A DNA stretch of 64,000 nt from Lunularia cruciata (lineage: Eukaryota; Streptophyta; Marchantiopsida; Lunulariales; Lunulariaceae). Both the position numbers and the translations under genes were made by a program. Location of the stretch: assembly GCA_948567375.1 (NCBI GenBank), contig OX419761.1, positions 44,740,243-44,804,242 on the forward strand. The letters run 5' to 3'. The notes beneath the pieces are model-generated. The model saw nothing but the letters and a program-made list of their open reading frames with translations. It did not search any database and was not told where the DNA came from. This document shows, piece by piece, positions 1-64,000 of the stretch (within the stretch, counting starts at the first letter, position 1; each line of letters opens with the position of its first letter).

Positions 1-919
1 TGTCAAATGTCAAATCCGAAGACACTTGCACTCCTATCTCTCTTACTTCGGGTCTAACTATTATCAATTCTTTTACTAATTCTACTATGTCATCATCAAG
101 AATTGTAATTGAAAGCATGAATACACTATCTACACATTCAATTTGTAACCCACTTTCCCCTAATCACTCATGTTACTAACCCAAAGACACTTACTGTCTG
201 ATCCTGCACTTCGGGTTTATTCACTACTGCTACTTCTCCTTCAATTCATGTTCCATCTTCAATTAGAACTAAAATTGAAGTCATGGGTATCCTAACTATC
301 TTCTTTCTCTACTCTAACTTCCTCTGATCCCTCTGGCAAAACTCCCCAAGTCACCTTCACTGCACTTCGAGGTCAGACTACCTCTGATTTAGTCATCTTC
401 ATCTTGAGGCAAAGTCTTTAGACCCGAAGTCATGTAAACCCAAAGTCCGAAATACGAAATCCGAAGTCACGTTGACCCGAAGACACTTTGACCCGAAGTA
501 CATCTACTCCCAAAACTTCAAATGCTTGTAACTTCTTGTACAGACCTCCAAACTCTGTGATTTTGGTAGCAATAAAAAGCCCTGACCGAGACGCTTCCAA
601 CGAGATATAGCACGCTTGATTTGGACGTGTCTTCATTGAGATATGGCCCCCGCAAGAATCCTGATCTACAACTTCTATTTCTCCTTCGGGTTTGCCCTCC
701 TTCAGCGCTTGATCCGAGTTTTTCCCTCCTTTGACATGAAGTAAGCTTCTTCGGGTCTGATCCAGACCGAGCCCTTCTTCCTCTTACACAAAATTGACAT
801 CCTCGGGTCTGATCAAAACACAAGTTTGTACTCATTTCTTCTCCATTTGGTTTCAATTTGGTTTCAGCAAGGCATTTCTTCTTCTAAACTCGTCCAAAAT
901 GAAAAATGTAGGTACCACA
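1..919 (-). repeat. LL-family LTR remnant, truncated by window start
   Basis: Minus-strand remnant of the LL long terminal repeat. Its right edge ends in the family terminus (tgtaggtaccaca, 907-919), the reverse complement of the LTR start TGTGGTACC. Its left part resembles the solo LTR near 59100 (the 'ccgaagacactt' stretch). Short reading frames here are not conserved and I do not regard them as genes. Boundaries come from visual similarity, so the left extent within the LTR is approximate. Confidence 0.6.
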
Positions 920-985
920 TGTATGCTGACAGGGCATTTCCGAGTACTTCGCGTTATGACCCAAAGACACGTTACTTTGGGTTTC

Positions 986-1725
986 TGTAATACCAAGGGT
1001 TAGCCATATGATCTAGATGTGAAATTCGGTTTGGTAACATCTAGAATGATGTATACATGATGGTCAAAATAGATCAAATAGAAGTATCACCAAAAGAGTA
1101 CTTCTACTAATAGGGCAGAAACCAAAATAGACTTGAGAACCTTAGAACCAATAGCTAGACATATGATTTAAAGGTGAGAATTGGTTTGGTAACATCTGGA
1201 AGGATGTTACACATGATGGACTAAACAGATCAAAAAGAGGTATCACCAAAAGGGGACTTCTACTAATAGAGTAGGAACCAAAATATGCCTGAAATCTTTG
1301 AAGGCAATTTTGGAGGCCTAAACGGATGAATTAGGCCTTGAAAATGTGCAAATTCCTCCCCCCCAATGGAGGAAAGGCTGGCCTTCCCTCCCCCCTGGTT
1401 TGTCTCGTTGAGAGCTTTCCAACAGTACCTTACTCATGTGATTCTGAGATTCCTACAGGAAGATTCCCTAAAAGATTCCCTCTGGTCAAAGCTCGTTTGA
1501 CCTACCAGATAGGACCTAGACCAGACAGGTCACCCATCCAAGTAAGTAATCCAAGGGTGGAGCTTGCTGACATATCACCTATGTGTGTCCCTAATCCTAT
1601 GGTGGAGCTTCCTTGGAGGAGATCCTCTTTGTCTATATAATAAAGAGAAGGTGCTCCCTTGGGGCATCGAATGTTTGAGTGTGCAATCTGTGTTTTCTCT
1701 CTTCTCTTGTCCTCGGAGTATTACA
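986..1725 (+). repeat. CHR-1 5' LTR
   Basis: Direct repeat of 7485-8224, the same 740-bp length, beginning TGTAATACC and ending TATTACA (TG...CA). It holds a TATA-like box at 1633-1641. The solo LTR CHR-2 (8957-9087 plus 19022-19650) belongs to the same family. Confidence 0.93.
1633..1641 (+). promoter_or_regulatory. Putative TATA box of CHR-1 LTR
   Basis: The sequence ctatataat lies about 85 bp before the 5' LTR end. The same motif recurs in the 3' LTR at 8133-8141 and, as acctatataataaag, in the solo LTR near 19540. Position and conservation fit an LTR pol II promoter; the transcription start is not shown. Confidence 0.55.
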
Positions 1726-1726
1726 A

Positions 1727-1738
1727 TGGGATCAGAGC
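1727..1738 (+). other. CHR-1 primer-binding site (initiator tRNA-Met type)
   Basis: tgggatcagagc starts 2 bp after the LTR end and differs at one base from TGGTATCAGAGC, the common plant primer site complementary to the 3' end of initiator tRNA-Met. Confidence 0.8.
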
Positions 1739-1865
1739 GAGTGTTCTAGTCCAAGAGAGTGGATCACCCCTCTTGGAATAGCACGAACTACTGAAATTGA
1801 GTAATTTGAGGTGGAGAACATAGAGTAATCGCTAGACTTAGGAAGGACTTTAGAGAGCGGATGGG

Positions 1866-2087
1866 ATGGATGCGCCGGGGGGACAATTCCCCGCACCTAG
1901 CTTTCTATTCTCAAACCCATTCCACATCAAGGTTATGTACATCCAGCGTGAGCAGATGAGAGTATCACTAGTTTATCACTTTGGTGCAAAATTCATGGAC
2001 AGAGTGATGAACTCACCAAACCCGGTGATTCTACCTATGGTGATATATGACAGAGAGTGGGATTTGACGATCTACATTCTATTATGA
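1866..2087 (+). other. Leader small ORF (73 codons), shared with INS-E
   Basis: Short open frame between primer site and gag. Residues from about 16 to the end align without gaps to a minus-strand frame at 46411-46614 inside INS-E: both share PNPF/SNPF, a central FG, VM, P-P and a C-terminal WDLTI-LL followed by a stop. No function is recognised. It could be a conserved leader peptide or a relic of an upstream gag extension shared by two families. Confidence 0.45.
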
Positions 2088-2328
2088 TAAAATGGATATG
2101 AATGTCCCAAAATCCTCTCCCTTTCAACACTCAAGTAGAAATCCGTTATGTAGTGAGGCCGAAATTGATGTTTAGAGATTTTGTGGTTAGGAATTTTGGT
2201 GAGGAGTATTATCAACGAGTGATAGCTTCTGAGGCCCAATGGTAGTTCCGACAGTTTGTGCGCCTTCCAGAGTGATTATATTGACTCTGTATTGAAGTAG
2301 ACGTTAGCAATTGGGTGTTGCAGGAACC

Positions 2329-3417
2329 ATGGATCCGCAATTGCAAGAGCTTGTGCAAGGACTGCAAGGGATGTTGAATGAATTTCAAGAGATTAAGATG
2401 ACCATGGAGACATTGCAAAGTCAAGTGCAGATCCTCAAGAACGATCAAGCCATGCAAGAAGCAGAGCCGTCTCAAAACCCAATACCTGCAACTGAAGTAC
2501 TTGGAGAGGCACCCGTGCCTACGAACCCTATCAACGATGAAGCCACATTGCTACTCCGGATGAAGAAGACCTGCAACATCGAGCCTTACAAGGGGTAGCG
2601 TACGATAGGAGTAGTGGAGAATTGGATCTCGAGAATGAATTGATATTTTTGATTGTTCTCAACAGAGATCACAGAGCATGTTGCAGGAGTGTTTGCATGT
2701 GGGTACTTGACCGATAAAGCCCTCACATGGTATGATGCTTGGGAACGATCCATGCTGGCAGAGAGAAGGGAGGTCACATGGACAGCAATGCAAGAAGGAC
2801 TACTCAAGAATTTCCAATCGGTGGATTTTGTGTAGATGGCTCAAACCCGACTATGGGGATTGAGACAGAAGAATAGCGTACAAGAGTATGTGGAGGGATT
2901 TCCGGATCTACAAGTTGCAATCACTGACATGAGTCCAACAGAGGCTCTCGACAATTTCAAACGAGGGTTGAAAGAGCGGATTCGCCAAGAAGTCATGGTG
3001 CAAAACCCTTACACGATATTTGAAGCTATTGCTTGTGCGTAGAGAATAGCCGGAGCATTAGGTGGAGGTGAAGGAGTAGTTCCACCTCAACATTATCGGG
3101 CAGAAATGCCACACATGGGTGGACCAGTACCGATGGAATTGGGCAACCTTCGATTCCGGGATCGAGGAGCACGGCCGCTTCAAGGAGAGCGGGGACGGGT
3201 TGAAGAACAAAGAGATGAAGTCCCACGAGGAGAAGGGACTCGAGGAGAACAACGCCGTTGTTACAATTGTGGCCGTATTGGGCACATATCTACCAATTGT
3301 TGCACTTGTTTCCTTAGAGGCCCTCGGCCTTTGTACAGGCGATCTTTGAACAACATGGAGAGGCACATTGAAGAGGAGGAGGTGGAAACCACTTCGGAAA
3401 ACGAAGATCGCCAGTAA
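2329..3417 (+). pseudogene. CHR-1 gag (broken)
   Basis: Capsid/nucleocapsid gene in one reading frame (MDPQLQEL start at 2329). It begins with a coiled-coil-like segment (2329-2460), then a capsid-like region with the WYDAWERS motif near 2727. The nucleocapsid carries one CCHC zinc knuckle at 3259-3300 (C-x2-C-x4-H-x4-C). The frame is cut by stops at 2596, 2641, 2650, 2833 and 3040 without any frame change; each is one transition from CAG/CGA/TGG. This is a decayed but otherwise collinear gag. Protease follows from 3513 in another frame. Confidence 0.85.
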
Positions 3418-3512
3418 ATGTACCTCGTGGCCTTACTGGCTCAATAAGGAAGCAGAGAAGCGAGGGAAGGAAGAAGAATAATGCGCAAAGATCCCAAAAG
3501 GCAACCTCACAA

Positions 3513-5273
3513 TTGATTGTTGTGAATGGAATCCTAGAAGGTAATCAAGTGAGAGTATTAATAGATCTGGGAGCAATAGAGAATTTCTTGTCTCGCTCTG
3601 TTGCAATAAGCTTGGGAATGGATCTAGAGAGAGATGGAAGTGAAGAAGTAGAGTTACCAAATGGGCAAATAGAGAGGATTGAATCATTACCTAGATGGGT
3701 AACCCTCTTTGTAGGAGAATATCAGGAAGCAATTGAGTGGCGAGTGATACAGTTAGCCCGTTATGATGCAATTTTAGGCATGCCATGGATGGAGCAGTAC
3801 AACCCAATGGTGGATTGGAGGAAGAAAGTAGTGAGAACCCGCCAATGGTCAATCATTGGGGTTAAAGAAAAATCACACAAGCAGAAACTGCCTCTATATG
3901 TCGTAGGGATGACAACTGTCTGTAAGACCGATAGATGTTTTATGGGTCTAATAAGAGAAGTCCAGAGTGCACAACTCGCTGGACAAATTCCTGAGAAATT
4001 GAAGGATGTGGTGGATGAGTTTCAAGATGTCTTTCCCAATGATCTACCCTCAGGATTATCACCTAAAAAGCGAGTAGATCACAAAATAGAGACACTCCCG
4101 AGGAAGACACCTCCTTGTAAGGCTCCATATCGCCTATCACCTCATGAGTTGGAGGAGTGTAAGACTCAAATTGAGGAGATGCTACAGAAAGGGTTCATCC
4201 AACCTAGCGTATCATCATATGGGGCCCCTATCTTGTTCGTGAAGAAGAAGGATGGTACAATGCGCATGTGCATTGATTATCGGGGTCTCAATCAGCAAAC
4301 AGTGAAGAACAAATACTCCTTACCTTGCATGGATGACCTGTTTGATCAACTCCATGGAGCAAGATACTTCACCAAACTGGACTTGCAGAGCAGTTACAAT
4401 CAAATCCGAATTGTAGAGGAGGATGTGTACAAAACTGCCTTTCAAACCAAGTATGGCCACTTTGAGTATCTTGTGATGCCTTTTGGCCTCACCAACGTGC
4501 CTACCACTTTCATGAGCCTAATGAATGACATATTTTGTCCATACTTGGATAAGTCTGTTATCATCTTCTTGGATGATATCTTAGTATATAGTAGCACAAT
4601 GACAGAACACAAACAATATCTACGAGAGGTCCTCAAGATTCTAAGACAGAATCAATTGTATGCCAAAATCTCAAAGTGTGAGTTTGGCAAGTCTGAAGTA
4701 GACTACTTAGGGCATAGAGTAAGTGCAGAGGGCATTCAAGTATTGACAGATAAAATAGAGGTCATTCAAAAATGGAGTGCCCTAGAAGATCAGACTCAAC
4801 TTAAGAGCTTCTTGGGGTTGACGGGATTCTATCGTAGATTTGTCAAGGACTTCTCCAAGGTTGCACAGCCTTTAACGACACTACTTGGCAAGGGGAAGAA
4901 GTGGACATGGGGAACTGCACAAGAGTTGGCCTTTCAAGAATTGAAGGCCACCTTGCTACATGCACCAATCTTGAAGTGGTATGACCCAAAACGTCCAATC
5001 AAGTTGGCTACGGATGCATCAGGCGTAGCAATAGGAGCAGTCCTACAACAAGAGTGGCATGACGGATGGCATCCAATTGCATATTTCTCTCAAAAGTTGT
5101 TACCGGCAGAGCGCAACTACCACACCACAGAACGAGAAGAGCTGGCCATCGTTCTACCAACCAAGCATTGGAAGCACTACTTGGGTGAGAAGGCATTTGT
5201 AGTAGAGATAGACCACAAACCTCTAGTCTACCTTGAGACGCAGAAGGATCTATCTTGTTGCCAAATTCGGTGA
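3513..5273 (+). pseudogene. CHR-1 protease - reverse transcriptase - RNase H (first copy)
   Basis: A 586-codon stretch. The N-terminal aspartic protease has the site as I-D-L-G-A (usual D-S/T-G), so the catalytic Asp remains but the next residue is changed. Reverse transcriptase has [17 protein letters not shown] and the catalytic FLDD at 4566-4577. RNase H follows, with ATDASG and IDHKPL motifs. The frame ends at TGA 5271-5273, where the duplicated copy (5898 onward) reads TGG. The end coincides with the seam of a 629-bp tandem duplication, so integrase is out of phase. It is not translatable as a full Pol. Confidence 0.9.
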
Positions 5274-5908
5274 GCAGAGATCAATTGTATGCCAAAATCT
5301 CAAAGTGTGAGTTTGGCAAGTCTGAAGTAGACTACTTGGGGCATAGAGTAAGTGCAGAGGGCATTCAAGTATTGATAAATAAAATAGAGGTCATTCAAAA
5401 ATGGAGTGCCCCAGAAGATCAGACTCAACTTAAGAGCTTCTTGGGGTTGACAGGATTCTATCGTAGATTTATCAAGGACTTCTCTAAGGTTGCATAGCCT
5501 TTAACGACACTACTTGGCAAGGGGAAGAAGTGGATATGGGGAATTGCACAAGAGTTGGCCTTTCAAGAATTGAAGGCCGCCTTGCTACATGCACCAATCT
5601 TGAAGTGGTATGACCCAAAATGTCCAATCAAGTTGGCTATAGATGCATCAGGCATGGCAATAGGAGCAGTCCTACAACAAGAGTGGCATGACAAATGGCA
5701 TCCAATTGCATATTTCTCTCAAAATTTGTTACCATTAGAGCGCAACTTCCACACCACAAAATGAGAAGAGCTAGCCATCGTTCTAGCAACCAAGCATTGG
5801 AAGCACTATCTGGGCGAGAAGGCATTTGTAGTAGAGACGGACCACAAACCTCTAGTCTACCTCGAGATGCAGAAGGATCTATCTTGTCGTCAAATTTGGT
5901 GGGCAGAG
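4651..5908 (+). repeat. 629-bp tandem duplication inside CHR-1 pol
   Basis: 4651-5279 repeats as 5280-5908 with a constant 629-bp offset, covering the reverse transcriptase thumb, connection and RNase H. Three bases (AGA) are shared around the seam. 629 is not a multiple of three, so the second copy lies in a different frame. The copies differ by scattered substitutions: CAG versus TAG at 5495 and CGA versus TGA at 5762. Confidence 0.9.
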
Positions 5909-7471
5909 TGGCGACAACGCTTCAACATGACAATCACCTACGTGGAAGGTAAGAAGCAACTTGCAGATGCATTCACCCGCATGCCAATGGCCAACAACTT
6001 GGCGGCAGAGGTTAAGATTAACCCTGAATTCTGGCAAGAGATTCTAGCTTCTACAAAAACTGATCCACAAATTGTAGAAGCGCAATCGTCCAAAGGTGTC
6101 ACCAGCACCCAAGGACTCACCTTTCGGGAGGGCCAATTGTGGATCCCAAATGTCCCAGAATTACACACCACCATTCTAGCGGAATGTCATGATTTGGTCA
6201 TTGCAACTCATGTTTGAGTGGACAAGACCTTGGAGGCAGTCAAGCGCCATTATTATTGGCCCAAGATGAGCAATGACGTGATGGACTATGTGCGTAGCTG
6301 CCTACTTTGTCAACAGAACAAAGCTTCTAATCAAGCTCCTGCAGGGCTCCTTCAACCTCTTCCCACTCCTACCTAACGTTGGGAACAAGTGAGTATGGAT
6401 CTCGTCTGTGAATTACCCAAGACCACCTCAGGGTTTGACTCCATTGTGGTCTTTGTGGACCGGCTCAGCAAAATGATTCATGTATGCCCTACCACCAAGG
6501 AGGTGACCGCTCCACAACTAGCTCAACTATACTTAGATGCAGTCTTTGCTCACCATGGCTTGTCTAGAGTACTCATCACCGATAGAGGCACCCAATTCAC
6601 CAGTTTGTTTTGGCGAACACTCTTTGGTTTCTTCAAAACCAAGTTGGCCATGTCTACAGCTTACCACCCACAAACAGATGGCCAAACAGAGCGGGCTAAT
6701 CGTACAATTGAAGACATGTTACGTGGCTTCACCTTAGAAGAGCAAGAGAGGTGGGACACCCTACTACCGTTGGTGGAATTTGCTTACAACAATTCAGTGA
6801 ATGCCTCCACCCAGGTCACTCCGTTCTTTCTCATGTATGGTGAGCATCCCTTCACACCTTCTAGCTTGATGAAGATCCGTCCAGTGACTACCAAGGTTGA
6901 TGCAGTCAACACATTTGTTTCTAGAATCCAACAAGGTGTGGAGAGCGCCAAGCACAGGTTACAGATTGCGCAAAATCGACAAAAGCAGTATGTTGATGCA
7001 CACCGTAGGCACATGGAGTTCAATGTTGGGGATCAAGTGTGGCTATCAACAACCAACCTCACATTAGTTGGATCTCGTAAGCTCAGACCTCGTTTTATTG
7101 GGCCTTTCTTGATTTTTTGTTGCATCGGCGCTGTGGCCTATCACCTTGAGCTACCACCACACATGAAGATCCATCCAGTGTTCCATGTCTCCCTATTACG
7201 CAGATATGCTCCCCGATCAGGCCAAGGTACTTCCACACAGGACATTCGACCTTGTCCGACAGTCATTGATGGCATAGAGGAATATGAAGTGGAGCGGATT
7301 CTCCAAAAGCGCATGCGTGGTACTTGCTATCCGCGGGTGGAATATCTCGTACAATGGAAAGGTTACCCCCTCTATGAAGCAACCTGGGAACCCACTGTCA
7401 ATTTGGCACATGCACCGGTGTTGGTGCAAGCATTTGAGCAACAATTGCACAACAAGGACGTTGCGTCTTAA
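5280..7471 (+). pseudogene. CHR-1 RNase H (second copy) - integrase - chromodomain
   Basis: One reading frame holding the duplicated RNase H, the integrase and a chromodomain. The integrase zinc finger is H..H (6145-6210) with C-x2-C near 6299-6310. The catalytic triad is intact: D in SMDLV (6398), D in TDRGTQF (6581) and E in QTERANR (6689), with 35 residues between the last two. A chromodomain lies at about residues 299-350 of the terminal 360-codon ORF (YEVERIL, VQWKGY, TWEP), normally binding methylated histone H3 and steering insertion. Stops at 5495, 5762, 6215 and 6374 break the frame; each fits CAG, CGA or CAA changed by C-to-T. Confidence 0.9.
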
Positions 7472-7484
7472 AGGGAGGGAGGTC
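7471..7484 (+). other. CHR-1 polypurine tract
   Basis: aagggagggaggtc directly before the 3' LTR; it starts at the final base of the integrase stop codon. It primes plus-strand DNA synthesis in this element class. Confidence 0.8.
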
Positions 7485-8224
7485 TGTAATACCAAGGGTT
7501 AGCCTTATGATCTAGATGTGAAATTTGGTTTGGTAACATCTAGAATGATGTATACCTGATGGTCAAAATAGATCAGATAGAAGTATCACCAAAAGAGTAC
7601 TTCTACTAATAGGGCAGAAACCAAAATAGACTTAGGGAGAACCTTAGAACCAATAGCTAGACATATGATTTAAAGGTGAGAATTGGTTTGGTAACATCTA
7701 GAAGGATGTTACACATGATGGACTAAACAGATCAGAAAGAGGTATCACCAAAAGGGGACTTCTACTAGTAGAGTAGGAACCAAAATATGCCTGAAATCTT
7801 TGAAGGCAATTTCGGAGGCCTAAACGGATGAATTAGGCCTTAAAAATATGCAAATTTCCCCCCCAATAGAGGAAAGGCTGGCCTTCCCTCCTCCCTGGTT
7901 TGTCTTGTCGAGAGCTTTCCAACGGTACGTTACTCATGTGATTCTGAGATTCCTACAGGAAGATTCGTTAAAAGATTCCCTCCGGTCAAAGCTCATTTGA
8001 CCAACCAGATAGGACCTAGACCAGACAGGTCATTCATCCAAGTAAGTAATCCAAGGGTGGAGCTTGCTGACATGTCACCTATGTGTGTCCCTAATCCTAT
8101 GGTGGAGCTTCCTTGGAGGAGATCCTCTTTGTCTATATAATAAAGAGAAGGTGCTCCCTTGGGGCATCAAATGTTTGAGTGTGCAATCTGTGTTTCTCTC
8201 TTCTCTTGTCCTCGGAGTATTAAA
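7485..8224 (+). repeat. CHR-1 3' LTR
   Basis: 740-bp partner of 986-1725. It ends TATTAAA instead of TATTACA, a one-base change in the terminal CA. It is followed by the target duplication GTTTC. Confidence 0.92.
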
Positions 8225-8363
8225 GTTTCATCTTGAAGACACGTTACTTTGGGTTTCATCTTGAAGACTCTTTTCTTTGCCTTCTTCGGCCATACAGGCG
8301 CAATCCGACTTCTCTATACACTTCTTCTTCTTTATTTTGACAAAAAAAAATGTGGGCACCACA

Positions 8364-8956
8364 ACAACTTCTCATCCTCTTTCACAATCAAGTGCTTTCA
8401 TCCTAGACTCAATTTTTCCCATTCCATTTGTAGAGTTGATGAATATAGTTTCAATGGGGCCTTATGTGGCAACAAATGTGTGGTGAGGAAGATAGATTCA
8501 GGATGATTTCCCATCATTATTCATAAATTTTAAATTATTTAGAAGAGCTTAAGGACTTTGATCAAATTCATGGTGGTGGAAATTGCAAGGAGCGTATCCA
8601 AAAAAGTACAACATTTAGTTATATTGACACTTTTCTCTTTCAACACAAGAAAGGATTTCTGCAATCTTTGAATGGAGAGAAGCTCTACAAAAAGTAGGCA
8701 AGGTACATAAAATCATACAAGGAAGCTTGGGATTGGAAAAGAAGAGTACAAGTGAAGTCTTTATTGACAAAGAACATAAGAGGAGAAGGGGAATTATAGA
8801 AGATAAACTAAATCACATGTGTTATTACTTTGATAGGATATATTTAATGTTCAATGTTCATGCAAATATAACTCTTCTTGCATTACCAAATACTTGGGAT
8901 AAGTGACAAGGTTGATATATTATGACCATATGTTAGAGAAGAGGTTCATGGGGTTG
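8364..8956. other. AT-rich stretch, nothing recognised
   Basis: Between an LL LTR remnant and the CHR-2 solo LTR. I see no long frame, repeat boundary or known motif. It probably continues at 19656, since CHR-2 with its GGTTG duplication is inserted between the two. Confidence 0.4.
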
Positions 8957-9087
8957 TGTAATACCAAAAGCTAGCCATATGGTCTAGATGTGAAATTTGG
9001 TTTGGTAACATCTGGAATGATGTTATACATGATGGGCAAAATAGATCAGATAGAAGTATCACCAAAAGGGTACTTTTATTAATAGGG
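8957..9087 (+). repeat. CHR-2 solo LTR, left part
   Basis: Starts TGTAATACC like CHR-1 LTRs and is preceded by GGTTG (8952-8956). The LTR is cut at 9087 by MET-1 and resumes at 19022. The 4-bp AGGG (9084-9087) is the MET-1 target duplication. Confidence 0.9.
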
Positions 9088-9536
9088 TGTCACGCCATTT
9101 GTAGTTCCGCATCTAGATGCTCGGACACTGGAGTTCCAGTGATGGTAGTTAGAGTTATTCTAGCAGTTTCTCAAGGACTACTTTCCGACGGTTAGATTTT
9201 GTGTTTGGGGTACTGACTTCACGGTGGGGCCCCCCGTCACTTTGCACCGTTTGCACCGTCGAGTGTGCCGTCAGCGAGACCGTTAGGGTTTCAGGGCTAG
9301 CTCGAGTCCAAGGGGTATAGTTTCGAAGTGAGCTCTAGAGAGCTCACTTCTCTGATGTTGAGCCTTCGAGTTCCTGGCTATGGTGGACAGAGGCCGGCGA
9401 GCGTCACCTGGATTCTCTATGCTTGAGTGGGTGTGGCTTGACTGTAATCAGTGCCCAATTGTTGGCAGTTTATAGAGTGACAGATCAAGTACTGATCTGA
9501 GTTGAGTTGAGTTGAGAATGTTAAGCAATCTGATTA
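9088..9536 (+). repeat. MET-1 left terminal repeat segment L
   Basis: 449 bp matching 18476-18915 (440 bp); the difference is a 9-bp duplication (tttgcaccg) near 9240. The right copy continues into segment S (tgtggcac), whereas here the sequence continues as catcagagaag, so the left end lacks S. Confidence 0.9.
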
Positions 9537-10802
9537 CATCAGAGAAGTGAAGTCAGGGGGAAATCGGGTGCAGGAACGTTGAGTGTTGGTGGTATCTCCA
9601 AGCTCGGTGGATCGTGGTAGCTCGATTCAGGTTCTGTGTTTCCCTAGTGTGCAGAAGCTCGTGTAGTTGATGCAAATTTGGCAGTTAGGCGGACGGTGTG
9701 CGGAAGCGCTGGCCAAATTTCAAGCAAAGAAGGAGCAATTTTTGAGCAGTGTTGTGATTTTGAGCTCAAGAGGTGAAGGCAGGACCAATTTGCTGCGAGT
9801 TGGGCTTAGAAAGTGAAATTGAAGGTGGAGTTGGAAAGCTCTCCTCATGAAATTGTGATTTGGAAAAACCCGTTTTGTCAATTTGGCTTGAGTGGAAAAT
9901 TAGCGGGGGATTTGGCGGACATCCATCTTCAGGGTTTACGTCAGATTTTACGTCAGATTTACGTCAGATTTTTGGGCCAGAATTGGAGGAGTTTCGCTGT
10001 TTGGCCAGATTTGGAGAAGTTTTGCTAGTTTGGAGGAGTTTCGCAGATTTGGAGAAGTTTTGCCAATTTTGGAGGAGGTTCGAAGTGGCAACAAGAAAGG
10101 CCTCATTTGGCTGAATTTTGGCGCTTCGAGGCATAGGGCTGTGGGCTATGAGAGGCTACGAAGGCCTAGAAGGGCCAGAAGGGCCAGCAAGCCAGCTTGC
10201 TGGCGTGAGGCTAGCTAGTTTAGTGTAGATCTTGGTCATTGGTTGACAAAATCTGCCTTTCTTGCTAGATTGTGCGCAACAGGGTTTGACCCCTAGATCT
10301 CTTGTTCCTAGACTGGTGCCCTAGCCAACTGGTCCACCCTCACTTGTTGTCATAGTGACCGTGCCACTGTTATCTATACACATGTAGCTTTGGCTAGGAG
10401 AGGCAGTTTGATCCCATTCTTGGTGATCCTGGTAGCTTAGGACTTAGATACGAACTACTCTTATGTCAAATGCCAAATGGTGGCAGAGTCAGTCCCGTGT
10501 TGTGTTATGAGATGGAAGGTTTTCTGTTAGATTTCTTGTGATTGGATCCCCTCCATTCTTTGCTTCCTGTTTGTGCACCATGTTTGTGTGAGGTGCCCTG
10601 ACTTTTGAGCGTTGGTGCTCTGGTGTGCTCTCGGTGGTGAGGCTGGAGTGATGACCAGTCAGACTACCTTTGTTTCTCTCCGGTGAGGCAGGAAGTGATG
10701 ACCTGCAGACCGTGAGAGTGCGTGTTATGATGGCAGGTTACAGGTTGCCCTTCCCCTAGTGTAGTTATCTTGGTTAGAGTTACATTAGTGGGTGGTGTTT
10801 AG
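9537..10802 (+). other. MET-1 untranslated leader
   Basis: About 1.27 kb between the left repeat and gag, conserved in MET-2 (46930-48126 and 44589-44701, reversed). No primer-binding TGG lies next to the repeat. The nearest candidate is TGGTATC at 9590-9596, about 50 bp in and conserved in MET-2, but it matches the initiator-Met site for only 7 bases. It carries a tRNA-like module on the opposite strand (10277-10345). The CCGG near 10678 is the empty equivalent of the INS-E site in MET-2. Confidence 0.6.
10277..10345 (-). ncRNA. tRNA-like / SINE-like Pol III module in MET-1 leader
   Basis: On the minus strand an A-box-like TGGACCAGTTGG (10325-10336) is followed about 33 nt later by a B-box-like GGTCAAACCC (10282-10291), normal tRNA spacing. 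The same pair is in the MET-2 leader. I could not fold a complete cloverleaf, so this is a tRNA-derived relic or promoter rather than a functional tRNA. Confidence 0.45.
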
Positions 10803-13530
10803 TTGGTGTTGGCACGCGGTGGTGTTGGCACTTGGTGGGGCACTTGCGTTTGCGACTTGCTGTTGCAGTTGGTGGTTCGGGTTTGTTGGTGTGGTTACTT
10901 TGTCACGACGGAGTTCTTTGGAGATTCCAAAGGAGTAAGCCCTGCAGTACGCAGTGGGTTTACTCGGAGTGGTGCTCGGTATCAGCCTGTATCTCAGGTC
11001 CCAGTAAGGGAGGAGATTGACTCTGAGTTGGAGTTTGACACAGGAGCTGATTCAGTTGAGAGTGCACTTGGTGTGTCCACACCGTTGTTGTGGGACATGG
11101 ACGAGATTTATGGGGCCTCCAAAGGCCCTAGGCGTTACTCTGGTACAGTGGGTACCATTGAGTTGGATGACTTCATCCAGGAGTTTGATAGTTGGTGTGA
11201 TCTGCAGCAAATGCGGAACCCGACTTTGTTCACACCCTTCATGGCATGGAAGGGGTTGTTTCAGCACTTGGAGGGTCCGCCGATGGATGATTACCATGAG
11301 TTCAGGAGAGCTCATTTGGAGGAGATTGAGTTATGGAGACAGTATTGGTCTCCACACTATGTCTCCATCACTTCAGGTTCGGTGGCCATGAGTAGATCGG
11401 CTGTACCTACGAGTTCTAGCTCGAGTAGTGTTGGTTGAGCTAGTGGAGGTGCACTAGCTAGAGATAGTGCTAGTACGAGTGGAGGTACCGTTGCAGGAGG
11501 TGGTGTGGTACCGGGGTTTAACCCCATGGTGGAGTTCTTCCTATGTTTGAGGCAGAACTACCAGGGAGTGCGGACTGACAAGCTGAAGAGCTTGCAGGAG
11601 TTCCAGTGGAAGGCTGGAGAGAGCCTACGCGAGGCATACACTCGCATGAGGCGGCTGATCAGTTTCACTCAGGGAGTTACTGAGGCCCAGGCAGTCCAGT
11701 TTTGGTATAGGATACTGGACAGGGAGTTGTGACGTAGAGTTCGTGATGCTATGTTGTTGCAGGCTACTTTGCCCACTTTGGCAGTAGTCTTTGGTTTGGC
11801 TGAGCGTATTGAGCTCAACATGGTGGAGGAGAGAGTGGTGACAGCTGGATTTGGTAGAGAGACCTCATCCACGGTTGTGACTTCTTCTAGAGTGCAGCAG
11901 AGTGCACCACGCCCAGTTGGTTTTCGAGGACAGGGTGGACAGCCCAGATCCTATGGAGCGAGTGGAGGGCCTAGTGGAGTTAGACCCTTACCCTCATTTT
12001 CGGGGCAGCAGCAGCCAGTGAGTGGTGGTGTTGCTTGTTGGACTTGTGGTGGACCTCACCATAGGAGAGAGTGTACTCAGGACAGCGGACCTGATACCTC
12101 TGGTGCATCACAGCCAGCACAGAGGCAGTGTGAGCACTGCCATAGATTTGGTCATACTAGTGACCGGTGTTTTGACCTACACCCGGAGTTACGGAGTGGC
12201 AGGGCTGCTATGGCAGGTAGTAGAGGAGCTCCAGTTCATGGAGGACGAGGTGGTAAAGGTGGTGGTAGAGGATCTACACCTAGTAGGGGTGCAGTACCTG
12301 CCCTTACTTCTGACACAGCTATGGCTACTCGGATTGAGCAGTTGGAGCAGAGATTGGCTAGTATGGCTATTGCTCAGAGGAGATCAGATTCGGGTGCTGA
12401 GGCTTCCACCTCATATGCTGGTGATAGAGATGCTTTGGACTTCATGTGCGGAGCAGCACAGGTGGATGCATCTGCAGTAGTGACTAGGAGTGCAGTACGT
12501 GCTCCAGAGCCTAGAGGAGCATCAGTGGAGTTGGACCCACAAAGAGGAGAGGTTGGGAGACAGGTCAGACTTCCCCAGTCTTTCACGCTATCTGAGGCAT
12601 TGCAGACGACATCCATGGTTCCTAGACGTCCCAGTGCAAGTGTGGTAGGTGGTGATGGAGTACCTGATGGAGTACCTTCTAGTCAGCCACCTGCTACTAC
12701 ACAGACTGAGTCTAGCATGATGTTGGGGGCGGCTCAGCTGATTATGCGGCATCCTTTGTTTTCAGCCAGTGACATGTTTACATCGGGAGTTGACCCAGCC
12801 CCAGTGTTCCGGTTGGCTACCACGTTGTGTGAGAGTAGGGATGGTGCGGTTCCTACTACTAGAGCAGAGGTGGTTGGTAGTGGAGCTGACTTGGTTGAGG
12901 AGCATGGGATCCGTTCAGCGACCAGTGGTTTATGGCAGGCAGCAGCGGCTAGATTGGAGGAGTTGCCAGCTAGACCGGCCTTTGAGAGAGCGCGGTTTAC
13001 ACCTGGTGTTGTCCTATTGGATAACCAGAGGGGGATCTTTTGTTTGGTGGGACCTTCAGGGAAGGTCTATACACCACAGAGAGTCTTGTTAGACTCTGGT
13101 GCGCAGCCCCTTATGTTGGGGAAGGCTGCAGTTGTTGGTCTGGAGTTACGGAAGACCGATGTGGAGAGGTGTCCATTTCAGATCCAGACATCTCTTGGTG
13201 GTGGTTCGACACAGTACATCACACGTGGAGAGCTTGTTGTCCAGGTTCAGCCTGGTCATCCGACTGATAGCTCGGTGGTGAGAGCTCAGGCTATTGCGAC
13301 GATAGCTGAGTCCTATGATGTGCTAGTTGGGGGAGCAGTGTTATACCCTATGGGTTTCAGTATTGACTATTGGGAGGAGACAACCTCTTATAGACCTGGT
13401 TGGCAGTCTGGTGAGGGACGGGTATGTCGCCTACCAGTATGCTTCAGTAGTGGCAGTCTTGGCTCACTACAGTCCGGGACCATGGCAGCATCAGTTTTGG
13501 CTTTCAACGGTGTAGTTACTTGGCCTGGTC
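10803..13530 (+). pseudogene. MET-1 gag-protease
   Basis: One reading frame with TGA stops at 11436 and 11730. The N-terminal and capsid-like part includes a region around 11535-11730 with WKAGESLREAYTRMRRL, typical of retrotransposon Gag. Nucleocapsid has two zinc knuckles: 12036-12074 (C-x2-C, two His, C) and a canonical CCHC at 12129-12170, in a basic, glycine-rich context. An aspartic protease follows with L-L-D-S-G-A at 13086-13103 (DSG 13092-13100). The frame runs towards the methyltransferase and is lost at about 13529, where MET-2 has two extra bases and stays open. So protease and methyltransferase were originally one continuous frame. The exact start codon is uncertain. Confidence 0.85.
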
Positions 13531-14562
13531 TTGTTGGAGGGGAACGCCCATGCAGAGGATACTCCAGTACCAGAGGAGATCACTCAGCTATGGAGTACGA
13601 GTGGGATTGTTCCATCCACCTTGGATGTTCCATTGTGGAGTTCAGAGGAGGCATTGCAGCAGCATGCAGATCAGTTGGTGCAGCAGGCTTGGAGTGGAGC
13701 CTTCGTACCATCAGGGGATGAGTGTGAGGATGCGCCTCCAGAGGCGATTGCTTTGACACCTCTGGATACCACACTCATTGCTTGGCAGTACCCAGTAGAG
13801 GGGATATGCCTATTGGAGTTGTTTGGTGGGATCAGCACCGGACTAGCTGCGGTGTTACAGGCGGGTATCCGAGTACAGAGGTACTTGTATGTAGAGAGAG
13901 ATGAGACTGCTAGGCGAGTCTCTCTACATCATGTGGCACACTTGGCCTATTGGTATCCAGAGTTATTACCGATGTCAGCAGTCAGAGGTTACCAGAAGGC
14001 CTTACCAGAAGACATTTCCTTACTGGGGGCGCATGACCTAGAGAGACATGGGCCTGTTCACTTGGTGATTTATGGATGGCCATGTCAGGGACATACACTT
14101 ACGGGCCGTGGTTTGGGTCTTCAGGATCCTCGTTCGGGTGTGTTTTGGGAGATGTTACGGATATTACGACATCTCCAAGTTCATCTGTCTGTTTCTCTAG
14201 CTTACCTTTTGGAGAACGTTCCTTTGATGGGTGATTCTCGCACTAGAGTGGTGGCAAGTACACATCAGGTCCATTCTTGGATGGGACCTGCTGTATTGTT
14301 AGATGCAGCCAGAGTGGGATCACGGGCTCATCGTCTTCGTCTTTGGTGGACGAACCTCTTACCCAGAGAGGTTCTACAGCGTAGTTATGATGGGATTCAG
14401 CGACTAGACCACATTCTTGTTGATGATATCTTGGATGCTGGACGTCAGTCTCAGACAGTAGTAGTGGCTGATAGGTCACCTATGGCAGTGGTGAACCTAG
14501 TTGGACAGCCTAGAGCTGCATTTCCCACACTCATGAGTTTCCCAGGCTCTCATGCTTTTTGA
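13531..14562 (+). pseudogene. C5 cytosine DNA methyltransferase domain within MET-1 Pol
   Basis: A 343-codon open stretch with the methyltransferase motifs in order. Motif I is LLELFGGISTGL (residues 94-105, S-adenosylmethionine binding). Motif II is YVERD (120-124). Motif IV is GWPCQG with catalytic Cys185 (codon 14083-14085). Motif VI is LENVP (227-231). Motif VIII is RAHRLRLWW (265-273). By eye the motif I/II and VIII style is nearer DNMT3-type than DNMT1-type enzymes, without certainty. All key residues are present, although the frame is joined to protease through a 2-bp deletion and ends at TGA 14560 (from CGA). Expected reaction is methylation of cytosine C5 in DNA. MET-2 carries a second copy, cut in two by OTA-C. 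Confidence 0.9.
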
Positions 14563-15321
14563 GAGGGAGGACCTAGACTTGTTTGGGACTCACAGTTATA
14601 GCAATTGGTGGAGCCCAATGCTGATGAGAGAGAGCGGGCGATGGGTTTTTGCACCGGTATTACCGCTGTTCCAGCAGTGTCAGAGGCATCCAGGCGTTAG
14701 GTGTTAGGTCAGGCTATGGACCTGAACTGTTTGACCTGGATTGTGAGCCTTGGTTTGGCAGAGCAGCATAGGATGCGCTTGATAGGCATCACCACTCGGA
14801 CACTTGTGAGCCCTGTGCCTATCAAGACGATTCAAGCACATGCTGGGAGCGATGGACCGAGTGGACATGGTATTCTTGGGACACGTCTTGTAGCTACTAG
14901 GGAGAGTGGTCTACTTGGAGTCCATCCAAGTGAGCGTGGGCTACTTGGATTACACCCTTGGTCCACATGGGATGCAGCCAGAGGACGTATGGAGCTTGCA
15001 GCCAGAGTGGAGGGAGTTTTTCACACAGAGGTTGGGACCTCTAGTGGTCGGGAGCATGACACCATTGCTCCCAAGGGCCCAGTGTAGCAGCCAGTTAGTA
15101 CGTCTTCCACTCCTACTACAGTTACAGAGGATACTTGGGAGCCAGATCTTGGACCCAAGCTTACTGGAGAGGAAAGACGGAGGGTTTGGAGGTTCTTGAG
15201 TAGTCACACGAGTTGTTTTGCCTTCAGTATGAAGGATTTGGGTGCTCTGAAGGGACCTGGTATACGGATTGAGCTGACTAGCGACACACCAGTTTTCCGA
15301 CGTCCTTATTGATATAGTGAT
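14563..15321 (+). pseudogene. MET-1 linker between methyltransferase and reverse transcriptase
   Basis: The same frame continues with stops at 14560, 14599, 14698, 15085 and 15310, several of which fit CAG or CGA altered by C-to-T. A shift may occur around 14800-15080, where another frame (14906-15199) looks more protein-like. The last part (from about 15150) is the reverse transcriptase N-terminus (EERRRVWRFL, then RRPY before the stop at 15310). No other domain is recognised. Confidence 0.6.
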
Positions 15322-15846
15322 ATGGAGAGGACATTGATTCAGAGCCGGAGTAGTGACCTTTTTGAGGCTGGTTTGGTGGAGATTTCACATGGAGAGTATG
15401 CATCAGCGACAGTGATGCCAGCCAAGAAGGATATGCATGGCAACTATACAGATAGGCGGATGTGTGGAGATTACTGTCCTATCAACCGACAGACCAAGGC
15501 TGATTGGTATGCCATGCCTACACCGGAGGAGATTTTTGATGCGATTGGGCATGCAAAGGTCTTCAGTACTTTGGATCTTCGAGCAGGATATCATCAGTTG
15601 CCGATTAGGGAGGAAGATAAGTTCAAGACAGCATTTTGGGCTATTGATCCTCACGGCAAGGATATGTTATATCAGTGGAGGTTCTTACCATTTGGGTTAA
15701 AGAACGCTCCTGCTGAGTTCCAGAGGATCATGGATAGGATCCTAGCTGGATTGGATTTTGCTCGGTGCTATATTGATGCATTTTGGTTTATAGCACTACT
15801 CTGGAGGAGCATGAGAGACAGTTGTTGGAGGTGTTTGAGAGGTTGA
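15322..15846 (+). pseudogene. MET-1 reverse transcriptase, N-terminal half
   Basis: Fingers and palm of a Ty3/gypsy reverse transcriptase: KKDMHGNY, CGDYCPIN, STLDLRAGYHQL and FLPFGLKNAP. The catalytic YIDD is broken: codons for Y-I-D stand at 15769-15777, and a one-base deletion then throws the rest out of frame. MET-2 shows the next bases as gacattt and has its own one-base loss a few bases further on. The remainder of the domain continues in the next frame from 15783. Confidence 0.88.
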
Positions 15847-16580
15847 GATCTCATGGACTCAAACTACATCCTGGGAAGTGTAGGTTCTTCCACAAGCAGG
15901 TTGAGTATTTGGGTCACACTATCTATCCCGGAGGACTTGGTGTTCAGCAGACCAAGGTGGAGGCTATTGCACGTATTCCTCGGCCTACGGATGTGAGCAG
16001 AGTGCGAGCATTCCTTGGGTTGGCAAACTTCTATCGCCGCTATGTTAGAGGATTTAGTGCCATTGCCAAGGCCTTGACTAAGCTGACCAAGCTTACACAG
16101 GAGTGGTGTTGGGGAGATGAGCAGGAGAGAGCTTTTGTAGAGCTCAAGGAGAGGTTGACATCTGCTCCTATTTTGAGGAGACCGATTAGGGGACGACCAT
16201 TTCAGGTTCACATTGATTGGAGTATGTTGGGGCTTGGAGCGGTGCTCACCCAACATGATGATGAGGAGAAGGAGTTTGTGGTGGCCTATGCTAGTCGCTC
16301 CAACAATTCAGCGGAGGCGAAGTATAGTTCATATGAGGGAGAGTGCTTGGCAGCAGTTTGGGCAGTAGCACATTTCCGATGTTACCTGTTTGGTAACCCC
16401 TTCACTCTCATCACTGATCATCAGCCGCTGAAGTGGTTGATGGAGTCCGACAAGCTTTCAGGGAAGCTTGCACAATGGGCTCTGATTTTACAGGAGTATG
16501 ATTTCATGGTTGTTCACAGACCTGGAGTGGTGAACCGTGATGCAGATGGGTTGAGTAGAAACCCATGTCCCAGCCAGTAG
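15783..16580 (+). pseudogene. MET-1 reverse transcriptase C-terminus and RNase H
   Basis: Begins VYS right after the broken YIDD. It includes the thumb/connection motifs GKCRFF, VEYLGHTI and FLGLANFYRRYV. RNase H has HIDWSMLGLGAVL (the usual DAS is DWS), the E of YEGECLAAVWA and ITDHQPLKW. It ends with the VNRDADGLSR segment typical of gypsy RNase H. The stop at 16578 is CAG in MET-2, so it is a later C-to-T change; the frame then continues to 16776. Confidence 0.88.
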
Positions 16581-16633
16581 GATCAGACCGGAGCACGTTG
16601 GCATGGTGAGACAGATGAGGAGATGGTGCCAGG

Positions 16634-18199
16634 TTGGCATGCATCGGCCTTCTGTGTATATTTGCAAAGACTTTGGTGGTATCTCTCTCAGCGCATACAG
16701 GAGGAGTTATTGAGGTCACAGATCCAGAGAGTGAAGATATTGGTACAGTTCAGCGAGACATTCATGATGATGTCTTAGTGATGGACTATCTTTGCACTGG
16801 TGTTGTGGGTGGCACAGTTGGGGCCAAGGAGAGAGACCGTGTTCTTCAGCGAGCCAGATGGTTCAGATTGGAGGGTAGACACCTTTTGCGTGTATGGGAG
16901 GATGGTAGAGTGCGAGTAGTACCACTTCCATCACAGAGACCACAGTTGGTCCGTCATGCTCATGAGGAGCTAGGACATTTTGGAGTAAAGCGTACATATA
17001 GCTTACTTCAGAGTCATTATTGGTGGCGCGGTATGCAGACCGAGGTACAGCAGTTTGTTGCCAGATGTATGGTTTGTGACCGAGTTAGAGCATCATTCAA
17101 TGCTCCTACGCCACAGTTACACCCATTACCTATCATGGGATTGGGTTACCGTTGGAGTTTGGACTTTGCCGGACCTTTACCGCTGACTATGAGACATCAT
17201 CGATATGTTTTGGTGATCGTGGAGCACTTCTCCAAGTGGATTGAGTTGGTGGCACTTCCTGACAAGTCTAGTGAAGGGACAGCTTACTCGTTCTTGGATC
17301 GAGTTCTTAGTCATTTTGGTGCACCAGCTGAAGTTTTGACTGATCAGGGTACAGAGTTCTTGGGAGAGTTTCAGGTCTTGTGTGACAAGGCTTTGATTGA
17401 TCATCGTACTACATCTCGAGATCACCCTGAGGCAGATGGCTTAGCAGAGAGAGTGGTTCAGACGGTGAAGAGAGGATTGCAAAAGTATGGTTTCCAGAGA
17501 GGCCACTTGGGAGATTGGGATCTCCAGTTACCTTGGTTGGCCATGGGCTATCGGTTCAGCCGGCAAGCCTCCTTAGCATCCTTCTCTCCATACTTCCTAC
17601 TCTATGGACGAGATCCAGATTTACCTGCAGCCATTCGTCGAGATGCTACTATAGTTTTGGACTTGGATGACCCCGATGTATGGATGAGCGCATGTTCTCA
17701 ATGGGCAAAGATCTTTTGGAGAGTGATGCTGATGGCCTTTGAGAACTTGGCGATTGCTCAACATAGAGATACTTTATGCTATGCTACCATTCGAGGAGGA
17801 GGTTATAGACCCTCGATCCGTCGATTTCATCCAAGCGACTATGTATATCTACAGCAGACAGCACCGACGACACTTGATGTTTCTACAGGCCATACTATCT
17901 TGAGAGTGCGTGAGGTTTTGCCATCTAGAGTCCTTGTGTTAGAAGGACGTGATGGTGTTGTTTGGAAGGATCATGTGCGCAATTGTGCGCCATGCCACCT
18001 TCCAAACATTGATGGTACTATGGACCCAAGCTTGGCACTTGTACGTGCAGGCTTGAGGTGTATGTTATGTGGCTCTTCTGGTGGAGCTGCTACTATGTTA
18101 GTGTGTGATAGCTGTTCGAGAGGATGGCATATGGCATGTATGACTCCTCCCCTCATGGTGGTTCCTCAGGGACAGTGGTTATGTCCTAGATGTACTTGA
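16634..18199 (+). pseudogene. MET-1 integrase with C-terminal PHD finger
   Basis: 521 open codons, in the -1 frame relative to RNase H; MET-2 shows the same offset. The zinc-binding N-terminus has His108/110 and 115 with Cys145 and Cys148. The catalytic triad Asp177 (SLDFAGP), Asp237 (LTDQGTEF) and Glu272 (LAERVVQ) is intact, with 34 residues between the last two. A C-terminal DNA-binding-like region follows. Instead of a chromodomain there is a PHD finger at residues 476-520 (DNA from 18059), with a complete C4-H-C3 ligand set: C-x2-C, CDSC, WHMAC, CPRC and W before the last pair. PHD fingers read histone H3 tails, so this may direct insertion. Free of stops over 1.5 kb, this is the best-kept part of MET-1. 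Confidence 0.92.
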
Positions 18200-18368
18200 C
18201 CTATAGCTAGTTCATTCTTTATATGGTATAGATTGCAGACAGGCGACTAACGATGGGGCTCCATAGCACCCGGCCTCCTGATCTTTGCCCATTAAAGGGT
18301 ATACCATATACTTAGAGTAGATGGCTATCTGGAGTTAGAGGGACCTAACCGCCAGCTAGGGGGGCGAT
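18200..18368 (+). other. MET-1 3' untranslated segment with polypurine tract
   Basis: After the integrase-PHD stop. ctaggggggcgat at 18356-18368 lies immediately before segment S (tgtggcac). MET-2 has the equivalent agctagggaggcaat. This placement suggests plus-strand synthesis starts at S. Confidence 0.65.
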
Positions 18369-18473
18369 TGTGGCACTTTAGAGTCTATGTATGACTTATG
18401 TGTGAGTTGTGCTTTTAAAGTGTATGATGTTGACAGTGATGTATGTTGTGTAGCAATGTATATACGCATGACA
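18369..18473 (+). repeat. MET-1 internal copy of segment S
   Basis: 105 bp, TGTGGCAC...CATGACA, nearly identical to 18917-19021. Separated from the right L copy by only GC (18474-18475). Confidence 0.9.
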
Positions 18474-18480
18474 GCTGTCA
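18469..18480. other. Palindromic S-L junction
   Basis: TGACAGCTGTCA, a perfect 12-bp inverted repeat formed by the end of S, two bases GC and the start of L. The two outer ends of the inserted element (TGTCA... and ...GACA) are these same half-sites without the GC. Confidence 0.85.
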
Positions 18481-18915
18481 CGCCATTTGTAGTTCCGCAT
18501 CTAGATGCTCGGACACTGGAGTTCCAGTGATGGTAGTTAGAGTTATTCTAGCAGTTTCTCAAGGACTACTTTCCGACGGTTAGATTTTGTGTTTGGGGTA
18601 CTGACTTCACGGTAGGGCCCCCTGTCACTTTGCACCGTCGAGTGTGCCGTCAGCGGGACCGTTAGGGTTTCAGGGCTAGCTCGAGTCCAGGGGGTATAGT
18701 TTCGAAGTGAGCTCTAGAGAGCTCACTTCTCTGATGTTGAGCCTTCGAGTTCCTGGCTATGGTGGACAGAGGCCGGCAAGCGTCACCTGGATTCTCTATG
18801 CTTGAGTGGGTGTGGCTTGACTGTAATCAGTGCCCAGTTGTTGGCAGTTTATAGAGTGACAGATCAAGTACTGATCTGAGTTGAGTTGAGTTGAGAATGT
18901 TAAGCAATCTGATTA
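18476..18915 (+). repeat. MET-1 right terminal repeat segment L
   Basis: 440 bp matching 9088-9536, ending ctgatta, then one T and segment S. Confidence 0.9.
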
Positions 18916-18916
18916 T

Positions 18917-19021
18917 TGTGGCACTTTAGAGTCTATGTATGACTTATGTGTGAGTTGTGCTTTTATAGTGTATGATGTTGACAGCGATGTATGTTGTGTA
19001 GCGATGTATATACGCACGACA
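18917..19021 (+). repeat. MET-1 terminal copy of segment S
   Basis: 105 bp, TGTGGCAC...CGCACGACA. It forms the right end of the element; the AGGG target duplication follows at 19022-19025. Confidence 0.9.
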
Positions 19022-19650
19022 AGGGCAAAACACCAAAATAGATTTGAAAACCTTAGAACCAATAGCTAGACATATGATTTGAAGGTGAGAATTTGGTTAG
19101 TAACATCTGGAAGGATGTAACACAAGATGGAATGAATAGATCAGAAAGAGGGATCACCAAAAGGGGACTTCTACTAATAGAGTTGGAACCAAAATATGCC
19201 TGAAATCTTTGAAGGCAATTTCGGAGGCCTAAATGGATGAATTAGGCCTCAAAAATGTGATAAACCTCCACTCCAACAAAGAAAATGCTGGCCTTCCCTC
19301 CCTCCTGCTTTGTCTTGTCAAGAGCTTTCCAACGGTACCTCACCTACGTGATTTTGAGATTCCTACAAGAAGATTCCCTAAAAGATTCCCTCTGGTCAAA
19401 GCTTTTTTGACCAACCAGATAGGACCAGGACCAACATGTCACCCATCCAAGTAAGTAATCCAAGGGTGGAGCTTGTTGACATGTCACCTATCTATGTAAC
19501 TAATCTTTTGGTGGAGCTTCAGTGGAGGAGATCCGCTTTACCTATATAATAAAGAGAAGGTGCTCCTTTGGGGCATCGGAGTTTGAGTGTGAAAGTGTGT
19601 GTTTCTCATGGTGTGTTTCTCTTCAGGTCTCCTATCCTTGAAGTATTACA
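19022..19650 (+). repeat. CHR-2 solo LTR, right part
   Basis: Continues the CHR LTR from the point where 9087 stops, through a TATA-like acctatataataaag near 19540, to tattaca at 19650. GGTTG follows (19651-19655), matching 8952-8956, so CHR-2 is a solo LTR left by LTR-LTR recombination before MET-1 arrived. Confidence 0.9.
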
Positions 19651-22548
19651 GGTTGGAGTGGGAGATGAATGTAATGCCTTTGAAGATGGTTCAGGGAATA
19701 ATGAAATTAAAGCATCCAAGTGCTTAAAGAGGATTCTACTATGTCTACTTTGTCATAAGGAATTCCTCTTAGTGTTCCTAACACCCAAGGGTAGGAGTAT
19801 TTTCCAAGGTATGAGGAAAGAGTTGGTAAATCTAGACTACATATCACCATTACATGTTTCAAAAATACATATGAATATTCCATTGGTGAGTGTTTTATTT
19901 ATAGGTGTTCCATCATGCAAGAATGCAAATTGTATTCCTTTGTATAGGAGAGGCACAAGACAGCAAATGAAATACTATCCCAGGATACTGAAGAAGCCAA
20001 AATAGAGATAGACAAGATGCAAGAAGGAAGAGTAGAGGAATAGATACAAGAAGGCAAGAGCAACTTAAAGATAAAGAAGAGGAGAATCTTTGGGGCAAAT
20101 TCAAAGATGAAACCAACTATTGTAGTCTTTTTGTAGGACTTAGTGAATTATAGTAAATGGAAAAGTGAGACAGTAGAAGCCCAAGAAAAATGAAAAATGT
20201 CCAAAATAGAGGCTCAAAAGATTGCAAAGATGGAGAAGCATAGATATCTTGTTGAGGTAGAGCAGATTCAAGTAGAGGCTAAGCATATATTGAGATCCAA
20301 AAATATAGGAGTAAAGGAGAGAAACTTTGTATTAGGGAGAGAAATGCAAAATTCAATACTTTTACCCCATGACTCTTGAACTAGCAAAGATAGCAAAAAT
20401 CTTGAGGAAATTCAGAGCATCATTACTACACTCTTTGATATAGATTAAGAACACCATTCTTCTTATAGTAGCTAAGGTTTCTATGAAGTACATCCAAAGT
20501 TTCCTACACTTGATTGTACTGGATATGAGAACGGTAGTGATGATATGGTATCTAACTTTTGTTATACAATTTGGAGCAAATGGCTTCTTTTGCACATCAA
20601 GAGGAACTTTTTTTGCAATTGAGATCCAATTAGTGTTGACTTATGTGATTAAAGAAGCTCATTATTCACTCAAGTACAAGAACTAGAATGAAAATGGGAA
20701 TTTCATCTCTCATATCTTGTAGAATTTGAATAAATATGAGAGTAAGTTCATGCATATTGTGCAAGAAGCACAAGTAGCTCACATTACAACTTGCAAAAAA
20801 CCTGGAGACCTACCCTGCCATGATTCATATTTTTACAATTTAAAAAGTTATGTGTGGTATGCATGGTATCCAAAGGCTTGGTAGTATATGAGGGTTGCAT
20901 GGTATGTGCACTGAGTGATATGCATGGCTGCATTAAGCTTATCTTTTTGGATTTGTTATATTCTTCTCTAAAAATTCTCTGAACTCAACTTATTTTCTGA
21001 ACACTCCACTTGTGTTTAATGTCTTTCTTCTACTTCTTATAATGGTCCACTTATTTTCCAAACCTTCCACTTGTGATTAATCTTGCATTGATGTCTCAAA
21101 TATACCTCCTCTCTTAAAAGAGCCATGCTTGGACAAGTGAGTGTTGTTTAGTTCTTATTTATTTCATTTAGTGAAGATTTTAGTGTCATACTACTATATG
21201 AGGTTATATGCTTGAGGCAGAAATTTCTAAGAAATAATATTGGGTAGTAGAGGTAGAACCTTGAAATTAATTTTTCAGGGACATGAACATCAATATACAA
21301 TATACACTACAAAACATCAATGTGCAATATACACTACAAAATATCACTGTCTAAAAATGTATATGTATGCATGTATGTATATAAACTATACATGTGCATA
21401 AAAAAATAGAATTGATGTGATGATACAAAAGAGGTGTGAAAAATTATGAAGTATGATGTGAAAGCCATTCTAATGCATCCTCAAGGTGTCTATACAAGCA
21501 ATGGTGGAAAACTAGAGGACTATATGTCCATCTCCATGCCCTCTCCTGGGGATGGATAAGAGGATCCTTATTGCATAGTGCTAAGCTGTCATATGAGTCA
21601 ACACTATAATAACTAAGCCTACTTGATGTCCACTCCTCATCCAAAAAGGTAATGGTTGGACATGAGTCTACTTGAAATCTATCCAGAGAAGGCACTCAGA
21701 GGTCTCATAAGGAAGTCTTTGATAGTATAGATGTATGAAGAAAGAGAAAAAAAATGGAGGATGTATAGCACCATGTGGATAGTTCCTACAATATAGAAAT
21801 GTCACACTATCTACTATCAATATATCTCTAATAGACACAATGAAGTAAATGTGCTATAAAGTCTAACCATGAAATCTATATACTTGTTAACAATCCTATC
21901 AATCTCACCAAAGCATCCCGTGAGGTGTGCCATTGTGTATACTTTCTCCAATAAAAAACCAAATCCTACATGGACCTAAGTAGCTGCTCTACCTCCCTCT
22001 TTGCTCCACTTGTCTATATGATAACCTAAAAGTGAGTCACACAATAATCCACAAACTCTCTAACCTGGGGTTAGAGTATATATTAAAAAGTACTACACAC
22101 TCTATAATAATACCACCCACACCCCTAGAATACATCAACACTACTCCAATAAAAGCATGAGTCTAGTCTACCTACATCAACTTGAAAAATAATGTCTTAA
22201 ACTATAATCTTCCTCTTGGCATCTCCTCCATAAATGATATGAAGGATGAATTCTCTAGATAAACTAAACTTCTTTCTCAAATCACTAAGCCTAGACACCT
22301 TATCCCTCAAACTCATCCTCCTCTCTTGAAGCCACCTAAACTCCTCAATCTTTCTTCTAAAATGAAGTGGGATGGAGAGATCATCTGAAACTTGGTGTCT
22401 CCCTTGAATGATATTCATCTCACAAATTTGCTCATAGTTCTCCTTCCTAGGCAATCAAATTAAAGTCAAGATAGTTTGAGTCATCTCTAAATGGGTCTCT
22501 CAAACTCCCATGTGTCTTGTAGGAGTAGTCATGGCTTAAGTAGGAGTG
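19651..22548. other. Unrecognised AT-rich region
   Basis: Low-complexity, A-rich sequence with short frames only. One of about 110 codons ends at 20005, and a Lys/Glu-rich frame spans 20197-20379. None has a motif I recognise. It may be an old, heavily decayed retroelement or plain intergenic DNA. Confidence 0.35.
21283..21346. repeat. Short tandem repeat, unit about 30 bp
   Basis: Two and a half units of acatcaatatacaatatacactacaaa with small changes. A TATG/TGTA-rich microsatellite-like stretch follows at 21358-21400. Confidence 0.7.
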
Positions 22549-22880
22549 TGTGGTACATTTTCTGGTTTTTTAGTTTTTATGCAGTTTTGAAGAAGAAGTG
22601 TATAGATGAAGTCATATTGAACCCAAACGGCATTGGAATGCAAAGAAGGATGACTTTGGGGTGAAACCCAAAGAAACATGCCTCTAAGTCCAAAACAAAG
22701 TACTCAGGTCAAAATTGGCCGAGAAAGACCCAATGTAAGGGGACTGTGTCTCAAGTTGATCAACCCGATGCAAAGATGGCATAATAAGTTCTCTTTGTAA
22801 GGGCAAATCAAGAAAGTATAGGCAAAGAAATGGCAGACAAGGCGTAAACCACTAAACTTATATAATGCCAAGAGGAACTC

Positions 22881-23789
22881 ATGCAAAAAGGGTGTTGTTC
22901 AATGACAAACAACGGAGGAATGGCTGATCAACAAGGAACTATAAAATTGGGACTTTGTCAAGGAGATTGTGAAATGTCCTGCAAGTATCTTATGCCACTG
23001 AGTAGTCAACCCAAAGGAGTGCCTGTAAAGAAGCCGGTTGAGTGTTTGATTTTTAGCAAGGCTGAAGGAGTGAGGATTTTGAGACCAGGGGACGGTAGAA
23101 TCATTTTTCAATTACCACACACTAGAGATCACACAATGCCAAAGAAGGGTGAGAAGAAGACTCCGTTGTTTGTAGTAAGAAATCTTGTGATTCAAAGATT
23201 AGATATGATAGTTTTTATCATATCTAATCAAATTGAAATCTTGAGTAGACTTTGGATCACTTTTCTTGCATGGAATTGGAATTTGAGCTTTTTAGGGTTC
23301 ATGGCTAAAGTAGCCTTGAGTGATTGTGAGGAGGGACTTGAGGGTGAAGGAAAGAGAGGAAATCCTGCTCAATGGACAAAGATGGATTGGAGATTAGTGT
23401 TGAGGAGAGAGGCCGGTGAGGAAACTAGGGCTACATTTCTTGGAAAAGGAGAGTTTGCGGAGGAGACAGATGAGATCAAAAATTCCTTTACATTGCCATG
23501 CACAAAGAATAGATATAAGGTGGATACCTATCAAGAACCAGTCAGGCAAAGCATTGTTGGGGCAATGATTGCAGTTTTCAAGCCCAATCACACAACTTAT
23601 ATGATGAAGCATTAGGCGGTCTTCTTCCACCAGATATTTGCAGGTGTGCCAGTAAATTGGGCAAAGTGTTATCAAGAAAGAACACTACAAATAATGTGGT
23701 TTCAAAGAAAGCAAGATGTGCCTCACTATTTGGTGCCATTTGCTGCCCATTTCTACTTTGGGTTGAACTTGATGAAGGAGTCTGAGTGA
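22881..23789 (+). pseudogene. LTR-encoded protein, N-terminal conserved domain
   Basis: About 300 codons in one frame with one TAG (23613, CAG in the solo-LTR copy). Conserved stretches are FLAWNWN-SF-GFM, TKN-YKVDTY, AMIAVFKP, FFHQIFAGVPVNWAKC and HYLVPFAAHFYFGLN. The same domain occurs in reverse orientation at 60679-61344, 54207-54689 and 27860-28200, always inside LL LTRs. I do not recognise the family. Conservation across four divergent copies at protein level suggests real coding history. There is no obvious signal peptide or membrane span. It may be an LTR-borne accessory gene or a captured host fragment. Confidence 0.6.
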
Positions 23790-23888
23790 AGAAAGATGGT
23801 GTCGTATTTCCATCCCAACTTACAAAAGACTGCAAAAGGCAAGGAACAATAATATATTTGACAGATCCAAAGTAGTGATGAGCACTAT

Positions 23889-24500
23889 GTGTGCATAGGG
23901 CAATATCTACAAGTAGCAAAAGCCATTCCAAAGACAAGGGAGCAAAGTCATCTGGAGGAGAGTTTGTCACCAATCAAGCCAAAGAAGGTGCAAAAAGTAA
24001 ATCTGAGGCAAGAAGTTGTAGTGCTTGATGAGTCATTGGGAGCAAAAGAGTTGGAAGGTGAAGCCGAGTACAAGGAAGACAAATCAGAAGAAGAAGAAGA
24101 ACCAAAGTTAATGTTGCAAAGTGAAGATTCAAGTAGTGGAAGCAAAGGTGAGATAGAAGTTCAGCAACAAGGTGGAGACAATGCTGAGAAAGAAGAACAA
24201 GAGTTCTATCTAGCTGAAATAGAAGAAACTCTAGAGGTTGAGCCAATGGCGGAAGTTCAGCAGAGCAGAAGAAGGGGAAGAAGTGTTGCTACTGTGATAG
24301 CAGAAGTAAGTAATGTGAGTTTGGTAGAAGAAGAAGGGGATAGTTTAGATGAAGAAGGTCTAAGAGTTAGAAGATTACAACTTTGGAGTAAAGCTCTAGT
24401 AGAAGTAGGTAGAAGCAAAGTGCCGAAGCAAGTTGAGAAATACAGAGTCTTGGATGGAGTAGAGTACTTGTCATGGGTGGTTTGTCCTTTTCTTTTATAG
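23889..24500 (+). pseudogene. LTR-encoded acidic segment
   Basis: 203 codons, strongly acidic and low-complexity (runs such as SEEEEEPK and LQSEDSSSGS). The frame starts without a good initiation context and probably continues the preceding domain. The solo LTR carries the same LQSE-SSSDNEGK-EVQQ pattern on the minus strand at 60193-60462. No enzymatic motif. Confidence 0.5.
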
Positions 24501-24692
24501 TTACAATAGAAGCAAGATAAATTGAAGCAAGATCATTCAAGAGTGAAGGACAAATTGGCAGTAGTACAATATATGAGTGATGAAAATTTGGAGTTGAAAA
24601 GGAAGTTGAGTTGAGGTGATTGTGAGTTAGTTGAGCTTCATCATGATGTAGAGATAAGGAGAAAGGAGATTGAGAGTCTAACAAAGGACTTT

Positions 24693-25091
24693 GTGAAGAG
24701 AGGCAAAGCCATGGCAAAGCAAGAAGTAGATCAAAAGGAGCAGTTAGTGAAGTCTGAAGCTTTACGGGCAGAAGTGCACAATACACATGTAGAAGTGATA
24801 TATTTGAAGGCAATGGCTGCTGTTATGGGTCAAGAGTTGGAAAGTTTGAAGGCCAATGCAGCAAAGAAAGATTGCGCTTGGCAACAAGAGTTGGCCACAT
24901 GTGATAGAGAAGAAGAATGGTTGCAAGGGTTGGTCAGAGGAATGGAAGAACAGCTTAGGCAGAGTGTGAAGGATAAAGAAGCACTAAAGGCCGAGTTGGA
25001 AGATGAGATGAAGATGTATTGTGAAGAATTGTTAGCAAAAAGAGAGAGCTATAGATGCCAAGACAAGATGCAAGCAAAGATGTTGCTATAA
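24693..25091 (+). pseudogene. LTR-encoded coiled-coil segment
   Basis: 132 codons rich in Glu, Lys and Leu with heptad-like spacing (MGQELESLKANAAKKD, EEQLRQS-KDKEALKAELEDE). Matching segments: minus strand 59282-59758 in the solo LTR and plus strand 63600-64000 in the LL-1 3' LTR. It is probably the C-terminal part of the same LTR protein, now split by stops. Likely role is oligomerisation; function unknown. Confidence 0.55.
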
Positions 25092-26368
25092 GAATGAAAG
25101 TAATGTTAGGGACGATGTCTGAAGTCCAATTGGAGGAAGCAAGATTGCACAAATTGAAGTTGTTAGTGTAGGAAACAAGGAGGAAGAAGGCAAGGGACAT
25201 TGAATTGAACCAGTTGTTGATTTGCTTAAGAGATCAAGTAGATAGGAACATATTAGAAGTAGAAGACAATGTGTGTCTTAGATTGGACTTAGTACATTCA
25301 GAATTGGAGAGACTTAGTAGATCCATGAGGTTAGAAACAAAGTCCAAGGTGGCAGAAGTAGGAGTGCAATTGTCTTTGGATTTGAAACTTGACACTTTAG
25401 AGAAGAGTGGGCCGGGAGAAAACAAGTTAAGTTACTCACTTGTGCAATTGTACTTTGTAGTGAAGAGGTAGTAAGAATAGCAAAAGACGTAGTAGAATTA
25501 GATAGACCCAAAGTAAATGAGATGAAAGGGTTTTTCTTGGGTCTAGAAGCCAAAGTAGAGATAGACATCAGATCGGATAAGGACAATTTTGAGATAGGAA
25601 GAGGTAGATATGAAGAGGTGCATTGTCATTTTGGATCTGTAGGTTGGTAAAGTTGTTGGGAAACAGTTAAGGTAGTTAGATAACTATCAAGAGCTTCTTC
25701 TATTTAAAGGAGGCATTCACAATATGTTGTTTTTCAGTGCTCATAATTCTGAGAATAAATAAAGCAAAGTATTGTGAAGTAGTGCTTGTTGCTTGAGCTT
25801 AATTTCAAGTATCAACTCTGTGGGTGTGTTTGTGAGTGTTGGAAGAATTTTGAAGTGCAAGTCAATGTGTTTGTTGGAGGTTGGATTCCACAACCTTGAT
25901 CTTCATTCTATGTGTTGTGAAGTGCAATTGGAACAATGCCTTGATAGATCTAAGAGGAATTGTAGTGTTAGTAGTATTTTGCATTTGTGAGTGTAGTGTT
26001 GAGTTGATGTGAAACAATTTTTATCAAGGAAGTTGTGCCTTTAGTGGAGGGGTGGAACAAAATTATGAAACAATGTCATTTTGTAGTGACATGCCATTTT
26101 GAGAGAGATTGAATCATCACAATCAAGATTGTTTGGAAAGATTTGTGATTATGAGTGACAAATTGTTGTGGCAAGGCTACAAGTTAATGCTTGTTACTTT
26201 CTTCTGGGTGTAGTTGCTACCTAAGAGATTAAAGATGCAACTAAGAAGAACTAAGATTGTTACTGTTTGCTTTGTATTTGACCAATTCTGAATTGTATCT
26301 TTGGGGGAACAAACTTTACTTGCTTGATTACCACAAAAGTAATATTATCTGGGTTGTCACATGATTTT

Positions 26369-26386
26369 TTGCACCATTGTTGGGGA
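26369..26386 (+). other. LL-1 primer-binding site
   Basis: ttgcaccattgttgggga, 7 bp after the LTR end. LL-2 has the better kept TGGCACCACTGCCGGGGA. This resembles the Asp-tRNA-like site common in plant Athila/Tat elements. Confidence 0.7.
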
Positions 26387-26521
26387 TACAAATCTCAGAA
26401 GTGGAAGAATACAAAGCCTAATTCAAAACTGGGCGTCAAACCAACATGAATGTCTGCATTGAGTGAACAACGAGAAGAGAGAGCTCAAAGAAAAACTTTG
26501 TAATGTGAAGAAGAAGAACAC

Positions 26522-27841
26522 TTGAAGGGCCATATTAATTTAGACAAGGCCAAAAGAGATGCATTTGATTTACAACTCCTTCACAAAGTTCAAGAATCCC
26601 TACAAGAGCTCAAACAAAAGAAACGTGAAGTTGGGTGGCATGGCTACTTTGCATCTCCCAATTCCAAGAAGAAGAAAGACTCTAGCGGGCAAACATATTC
26701 TTTACGACCTAGTACACTGACTTCTCCAAAAGCTATCAAGGAAGTCAAGTTTACAAAAGAATTCATCCGTGAAAAGACAACACAAAGTTTGACGGAAGAA
26801 GAGTGTCAACATCTTCTAAGCACAATTCCTTGATTGGCTCAGAGGAATGTTGAAGAACACTCTAAGGGTGTTGAAACTCTTTCTTCTACTCAAGTTGAAG
26901 TCAACACAATTAGAGAAGAAGTAACTATCAAAGAAGACCCCACGTTGAACCTGACCAATTGGAACCCTTGGGTTGTCAACATTGCTTCAATACCTGCCAA
27001 TTCTTTAGGTCCATCAAGTTCAATTGTACCTCAACAGACTCCATAGAGCCAAATAATGACCTTGTCACCTATCATCCAACACGCCTATCAGAAGTACAAG
27101 GGGATAGAACAAGACAAAGATCAAATGAATTCATCAAAGAATTTGAAGTCATCTCCTTTGCCAACAAGGAGCATGACTCTACAGATTGCCTGTGTATTTT
27201 TCCAAGTCTGCTCCGCAAGAAAGCTTGGAGGTGGTACACACATGTAGCCTTGAAGGCGTTTGTGCCAGCAGACTGGGCAGATTTGAGAACAACTTTCTGG
27301 AACAATTATGGGAAGTTGACTATGATACGAGTATCTTTGCGGCACTTTATGATTTGGACCAAGGAGAAGAAGAAGAGGCAGTATACCAAACTCAAGAAGT
27401 ACAACCTCAAGCAAGCATGTCATACTAAGGTCCATGGTATAGGCTGAGGGACTATAACAATAATGCTCCTCCCTAAAGACCACGGATGGGCAACCAAAAT
27501 TGACCTCAAAATGTTGCACCTAGAGCATGTTATAATTGTGGCTCGATGGGACATTGGTCTCCAAACTATATGTAGCCAAGATGAAAAATTAAGTATGTTC
27601 TCTTATGTGGGAATAGTAAGGGATCGGGTCATACGGGCAACCAATGCCCTCATCTGCCCAACCCAAATCTGCCTGTGAAATATGTACAGACCCCAACTGA
27701 GCATGCTATGCTCCAAGCGAAAGGGGATACAACAATAAATTCTATAACACTTGAGGAAGAGAGACCTCAAGAAAGGAGTCCGGCTTTTGAAGGTGAATGG
27801 CCAGACCTTGGAATTTTGAAGGTTGAGACACACCCAAGTAA
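26522..27841 (+). pseudogene. LL-1 gag, first part
   Basis: A Lys/Glu-rich N-terminal segment (26522-27046, stop at 26831) is followed in another frame by a Gag core: NEFIKEFEVISFANKEHDS, FPSLLRKKAWRWYTHV and DWADLRTTFWNNYGK (26959-27447). Two knuckle-like cysteine motifs follow: CYNCGSMGHW (about 27524-27553, last Cys changed) and LLCGN...GHTGNQC (about 27602-27650). The gene is cut at 27841 by LL-2 and resumes at 55403. Several frame breaks; not functional. Confidence 0.75.
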
Positions 27842-28916
27842 TATGACAACCCAACAAATATCACTTTTGCAGTAATCCGGTAAATAAAGTTCATTCCCAT
27901 AGAGATACAATTCAATCCCAAGTCAAATTGGGCTGCAAACGGCACAATGTAGTATGGAGGTGACTTATCCACAAATTCCAGACCATTTGCCTTGTGCACT
28001 AATGAGATCACTTTGCCCAATTAATGGGTTCCCTTGCAAACATCTTCTAGAAAAACACCGCTTGATGTTTCATCATATAAGTGGTTTGCTCCGGCTTAAA
28101 GATGGCCATCATTGCTCCTATGATGCCTCTCCTCACAAGGTCCTTATAACTCTCAACCTTATACCCATTCTTCATTCATTTTAAAGAAAATACATCTCAT
28201 ACTTCCTGGGTTTCTTCAGCTACCTCTCCTCTCCCCAAGAATGTGGCTCCTTGCTCAAGACTGCTCAAGACTTTAATTCTTGCAATCACATCTAAACTCC
28301 GAATTGCATGATTTCTCATTGCAAATTCTGAGTTCTACTTTCCACCTCCCATCTTACTCTCCTCCACTCTAGGTTGGTGACTACCCTTCCACCCGACTCT
28401 TGGACTAACAATTCTGACTTTGTCTCAATGCACAAGTGTCTCTTACTAGAATCCCTTTTCCCTGATCTCCCTTAGGATGACTCCTTAATGGTGATGGGAA
28501 GTTACTTATCATTTCTTTGTCTCAATCCCAAATTTTATAGTGGCACGTCTCCTCAATCTTTCTTCACTTTGAGCTTCTATCAAGAAATCACGCCTTTTGC
28601 ATGGTCTTGTCAATGTCAATTTTCCCCCACTCATAGGCCAGCCATTTTTATATAGGGTACCTTCTTGAATGTCCAACTCCAAAGGAAAGTTGTTACACTA
28701 TCCTTGCCTCGGGTTGAGCATCCCGAGACAAAGTTTCCTTACTTTGGGTTGAATGCTAACAAAACAAATACAAGTACTTTTTCTTCTAACACAAAGTCAC
28801 TTTACTTTGGGTTACAACCAAAAGACACCATTATTTGCCATTCGATACCAAACAAGTACAATACAACTTCATTTATACACTTCTTCAAAAATAGGAAAAA
28901 AAATGTGGGTACCACA
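27842..28916 (-). repeat. LL-2 3' LTR (1075 bp)
   Basis: Reverse complement of the family LTR, from the tgacaaccc edge to tgtgggtaccaca. Relative to 54154-55402 it lacks about 174 bp near 28255. Like its partner it lacks the acidic and coiled-coil coding stretch of the long LTRs. Confidence 0.85.
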
Positions 28917-28917
28917 T

Positions 28918-29162
28918 ACCCCCTCCTTCAAATGTGAGCGTACTTGTGAACATAGAGGGAGGGTGTATGTGGTACCTCAGGTGTCATAAAGACCCCTGAG
29001 TCTATTGTCCAATATTTTTGTCTCCACCCGTTCATTGGAGTGGCAAATGGTTGCCCCTCCAAGTCTGCAAGTTGAATGGATCCATTGTCATAAATATGAA
29101 GTGCTTGATAAGGCCCCTTCCATCTCATATACAATTTGCCTAGAAAAAATATTCAGCAATTG
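28918..29162 (-). pseudogene. LL-2 integrase C-terminal end and polypurine tract
   Basis: Encodes RWKGPYQALHIYDNGSIQLADLEG, the GPY/F-like C-terminal module of gypsy integrases, matching LL-1 at 62990-63181. A purine run (rc of taccccctccttc, 28917-28929) adjoins the LTR. The rest of the gene continues at 48576, beyond MET-2. Confidence 0.75.
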
Positions 29163-29812
29163 TGTTGTGCGTATATACATCACTACACAACATACATCGC
29201 TGTCAACATCATACACTATAGAAGCACAACTCACACATAAGTCATACATAGACTCTAAAGTGCCGTAATAATCAGATTGTTTACAACTCTTAAATACACT
29301 CAACTCAGATCAGTACTCGATCTATCACTCTATAAATTGCCAACAATTGGGCACTCATTACAATCAAGCCACACCCACTCTAGGTAAGAGAATCTAGGTG
29401 ACACTTGCCGGCCTCTGTCCACCATAGCCAAGAACTCGAAGGCTCAACTTCAAAGAAATGAGCTTTCCTAGAGCTGCATTTTGAAAGTATACCCTTGGAC
29501 TCAAGCTAGGTCTAAAACCCTAATAGTCCCACTTACGTCACACTTGATGGTAAAAATGGTGCAAAGTGACGGTGGGCCCCATTGTGAACACAAAATCTGA
29601 CCGTCGGAAAGTAGTCTCTAAGAAACTGGTGAAATAACTCTAACTACTATCACTGCAACTCTAGTGTCCAAGCAATCTAGATGCGACACTACAAATAGTG
29701 TGATAGCTATTGTGCATATATACATCGCTACACAACATACATTGCTGCTTACATCATACACTATAGAAGCACAAGTCACACATAAGTCATACATAGACTA
29801 TAAAGTGCCATA
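29163..29812 (-). repeat. MET-2 right-end split repeat block (S-GC-L-S)
   Basis: In element orientation: S 29812-29708, GC, L 29705-29269, one base, S 29267-29163. The palindromic junction is degraded (gtgatagctatt, 29700-29711). Next to S in the element interior is the purine run agctagggaggcaat. Confidence 0.88.
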
Positions 29813-29981
29813 ATTGCCTCCCTAGCTAGTGGTAAGGTCATTCTAACTCCATATAGCCATCTACTCCAAGTATATGGTAGACCCTATGATGGGCAAAGAT
29901 CAGGAGGCCGGGTGCTATAGAGCCCCATCATTAGTCACATGTCTACAGTCTATACCATATAAAGAATGAACTAGCTATAGG

Positions 29982-31547
29982 TCAAGTACATCTAGGACAT
30001 AACCATTGTCCTTGAGGAACTAACATGAGGGGAGGAGTCATACATGCCATATGCCATCCTCTCAAATAGTTATCATACACTAACATAGTAGTAGCTCCAC
30101 CAGAAGAGCCATGTAACATAAACCTCAAGCTTGCACATACAAGTGCCAAGCTTGGGTCCATAGTACCATCAATGTTTGGGAGGTGGCATAGTGCACAATT
30201 GCATACATGATCCTTCCAAATAGCACTATCACATCCTTCAAACACAAGGAATCTAGATGGTAAAACCTCACACACTCTCAAGATAGTGTGGCTTGTCAAA
30301 ACATCAAGTGTTGTCGGTGTTGTTTGTTGTAGATCTACATAGTCACTTGGATGAAATCAACGAATTGAGGGTCTATAGCCTCCTCCTCAAGTGGTAGCAT
30401 AACATGAAGTATCTTTATGCTGAGCAATTGCCAAGTTCTAAAAAGCCATCGGCATCACTATCCAAAAGATCTTTGCCCATTGAGAACATGCGCTCACCAT
30501 ACATCAGATCATCCAAGTCCAGACTACAATAGCATCTCGACAAATGGCTGTAGGTAAATTTGGATCTCATCCATAGAGTAGAAAGTACAGAGAGAAGGAT
30601 GCTAAGGAGGCTTGCCAGCTGAACTGATAGCCCATGGCCAACCAAGGTAATTGGAGATTCCAATCTCCTAAGTGGCCTCTCTGCAAACCATACTTTTGCA
30701 ATCCTCTCTTGATTGTTTGAACCACTCTCTCTACTAAGCCATCTGCCCTCAAGGTGATCTTGAGATGTAGTATGATGATCAATCAAAGCCTTGTCACACA
30801 AGACCTGAAACTCCCCCAAGAACTCTGTACCTTGATCAATCAAAACCTCAGCTAATGCACCAAAATGACTAAGAACTCAATCCAAGAACGAGTAAGTTGT
30901 CCCTTCACTAGACTTGTCAGGTAGTGCCACCAACTCAATCCACTTGGAGAAGTGCTCCACCATCACCAAAACATGCCAATGATGTCTCATAGTCAACAGT
31001 AAAGGTCCAACAAAGTCCAAACTCCAACGGTAACCCAATCCCATGATAGGAAATGAATGTAATTGTGACGTAGGAGCATTGAATGATGCTCTAACTCGAT
31101 CACAAACCACACATCTGGCAACAAACTGCTATACCTCAGTCTGCATACCGTGCCACCAATAATGACTCAGGAGTAAGCTATATATATATGCTTTACTCCA
31201 AAATGTCCTAGCTCTTCATGAGCATGATAGACCAACTGTGGTCTCTAAGATGGAAGTGGTGCTACTCGCACTCTACCATCCTCCCATACACACAAAAGGT
31301 GTCTGCTTTCCAATCTGAACCGTTTGGTTTGCTGAAGAACATGGTCTCTCTCCTTGGCCCCAACTATGCCACCCACAACACAAGTGCAAAGATAGTCCAT
31401 CACTAAGACATCATGATGAATGTCTTGCTGAATTGTACCAATATCTTCACTCTTTGGATCTATGATCTCCATAACTCCTCCTATATGCTCTAAGAGAGAT
31501 ACCACCAAAGCCTCTGAAAATATACACAAAAAGCCAATGCATGCCAA
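29982..31547 (-). pseudogene. MET-2 integrase and PHD finger remnant
   Basis: Collinear with MET-1 16634-18199 but split into pieces (31245-31547, 30877-31110, 30567-30843, 29982-30299). The first catalytic Asp (SLDFVGP) is visible, as is the second (IDQGTEF), shortly before the break. The PHD finger retains GWHMACMTPP and WLCPRC but has lost the first C-x2-C and the CDSC cysteines (FMLHG, YDNY), so it cannot bind zinc normally. Confidence 0.8.
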
Positions 31548-32594
31548 CCTGGCACCATCTCCTCATTTGTCTCACCATGCCAACGTTCTCCGGTCTGATC
31601 CTGCTGGCTGGGACATGGGTGTCTACTCAACCCATCTGCACCACGGTTCACCACTCTAGGTCTGTGAACAACCATGAAATCATACTCTTGTAAAATCAGA
31701 GCCCATTGTGCAAGCTTCCCTAAAAGCTTGTCGGACTCCATCAACCACTTCAGTGGCTGATGATCAGTGATGAGAGTGAAGGGGTTACCAAATAGATAAC
31801 ATCAAAAATATGCTACTACACAAACTGTTGCCAAGCACTTTCCCTCATATAAACATACTTTGCCTCCATTGAATTGTTGGGGCGACTAGCATAGGCCACC
31901 ACAAACTCCTTCCCCTCATCATCATGTTGGGTGAGCACCTCTCTAAGCTCTAACATACTCCAATCAATATGAACCTAAAATGGTTGTCCTCTGATCAGTC
32001 TCCTCAAAATAGGAGCGTATGTCAACCTCTTCTTGAGCTCTACAAAAGCTCTCTCCTGCTCATCTCCCCAACACCACTCCTCTATAAGCTTGGTCAACTT
32101 TGTCAAGGCCTTGGCAATGGCACTAAATCCTCTAACATAGCGGCAATGGATGTTTGCCAACCCAAGGAATGCTCGCACTTTGCTCATATCTGTAGGCCAA
32201 GGAATATGTGCAATAGCCTCCACCTTGGTCTGTTGAACACCAAGTCCTCCGGAGTAGATAGTATGACCCAAATACTCAATCTACTTGTGGAAGAACCTAC
32301 ACTTCCCAAGATGTAATTTTCATCCATGAGATGTCAACCTCTCAAACACCTCCAACAATTGTCTCTCATGCTCCTCCATTGTAGTGCTATAGACCAAATG
32401 TCATTAATATAACACCAAGAAAAATCCAATCCAGCTAGGATCCTATCCATGACCCTCTGGAACTCAATAGCAGTGTTTTTTAACCCAAATAGTAAGAACC
32501 TCCATTGATAGAACACATCCTTGCCATGAGGATCAATAGCCCAAAATGTTGTCTTGGACTTATCCTCCTCCTTTATCAACAATTGATATCCCAC
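31490..32594 (-). pseudogene. MET-2 reverse transcriptase and RNase H remnant
   Basis: Palm segment 32334-32594 (FGLKN, RILAGLDFSWCYIND), where the catalytic YIDD is YIND. It loses frame within a few bases through a missing T, close to but distinct from the MET-1 lesion. Thumb (31975-32271) and RNase H tail (31490-31744; VNRGADGLSR) follow. RNase H continues in frame past the position of the MET-1 stop at 16578, showing that stop is secondary. Integrase lies in the -1 frame, as in MET-1. Confidence 0.8.
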
Positions 32595-32599
32595 TCAAA

Positions 32600-33100
32600 G
32601 ATCCAAAGTATTGAAGACCTTTGCATGCCCAATTGCATAAAAAATCTCCTCTAGTATAGGCATGACATACCAATCAGCCCTGGTCTGTCAATTGATAGGA
32701 TGGTAATCTCCACACATTTGCCTATCTGTATAGTTGCCATGCATATCCTTCTTGGCTAGCATCACTATCGCTGACACATACTCTCCATGTGAAATCTCCA
32801 CCAAACCAGCCTCAAAAAGGTCACTACTCCAACTCTAAATCAATATCCTCTCCATATCACTATATCAATAAGGATGTTAAAAAATTGGTGTATCGCTAGT
32901 CAGCTTAATTTGTATACCAGGTCCCTTCAAAGCACTCAAATCCTTCATATTGAAGGCAAAAAAACTTGTGTGGCTCCCAAAGAACCTCCAAACCCTCTGT
33001 CTTTCCTCTCCAATAAGCTTGGGTCCAAGATGTAGCTCCCAAGTATCCATGTAATTGTAGTAGGAGTGGAAGACATGAGTATGGGAAATGCGGTTCTAGG
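32600..33100 (-). pseudogene. MET-2 reverse transcriptase N-terminus and linker
   Basis: Matches MET-1 around 15100-15590 at DNA level (reverse complement) with multiple stops; nothing else is recognised. Confidence 0.6.
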
Positions 33101-33554
33101 CTATCCAACTAGGTTCACCACTGCCATAGGTGACCTATCAACCACTACCACTGTCTGAGATTGATGCCCAACATCCAAGATATCATCAACAAGGATGTGT
33201 TCAAGTCTTTGAATCCCATCATAAGCATGATGTAAAACCTCTCTGGGTAAGAGTTTCGTCCACCAAAGACAAAGACAATGAGCCCATGATCCCACTTTGG
33301 CTGCATCTAACAATATAGTAGGTCCCATCCAAGAATGGACCTGATGTGTACTTGCCACCACTTTGGTGTGAGAATCACCCATCAAAGGAATGTTCTCCAA
33401 AAGGTAAGTTGGAGAAATGGACCAATGAACTTGGAGATGTCATAATATTTGCAACATCTCCCAAAACATGCCAGAAGAATGATCTTGGAAACCCAAACCT
33501 TGGCCAATACATGTATGTCCCTGACATGGCCATCCAGAAATTACCAAGTGAATA
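33101..33554 (-). pseudogene. MET-2 methyltransferase, C-terminal half
   Basis: Contains motif VI as MENIPLMGDS and a damaged motif VIII (WAHCLCLWWTK against RAHRLRLWW in MET-1). Motif IV sequence lies just before, near 33480-33540. OTA-C separates it from the N-terminal half at 41373. Confidence 0.8.
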
Positions 33555-33559
33555 GGCCC

Positions 33560-34237
33560 TATGAGCAGGCCTATCTCTCACTCAAGATGAACCTCTGATG
33601 GCTATTATGGTAGCGCACCATGGACTAAGAAGGCAAGGAACCCCAACTCCATCATACTCCTCCAAGGCTAACACTCCAAGACTCAAGACATTGCTCACTA
33701 GAGAACTCAATGAGAGAGAGATAGTTGCAAATGAAAGGATGATGAGTACATCCTCACCCCTTGTTTATATACTTGTGAAATAGTTACGTACCAAAGTTAC
33801 TAATTACCATGGTAACTCAAGTTACAAGTAAAGTCAAAAAGTAGAAAGGAATATCCATTCACATGGGCATATTCCCCTAAGCATATGGTCTTATCCTAAC
33901 CCAACCACTAAGTCAAGGATTCCTTCACATGGGCTATCCTTGGACTAAAGAAGAATCCAAAACAAAAAGGCTTGCGGGCCCAAGAGTTCTCAACTATTTC
34001 CTCAAAGCCAAACACCTAGGAATAATACCAAGTCAACACACTAAAATCCAAAATAGTGTTGCTCATCTTTTCTACTTCCTCTAAAGTAAGGTCCCCTCTA
34101 TCTCAACTATGACTAACTTTAGCTAACCATGACTAATATAGAACCATCCTTTATCTCTATATAAATAATATCTCTTAAGTACTTGTAATACCAAGTTAAA
34201 TATCACAATACCACACACATGCACAAATGTGTGTTAC
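33560..34237 (-). repeat. OTA-C 3' LTR
   Basis: 678-bp direct repeat of 40682-41372. Starts tatgagcagg and ends gtgttac(a) on the plus strand. The purine run ccgggggtaaa (reverse complement of 34239-34249) adjoins it in the interior. Confidence 0.9.
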
Positions 34238-34286
34238 ATTTACCCCCGGACTAAGTTTTCACTTTGTCCTCAAAGTGAAGGTCTCT

Positions 34287-34592
34287 CTACCTTCTATGGT
34301 ACATCTTCAACTTATCATGGCTAATCCTATCAAAGTGTCTTCCTCCCAACTCCTTGAGATCATAGGTGTAATTTCCCCACACCTTCTCCACTATGAAAGG
34401 TCCAAAGTACTTAGGCAAAAACTTCTTTTGCACTCTCTTGAATTGAATGGAATCAAACAACATTACCCAATCACCTTCTTTGAAAGTCTCCACCTTCTTC
34501 TTGCCTTGCCTCTTGTCATAGCTCTCCTTTTGTTTCCTTTGGGCTTGCTCCACTTGAACCATAGCAACTGCTCTTGCCTCTCCTAACTCCAT
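34287..34592 (-). pseudogene. OTA-C integrase C-terminal module
   Basis: About 100 codons with WVMLFDS, KYFGPFIVEKVWGNYTYDL and HDKLKMYH, the usual GPF/Y module that ends gypsy integrases. It lies one frame off the integrase core, indicating a small indel near 34600. No chromodomain or PHD finger follows. Confidence 0.8.
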
Positions 34593-37219
34593 GAGTTGAT
34601 CTTTCCTTGACTTCTCTGCATCACCTCCTTGTGCTTCTTCAATCTCCTATGAATGCTTTGGAAGGTAGGAAGAACAAAGTGAATAGGTAAGGTAGACTCA
34701 ATACCATACACCAATTGAAATGGAGAATATTCGGTGGAAGTCTTCATGGTTGTCCTATACTCCCATAAAACTGCATGAATCCTCTTGTCCCAATGATTTT
34801 TAGCCCCCTCCATTTCTGCATCTTTGGCCAACATCATGCACAAGGTCTGATTGGTTCTCTCTGCCAAGCCATTGGAATTTGGCTTATGGGATGTAGTTAC
34901 TCTATGTGTGATAGAGAAATGTCATAGCATGGTTGTAGTAATGCTTCCTGTAAACTCTCCTCCTCTATCAGAAACCAACTCCAAAGGGCATACAAACCTA
35001 GTGATAATGCATTCATAAAGAAATCTACCCACTTCATCTTCATTCTTGTCCCTCAATGGTCTAGCCTCGACCCAGTTGGTAAGGTAATCAATAACTACCA
35101 CAATGTACCGATTGTTCCTTGGGGTTCTATTGAGAGGTCCTACAAAATCAATTCCCCACTTCTCAAAAGGTCCTAGCAATGGAATTGATCTAAGTGGTGG
35201 AGTGGATGTAGACTTTCTAGCAAAAGCTTGACAAACATGGCAAGTTTTGCAGTAATCAAGACAATCCTTGAAAATCCCTCTCCAATGGTAACCTGCATCT
35301 AGAATCTTGAAAGTAGTCACCTTTCCTTCCAAGTGTCCTCCATATACTAAACCTTCATGAAACTCCTTTATGAGTAGGATAGACTCTTCCTTACCCACTG
35401 GTCTTTGAAGTAGACCATCTGCTCCTTGGTGAAAAAGAATATCCTCCACCATTGTGTAAGGTCTAGATCTTGCTGCAAGGGCCTTCCTCTCCCTAGCATG
35501 CATCCCTTCTGGATAGTTACCTCTTGTCACAAAATCCACAATCTCCTTGTTCTCCATTGGAATCTCTTGAGTGACTAAGATTGTCATGAGCTCCTCATCC
35601 GGGAAGGAACCATCCACTAGCTCATCTCCATCATGATCATAGGCTCTAGATAACAAATCAGCATTTGCATGTTTCTTTCTTGGCCTATCCTCAATGGTGA
35701 AGTCATACTCAGACAAGAGTATTATCCACCTTGCTAGTCTCCCTTCAACATTAGGCTTGTTGAAGATGTACTTCAAAGCCTTGTGATCCGTGACAATTGT
35801 GGCTTTCCCTCCAATCAAGTAGTGTCTAAACTTCTTGAGACCAAAGATCACTGCCAACCCTTCTCTCTCTGTGACAGAGTAGTTCTTCTCTGCTGAAACC
35901 ATCTGCCTACTAGCATAAGCTATTGGATGGTCATGCCCATCTTGGTCTAATTGACTAAGAGTGCATCCTATAGCTACATTAGAAGCATTAGTGTAGAGGA
36001 TGAAAGGCTTACTCCAATCAGGTTTAGCAAGAATTGGAGCTACAACAAGGGATTGCTTGAGCTCATCAAAAGCTTTGAGAGCCTCCTTGTCCTCCAAAAT
36101 CACCATGTAATCTACACCCTTCTTCATGTAGATGGTCAATGCATAAGCCTTGTTGGAAAATGAGAAGATGAACCTCCTATAGTATCAAACCATCCCCGAG
36201 AATTGGCATAACTTTATCAAGTTTGAAGGGAATGGAAGGTCTGAGATTTTCCTCACCTTCTCAGGATCAACTGCTATTCCATCCTTAGAGATGATGTGCC
36301 CCAAAAGTAGACCTTCTTCACATCCAAAAATGCACTTCTCTCTGTTGAGTGATGCATTTGCCCCATCCAAGCGTTGCAAGACTTTGATTAGGTGCTCAAA
36401 GTGCTCCTCCTTGCTCCCATAGACACAAAAGTCATCAATGAAGTCTCTCACAAATTTCCCAAAGAAAGGTTCAAATACCTTGTTCATGAACCGTTGGAAT
36501 GTGGCTGGAGCATTGCAAAGCTCAAAAGGCATGACCTTGAAAGTGTAAGTTCTCCAAGGTGTGGTGAACGTGGTGAGTTGTTGATGCTCTGGTGCAATCT
36601 TGATTTGGTTGTATCCACTACAACCATCTCCAAAATTGTACCTCTCATGACCTGCAACCTCTTCCAAGATCTCATCAATGAATGGTAATGGGTAGTAGTC
36701 CTTCTTGGCAACAGCATTAAGCTTCTTGTAATCCACACATACCCAAAGCTTGCCATTCTTTTTCTTCACAATGACAATTGGAGACACCTATTCTGAATTC
36801 TCCACCTCAAAGATAAATCTAACCTCCTTCAGCTTATCAATCTCCTCCTTCACAACCAAAGATATTGGTGGGCTAATGCGATGTTGCTTTTGGTGGATTG
36901 GTCTTGCATGTGACTCCACCTCTATCTTGTGCTCCTCCAAGGTGACTTCCTTCAAATCCTTGTAACTAAAAGCAAACACATGGATGAACTTGTGGAAAAT
37001 CTCCTCAAATCTCACCTTCTCCTCCTTGGTAACATTTGGGCCATACATGAGGGTAGATAACCTTCTCTCTACCTCCTCAAGTGTCAATGGTGATTTGTTT
37101 GGGTCCTTCGAAACCTCTAGCTTAGGTGCAAAATCCATAGCACACAAAGGATACACATCTGAATCAGATTCAAATTCATCCTCCTCCGTAGAAGTCTCCT
37201 TGTCCATGCTTGTGTCCAC
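34583..37219 (-). pseudogene. OTA-C reverse transcriptase - RNase H - integrase
   Basis: A single minus-strand frame with three stops (36788 TAG for Trp; 36185 TGA; 34922 TGA). Reverse transcriptase has SPIVIVKKKNGK, YPLPFIDE, GYNQI, CNAPATFQRFM and catalytic FIDD (about 36428-36439). RNase H has TNASNVAIG (usual DAS changed to NAS), TEREGLAV and VTDHKALKY. Integrase zinc finger residues (H..H, C-x2-C) are near 35240-35360. Catalytic Asp residues are in GIDFVGP and VSDRGGEF, and Glu in GLAERTNQ after the last stop. All three stops fit single transitions, so the gene was recently whole. Confidence 0.9.
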
Positions 37220-37256
37220 ACCTGAAGCTCCTTCTTCAGAATCTGATTCCCAATAA

Positions 37257-38111
37257 TCAGAAGAATGGTGTATCTGAATGTGAAGTGTTGGTGATGTTAG
37301 TCACAGGAACTATGACTCTATGGTTTGATGGCCCAATTATCAAGTACCCTTTGTGCCATCGATCAGGTGTGCGTGCTGCTCTCAACCATGGCCTCCCAAG
37401 AAGTAAGTCATAGCTTGAATCCTTCAAGACTTGGAAAGTCATGAGATTTTGAACTCCCATAACTGAAACTACCACCTTATCCATCACCCCTACTGGTCAA
37501 ACTTGTTGCTTGTTTGCCATGCTCACCACAAATGTTGAAGGTCTTGAGGGTATCATACCCAACTTCTTCATCAACCTTTTTGACATGGCATTTACTGCTG
37601 ATCTTCCATCAACCAATGCATCCTTGATGTTGTGACCATTCATTCTCACATCAATCTTGGAGGCATATTCACAAGCCTCCCATGGTGCTGGTTTGGCATC
37701 CACCACCCCCATTGATACTAGAGCTTTTTCCTTCTTCTTCCTCTTGCTCCTTGTAGAACTCAAACCACCTCTAAGCTCCTTTCTCAAGGTAGGGTTCAAA
37801 ACAATTAATTGGCCCACTGTGATGTTAGCCTTGTGACTACCAACATCCTCCAACACATTGTAGTTCCATTGTTGCTTTGAAATCAAGAAATCCTCCATCC
37901 CCAAACTTCTTCCTTGGAGTCTTTGTTGTTGATGGTGTTGAGGTGCGAGTGCTCCTAGTAGACATAGGAGTATCCTTGCTTGAAGTAAATCCTTGAGAAG
38001 AGTGAACATCTTTTGCAAAATGAGCTCTCTTCTTCTCTTGTGCCAAAAGCTCCAAATTAAGACCCTTGGAGTTTGAGCACTCTCCCTTCTCATACTTGCT
38101 CTCAACCACAT
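37257..38111 (-). pseudogene. OTA-C protease region
   Basis: Aspartic protease with active-site stretch ALVDGRSAVNAM (usual D-S/T/G-G replaced by DGR), followed by the LLLGRPWLRAA motif that ends this protease type. A TGA at 37497 interrupts it. It overlaps the gag C-terminus in a shifted frame (+1), which may be a programmed shift or an indel. Confidence 0.7.
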
Positions 38112-39114
38112 CTATGGATGCTATCCCCTTACCTTTGTTGGGATTAGGAGCCACTTGGGTTTCACTACCTCCTTCTTTTCCTCTATTGGCTCTCTCATAA
38201 CCCTTTCCTCCATGGTAAGTGGAATTTGGGCAGTTCCTTTGGATATGGCCTCTTCCTCCACAACCAAAACAATTTCTATCATTGAAATTGTTGGCTGGTT
38301 GGCCTCCTCTATATGGATAGTTTCCAGAACTCCTAGGCCCTCTCCCTACATTCTGACCCACCTCTCTCTTCTCCCATAGTTGCACCATATTGATCTTGAG
38401 ATCCGCAAGTTGTTTTGTGATGGTTTGAAGTGGATCTTTTGGTGGAGATGCAAGAACTGGAGCAACCACTACTTGTGGTGCAACCCTTGCCACCAAAGTA
38501 TCAGAAGTTCTACCATACTTGTAGCCTTGAGGAGGATGCACAACATCCTTCACCACCAAATCACTCTCATCCCCTTCCAGACTCTCCTCCATACGAATTG
38601 CAATCTTGATAGCTTCAACCTTGGAAGAAGGTTTCTCATATCTCACCTTGCTTCTAATTTGTGGTCTCAACCCTCCCACAAAATTCTTGGTGAGCATGGG
38701 CCCTATGCCAATCATTGTAGTCTCTACATCATCCCCACCCTTCCTCAACACTATGCAAAATCTGGACTCTAACTTTTCCACTCTTTCCACATAGACTCTC
38801 ACTTTCTCTCCTTCTCCTTGCTTGAGAAATGTAACCTTACTCATCAATCTCTCATAACTCTCATCAGGAAGAAAGTTCTCAATGAGTGCTGAAGTCAAAG
38901 TCTCCCAAGAGTCCTCTTCCCCATCTCTCCTCTCTCTCTTTTGGTATTCTGACTCATACCATGTAAGAGCTGCATCCTCAAAGAAATCTAGTAATAATGA
39001 GGCCCACTCATTCTTCCTCCTCTCATTGTTTCCTATGCAAGCTCTCTTGAAGTCTCTCATAAAGGCCTCCACATCTTCTCCATCCTTGCCAAAGAAAACC
39101 GGAAGTTTTCCCAT
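37837..39114 (-). CDS. OTA-C Gag
   Basis: Intact 425-codon frame. It begins MGKLPVFFGKDGEDVEAFMRDF, with the capsid core AALTWYESEYQKR, DSWETLTSALIENFLPDE, and repeated Glu-rich helices. A CCHC zinc knuckle (CFGCGGRGHIQRNC) sits at about residues 283-296, followed by a basic, serine-rich tail. Gag forms the virus-like particle and packages element RNA. The last 15 residues may be out of the original frame, since the neighbouring frame reads on into protease. Confidence 0.88.
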   Translation of the reverse strand: MGKLPVFFGKDGEDVEAFMRDFKRACIGNNERRKNEWASLLLDFFEDAALTWYESEYQKRERRDGEEDSWETLTSALIENFLPDESYERLMSKVTFLKQGEGEKVRVYVERVEKLESRFCIVLRKGGDDVETTMIGIGPMLTKNFVGGLRPQIRSKVRYEKPSSKVEAIKIAIRMEESLEGDESDLVVKDVVHPPQGYKYGRTSDTLVARVAPQVVVAPVLASPPKDPLQTITKQLADLKINMVQLWEKREVGQNVGRGPRSSGNYPYRGGQPANNFNDRNCFGCGGRGHIQRNCPNSTYHGGKGYERANRGKEGGSETQVAPNPNKGKGIASIDVVESKYEKGECSNSKGLNLELLAQEKKRAHFAKDVHSSQGFTSSKDTPMSTRSTRTSTPSTTKTPRKKFGDGGFLDFKATMELQCVGGCW

Positions 39115-39347
39115 CTTAACCCCTCACTGTCTTTCTTTTCTCTCAATTTTTTTTCTCTTTTCTTTTCTCTCACTCTATTACTAATAGAGTATATACATGA
39201 CTAACACCATCTGAGAATAATCCACTCTAGGGAACACAAAAGGTTCAGGTTGCTCCAAGATTTCTATAGCAACATCAAATCCTAGAGTGCATATTAATCT
39301 AACTCTCATGGATAGTTTATCCATAAGTTGAAAGATTATCTCCATCA

Positions 39348-39821
39348 CTAATCTTGAGAACTAGTTGATGAAGGTGGTAGTATTTCTGTAGTTGTACTAA
39401 GGCTCTCCCCAAGATCCTTCACCAAAGTCTCCAAAAGTGATTTTACTCCACTACACTCATGTCCTTTTAGAAGTCCTTCAACTCCACAAACCTCACACAA
39501 CTCCTTGGTCTTAGATCTTCTCCCTCCTAATCTTGGTGAAGAAGGTCCAACATGCAAACCTAAGTCAAGTAAGCCTCTCCTTTCCCTCAATCTCTTGCTC
39601 TCAAAGGTCAATGGACATGAACTTGCCTTATGTCCCTTCTCTCCACACAGAAAGCACTTAGACTCACTCTTTCCTCCAAGTGGTGTAGGTTTCTGGATCC
39701 TCTCAACACTCTCTTCAAATTCTATTGTAAACTCTCTTTTCCTCAAATCCACCCCTACAATCACCTCAAACCCTTGGGGAACCTTGCATAATCTCAATTT
39801 CCACTCTTGATTACCCTCCAT
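39348..39821 (-). CDS. OTA-C accessory ORF with zinc knuckle, upstream of gag
   Basis: Intact 157-codon frame between the 5' LTR leader and gag, separate from gag. Residues 57-70 form a second, independent CCHC knuckle (CFLCGEKGHKASSC), and a further Cys/His cluster (CEVCGVEGLLKGHEC) lies near 110-124. It ends in a Ser/Thr-rich tail. The N-terminal part (WKLRLCKVPQGFEVIVGVDL) is unrecognised. It may be an RNA-binding or regulatory protein. Absence of stops while pol has three suggests youth or protection. Confidence 0.65.
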   Translation of the reverse strand: MEGNQEWKLRLCKVPQGFEVIVGVDLRKREFTIEFEESVERIQKPTPLGGKSESKCFLCGEKGHKASSCPLTFESKRLRERRGLLDLGLHVGPSSPRLGGRRSKTKELCEVCGVEGLLKGHECSGVKSLLETLVKDLGESLSTTTEILPPSSTSSQD

Positions 39822-40660
39822 ATTCCCAAGATGAATCTAAACACTCAAACATGTTTTTTGTTGATCTCAAACTCCTCATGCATGAGATCTCCACTCTGCA
39901 GAATTGACCCTTCCTCACAATGTCACTCAAATCTCCCAACCAGTATGTCTGAGTCCTCTGAAATTTTGTACACTTAATTACAACTCTAGGGCGTCTTTCC
40001 TTGAAAAATTTCAGATCTTTTCATTGTGCTATTTGGCCTAGACACCTTTCTATTCAGCATGCATATTTCAGATTTAGTTTGAAAACCACCCCCTTCACTT
40101 CAAAAACTTATTACTCCCTGCGCAAGAATGATCTCTCTCTAATTTTTATGGCAGCAAAAAGGATACAATGCATTGAATTTTTTTAAAAAAATTTCAGGAT
40201 AATTCACTGAAAATTGAAGAAATGGCAGACTCTGTACAATTTTCCAGAGAGCATACCGTTGCGGGAGCACTTTACCCTATCAACTTTCAAAAATTCTAGC
40301 CCAGTGCGCATAAAAGCTCTCACAATAATTTCAAGTGTGCTAACTGAAAGATAACCCAAGCTATTATGTGTAGAAATCTCAAGTCCAGATCTCAAACTTG
40401 AGATGTTGCCCAAAATCACCTTAATCTCCAAAATCTACAATCCACCTCACACAATCTCTCCAAATCCTCTCATGTGTACAAGATGTACAAAATCACCTCA
40501 AAGACATCATAATGAACTACAGGGTATACAAATGGATCTTGGTTCTCTGACATAAGTTCAGCCCTCTCCTCTCTTAATGTTCTCTCCAAGTGAGCTCTCA
40601 TAGCCTCCTTCTGCCTAATGTAGAATTGAATGCGGAACATTATCTTGCCTTCTAGAGAGG
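39822..40660 (-). other. OTA-C leader
   Basis: About 840 bp between primer site and the accessory ORF. Short frames only (for example 40204-40431), with no recognisable domain. Confidence 0.5.
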
Positions 40661-40677
40661 TCCCGGCAACGGAACCA
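40661..40677 (-). other. OTA-C primer-binding site
   Basis: On the minus strand TGGTTCCGTTGCCGGGA, four bases after the LTR end. It resembles the TGGCGCCGTTGCCGGGGA site common in plant Athila/Tat elements. Confidence 0.75.
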
Positions 40678-40681
40678 AAAA

Positions 40682-41372
40682 TATGAGCCGGCATGTCTCT
40701 CACTCATGATGAACCTCTGATGGCTATTATGGTAGCGCACCATGGACTAAGAAGGCAAGGAACCCCAACTCCATCATACTCCTCCAAGGCTAACACTCCA
40801 AGACTCAAGACATTGCTCACTAGAGAACTCAATGAGAGAGAGATAGTTGCAAATGAAAGGATGATGAGTACCTCCTCACCCCTTGTTTACATACTTGTGA
40901 AATAATTACGTACCAAAGTTACTAATTACCGTAGTAACTCAAGTTAATAGACTAAAAGTCAAGTAAAGTCAAAAAGTAGAAAGGAATATCCATTCACATG
41001 GGCATATTCTCCTAAGCATATGGTCTTATCCTGACCCAACCACTAAGTCAAGGATTCCTTCACATAGGCTATCCTTGGACTAAAGAAGAATCCAAAACAA
41101 AAAGGCTTGCGGGCCCAAGAGTTCTCAACTATTTCCTCAAAGCCAAACACCTAGAAATAATACCAAGTCAACACACTAAAATCCAAAATAGTGGTGCTCA
41201 TCTTTTCTACTTCCTCTAAAGTAAGGTCCCCTCTATCTTAGCTATGACTAACTTTAGCTAACCATGACTAATATAGAACCATCCTTTATCTCTATATAAA
41301 TAATATCTCTTAAGTACTTGTAATGACAAGCTAAATATCACAATACCACACACATGCATAAATGGGTGTTAC
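40682..41372 (-). repeat. OTA-C 5' LTR
   Basis: 691 bp, very close to 33560-34237 with an extra aatagactaaaag segment near 40945. A TATA-like TTTATATAG lies at 41292-41301 on the minus strand, about 70 bp from the LTR start. Confidence 0.9.
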
Positions 41373-41939
41373 GGCCCATGTCTCTCCAGATCATGCGCCC
41401 CTAGTAAGGAAGTATCTGTAGGTAGGGCCTTTTGGTAAGCTATAACTGCTGACATTGGCAATAACTCTGGATATCGATAGGCCAAGTGTGCCATATGATA
41501 TAGAGAGAATCATCTAGCAGTCTCATCTCTCTCTACATACAAGTACCTCTGTACTCGTATACCCGCCTGTAATACCACAACTAGTCCAGTACTAATCCCA
41601 CCAAACAACTCCAATAGATATATCCCCTCTACTAGATACTGCCAAGCAATGACTGTGGTATCCAAAGAAGTCAAAGTAATCAACTTTAGAGGCTCATCCT
41701 CATACTCATCTCCTGATGGTTACTAAGGTTCCACTCCAAGCCTATTGCACCAATTGATCTACATGTGCCTCCTTTGAACTCCACAATGGAACATCCAAGG
41801 TGGATAGAACAATCCCACTTGTACTCCAAATCCAAGTGATCTCCTTTGGTATTAGAGTATCCTCTACATGGGTGTTCTCCTCCAACAAGTCACCAGGCCA
41901 AGTAACTGCAGCACTGAAAGCTAAAACTGATGTTGTCAT
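41373..41939 (-). pseudogene. MET-2 methyltransferase, N-terminal half
   Basis: Motif I (LLELFGGISTGL) reads near 41600-41625, followed by the RYLYVERDETAR motif II. Upstream, the frame 41742-41939 runs without a break from the protease-side sequence (SVLAFSAAVTWPGDLLEEN) into the methyltransferase. This shows protease and methyltransferase were one polyprotein and that MET-1 lost two bases at this point. Confidence 0.82.
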
Positions 41940-42277
41940 GGTCCTGGACTATAGTGAGCCAAGACTGCCACTACTTAAGTGTATTGGTAGGCAACATAGC
42001 CGTCCCTCACCAGACTACTAACCTGGTCTATAGGAGGTTGTCTCCTCCCAATAGTCAATATTGAAATCCATGGAGTATAACACTTCTCCCCCAACTAGCA
42101 CATCATATGACTCAAGTATTGTTGCAATAGCTTGAGCTCTCACCACCAAGCTATCAATTGGATGACTAGGCTGAACTTGGACAACAAGCTCCCCACGTGT
42201 GATTTATTGTGTCAAACAACCACCTAGAGATGTTTGGATCTGAAATGGACACCTCTCTACATTGGTCTTTCGTAACT

Positions 42278-42604
42278 TCAGACTACTTCAGCCTTCCCCA
42301 ACATAAGGGGTTGTGCACCAAAGTCTAACAAGACTCTCTGTGGTGTATAGACCTTCCCTGAAGATCCCACCAAGCAGAAAATCTCCCTTTGGTTATCCAA
42401 TAGGACAACACCAGATGTGAACCGTGCTCTCTCAAAGGCCGGTCTAGCTGGCAACTCCTCTAGTCTAGCCGTTGCTGCTTGCCATAAACCACTGGTTGCT
42501 GAACGGATCCCATGCTCCTCAACCAAATTAGCTCCACTATCAACCACCTCTGTTATAGTAGTAAGAACCACATCATCCTTACTCTCATAAAGCATGGCAG
42601 CCAA
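42278..42604 (-). pseudogene. MET-2 protease
   Basis: Collinear with MET-1 12840-13130. The active site reads L-L-D-F-G-A instead of LLDSGA, and stops follow. Upstream sequence PAFERARFTSGVVLLDNQR is well conserved between copies. Confidence 0.8.
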
Positions 42605-42922
42605 CTAGAACATTGGGGTTGGGTCAACTCCCAATGTAAACATGTCATGGGTTGAAAACAAAGGGCACCGTATAATCAGCTGAGCCGCCCCCAACATCAT
42701 GCTAGACTCAGTCTATGTAGTAGTAGGTGGCTGACTGATCATGCACTCCATCACCACCTACCACACTTGCACTAGGACATCTAGGAGCCATGGATGTTGT
42801 CTACAATGCCTCAGATAACATGAAAGATTGAGGAAGTCTGACCTATCTTCCAACCTCTCTTCTCTGTAAGTCCAACTCCACTAATGCTCCTCTAGGCTCT
42901 GGAGCACGTACTACACTCCTAG

Positions 42923-44588
42923 TCACTGTTGCAGATGCATCCACCTATGCTGCTCTGCACATGAAGTCCAAAGCATCTCTATCACCAACATATGTGGAAG
43001 CCTCAGCACCCAAATCTGATCTCCTCTAAGCAATGGCCATACTAGCCAATCTTTGCTCCAACTACTCAATCCAAGTAGCCATAGTTGTATCAGAAGTGAG
43101 TGCAGGTATTGCACCCCTACTAGGTGTAGATCCTCTACCACCACCTCTACCACCTTGTCCTCCATGAACTAGAGCTCCTCTACTACTTGCCATAACAACC
43201 TTACCACTCCGTAACTTTGAGTATAGGTCAAAGCACCGGTCACTAGTGTGACCAAATCTGTGGCAATGCTCACATTGCCTCTGTGCTAGTTGTGATGCAC
43301 CCAAGGTATCAGGTCCACTACCCTAAGTATACTCTCTCTGATGGTGAGGTCCACCACAAGTCCAACAAGCAACACCACTACTCATTGGCTGTTGCTGACC
43401 CAAAAATGAAGGTAAGGGTCTAACTCCACTAGGCCTTCTACTCGCTCCATAGGATTTGGGCTGTCCATCTTGTCCTCAAAAACCAACTGGGCATGGTGCA
43501 CTCTACTGCACTCTAGAAGAAGTGATGGCCATGGATGAGGTCTCCCTACCAAATCCAGATGTCACCACTCTCTCCTCCATGATATTGAGCTCAATATGCT
43601 CAGCCAAACCAAAGACCACTGCCATAGTAGGCAAAGTAGCCTGTAACAATGTAGCATCACAAACTCTACGTTGCAACTCCTTGTCCAATATCCCATACCA
43701 AAACTGGACTACTTGGGCCTCAATAACTCCCTGAGTAAAACTGATCAACCACCTCATGCAAGTATATGCCTTGCATAAGCTCTCTCTAGCCTTCCACTGG
43801 AACTCCTGCAATCTCCTCAGCTTGTCAATCCGCACTCCTTGGTAGTTTTGCCTCAAACACAAGAAGAACTTCACCATGGAGTTAAACCCCGGTACCACAC
43901 CACCTCCTATAGCGGTACCTCCACTTGTAGAAGCACTATCTCCAGCTAGTGCACCTCCACTAGCTCCACCAACACTACTTGAGCTAGAACTCGTAGGTAT
44001 AGCCAATCTACTCCTGGCTACCAAACCTGAAGTGATAGAGACATAGTTCGGAGACCAATACTATCTCCATAACTCAATCTCCTCCAAATGAGCTCTCCTC
44101 AACTCATGGTAGTCATCTATTGGTGGACCCTCCAGATGCTACAACAACCCCTTCCATACCATGAAGGGCATAAACAAAGTCTGGTTCCGCATCTATTGCA
44201 GATCACACCAACTATCAAACTCTTGGATGAAGTCATCCAACTCAATGGTACCCACTATACAAGAGTAATGCCTAGGGCCTTTGGAGGCCCCATAAATCTT
44301 GTCCATGTCCCACAACAACTGTGTAGACACACCAAGTGCACTCTCAACTAAATAAGCTCATGTGTCAAACTCCAACTTAGAGTCAATCTTCTCCCTCACT
44401 GGGACCTGAGATACAGGTTGATACCAAGTGCCACTCTGAGTAAACCCACTACGTACTGCAAGGTTAACTCCTCTAGAGTCCCCAATGACCTCCGTCATGA
44501 CAAAGTAACGGCAACTGCAACTGCAAATTGGAACCACAACCTGCAACCGCAAGTACCTCACCAAGTGCCAATACCAACTAAGCACCAC
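42923..44588 (-). pseudogene. MET-2 gag
   Basis: Broken into several frames (44358-44588, 43503-44024, 43062-43304, 42923-43165). The second zinc knuckle CEHCHRFGHTSDRC is intact (about 43240-43281); the first is at 43330-43375 and damaged. The capsid-like segment VEFFLCLRQNYQGVR matches MET-1 near 11530. Confidence 0.8.
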
Positions 44589-44701
44589 CCACTAATGTAA
44601 CTCTAACTGATATAACTACACTAGGGGAAAGGGCAACCTGTAACTTGCTATCACAACACGCACTCTCACGATCTGCAGGTCATCACTTCCTACCTCACCG
44701 G

Positions 44702-46925
44702 TGTCGTACTTTTCTTTTCTCTCTTTGGGAACACATAGGGTGCCTAGCTGTGGAGACTACATATCAGAGGATGTAGGTAGACACGTAGTTACTTGTCTAA
44801 ACACACATGTTACCTAACCGCGGAACCTTCCTCTCTCTCGTAACTAATATTTTTGATATTGGGAAGAGTAGCGACAGGCAACCTAACCTGTCATCAAAAC
44901 ACACACTCTTGGTCTATTAGTCATCACTTCTAGCATTACCAAGGAGAAATACACAACACTCCTAGAAGGAAATAACCTAAGTGCAACACCCGCACACCAA
45001 TCCAAACCCATTGGGCGTACAAACAAGCAAACAAGCACAGAGAGGATCCAATCACAAGAATACGACAATAACTCTCTATGTTTTTTGTCAGAAAAGAGCT
45101 TTAGAGCCTTCTTGCTCTATCATCAAGCTCATTTCAACCTGTACTCCAGGCCTCTTCCAATTTGAACTTCAGATCTCAACAATTTTCTACTCCAAGTGGA
45201 GAATTCCTATGTATTCTTGATGGGGAAAACTCTGTGTAGCTCATATAGCCATAACTTTTTCTTTGTAGCTTTGATTCAAGAGTTCATAAATGCAATAAAA
45301 ATCCTGTGAGATAAGATTTCCAGCAAGATAAAATAGGCCTCAATCAGATCACTACAGCTCCCTTGACAAGTTCCCAAAGTTGGCCAGATGTTTCACAACT
45401 TTCACCCAAATTTTGAAATCCCAATTTTAGGGTGTTTGCCCCTGGTTCTTGCCAACTTTCCTTTGATTTCTAAACCAAATTTACACTTGATCCTCACAAA
45501 CCACTCTGGAAATCTTCACTCTCAATCATAGTAACAAAGTGAGAGAATTGACACTCAATTAGGATTGAAGAAAGAAATGCTTCTCTGAGTTTATGACAGT
45601 CTTTTCAGAAAACTTTGTTGCATCAGATCCCAATCTCTATGAGACCAAAGCCAACAAAATTTTTCACAGTAGTTGTTTGTGCTCTTGTTTAATACTCTGC
45701 AAAGTTTGATGGCCTATTCCAACCCCAATCCCTAGATATGGATCAATTCTTGAGGTGGGCTAACTTGTGAGCTGTGCAGACCCAGGTATACTTGATCCAA
45801 GACCTTGAATTTTTTATTTGAAGAATTCACATGAAACTTCACAAAAAGGTGCATACTCTAACTAAAAACAAGTCTGGAAATTTTCATATGAAAACTTGAC
45901 CTACAGCTTGGGGAGTGACCAAAACTCCAAACCTGATCATTAGCTCTTCTCCAACACCTTACATCCCATAAGCTTCAACTTCAATCAATTGGATCTGATT
46001 TGAGATTGACCCAAAACTGAAATTTATTGTATTCATTATTGTAAGCACTTTGTCTACTCTCCAATCCCATTGACAAATAGTGAAAATGTCTCAAGAAGCT
46101 CACTCAATTGACTACTTTGTGCTCTTGGGTATTCATTTAACCCCCCTTGACTCAATTGATCATATCCTTCTCATACTCAACTCAAATCGTGTGATTTCTA
46201 TCTCCAAATTGTAGACTGTCATCTCCTTCTAGCCATGTCCTTTGTTCCCTAAGTGGACTCACTGAACTCCCATGATGGTCAAAAAACTCCCAATCTCTCT
46301 CTTGGGACCCAAGCTCTTGCACATTTGTCCTTTAGTCTTTTTACTTTTTGACAAATGGACTCAACAACTCCACCTTGAAGTTTATGAGTGAAAATTTAGG
46401 CATTCCCCAACTATAGAAGGACTAGTATTGTCAAGTCCCAGAAATTTCCATAATTAAGCACCAGAAGGACGATAGGATCTGGGTTTCCCATCACCGACTC
46501 CACAAACACCACCCCGAAACATACTACCAACCAATCCCATAAGTCGTCACGGTGTAAAATCTGAAGCCTGATGAGAAAAGGATTTGGGAGTGGCAGATTG
46601 GGAGCATGGGACATCTCATGCTCAAATGCTTCCTTTGATGCTCTAACACTTGCTCTCTGCTACAACTCTCACTTCCAACGTCCTTCTCCCCTCAAGACTC
46701 TCCAAATTAAAACACCCACATCTCTCCACTCGCCCTCATCTTTATTCATCAAAGCCCTCAAACATGATAAGATTGTAACCCACTTGACCAATCATATACA
46801 TGTACATAGATGGCTCACATGGCAACATCTCATCCATTGGATCTAGCATATAACCTACCCCACTAACATGGAGATAAACTATGATAAGTCATGTTTTTAA
46901 AGCCTACGTAGACCACGACACGACA
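44702..46925. mobile_element. INS-E: 2.2-kb insertion in the MET-2 leader, MET-like ends
   Basis: Flanked by CCGG (44698-44701 and 46926-46929); the MET-1 leader has a single CCGG at the same place. Ends are TGTCGTAC and ACACGACA, a short TGTCGT/ACGACA inverted terminus like the MET ends, again with a 4-bp duplication. Inside are a frame (46411-46614, minus) related to the CHR-1 leader ORF and a stretch at 44880-45060 resembling the MET leader. No pol. It is a solo LTR or a non-autonomous relative of the MET group; I cannot tell which. Confidence 0.7.
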
Positions 46926-46929
46926 CCGG

Positions 46930-48126
46930 AGAGAAACAAAGGTAATCTGACTAGTCATCACTCCAACCTCACTATCGAGAGCAGACTAGAGCACCAATGC
47001 TTAAAAGTCAAGGCACCTCACACAAATGTGGTGCAAAAATAAGAAGCCAAGAATGGAGGGGGTCCAATCACAAGAAATCTAAAAAAAACCCTCCATCTCA
47101 TAAAACAACACGGGATTGACTTTATTACTATTTGGCATTTGACATAAGAGAAGTTCATATCTAAGTCCTAAGCTACCAAGATCACCAAGAATGGGATCAA
47201 ACTACCTCTCCTAGCCAAAGCTACAAGTGTATAGATAACAGTGGCACAGTCACTAGGACAACAAGTGAGGGTGGACCAATTGGCTAGGGCACTAGTCTAG
47301 GAACAAGCGATCTAGGGGTCAAGCCCTATTGCGCACAATCTAGCAGTATGGGCAGATTTTGCTAATCAATGACCAAGATCTACTCTAAAGTAGCTAGCCT
47401 CACGCCAACAAGCTGGCTTGTTGGCCCTTCTAGGCCTTTGTAACCTCTCATAGCCCACAACTCTATGCCTCAAAGCCTCTAAATGCCAAAATTTTGCCAC
47501 TTCAAACCTCCTCCAAAATTTGGCAAAACTCCTCCAAACTGGCAAATGCCAAAATTCAGGCAAATGAGGCCTTTCTTCTTGCCACTTTGAACCTCCTCCA
47601 AAATCTAGCAAAACTCCTCCAAACTGGCAAAAGTCCTCCAAATCTGGCCAACCAATGAAACTCCTCTAAATTTGGCCAAAATTTGACATAAAATCCAGCG
47701 AAAATCTGATGTAAAATTTGACATAAATCCTAAATTTGGCTGACTGGCAAAACCCCTACTCACTCTTCACTCGAGCCAAATTGAAAACACGGGTTTCTCC
47801 AAATCACAAATTCACAAGAATATCTTCCCAACTCCACCTTCAATTTTACTTTTTGAGCCCAACTTGCAACAAATTGGTCATGCCTTCACCTTCTGAGCTC
47901 AAAATCACAACCACTACTCAAAAATTGCTTCTTCTATGCTCAAAAATTGGCCAACGCTTCCGCACATTGTCTACCTTATTGCCAAATCTGCATCAAGCAG
48001 TGAGCTTCTAGACACCATGGAAAAACTTAACTTCAATTGAGCTATCAACAATCCACCAAGCTTGGAGATACCACCAACATTCAAAGTTCATGCACCCAAT
48101 TTCTCCCTGATTTTACTTCTTTGACG
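46930..48126 (-). other. MET-2 leader, distal part
   Basis: Reverse-complement match to MET-1 9537-10676. Includes the tRNA-like module with A box at 47272-47283 and B box at 47318-47327 (on the plus strand here). No coding domain. Confidence 0.65.
47268..47331 (+). ncRNA. tRNA-like module in MET-2 leader
   Basis: TGGACCAATTGG (A box) and GGTCAAGCCC (B box), antisense to the element as in MET-1. Each box differs from MET-1 by a base, yet spacing is kept. Confidence 0.42.
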
Positions 48127-48575
48127 TAATCAGATTGTTTACAACTCTCAAATACACTCAACTCAAATCAGTACTTGATCTATCACTCTATAAACTACCA
48201 ACAACTAGACACTGATTACAGTCAAGCCACACCCACTCTAGCTAAGAGAATCTAGGTGACGCTCGCCGGCCTCTATCCACCATAGCCAGGAACTCGAAAG
48301 CTCAACATCAAAAAAGTGAGCTCTCGGGAGCTACACTTTGAAAGTATACCCTTGGACTCGAGCTAGGTCTGAAACCCTAACGGTCTTGTTGACGGCACAC
48401 TTGATGGTGAAAATGGTGCAAAGTGACGGTGGGCCCCACCGTGAAGTCAGTACCCCAAACACAAAATCTGATCATCAGAAAGTAGTCTTTGAGAAACTAG
48501 TGAAATAACTCTAACAACTATCATTGCAACTCCATGTTCAAGCAATCTAGATGTGAGACTACAAATAGCGTGACA
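48127..48575 (-). repeat. MET-2 segment L at the element 5' end
   Basis: 449 bp, same length as 9088-9536. In element orientation it starts TGTCACGC and ends ctgatta before the leader; no S segment follows. Confidence 0.88.
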
Positions 48576-49509
48576 ATTGTCATATGACAAAACTAAATCT
48601 CCTTCATGAACAATAATAGGCTTGATGTGCTTATTGTGCCTGACTTTCTCTATACTTGTACTTCTTTTATGGTTTGCATTGCATCGTCTCTTTTCTCTTC
48701 TAACCACATCAGCTGATGGATCTAAAGATCCTGACTTTCTTCTTTTGACAATCTTTCTTCACATAGAATCCATTACGTCAGTACCTCAAATTCAACTAGT
48801 AGGATGAGGTGCAAGCCGTATGTCAAGAAGTATGAAGTTTGCTTGGTTGTGATCTTTTCAATCGTTTGATATGCCCACAAAGCGACTAGTAACTTTGTAT
48901 CCCAGTCATAGGCATAATTGACAATCACCTTATTAAGAATTTTACAGAGTAACCCATTTGCCTTCTCTATTAGGCCATTTGCTTTGGATTATAAGGTGTT
49001 GTCTTCCAATGTCTAATCTGAAAGTACTTGGTTAATGCCTCCATCATAGAGTTCAAGAAATGTATCCCTCTATCACTGACCAATTCTAGAGGACATCCAT
49101 ATCGGGAGATGATGTTTTGAAAGAAAAATTCTGCCACTATTTTTGCATCATCTCTACGACTTGCTTCGGCTTCAACCATTTTGGTAGCATAATCAGTGCA
49201 AACTAAAATGTATTGTTTTCTTGTGACTTGAGTTACTGGTCGTATTGGTCCCACAAAATTAATTCTCCATTTCTCAAATGGGGCTAATGGTAAAATTGGT
49301 CTCAAAGGTGATTTGGAAGTAGCCATTGGCTTTCCCATTCTTTGACAAGCGTCACAACTTTGGATATGGGCATATGTGTCTTTATACATTATAGGCCACC
49401 AGTAGCCCAAGGAAAGAATCTTCTTTATAGTATTCTTCAAGGCATAGTGTCCCTCCGATGCTTTGGAGTGTAAAGACTTAGTTACTCCTCCAACTTCATA
49501 TGCCTCCAA
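48576..49509 (-). pseudogene. LL-2 integrase
   Basis: Open frame 48970-49509 with zinc-finger end (H..H, CDACQRMGK), core FEKWRINFVGP, LVSDRGIHF and a C-terminal break at 48970. The first catalytic Asp is Asn (codon 49258-49260, GAT-to-AAT type). The 48580-48960 part holds the rest of the catalytic core and linker with stops. The end of the gene lies at 28918-29162 beyond MET-2. Confidence 0.82.
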
Positions 49510-50560
49510 GCATCACCAAAGTACTTCATCTTTGCTCACCTTGAGTAAAATGTTGTGTTTAAGCTGATACAACCCCATTTTCTTGAAAAAGACTGCACTC
49601 TGCTTTGGGTCTAGCCCATCAAGACATTGGAGAGTATGCAGAAAGTGGTATTATGTTGCATACCTTGTACTTCACATTGTTGGCTGGCATAATAAATTGG
49701 GTAGTCCTTTTTCTTGTTGTCCTTCTAACTCAAGGCTACTCCTATTGCTAAGGATGAAGTATCTACATATACATGAAAAAGGCGCTCCCAATTTAGAGCA
49801 CTCATAACTGGTGCTTCAACCAATGTTTTGTTCAATACTTGGAAGGCTTATTCTTGACTTGCTTCTCACAAGTAGTCTCCAGACTTCTTCAACAGCTTTG
49901 TTAGGGGCGCAGCAAGCACTGCATAGTTTGATGTGAAGCATCTATAGTATTCAACATGTCCCAAGAAGGCTCTCAGCTCCCAAATGGTTTTAGGGGATTC
50001 CAAGGCTGAGATAACTTTAGCCTTCTTGACATCAACTTCAATACCTTGGCTTGACACCCAATGCTCCTGAATAATTCCCTCCGTCATTGTAAAGAAGCAT
50101 TTCTTTGGGTGTAATGACCAACCGGCAAACTTGACACCTTCCTAAAGTTTGGAGAAGGTAATTTAAATGTACATCTCTTTGCCCAAACACACAAAAATCA
50201 TCAATGAAGACTTCCACAAATTTGCATAAAAAATCCTTGAAGATTGCATTCATCATCCATTGGAAAGTAGCAAGAGCATTACACAACCCAAAGGGAATTT
50301 GATTGTAAGCAAAAGTGCCCAATCGGTGTTGAATGTAGTTTTATCCTTGTCCTCTTCTCAAATGGATACTTGATTATACCCTAAAAATCTATCGAGAAAA
50401 TTTTAGCAAGGATGACCAGCTACTTGGTCCAAAATTGTATTGATAAAAGGCAAGGGATGATGATCCTTGCTCGTAACTGCATTCAACTTGCAAAAATCTT
50501 GGCATACTTAAATCTTCCCAGTTTTCTTCTTTGGGACAATGACAATGGGTGAGACCTACT
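49510..50560 (-). pseudogene. LL-2 reverse transcriptase - RNase H
   Basis: Recognisable palm with FGLCNALATFQWMMNAIF and VFIDDFCVFGQ (50038-50322), then GIEVDVKKAKVISAL and LRAFLGHVEYYR (49866-50087) in another frame. RNase H (49510-49860) is strongly decayed. Multiple frame shifts. Confidence 0.75.
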
Positions 50561-50876
50561 CACTGCATAAGACAAGAAAGTACTTGTCAATTTCATCTTT
50601 TACCAAGAGCGAGTACTTTGGATTTAGGCGGTATTGTCTTTGCCAAATCAAAACTGCACCTTCAACCAAATCAATCCGGTGTTCTGCAAATTCTTGTGGA
50701 ATACCCGGCATTTGATCAATAGACTAGGAAAATACATCTTGGAATTCTATAAACAAGGCAATGTATCCTGCCAATTCCTCCGAAGTGACTATCTTCAAAA
50801 ATTTTAAGATTCTTCCTTCACCCAAAACAACAGCTTGACAATCATTGGGGTTGATGACTCCTTCAACATGACTCAC

Positions 50877-51692
50877 TCAGGTAAATCTGAGTTGAACTGC
50901 CATCAAACCCCCTTCCTCCAAATCATTTTCATTTGAGGCAAGGTCATATGGATCTTTGTTGTCGACATCTACCTCATAACATTCCAAGTAATTGACTTGG
51001 ACTTTGTTGTCAGAATCTTCTGAAGACAAAGATAATGAATCTTTGGATCCATCCTTGTCTTTGGATGAAGTTGTTTCCCCAAGGTGGGTAACCTTCATCC
51101 AACTTATGGTCACCAACTTCTAGTCCTCAAACGTGATGTCCTTAAACCGCAACTTCTGATGGTGCCAATCCACAACAACTTGGGAACTATACAACCAAGG
51201 TCTTCCCATCAATTGTGGGTAACCCATCTTTGTTACTAGTCTTAATATGATAAAGTTCAGTTTGAAAGGTACCTCTCCAATGATTTTGGTAATGCTTGAC
51301 AGCATGCCCAAAGGCCGTCTCTTGGTTTGGTCTGCAAATTTCAAAACTTGGGGTGTTGGTTCAAACGTATGATACCCCAACCAATTTGCAGTATGTTTGG
51401 TCATGACATTCACAGTGGAACTCAAATCAATAGGTATTGATGTGATCATCCACCCTACAATCTCTACATCAACTTCAAGAGATCCCAGATCTTCTTGTTC
51501 AATATGATAAATGGCAGGCAGGTCTTTTTTAGACATCACCCTTACTTTCTTGAGGGCGGAACTTAGCTGCTTCTTATACAACTTATTGTCTTCCCACAAT
51601 TGCTTGAATGTAACGTTTGCACTTGTGGATGCCAAATCTGCTACAATATTATATTGAGGTACTCCTCCTAATTTCACCTTCTTCACTTTCAT
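50877..51692 (-). pseudogene. LL-2 protease and linker to reverse transcriptase
   Basis: 51120-51692 is 190 open codons with protease site IPIDLSSTVNVM (usual DSG is DLS) and the closing MGRPWLYSS motif. 50877-51116 is an acidic linker (SLSSEDSDNKVQVNYLECYEVD) that also exists in LL-1 at 56285-56533. The Asp is kept but the site is altered. Confidence 0.78.
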
Positions 51693-51728
51693 CTTTGGGT
51701 TCGAAGTCTCACCATGTTCAAATTTTAC

Positions 51729-54010
51729 TTAGGGGCGCTTCATGATGGTGATTGGACTACTGGTGGTCTTGATCCAATGTTCCTTGGGTTGGCCCACCTC
51801 GGCTTGGATCAAATCCTTCACTTTGGATATGATGTCCACTGGAAAAACTGGAGACTTTGTCTTCATCTCCTCTTCCAAACTCATCTCTTGAGTTCTAAGT
51901 ACTACTTCCTTGATTTCTTTTTGCAAAGCTTTAGCTTTAGCTTTTGCTAGAATCTTTTCCTCCTTGGTAAAAAGAATAGCCTTTGGGTGCTGTCTCATTG
52001 CCTTTTGTGAAGACAAAGAGGTAGTACTTAGTTCCTTGGGATCACGCTTCTTCTTACTCAAGCGTGTCTCAACCTTCAAAATTTTGAGGTTTGGCCATTC
52101 ACCTTCAAAGTTTGGGCTCCCTTCTTGAGGTCTCCCCTCCTCAAGTGTTATACAATTTATAGTTGTATCCCCTTTTGCCTGAAGCACAACATGCTCAGCT
52201 GGGGTCTATACATATTTCACAAGCAGCTTTGGGTTTGGCAGATGAGGGCATTGGTTGCCCATATGACCCGATCCTTTACAATTCCCACATAAGGGAACAT
52301 ACCCAATTTTTTGTCTTGGCTCCGGACAGTTTGGAGACCAATGTCCCATCAAGCCACAATTATAACATGCTCTGAGTGCAAAAATTTGAGGTCAATTTTG
52401 GTTGCTCATCGGTGTTCTTTGTGGGGGAGCATTGGGGTTATACTCCCTTGGTCCATACCTTGGACCTTGGTACAATGTGCTTGCTTGAGGTGGTACTTCT
52501 TGAGTGTGGTACACCTCCTCCTCTTCCTCTTCTTGGTTTTATCTTGGGACCCAATCAATTTGTTGTATTGGGAATGCATTACAAGTATCACATTTTGTAT
52601 TTGCATGGCCTAACTTGCCACACACAGTGTACCATACGTTGGATCTACCGAATGATGGAGGCTTTCTTTGGTCCTTTTCCCCAATCATCTAGATCTTAAA
52701 ATCCATAAACTCTTCTATAAGAGTATCCAACTTATTGTTTGCCTTATGTACACTCTTCACTGGGGTGTTAGTAACTTCTTTCCTCCGCATCTTCATATTC
52801 TTCTTGGCTTTGACTCTTCTTTGGATTCCAAAGAAGAACTTGAAGATATAGAGGATTCTTCCAAAGAAGTGAATGTACTACAAGAAGCTCTTTGTCTAGG
52901 CTTCTTGCCTTTCTTCTCCTAATTCTATTGGTTATTGGAAGAATAAGAGTGGGCCGCCTTGTATCAAGCAACATGTTTGAGAACTTTGTCCAAGGAAGTT
53001 ACATTCCTCTCCCTGGTTAAGATACAAATCTCTAGTGATAGTCCTCCCAAAAACCTAGTAATGGCTTGTGCATTGGAGTAACCAAAAACTTTGTAACTTG
53101 GTTCAAAAGAGCCATGAACCGCTCAAAGTAGTCTCTCAACTTCTCCTTCTTTCCTCTGTCCAAATCATTGAGTGCTATAAAGACACTTGTGTTGTAATCA
53201 ACTTCTCAGAGTCATTCCAAGAAAGTGTTTCTCAAGTGTGCCTAGTCTGTTGGTATAAGCCCCTTCTGGGTTACATATGTATACCATGCATATACCAACT
53301 CCAAGCCTTCTTTTGGAGTAGACTGGGGAAAATCCACAGGTGATCTGTTGAGTCATGTTCCTTATTGGCAAAGGAAATGACTTCAAATTCTTTGATGAAT
53401 TCATCAAGATCTTTGTCTTGTTCTGTCCCCTTACACTTTTGATAGCCATGTCGGGTGATAGGTAACAAAGTCATTGTTTGACTTGGTGGAATTGATAGGG
53501 GTAAGGTTGAACTTGATGGAACCAAGCAACTGGCTGGTATTGACATCATGTTGATAGCCCATGGGCAATTAGTCAAGTTCAAAGTGGGGTCTTTGTCAAA
53601 AAATTCTCCTTATCTAATGGTGTTGACTTTGATAGGAAATGAAGTAAGAGGGTCAACACTTTGAAAATCTTTGTGGAAATTCCTTCAAGCCAACCAAGGA
53701 ATTGTTTGTAAGAGATGTTTGCACTCTTCTTTTGTGAAAGTTTGTGTTGTCCTTTTGCAAACAAATTTCTTTATAAACTCAACTTCCTTTCTAGCTTTAG
53801 TGGAAGTCAATGTACTAGGTCATAATGAGTATGTTTGTCCACTGGAGTCTTTCTTCTTCTTGGAAGATAGAGATGAGAAGTAGCCTTCATGTTTCTTTTG
53901 TTCAAGTTCTTGCAAGGCTTCTCAAACTTTGTGAAAAAGTTGAAAGTCCAACGCTTCCCATTCAGTTTTGTGAAAAGTAGATTGGATCTTTTGGCGTTCT
54001 TCTTCTTCAT
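51729..54010 (-). pseudogene. LL-2 gag
   Basis: Collinear with LL-1 26522-27841 plus 55403-55560. Gag core DEFIKEFEVISFANKEHDS and KKAWSWYMH at 53271-53582, knuckle-like cysteines at about 52240-52375, and a Lys-rich C-terminal segment at 51729-52187. Split by stops and shifts. Confidence 0.75.
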
Positions 54011-54128
54011 GATGTAAAGTTTGTCTTCAAACTCTCTCTTCCTATTGGTCTCTTAGTGCAGACATTCATATTGGTTCCAAAACCAGTTTAAATTTTGGCT
54101 TTGTATTCTTCCACTTCCAAGATTTGTA

Positions 54129-54146
54129 TCCCCGGCAGTGGTGCCA
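54129..54146 (-). other. LL-2 primer-binding site
   Basis: Minus-strand TGGCACCACTGCCGGGGA, seven bases after the LTR end; close to the Asp-tRNA-like site of plant Athila/Tat elements. Confidence 0.8.
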
Positions 54147-54153
54147 AAAATCA

Positions 54154-55402
54154 TGTGACAACCCGGCAAATATCACTTTTGCAATAATCAGGTAAATAAA
54201 GTTTGTTCATGTAGAGATACAATTCAATCCCAAGTAAAATTGGGCTGCAAACAGTACAATGTAGTGTGGATGTGACTTATTCCACAAATTCCACACCATC
54301 TGTCTTGTGCGCTGATGAAAGCACTTTGCCCAATTAATGGATTCCCCTGCAAACATCTTATGGAAAAACATCACTTGATGTTTCATCACATAAGTGATTT
54401 GCTCTGGCTTAAATATGGCCATCATTGCTCCTATGATGACTCTTCTCACAAGGTCCTTATAATGCTCAACCTTATACCCATTCTTTGTGCATTTTGAAGA
54501 AACGACGTCTTGTACTTCTTGGATTTCTTCAGCTACCTCTCCTCTCCCAAAGAATGTGGCTCCTTGCTCCTCACCCGCCTCTCTTCTAGGTACTGACCTC
54601 CAATCTAAATCTGTCCATTGAGCCAGATTTCGTCTCTTACTCTCTGCCTCGGGTCCATCCAGACACTTACCCTCTATTATCTTGGTCATGAAACCTAGAA
54701 AACTAAGATTCTAGTTCCATTCCAGAAATGTGATCCAAAGCCTACTCAAGACTTCAGTTCTTGCAATCACATTTAACCACCGAATTGCATGATTTCTCAT
54801 TGCAAATTTCAAGTTCTTCTTTCCACCTCCCATCTTACTCTCTTCCACTTTGGGTTGGTGACTACCCTTCCACCCGACTCTTGGACTAATAATTCTGACT
54901 TCCTCTCAATGCACAAGTGCATCTCTTACTACAATCCCTTTTCCCTAATCTACTGCAAGACAACTCATTAATGGTGATGGGAAGTTACTTGTTATCTCCT
55001 TGTCTCAATCCCAAATTTTATAATGGCATGTCTCCTCAATCTTTCTTCACTTTGAGCTTCTATCAAGAAATCATACCTTTTGCATGCTCCTATCAATGTC
55101 AATTTTCCCCCACTCATAGGCCAGCCGTTTTTGTATGCAGTACCTTCTTGAATATCCAACCTTGAAGGAAAGTTGTTACACTATCCTTGCTTGGGGTCCT
55201 TCACCCCGAGACAAAGTTTCCTTACTTTAGGTTGAATGTTGACAGGACCAATAAGAGTACTTTGTCTTCTGACATGAAGTCACTTACTTTGGGTTACAAC
55301 CTAAAGACACCATTCCTTGCCTTTTGATACCATAAAGGTACAATATGACTTTGTTTGTACACTTCTTCAAAAATAGCAAGAAAAAAAAATGTGGGTACCA
55401 CA
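54154..55402 (-). repeat. LL-2 5' LTR (1249 bp) with LTR-ORF remnant
   Basis: Ends tgtgggtaccaca at 55402. Carries the N-terminal LTR-protein domain on the minus strand (54207-54689; TKNGYKVEHY, AMMAIFKPEQITYV, FFHKMFAGESINWAKC) but lacks the acidic and coiled-coil stretch: that domain is followed directly by the LTR end sequence. Confidence 0.85.
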
Positions 55403-56758
55403 AGTCAGAAGGAGCGTGATCCCAAGGAGCCAAGTACTACCTCTTCATCTTCACAAAAGGTAAAGAGACTATGCCGGAAGGGTATTATTTTTGTCAAGGA
55501 GGAAAAGATTCTAGCAAAAGCTAAAGCTAAAGCTTTGCAAAAAGAAATCAAGGAAGTAGTACTCTAAACTCGGGAGATGAGTTTAGAAGGAGATATGAAG
55601 ACAAAGTACCCAGTTTTTCCAGCGGACATCAAATCCAAAGTGAAGTATTTGATCCAAGCCAAGGTGGGTCAACCCAAAGAACATCATATTGAGACCACTA
55701 GTACTTTCATCATGAAGCACCTTGAAGTCAAATTTGAACATGGTGAGACTTTGAATGCGAAGACAAAGGTGAAGAAGGTGAAATTAGGAGGAGTACCTCA
55801 ATACAATATTATAGCGGATTTGGCATCCATGAGTGCAAATGTTACATTCAAGCAACTATGGGAAGACAATAAGCTGTATAAGAAGCAACTAAGTTCAGCT
55901 CTTAAGAAAGTAAGGGTGATGTTAAAAAAGACCTGCCAGCCATCTATCATATTGAATAGGAGATTGGAGATCTCCTAAAGTTGATGCGGAGATTGCAGGG
56001 TGCATGATCACATCGATACCTATTGATTCGGGTTTTGGTATGAATGTCATGACCAAAGATACTGCAAATAGGTTGGGGTACCATATGTTTGAGCCAACAC
56101 CCTAAGTTATGAAATTTGCAGACAAAACCAGGAGACAGCCATTGAGTATGCTATCAAACATTATGATGATCATTGGAGGGGTACCCTCCAAATTAAACTA
56201 TATTGTATTGAGACCAATAACAAAGATGTGTTACCCACTATTGATCTAAAGAACCTGGTTGTATAGTGCCCAAGTTGTGGTGGATTGGCAAAACAGAAGT
56301 TGCGGTTTAAGGACATCTCATCCGAGGACCAAAAGCTAGTGATAATAAGTTGGATGAAGGTTCCCTACCTCGGGGAAACAACTTCATCAAAAAACAAAGA
56401 TGAATCTAAAATTTCATCATCTTTGTCTTCAGAAGATTCCAAAGACAAAGTCCAAGTCAATTACTTGGAATGTTACGAGGTAGATGTCAATGATGAAGAT
56501 CCATATGACCTTGCCTCAGGTGAAAATGACTAGGAGGAAGGGGATTTGATGGCAACTCAACTTGGATTAAGCCAAGTGAGTCATGTTGAAGGAGTCATCA
56601 ACCCCAATGACTGTCAAGATGTTGTCTTAAGTGATGGAAAAATTTTAAAAATTTCTAAGATAGTCATTTTGGAGGAGTTGGTAGGATACACTGACCTATT
56701 TTTAGAATTCCAGGTTGTGTTTGCCTGGTCTATTGATCAAATGTTGGGTATTCCATGA
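55403..56758 (+). pseudogene. LL-1 gag end, protease and linker
   Basis: Continues LL-1 after LL-2. Lys-rich segment (55440-55600), then 55577-55978 and onward with protease. The active site P-I-D-S-G-F-G-M-N-V-M near 56020-56055 keeps DSG. The acidic linker (56285-56533; SLSSEDSKDKVQVNYLECYEVD) leads to reverse transcriptase. Interrupted by a frame shift near 55975 and stops at about 56105 and 56252. Confidence 0.75.
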
Positions 56759-58121
56759 GAATTTGGAGAACACCAGATTGATTTGGTTGAAGGTGCGGTT
56801 TTGGTTTGGCAAAGACAATATTGCCTAAACCCAAAATACTCGCTCTTGGTAAAAGATGAAATTGATAAGTACCTAAGGGTCATAATCTTTCTTGTCTTAA
56901 GCAATGAGTAGGTTTCACTCATTTTCATTGTCCCAAAGAAGAAAATTGGGAAGATTAGAGTGCGCCAAAATTTTTGCAAGCTGAATGCAGTCACAAGGAA
57001 GGATCATCATCCCTTGCCTTTCACAGATACATTTTTGGATCAAGTAGCTGGTCATCCTTTTTATAGCTTTCTTGATGTATTTTTAGGGTACAATCAAGTA
57101 TCCATTAGAGAAGAAGACAAAGATAAGACTACATTCACCATTGATTGGGGTACCTTTGCTTACAATCAAATGCCCTTTGGGTTGTTTAATGCTCCTGCTA
57201 CTTTCCAATGGATGATGAATGCAATCTTCAAAGATCTTTTGTGCAAATTTATGGAGGTCTTCATTGATGATTTTTTTGTGTTTGGGCAAAGCAAAGTACA
57301 TTTGGACTATCTATGCCAAACTTTTGAAAGGTGTCATTTTGCCATTTTATCATTACACCCAGAGAAATGCTTCTTTGCAATGAAGGAAGGAATTCTTCTG
57401 GGGCATTGGGCATCAAGCTAAGGTATTGAAGTAGATGTCAAGAAGGTAAAAGTCATCTCAGCTTTGGAATCCCCTAAAAACATCCAAGATCTGAGAGCCT
57501 TCTTGGGACACTTTGGATACTACAAACGCTTTGTATCAACCTATGTTGTGCTTGTTGCACTCCTCACAAAGCTTTTGAAGAAATCCGAAGACTACTTGTA
57601 GGAAGCTAAACAAGAAGAAATTTTCCAAGTATTGAAGCAGAAATTCGCTGAAGCACCAAAGATGAGGGCCCCAAATTGGGATGCCCCTTTTCATGTGTAT
57701 GTGGACACTTTGTCCATGGCAATTGGAGTCATCTTAAGTCAAAAGGACAAGAAGAAGAAGGACTGCCCGATTTATTATGCTAGCCAACAATTGTCAGTTT
57801 TAGAAAAAGAAAAATTCAATGACTGAAACAGAAGCACTCGGAATGGTTTATGCCTGCAAAAATGTTTGCCACTACCTTTTAGGATACGAGTTTGTCTTCT
57901 CTATTGACCATTACACGTTGCAACATTTGGTCAAGAAGGCAGATTTGTCCGGGCAAATTGCAAGATGGATCTTGTTGTTACAAGAATTCACATACATTGT
58001 ACAAGTAAGGAAGGGAGCTTTGCATTTGAATGCGGACTTCCTATCTAAGAAACTCAAGACCAAGACTTGGAAGTTGATGATCCATTTCTTGATGAAGAGT
58101 TATATCATTTAATGGCGATGC
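56759..58121 (+). pseudogene. LL-1 reverse transcriptase - RNase H
   Basis: KLNAVTRKDHHPLPF, SFLDVFLGYNQ, MPFGLFNAPATFQWMM and catalytic VFIDDFFVFG (about 57259-57288). The thumb (GIEVDVKKVKVISAL, LRAFLGHFGYYKRF) and RNase H (VDTLSMAIGVILSQ, ETEALGMVYA, SIDHYTLQHL) follow. Stops at 57419 and 57599, and a frame change near 57820. The gene is interrupted at 58121 by the solo LTR. Confidence 0.82.
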
Positions 58122-61100
58122 TGTGGCAACTTGGCAAATATCACTTTTGCGGTAATCAGGTAAGTAAAGTTTGTTCCCGCAGAGATATGATTCAGAATTA
58201 GTCAAATATGAAATCAAATGTCACAATGTAGTTCTTCTTGGGTTCTTCTTTAGTCTCTTAGGTAGAAACTACACCTAGAAGAGAGTAACATGCACTAATT
58301 TGCAGTCTTGTCATAGATTAACACTTCAAAATCACAACACCATCAAATCTTTCTAAACAATCTTGATTGTGATGATTCAGGCTCTCCCAAAAATGGCACT
58401 TCATTGCAAAATGACTTCACCTCAGAATTGTGTTCCACCCCTCTACTGAGGGCACAACTTGCTCAATCAAAATTGCTTCACATCAACATTGTGTTGCACT
58501 CACAAATGCAGAATACTACCAACACTACAATTCCTCTCAGATCTGTCAAGGCATTGCTCAGATTGCACTTCACTCTAGATCAAACACATAGAATGAAGAT
58601 CAGGGCTGCGGAATCCAACATCCAACAAGCACATTGACTTGCACTTTGAATTTCTCCATACACTCACAAACACAATCACAAAGTTGATATTCAAAATCAA
58701 GCTCAAGCGACAAGCATTGCTTCATAGCACTTTGCTTTATCTATTCTCAGAAATAATGAGCACTGAACAACATTTCATTGCAAATGTCACTCTTAAATAG
58801 TGAAGCAAATGATAGTTACTAACAAAAATACCATTTTATAACAACTCTTCCTACCTACAAATCCAAATTGACAATGCACCTCTTCATATTTGCCTCTTCA
58901 AATCTCAAAGTTGTTACTACTCCAATCTGATGTCTACCTCATCATTGGCTTTCAAACCCGATGATCTCTCTATAATTTCCCCATCCTTGGTCTATCCAAT
59001 TCTATTTCTCTTCTATTTCTACAATTTCTTCACTACAATCTACAATTGAGGTCATGGGTAATCTATCTACTTCCCTATCTCCTGACCTACTCTTCTCTAA
59101 AGTTTCAGCGAACAATTCCGAAGACACTTGAACTCTTACTTCTATAACTTTGGGTCTTCGTACTTCTTCTACCTCACTACAAAGTTTAGCATCCTAATAC
59201 AATCTGGTTTACGACACACATTGTCTCCCACTTCTAACATCTTCCTATCTACACAATCTCACAGACAAATTAAGAGATTATTCAACTCCGTGTCCTTTGC
59301 CTTCCTCTTGCCATCTCTTGCACTAATAACTTCAGCTCATGCAATCTTGCCTCTTTGAGTTTACATTCAACTTCCGTGCTCAGCATGGCCTTGATTTCAT
59401 TGACGACACCCTCTACTTCATAAGCTTCTTCTACAATTGTAAGCTTCTCCTTCTTCCTTTCTTCCTCCAATTCACTACGATACATCTGGAGCTCATCTTC
59501 AAATTCAGCCTTCAATACCTCCTTCTCCCTCTGATTCACAAAGAGTTGCTCCTCTACTACTCGCACCAATCCCCGCAACCAATCTTCTTCTCTACTGTGC
59601 TCCACTACCTCTTGTTTCCAGGCTTGATCTTTCTTCGCTGCCTTCTTCCTGAGACTCTCCAACTCTTGCTCCATCACTGCAATAATTGCTTTGGAGTGTA
59701 TCAACTCTACACGCACATCTGCAAGTTCTCCTTTTAACATTGCAACCATCGTAGTCATCTCCTTTGCTTCCTTGCTAATTCCTCCCTCATCACCTCAAAG
59801 TGCTTACTCCAAAGAACCTCCTCAACCCAAAGTTCTTTGACTTCCATCTCCACCCTCGTCAACTTACTCCACAGCAATGATGTTTTTGCACTCTAGGTCT
59901 TTACTATTGCCAATTCATCCGGCACCTCAAGATTTGCACTTACCATCTCCATCTTCTTCTGATGCAACATCATCAACAGCAGACATACGACTCTAGACAA
60001 ATAGTCCCCTCCTTTGCACCTTGCATCATCGGCCCGGACTTTGGGTTTCGACCACTCTACGTCTTGTACCTTATTCCAAAGTCGCAATCTTTGCACCTTC
60101 AAAGTTTCTTCTTCTGAACTTTCTCCCCCTTCCTGAGTAACTTTACAGGGCCCCACTGCATATACACTCAGAGCATTCTTACCCTTGGCAGTTCAGGGTT
60201 GTGCCACAACTTCCTCTCCCTTCTTCTTCTCACTTCCTTGTTCAAGCATGGAAACTTCAGGACTTGGCTTTTCGGCCTTGATCATCAGCTGTCGTGTTTG
60301 CTGAACCTCCACTTTGCCTTCATTGTCACTGCTTGATTCTTCACTCTGTAGCATGAACCCCTCTTCTTCACCCGACATTCCTTCCTTCAATCCAGTTTCT
60401 CCTTCCGATTCTTCTTCTTCTTCTTCCTGCATGGCTTCCTTTGTCTTCACTACCACCGCCATTGCGTTAAGCTTTGGAACTTTCTAGGGTTGGACTGTTG
60501 CAACGTGACTCTCAGGCTTGGCTCTCTTTCTTGCCCTTGGAAGGTCAATTGCTATGATCTTCTCCTTCCCACTCTCCTTGTAGTACGCATCTCCATCTCG
60601 CACTCTCTCCATATAATATTGCTCAGCTACATTGGCCTCCTTTCGTAAATTTGGATGAAAGTGAAAATGCATTCAACTTCATTCTTCCAAAGTCAGCAAG
60701 TTCAACCCAAAATAAAAGTGTGTTGCAAATGGCACAAAGTAATGTGGTGGCATATCCATTCTCCATCCTGAAATCATTTGTCCCACTCTTTGATACAGAC
60801 ATTTTGCCCAATCTATTGCCTCTCCCGCAAACATTTGGTGAAAGAACACCGCCTGTTGCATAGTAACATAGGTGGTTTGCTCTAGCTTGAACATTGCCAT
60901 CATTGCAATTACTATCCCTCTCTGGTAAGGGTCTCTATAACTGTCTACCTTATACCCATTCTTAGTGCGGGGTCGATTGAACAAATTCCTCATTTTGGCA
61001 GTCTCTTCTGAAGCATCACACTTCCGATAGAAGGTGATACCTCCTACCTCTCATGCTTCTCTTCCCAACACTACTCTCCAATCCGCCTCCATCCATCAAG

Positions 61101-61860
61101 CGTGATTCCCTCTCTTCCCCTCATGCTTTGGGCCATCCTTGCAATTGCTTGCTGCAATTTCTACCATGAAACCTGGGAAACTGAAGTTCCAATTCCAGGC
61201 CAAGAATGTGATACAAAGTCTTGTCAAGACTTCAATCCGTGCTATTACTTCTAATATACAAATTGCAAGCCCACTCACCGCACTGTATTTACTTATTTTT
61301 GGAGTCATCATGTGCTTCCTCACCTTCTTCTTGTGGAAGATCATCCCTGATATCCTAACCCACTCCTCTTCTTATGGATTTGCAATTTGCATTACTTTGG
61401 GTCAACTATAAATAGGAACCGCGTAGCGACTGGACATTGCTCTTCTTCCTCATGCAACTTGTAATTTTATAGTCATGTGCCAATCAGTCACTATTCAGTT
61501 GCTCCTCCTCTCCAATCTCCGATTTGGTGAAGTTGTTGCCTGTCACTATCAAGAAGTTCTTGATCCCATGGTCATTACTTTCTTCTTGTGTACTTTCTTG
61601 ATTGCGCCGACTCCAAAGAAGTTTGTTATAGGTTCTTTGGATCCGCTCATGCTGCCCGATACAAAGTCTCTCCTTCTTCTTCTTTGTTTTTGTGTCTTTG
61701 GGTTTTACTTCATGTCTTGACCCAAGGTCGACTTTGGGTTTTACTTCACACCTCCGCTTCTTTGTATTTCTTCCCAGCTTAGCACTCTTTAGGTTCTAAC
61801 CACCTACTTCTTCTTTGAATGCTAACAAAACAAAAAAAAACAAAAAATGTGGGTACCATA
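58122..61860 (-). repeat. LL solo LTR, 3.7 kb, inserted in LL-1
   Basis: Perfect 5-bp duplication GATGC (58117-58121 and 61861-61865). Edges tgtggcaac and tgtgggtaccata correspond to the family LTR ends. It separates LL-1 RNase H from integrase. It proves that the coding stretch discussed below lies inside the LTR, because the whole unit between the duplications is one LTR. Confidence 0.88.
59282..61344 (-). pseudogene. LTR-encoded protein in the solo LTR
   Basis: Same order as in the LL-1 5' LTR: N-terminal domain (61344-60679; FLAWNWNFSFPGFM, TKNGYKVDSY, FFHQMFAGEAIDWAKC), acidic segment (60462-60193 and 60156-59893; EEEEEESEGE, QSEESSSDNEGK), coiled coil (59758-59282; MEQELESLRKKAAKKD, EKEVLKAEFEDELQMY). 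In several stretches this copy is open where the LL-1 copy has a stop, so together they outline one long ancestral frame. Function unknown. Confidence 0.58.
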
Positions 61861-61861
61861 G

Positions 61862-63181
61862 ATGCAAAGTACGAGGTATGCAGCCAAATATCACCATCAG
61901 CATACTTGTCATTGTCTTGAGGGGCTGGACCCAGAGCACAGGGCAGTCTTTCTAAGGAAGATGGGACGGTACCAGCTAAAACACAACATTTTATTTAAAA
62001 TGGGCAAAGATGAAGTACTTTGGCAATGTTTAGAATCATACAAAGTTGGAGGAGTCATTGAGTCCTTACACTTTGAAACATCGGGAGGACACTATGCCCT
62101 GAAGAATATTGTAAAGAAGATCCTTTAAGCATGGTACTGGTGGCCTATGATGTATAAAGACACACATGCCCATATTTAAAGTTGTGATACCTATCAACAA
62201 ATAGGAAAACCGACGCTTACTTCCCAATGGCCCTTGAGACCAATTTTACCATTGGCTCCATGTGAGAAATGGGGTATTGATTTTGTGTGTCCAATTCAAC
62301 CAATGACTCAAGTCACAAGGAAATGATACATTTTGGTTTGCACCAACTATCCTACCAAAATGGTCAAAGCCAAGGCAACTTGTAGAGATGATGGAGAAAC
62401 AATTGCATAATTTTTCTTTTGAATCATCATCTCTAGATATGGATGTTGCTTGGAATTAGTCAATCACAGGGAAACCCATTTTTTGAATTCCTTGGTGGAA
62501 GCATTAACCAAGTACTTCCAAATTAAACATCAAAAGACAACTCCCTATAATCCAAAAGCGAATGGACTAACGGAGAAGGCCAATGGATTGTTGTGTAAGA
62601 TTTTGAATAAGGTGACTGTCAATTATGCCTATGATTTCAGATACAAAGTTATCGGCCACGCTGTGGGCATATTGAATGAGAGAAAAGATCACAACCAAGC
62701 AAACTCCATACTTCTTGACATACGGCTTGCATCCCATCCTACCAATTGAATTTGAGGTACCAACATATCGGATTCTTTGAGAAAGAACAATTGTTGAAGG
62801 TAGAAAGTCAGGATCTTTGGATCCATCAACTGACGTATTTAGAAGAGAAAAGAGATGATGCAATGCAAACAACAAAAGAAGTAAGAACAGAGGAAAGTCA
62901 AGCACAATAAGCACATCAAGCCTATCATTGTTTTTGAAGGAGATTTGGTTTTGTTATATGACAATCACTAAATATTTTTTCTTGGCAAATTGCATTTGAG
63001 ATGGATGGAGCCCTATCAAGATCTTCATATTTATGACAATGGTTCTATTCAACTTGTAGACCTAGAAGGCAATCCTTTTGCCACTCAAGTGAATGGGTGG
63101 AGAGTTGGAAAATATTGGACTACAAACCCAACTTTGTATGAAGACCCTATTGTTAGCGTTTGCGGGGATGCTCATATTTAG
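61862..63181 (+). pseudogene. LL-1 integrase
   Basis: Zinc finger region (HFETSGGHYALK..., then C..C with Cys to Tyr change in SCDTYQQ), core GIDFVCPI, and C-terminal module RWMEPYQDLHIYDNGSIQLVDLEG (62990-63181). The second catalytic Asp is His (VNHRETHF, codon 62465-62467); Glu remains in GLTEKANG. Many stops. The tatatgacaatcac stretch at 62955-62970 is the empty-site equivalent of the MET-2 insertion point. Confidence 0.8.
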
Positions 63182-63191
63182 GGAGCGGGTA
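63181..63191 (+). other. LL-1 polypurine tract
   Basis: gggagcgggta immediately before the 3' LTR start TGTGGTACC. Confidence 0.7.
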
Positions 63192-64000
63192 TGTGGTACC
63201 CACATTTTTGGTTTTTTAGTTTCTATGCGGTTTTGAAGAAGTGTATAGACGAAGTTGTATTGAACCCAAACGGCATTGGAATGCAAAGAAGGGTGACTTT
63301 GGGGTGAAACCTAAAGTAAGGTAACTCTGAGTCTAAAACAAAGTACTCAGTTCAGAATCAGCCAAGAGAGACCCACAGTAAGTGGACTTCATCTCGGTGT
63401 GATCAACCCAATGCAAAGACGGCATAATAACTTCTCTTTGTAGGGGCAAATCAAGCAAGTATAGGCAAAGAAATAGTGGACAAGACGCAAACCACTTAAC
63501 TTTTGTAACGCCATGAGGAAGTCATGCAAAAAGGGTGCAATTTAGTGACAAGCAACTTGGATGGAGTAGAGTATTTGTCACAAGTGGTTTGTCCTTTGCT
63601 ACTATAGTTACAATAGAAGCAAGATGAATTTAAGCAAGATCATTCTAGAGTGAAGGACAAATTGACAGTAGTACAATATATGAGTGATGAAAATTTGGAG
63701 TTGAAAAGGAAGTTGAGTTGAGGAGATTGTGAGTTAGTCAAGCTTCATAATGATGTAGAGCTGAGGAGAAAGGAGATTGAGAGTCTGACAAAGGACTTTG
63801 CAAAGAGAGGCAAAGCCATGGCAAAGCAAGAAGAAGATTGGAAGGAGCAGTTAGTGAAAGAGAAGCTGCAAATGCCAAGACAAGATGCAAGCAAAGACAT
63901 TGTTATAAGAATGAAAGTAATGTTAGGGATGATGTCTAGCAAAGCAAGACTGCATGAATTAAAGTTGTTAGTGCATGAAACAAGGAAGAAGAAGGCAAAG
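63192..64000 (+). repeat. LL-1 3' LTR, cut by window end
   Basis: Matches 22549-22915 and then jumps to sequence like 24448 onward, including the start of the coiled-coil segment (63600-64000). So about 1.5 kb (N-terminal domain and acidic region) is missing relative to the 5' LTR of the same element. Confidence 0.8.

Follow-up and report, generated by a model that had tools for sequence, protein, structure and literature searches.

An abundant plant retrotransposon of Ty3/gypsy type with split terminal repeats and a probable route of integration through a junction inside its LTR

Two copies of a retrotransposon, MET-1 and MET-2, lie in the window, by which we mean the whole stretch of 64,000 nucleotides that was analysed, and both end in split direct repeats arranged as L1, internal region, S1, GC, L2 and S2. 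Based on these copies and on those sampled from the 566-Mb source genome, we consider it likely (probability about 0.75, judged from sequence) that MET is an element of Ty3/gypsy type that is reverse transcribed in the conventional manner and integrates by way of joined cDNA ends and an S^GC^L site.

The original prediction gave the order of MET-1 as L-internal-S-GC-L-S, and each segment was found where it had been placed:

9084..9087, plus strand: AGGG, the duplicated target site on the left of MET-1 (the CHR-1 LTR shows the empty site)
9088..9536, plus strand: L1 (A1), the terminal segment on the left of MET-1, starting with TGTCACG (repeat match)
18369..18473, plus strand: S1 (B1) of MET-1
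18476..18915, plus strand: L2 (A2) of MET-1
18917..19021, plus strand: S2 (B2) of MET-1, ending in CGACA
19022..19025, plus strand: AGGG, the duplicated target site on the right of MET-1
29163..48575, minus strand: MET-2, a copy that is laid out alike, has diverged further and holds nested insertions (CAAT at 48576-48579 and 29159-29162)
48575-48127 (L1), about 29814-29710 (S1), about 29707-29269 (L2) and 29268-29163 (S2), minus strand: segments of MET-2

S1 and L2 of MET-1 are separated by the spacer GC (18474-18475), L1 and L2 match at 96.7% with one 9-bp gap, S1 and S2 match at 96.2%, and the outer ends of the element read TGTCACG...CGACA. The order claimed for MET-2 was seen on the minus strand, the predicted 4-bp duplications were present (AGGG/AGGG for MET-1 and CAAT/CAAT for MET-2), and both empty sites could be located, that of MET-1 in the CHR-1 LTR at about 1086-1150 and that of MET-2 where the flank matches converge near 62961-62965.

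Between the repeats, MET-1 carries the following coding regions:

10803..13721, plus strand: gag region, with zinc knuckles recognised by eye, in several frames
11439-11732, plus strand: weak Retrotrans_gag match, under the Pfam cut-off
13516..14562, plus strand: C-5 cytosine DNA methyltransferase domain (PF00145)
15313..16580, plus strand: reverse transcriptase and RNase H (Pfam PF00078, PF17917, PF17919), in two frames
16619..18199, plus strand: DDE integrase (Pfam PF17921, PF00665) with a C-terminal PHD finger (PF00628)

The Pfam matches in Pol follow the order reverse transcriptase, RNase H, integrase, as in Ty3/gypsy. Among 23 aligned sequences, including that of the window, integrase residue D242 is invariant and D182 and E277 are conserved in at least 90%, and the DDE residues of MET align with those of the Ty3 and PFV integrases. 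No tyrosine recombinase domain was present in the 16 MET-1 frames scanned against Pfam (6 + 10, out of 57 listed frames of at least 60 aa), and such an enzyme was rejected for these frames. Two scans of viral contigs yielded no relative.

MET had been said to bear the hallmark of the PAT/Ngaro tyrosine-recombinase elements; what stands of this is a PAT-like order in a DDE-integrase element, that is, a likeness of layout and not of enzyme. PAT, Ngaro and DIRS elements share with MET the split direct repeats A1-internal-B1-A2-B2, in which B1-A2 represents a pre-formed junction, but they encode a tyrosine recombinase and are not known to make a target duplication, whereas MET has a DDE integrase and 4-bp duplications and, unlike them, a recognisable primer site and polypurine tract.

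Copies were then sampled from the best-scoring matches in the source genome. In all 50 distinct 5' ends, host DNA is followed directly by L and the internal region with no S upstream, and S-L type 5' ends were not seen (0/50). The first sample gave S-L-S in 21/21 3' ends, as well as 3 solo L-S insertions; overall, 35/35 sampled 3' ends read S, GC, L, then S, one of them with 88 leader bases that separate L from S, so that two identical terminal repeats were not seen in any of these integrated ends. Exact 4-bp target duplications flank 18 of the 23 paired copies, and a matching duplication is absent in 2/23 (L026/L011 and L035/L084), both of them CATCA copies, which are treated below. These counts rest on 20 of the 53 partner stretches wanted (one of the 53 lying inside the window); L045 and five of the 20 partner stretches (L077, L081, L091, L092, L095) contributed no matching part, L083 and L087, which were cut, stayed unpaired, MET-2 stands outside the pair counts, its repeats falling below the 85% cut, and L-internal-S copies and shortened (end-trimmed) L|S junctions are likewise outside the counts. 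Ty3/gypsy elements duplicate 4-6 bp of target; together with 6/6 further copies, the 18/23 agree with this range. By its proteins MET is thus filed as a Ty3/gypsy variant, and not as an ordinary LTR element because its terminal repeats are not identical.

The layout is neither a chance arrangement nor a two-copy rearrangement. Ordinary LTRs in most other copies, the outcome that the original prediction regarded as contrary to it, were looked for and not encountered (S-L 5' ends, 0/50), which also rules out a rearrangement private to MET-1 and MET-2. Descent of some few copies from a single rearranged master, with ordinary LTRs in the others, is hardly credible: we found no point in its support, a diverged subfamily copy (L097/L098, with L about 77-81% identical) keeps the layout together with the duplication TAGT, and the same layout is stated for Klebsormidium nitens elements in a figure legend of PMC5890265. 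The host flank before L1 of L098 ends in ATGATAGT, which is also an 8-base match to its own S end, and TAGT was the duplication chosen. A compound copy (L048/L096) contains three LTR units flanked by AAGA repeats, with two differing L|S junctions.

All three solo L-S insertions are bounded by exact 4-bp duplications. Their existence is in keeping with homologous recombination of a one-LTR circle with a solo L-S already in place, which would produce L-internal-S-GC-L-S, but this scheme explains neither the origin of the solo L-S nor the abundance of full copies, while recombination between L1 and L2 of full copies simply yields solo L-S; we regard it as very unlikely. A further, diverged solo L-S beside L058 is too decayed to tell of a primer.

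Four features bear on reverse transcription:

9316..9323, plus strand: TATAGTTT motif, its first base 28 bp before the start of the self-primer
9344..9357, plus strand: self-primer TCACTTCTCTGATG, with a second copy in L2 at 18723-18736
9537..9550, plus strand: primer-binding site CATCAGAGAAGTGA, predicted from sequence, abutting L1 and complementary to the self-primer at all 14 nt
18355..18366, plus strand: polypurine-rich tract GCTAGGGGGGCG, 2 bases upstream of S1

L1 therefore contains the TATA motif, the self-primer and the presumed start-site region. Complementarity of 14 was reached in none of 1243 internal 20-nt windows (largest, 9), and the longest inverted repeat, 15 nt, was equalled in length in 0/1000 shuffles. 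Pairing of the self-primer with the primer site is present in both the minimum-energy and the centroid folds (strand start assumed at 9346); the leader RNA fold as a whole was not more stable than shuffles (z 0.02). Priming by a tRNA at L1 was rejected, as TGG is missing after L1 (by eye) and the site is a perfect complement of L. The distance from the TATA motif suggests that the self-primer stretch forms the 5' end of the RNA. With the polypurine tract ahead of S and the self-primer site behind L, the repeats resolve, on this sequence evidence, into an ordinary reverse-transcription LTR, S-GC-L. The unusual replication or circular intermediate that the original prediction had implied is therefore supported only in part: an unusual or circular intermediate is favoured, but reverse transcription itself need not be unusual, and the unusual steps would be the joining of cDNA ends and integration at a site within the LTR.

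Tf1/sushi elements and plant Tcn1 have ordinary LTRs, in contrast to the split repeats of MET. A passage of PMC6317226 describes in them a primer-binding site at the U5 end that is complementary to their own RNA and not to a tRNA; the candidate primer site of MET likewise matches the element itself.

Comparison of L1 with L2 within copies showed variants common to both at column 77 (10 copies both, 0 discordant) and, downstream of the primer, at column 437 (3 both, 0 discordant), and pairing by copy was closer than in 10,000/10,000 permutations. At most of the remaining variable columns L1 and L2 disagree in some copies, chiefly by C/T or G/A, which we read as later mutation; the own L partner was strictly nearest in only 3/23 copies, with ties in 7. 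A within-copy signal was also sought between S1 and S2, and none was found.

The second junction of MET-1 is variable among copies:

18909..18921, plus strand: L2|S2 junction CTGATTA|TTGTGG, read from junction variants as the LTR-LTR joint

The standard joint occurs in 30/35 sampled 3' ends, the remaining 5 having inserted bases, out of 17 indel events in total over 692 bp. Genome-wide, 1894 exact standard junctions (95% of those counted by pattern) stand against 95 variants, defined as junctions in which L is followed by a base other than T and the insert is at most 30 nt long. Of these 95, (i) 64 have one extra A, (ii) 18 can be read as the first 1, 2, 5 or 6 bases after L1, with one further near match, (iii) one (L097) holds the primer complement, (iv) one holds a 16-nt filler, and (v) the rest are 8 probable substitutions and 2 others. 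Another copy, separate from that with 88 leader bases, has 20 leader bases and S-derived filler at L|S. The primer complement in L097 extends about 12 nt upstream of the expected RNA start (about 30 bp after the TATA), so that either the start is uncertain or snap-back copying took place.

Ten of 11 further CATCA copies were fetched, and the six in which both ends could be read all have exact 4-bp duplications, a count that omits the other 4 of the 10, whose small 5' stretches showed no start of L1, as well as the one unfetched. A lack of target duplications in CATCA copies, as in the first sample (2/2 lacking), was thus not borne out by the next (6/6 having), giving 6/8 overall for copies with both ends read. 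At the most common polymorphism of L, both alleles occur among them (2 T, 5 A, 1 unread), and the copies do not cluster, which rules out a single inherited subfamily, with distances that may be inflated as the six added L1 sequences are all partial (56 to 416 nt). This suggests that the CATCA copies are independent in origin.

The best reading of these variants is that L|S behaves like an LTR-LTR junction and is re-formed, although the standard joint is rather uniform for end joining and L|S may therefore be inherited in part. Full inheritance would follow from a PAT/DIRS-like templated route, in which the RNA would run from L1 to S2, closure would take place within reverse transcription via an S1-GC-L2 bridge, and L2|S2 would never be joined anew. 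The PAT-element layout and the identity of most counted L|S junctions speak for such a route, but independent insertions repeatedly gain filler or bases found only after L1 (leader or primer complement), the self-primer site lies exactly at the end of L1, and L1/L2 agreement within copies extends downstream of the primer (column 437). We therefore hold it to be improbable, and prefer re-formation of L|S by end joining.

The other junction, between S1 and L2, is constant:

18466..18483, plus strand: integrase-site-like palindrome GCATGACA-GC-TGTCACGC at the S1|GC|L2 junction (sequence)

As a control, we took S|NN|L sites with a base other than G at the first spacer position, of which there are 132. 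Among the 100 of these that were listed, the spacer is exactly 2 bases in 100/100 and no variant changes the length of S|GC|L (0/100), G-initial inserts and the other 32 sites being outside this control. The S^GC^L site recurs in 3/5 related contigs from other organisms (L101, L102 and L105), where a GACAGCTGTCACG site lies 59-115 bp downstream of a G-rich tract; one LTR unit was found in each, so that the site is known there and the integrated layout is not readable. L103 and L104 showed no such site, and both end about 0.4 to 0.5 kb past the integrase match. A primer complement of 13 nt and of different sequence is present in L101 (0/1000 shuffles as long); that of L102 is weaker (12 nt; 7/1000 shuffles as long), and 10 G-rich tracts are listed for this contig, so its polypurine tract is not unique. 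In L105, a primer repeat of at least 10 nt was looked for and not found.

From these features we propose the following route. Transcription would start inside L, downstream of the TATA motif, giving an RNA that spans L1 to L2. The 5' end of this RNA would pair just after L1 and prime minus-strand DNA by Tf1-like self-priming, the plus strand would start from the polypurine tract before S, and the linear cDNA would be S-GC-L-internal-S-GC-L. Its ends would then be joined L-to-S, the simplest form being a 2-LTR circle. The DDE integrase would bypass the cDNA ends and cut one of the S^GC^L palindromes, where the sequence looks like two element ends brought together around a 2-bp spacer; GC would be dropped and L...S inserted with a 4-bp target duplication, yielding L-internal-S-GC-L|S. 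Linear cDNAs ligated head to tail, with two S^GC^L sites cut by integrase, would yield the same integrated copies as a circle, and the compound L048/L096 is a sign that joining of separate LTR pieces can occur; as this requires two molecules where a circle requires one, we consider it a doubtful alternative to the circular form.

Some steps of this route have counterparts elsewhere. In IS3/IS30-type elements a DDE enzyme acts on a circle junction in which the inverted ends meet around a short spacer (that of MET is 2 bp), but these are DNA elements without reverse transcription. Cleavage of the LTR-LTR palindrome in 2-LTR circles has been reported for PFV integrase (PMC1180852), and in retroviruses linear DNA, not the 2-LTR circle junction, proved to be the precursor (PMC11054761). 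The circle-junction model for retroviruses and spumaviruses shares with that proposed for MET the action of integrase on a palindrome where two element ends abut (PMC11054761, PMC1180852); MET differs in that the junction would lie permanently inside the LTR, with integrated copies permuted to match.

The closest likeness is KnitGypsy-Dnmt3 of K. nitens (de Mendoza et al. 2018), for which a DIRS-like repeat layout is given in the Fig. 4 legend of PMC5890265, a SymbioDIRS passage of the same paper dealing with DIRS-type elements. It shares with MET the Gypsy domains, a cytosine methyltransferase in Pol and the DIRS-like repeats; the host genome of MET is a different one, probably that of a bryophyte. 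Integrase-PHD proteins of K. nitens match MET (P0010, 53% identity over 58% of the query), and 0/115 methyltransferase hits bear the name Klebsormidium, most hits being without organism name. In those parts of PMC5890265, the layout is stated only, and self-priming, the palindromic site, junction heterogeneity, duplications and the replication route are not discussed. MET is thus not the first report of a DIRS-like layout with Gypsy domains; relative to these parts of the paper, the proposed mechanism is new, and it is offered for a layout that was stated there without one.

In the accepted view, it is the ends of linear DNA that react when retroviruses and LTR retrotransposons integrate. Our findings suggest that MET, a very abundant plant retrotransposon, is opened in the middle of its terminal repeat, joins its ends first and integrates through its own internal junction; it appears to integrate only after cDNA end joining. 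About two thousand natural joints can be counted in MET, from which the intermediate can be read. We find it rather probable that, in a DDE-integrase lineage reaching from charophyte algae to bryophytes and other eukaryotes, the 2-LTR circle or end-joined cDNA is the normal substrate, opened at a circle-junction-like site present in every LTR. If true, this would be a natural case of a scheme once proposed and later rejected for retroviruses, convergent with the PAT elements. MET shows that split repeats can evolve in company with a DDE integrase, and it is a natural system in which the part played by LTR-LTR circles becomes testable.

Direct-repeat and BLAST searches bore out the split arrangement that the original prediction had assigned to MET-1 (L1, S1, GC, L2, S2) and recovered the identical segment order, as it had claimed, in MET-2 on the opposite strand. 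The proposed target duplications (AGGG for MET-1 and CAAT for MET-2) were likewise confirmed, and the LTR of CHR-1, a neighbouring element, does show the MET-1 empty site. The features of MET-1, all on the forward strand, are as follows:

9088-9536, first long segment (L1)
9344-9357, putative self-primer stretch TCACTTCTCTGATG, inside L, starting 28 bp past the first base of TATAGTTT
9537-9550, putative primer-site stretch CATCAGAGAAGTGA, adjoining the end of L1, perfect complement of TCACTTCTCTGATG in L
13516-14562, C-5 cytosine methyltransferase
18355-18366, polypurine-rich tract GCTAGGGGGGCG, two bases 5' of S1
18369-18473, first short segment (S1), followed by GC
18476-18915, second long segment (L2)
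18917-19021, second short segment (S2)

Besides the methyltransferase, MET-1 encodes gag-like frames, reverse transcriptase, RNase H and a PHD-finger integrase, which is alignable with the Ty3 and foamy-virus integrases; in an alignment of 23 sequences, D242 never varies, and conservation is at least 90% at D182 and E277. The 16 MET-1 frames scanned, of 57 listed, yielded no tyrosine recombinase domain. CHR-1 (984-8222), an ordinary LTR element whose LTRs (743 bp) are about 96% alike and which has a putative chromodomain read by eye, provides a conventional contrast, and the MET-1 target is a piece of LTR from its family.

The source assembly containing the window (565.8 Mb, 74 contigs) was searched with L1 and with the leader, i.e. 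the bases right after L1, and the best 40 scored matches were taken from 4260 and 3037 candidates, respectively. The layout held among 74 distinct L copies from these best-scoring matches and the fetched stretches: 50 read host-L-leader, 21 S-L-S and 3 solo L-S, and none showed S-L-leader, the ordinary LTR order. With 20 further stretches and the window added, all 35 3' ends read S, GC, L, and then S again, one of them (stretch L082) with 88 leader bases separating L from the last S. Copies with both ends (n = 23) comprised 18 with an exact 4-bp duplication, 2 with a one-base mismatch, 2 with none and 1 compound insertion, while the solo L-S copies had exact duplications in 3 of 3 cases. The compound insertion (stretches L048/L096, G000:C12:59332057 onward) is flanked by AAGA repeats and holds three LTR units (S-GC-L, S-TAGC-L, S); its two L/S junctions differ from each other, and the last L carries a 676-bp insert. 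It suggests that joining of separate LTR pieces can precede integration. A short copy (L028/L012, G000:C7:12086274-12092300), whose L1 and L2 starts are only 5.5 kb apart, keeps the split layout and an exact AAGT duplication, and is possibly an internally deleted, non-autonomous derivative. Two copies 18 kb apart in opposite orientations (L068, G000:C6:70951483; L067, C6:70969899) share an identical 22-bp upstream flank; they probably represent an inverted duplication of host DNA, element included.

Since the polypurine-rich tract precedes S1 and the self-complement follows L1, the LTR produced by reverse transcription should, judging from these sequence signals, be S-GC-L. Elsewhere, in 1243 internal 20-nt windows, matches to the complement of L reached at most 9. 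CATCAGAGAAGTGA and TCACTTCTCTGATG are paired in the minimum-energy fold of the leader (start assumed at 9346), the total energy of which is about that of shuffles. A perfect 26-bp palindrome, GAAGTGAGCTCTAGAGAGCTCACTTC (9325-9350), follows the TATA motif and reaches into the self-primer, to which its right arm belongs, so that a hairpin formed here would be in competition with the primer site. The integration-defined ends are TGTCACG at the L start and CGACA at the S end, and within the LTR both abut as GACA-GC-TGTC.

A cDNA with S-GC-L at both ends implies that the integrated L2/S2 joint could not be copied from RNA and must arise by joining of cDNA ends, so that variability is predicted exactly there. 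An indel scan of the 35 3' ends over 692 bp revealed 17 events, 5 of which lie within 3 bp of the L/S joint and none at S/GC/L. Genome-wide, the standard joint GATTA/TTGTGG, exact within a 27-base pattern, occurs 1894 times, and there are 95 variants with a non-standard first base after L and at most 30 inserted nt, a count that covers non-T-initial inserts at unshortened joints.

Variant classes at the L/S joint (n = 95)
+A: 64
CATCA+TTGTGG: 10
CATCA+ATTGTGG: 3
C before ATTGTGG: 2
CA before ATTGTGG: 2
CATCAG: 1
G+ATTGTGG: 1
CTTCA: 1
AAT+ATTGTGG: 1
16-nt filler: 1
Primer complement: 1
Likely substitutions: 8

As CATCAG corresponds to the bases following L1, CATCA-type inserts are read as a cDNA right end extended into the primer site; A and G ahead of TTGTGG are the bases preceding S at the polypurine tract. 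One fetched stretch (L099) carries 20 leader bases plus S-derived filler at the joint. In another (L097), the insert matches the complement of its own L upstream of the primer and not its own leader (L098), which fits a copied self-primer, although the copied stretch reaches further upstream than expected from the distance to TATA.

As a control, S/GC/L sites whose first spacer base is not G (n = 132; G-initial inserts fall outside this coverage) had exactly two spacer bases in all 100 listed. At these 100 places the spacer keeps its length and varies by substitution; most changes turn GC into AC or AT, the pattern that methylation of CAG/CTG sites would produce. Of 11 further copies with CATCA at the joint, 10 were fetched, and the 6 with both ends all had exact duplications, indicating separate insertions; the first two such copies had no matching duplication. 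Descent as one inherited group was rejected, both alleles of the commonest L polymorphism being present among CATCA copies, whose mutual similarity was below that of 4978 out of 5000 random sets (added sequences partial). L1 and L2 share variants within a copy (column 77, 10 both and 0 discordant; column 437, 3 both and 0 discordant), and their pairing by copy was closer than all 10,000 permutations, as expected if both were copied from one template. Against single-template copying, however, partial discordance is seen in most of the other variable columns and is attributed here to later C-to-T and G-to-A change; just 3 of 23 copies had their own partner as the strictly nearest sequence, and S1 versus S2 gave no within-copy signal.

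We conclude that cDNA is probably produced in the usual way and its ends then joined, most simply as a 2-LTR circle, whereupon integrase would act on one of the two internal S/GC/L sites. A joined linear cDNA in place of the circle is an equivalent alternative, inseparable from circles by these data. The action of the MET integrase at S/GC/L would resemble that of the transposases of circular insertion sequences, which act at abutted ends. A retroviral precedent is the foamy-virus integrase, reported to cleave the palindrome of 2-LTR circles (PMC1180852); such circles were once claimed as the retroviral precursor, a claim later rejected (PMC11054761). Tf1/sushi elements are described as self-priming, and the same is predicted for plant Tcn1 elements (PMC6317226). 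No proposal of this route appeared among the titles and abstract openings listed from the open-licence literature on split repeats, Gypsy/DIRS and 2-LTR circles.

Among the named integrase matches, the best was from Calypogeia fissa; others came from Klebsormidium nitens, Riccia sorocarpa, Marchantia polymorpha and Sphagnum fallax. A bryophyte is the probable host. Scanning prokaryote genome contigs with the 23-sequence alignment gave five matches (L101-L105; 43-62% identity), apparently eukaryotic retrotransposon contamination in bacterial and archaeal genomes (cyanobacterium, Mollicutes, Halanaerobiaceae, Halorubrum). Three of the five (L101, L102 and L105) have GACAGCTGTCACG 59-115 bp past a G-rich tract, downstream of the integrase, L102 having several additional G-rich tracts; one LTR unit was found in each, where the integrated order is not readable. 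The self-complement in L101 measures 13 nt and differs entirely in sequence (equally long in 0 of 1000 shuffles), lying about 29 bp past a TATAG motif by eye; that in L102 measures 12 nt (7 of 1000), and none of at least 10 nt was found in L105. L101 also carries a hairpin similar to GAAGTGAGCTCTAGAGAGCTCACTTC but of different sequence. For a methyltransferase-bearing Gypsy element of K. nitens, the split-repeat layout was already stated in 2018 (PMC5890265). Relatives of the methyltransferase at 13516-14562 occur in Marchantia, Calypogeia, Sphagnum and Riccia, and methyltransferase-bearing elements may thus be wider than the charophyte case described in PMC5890265.
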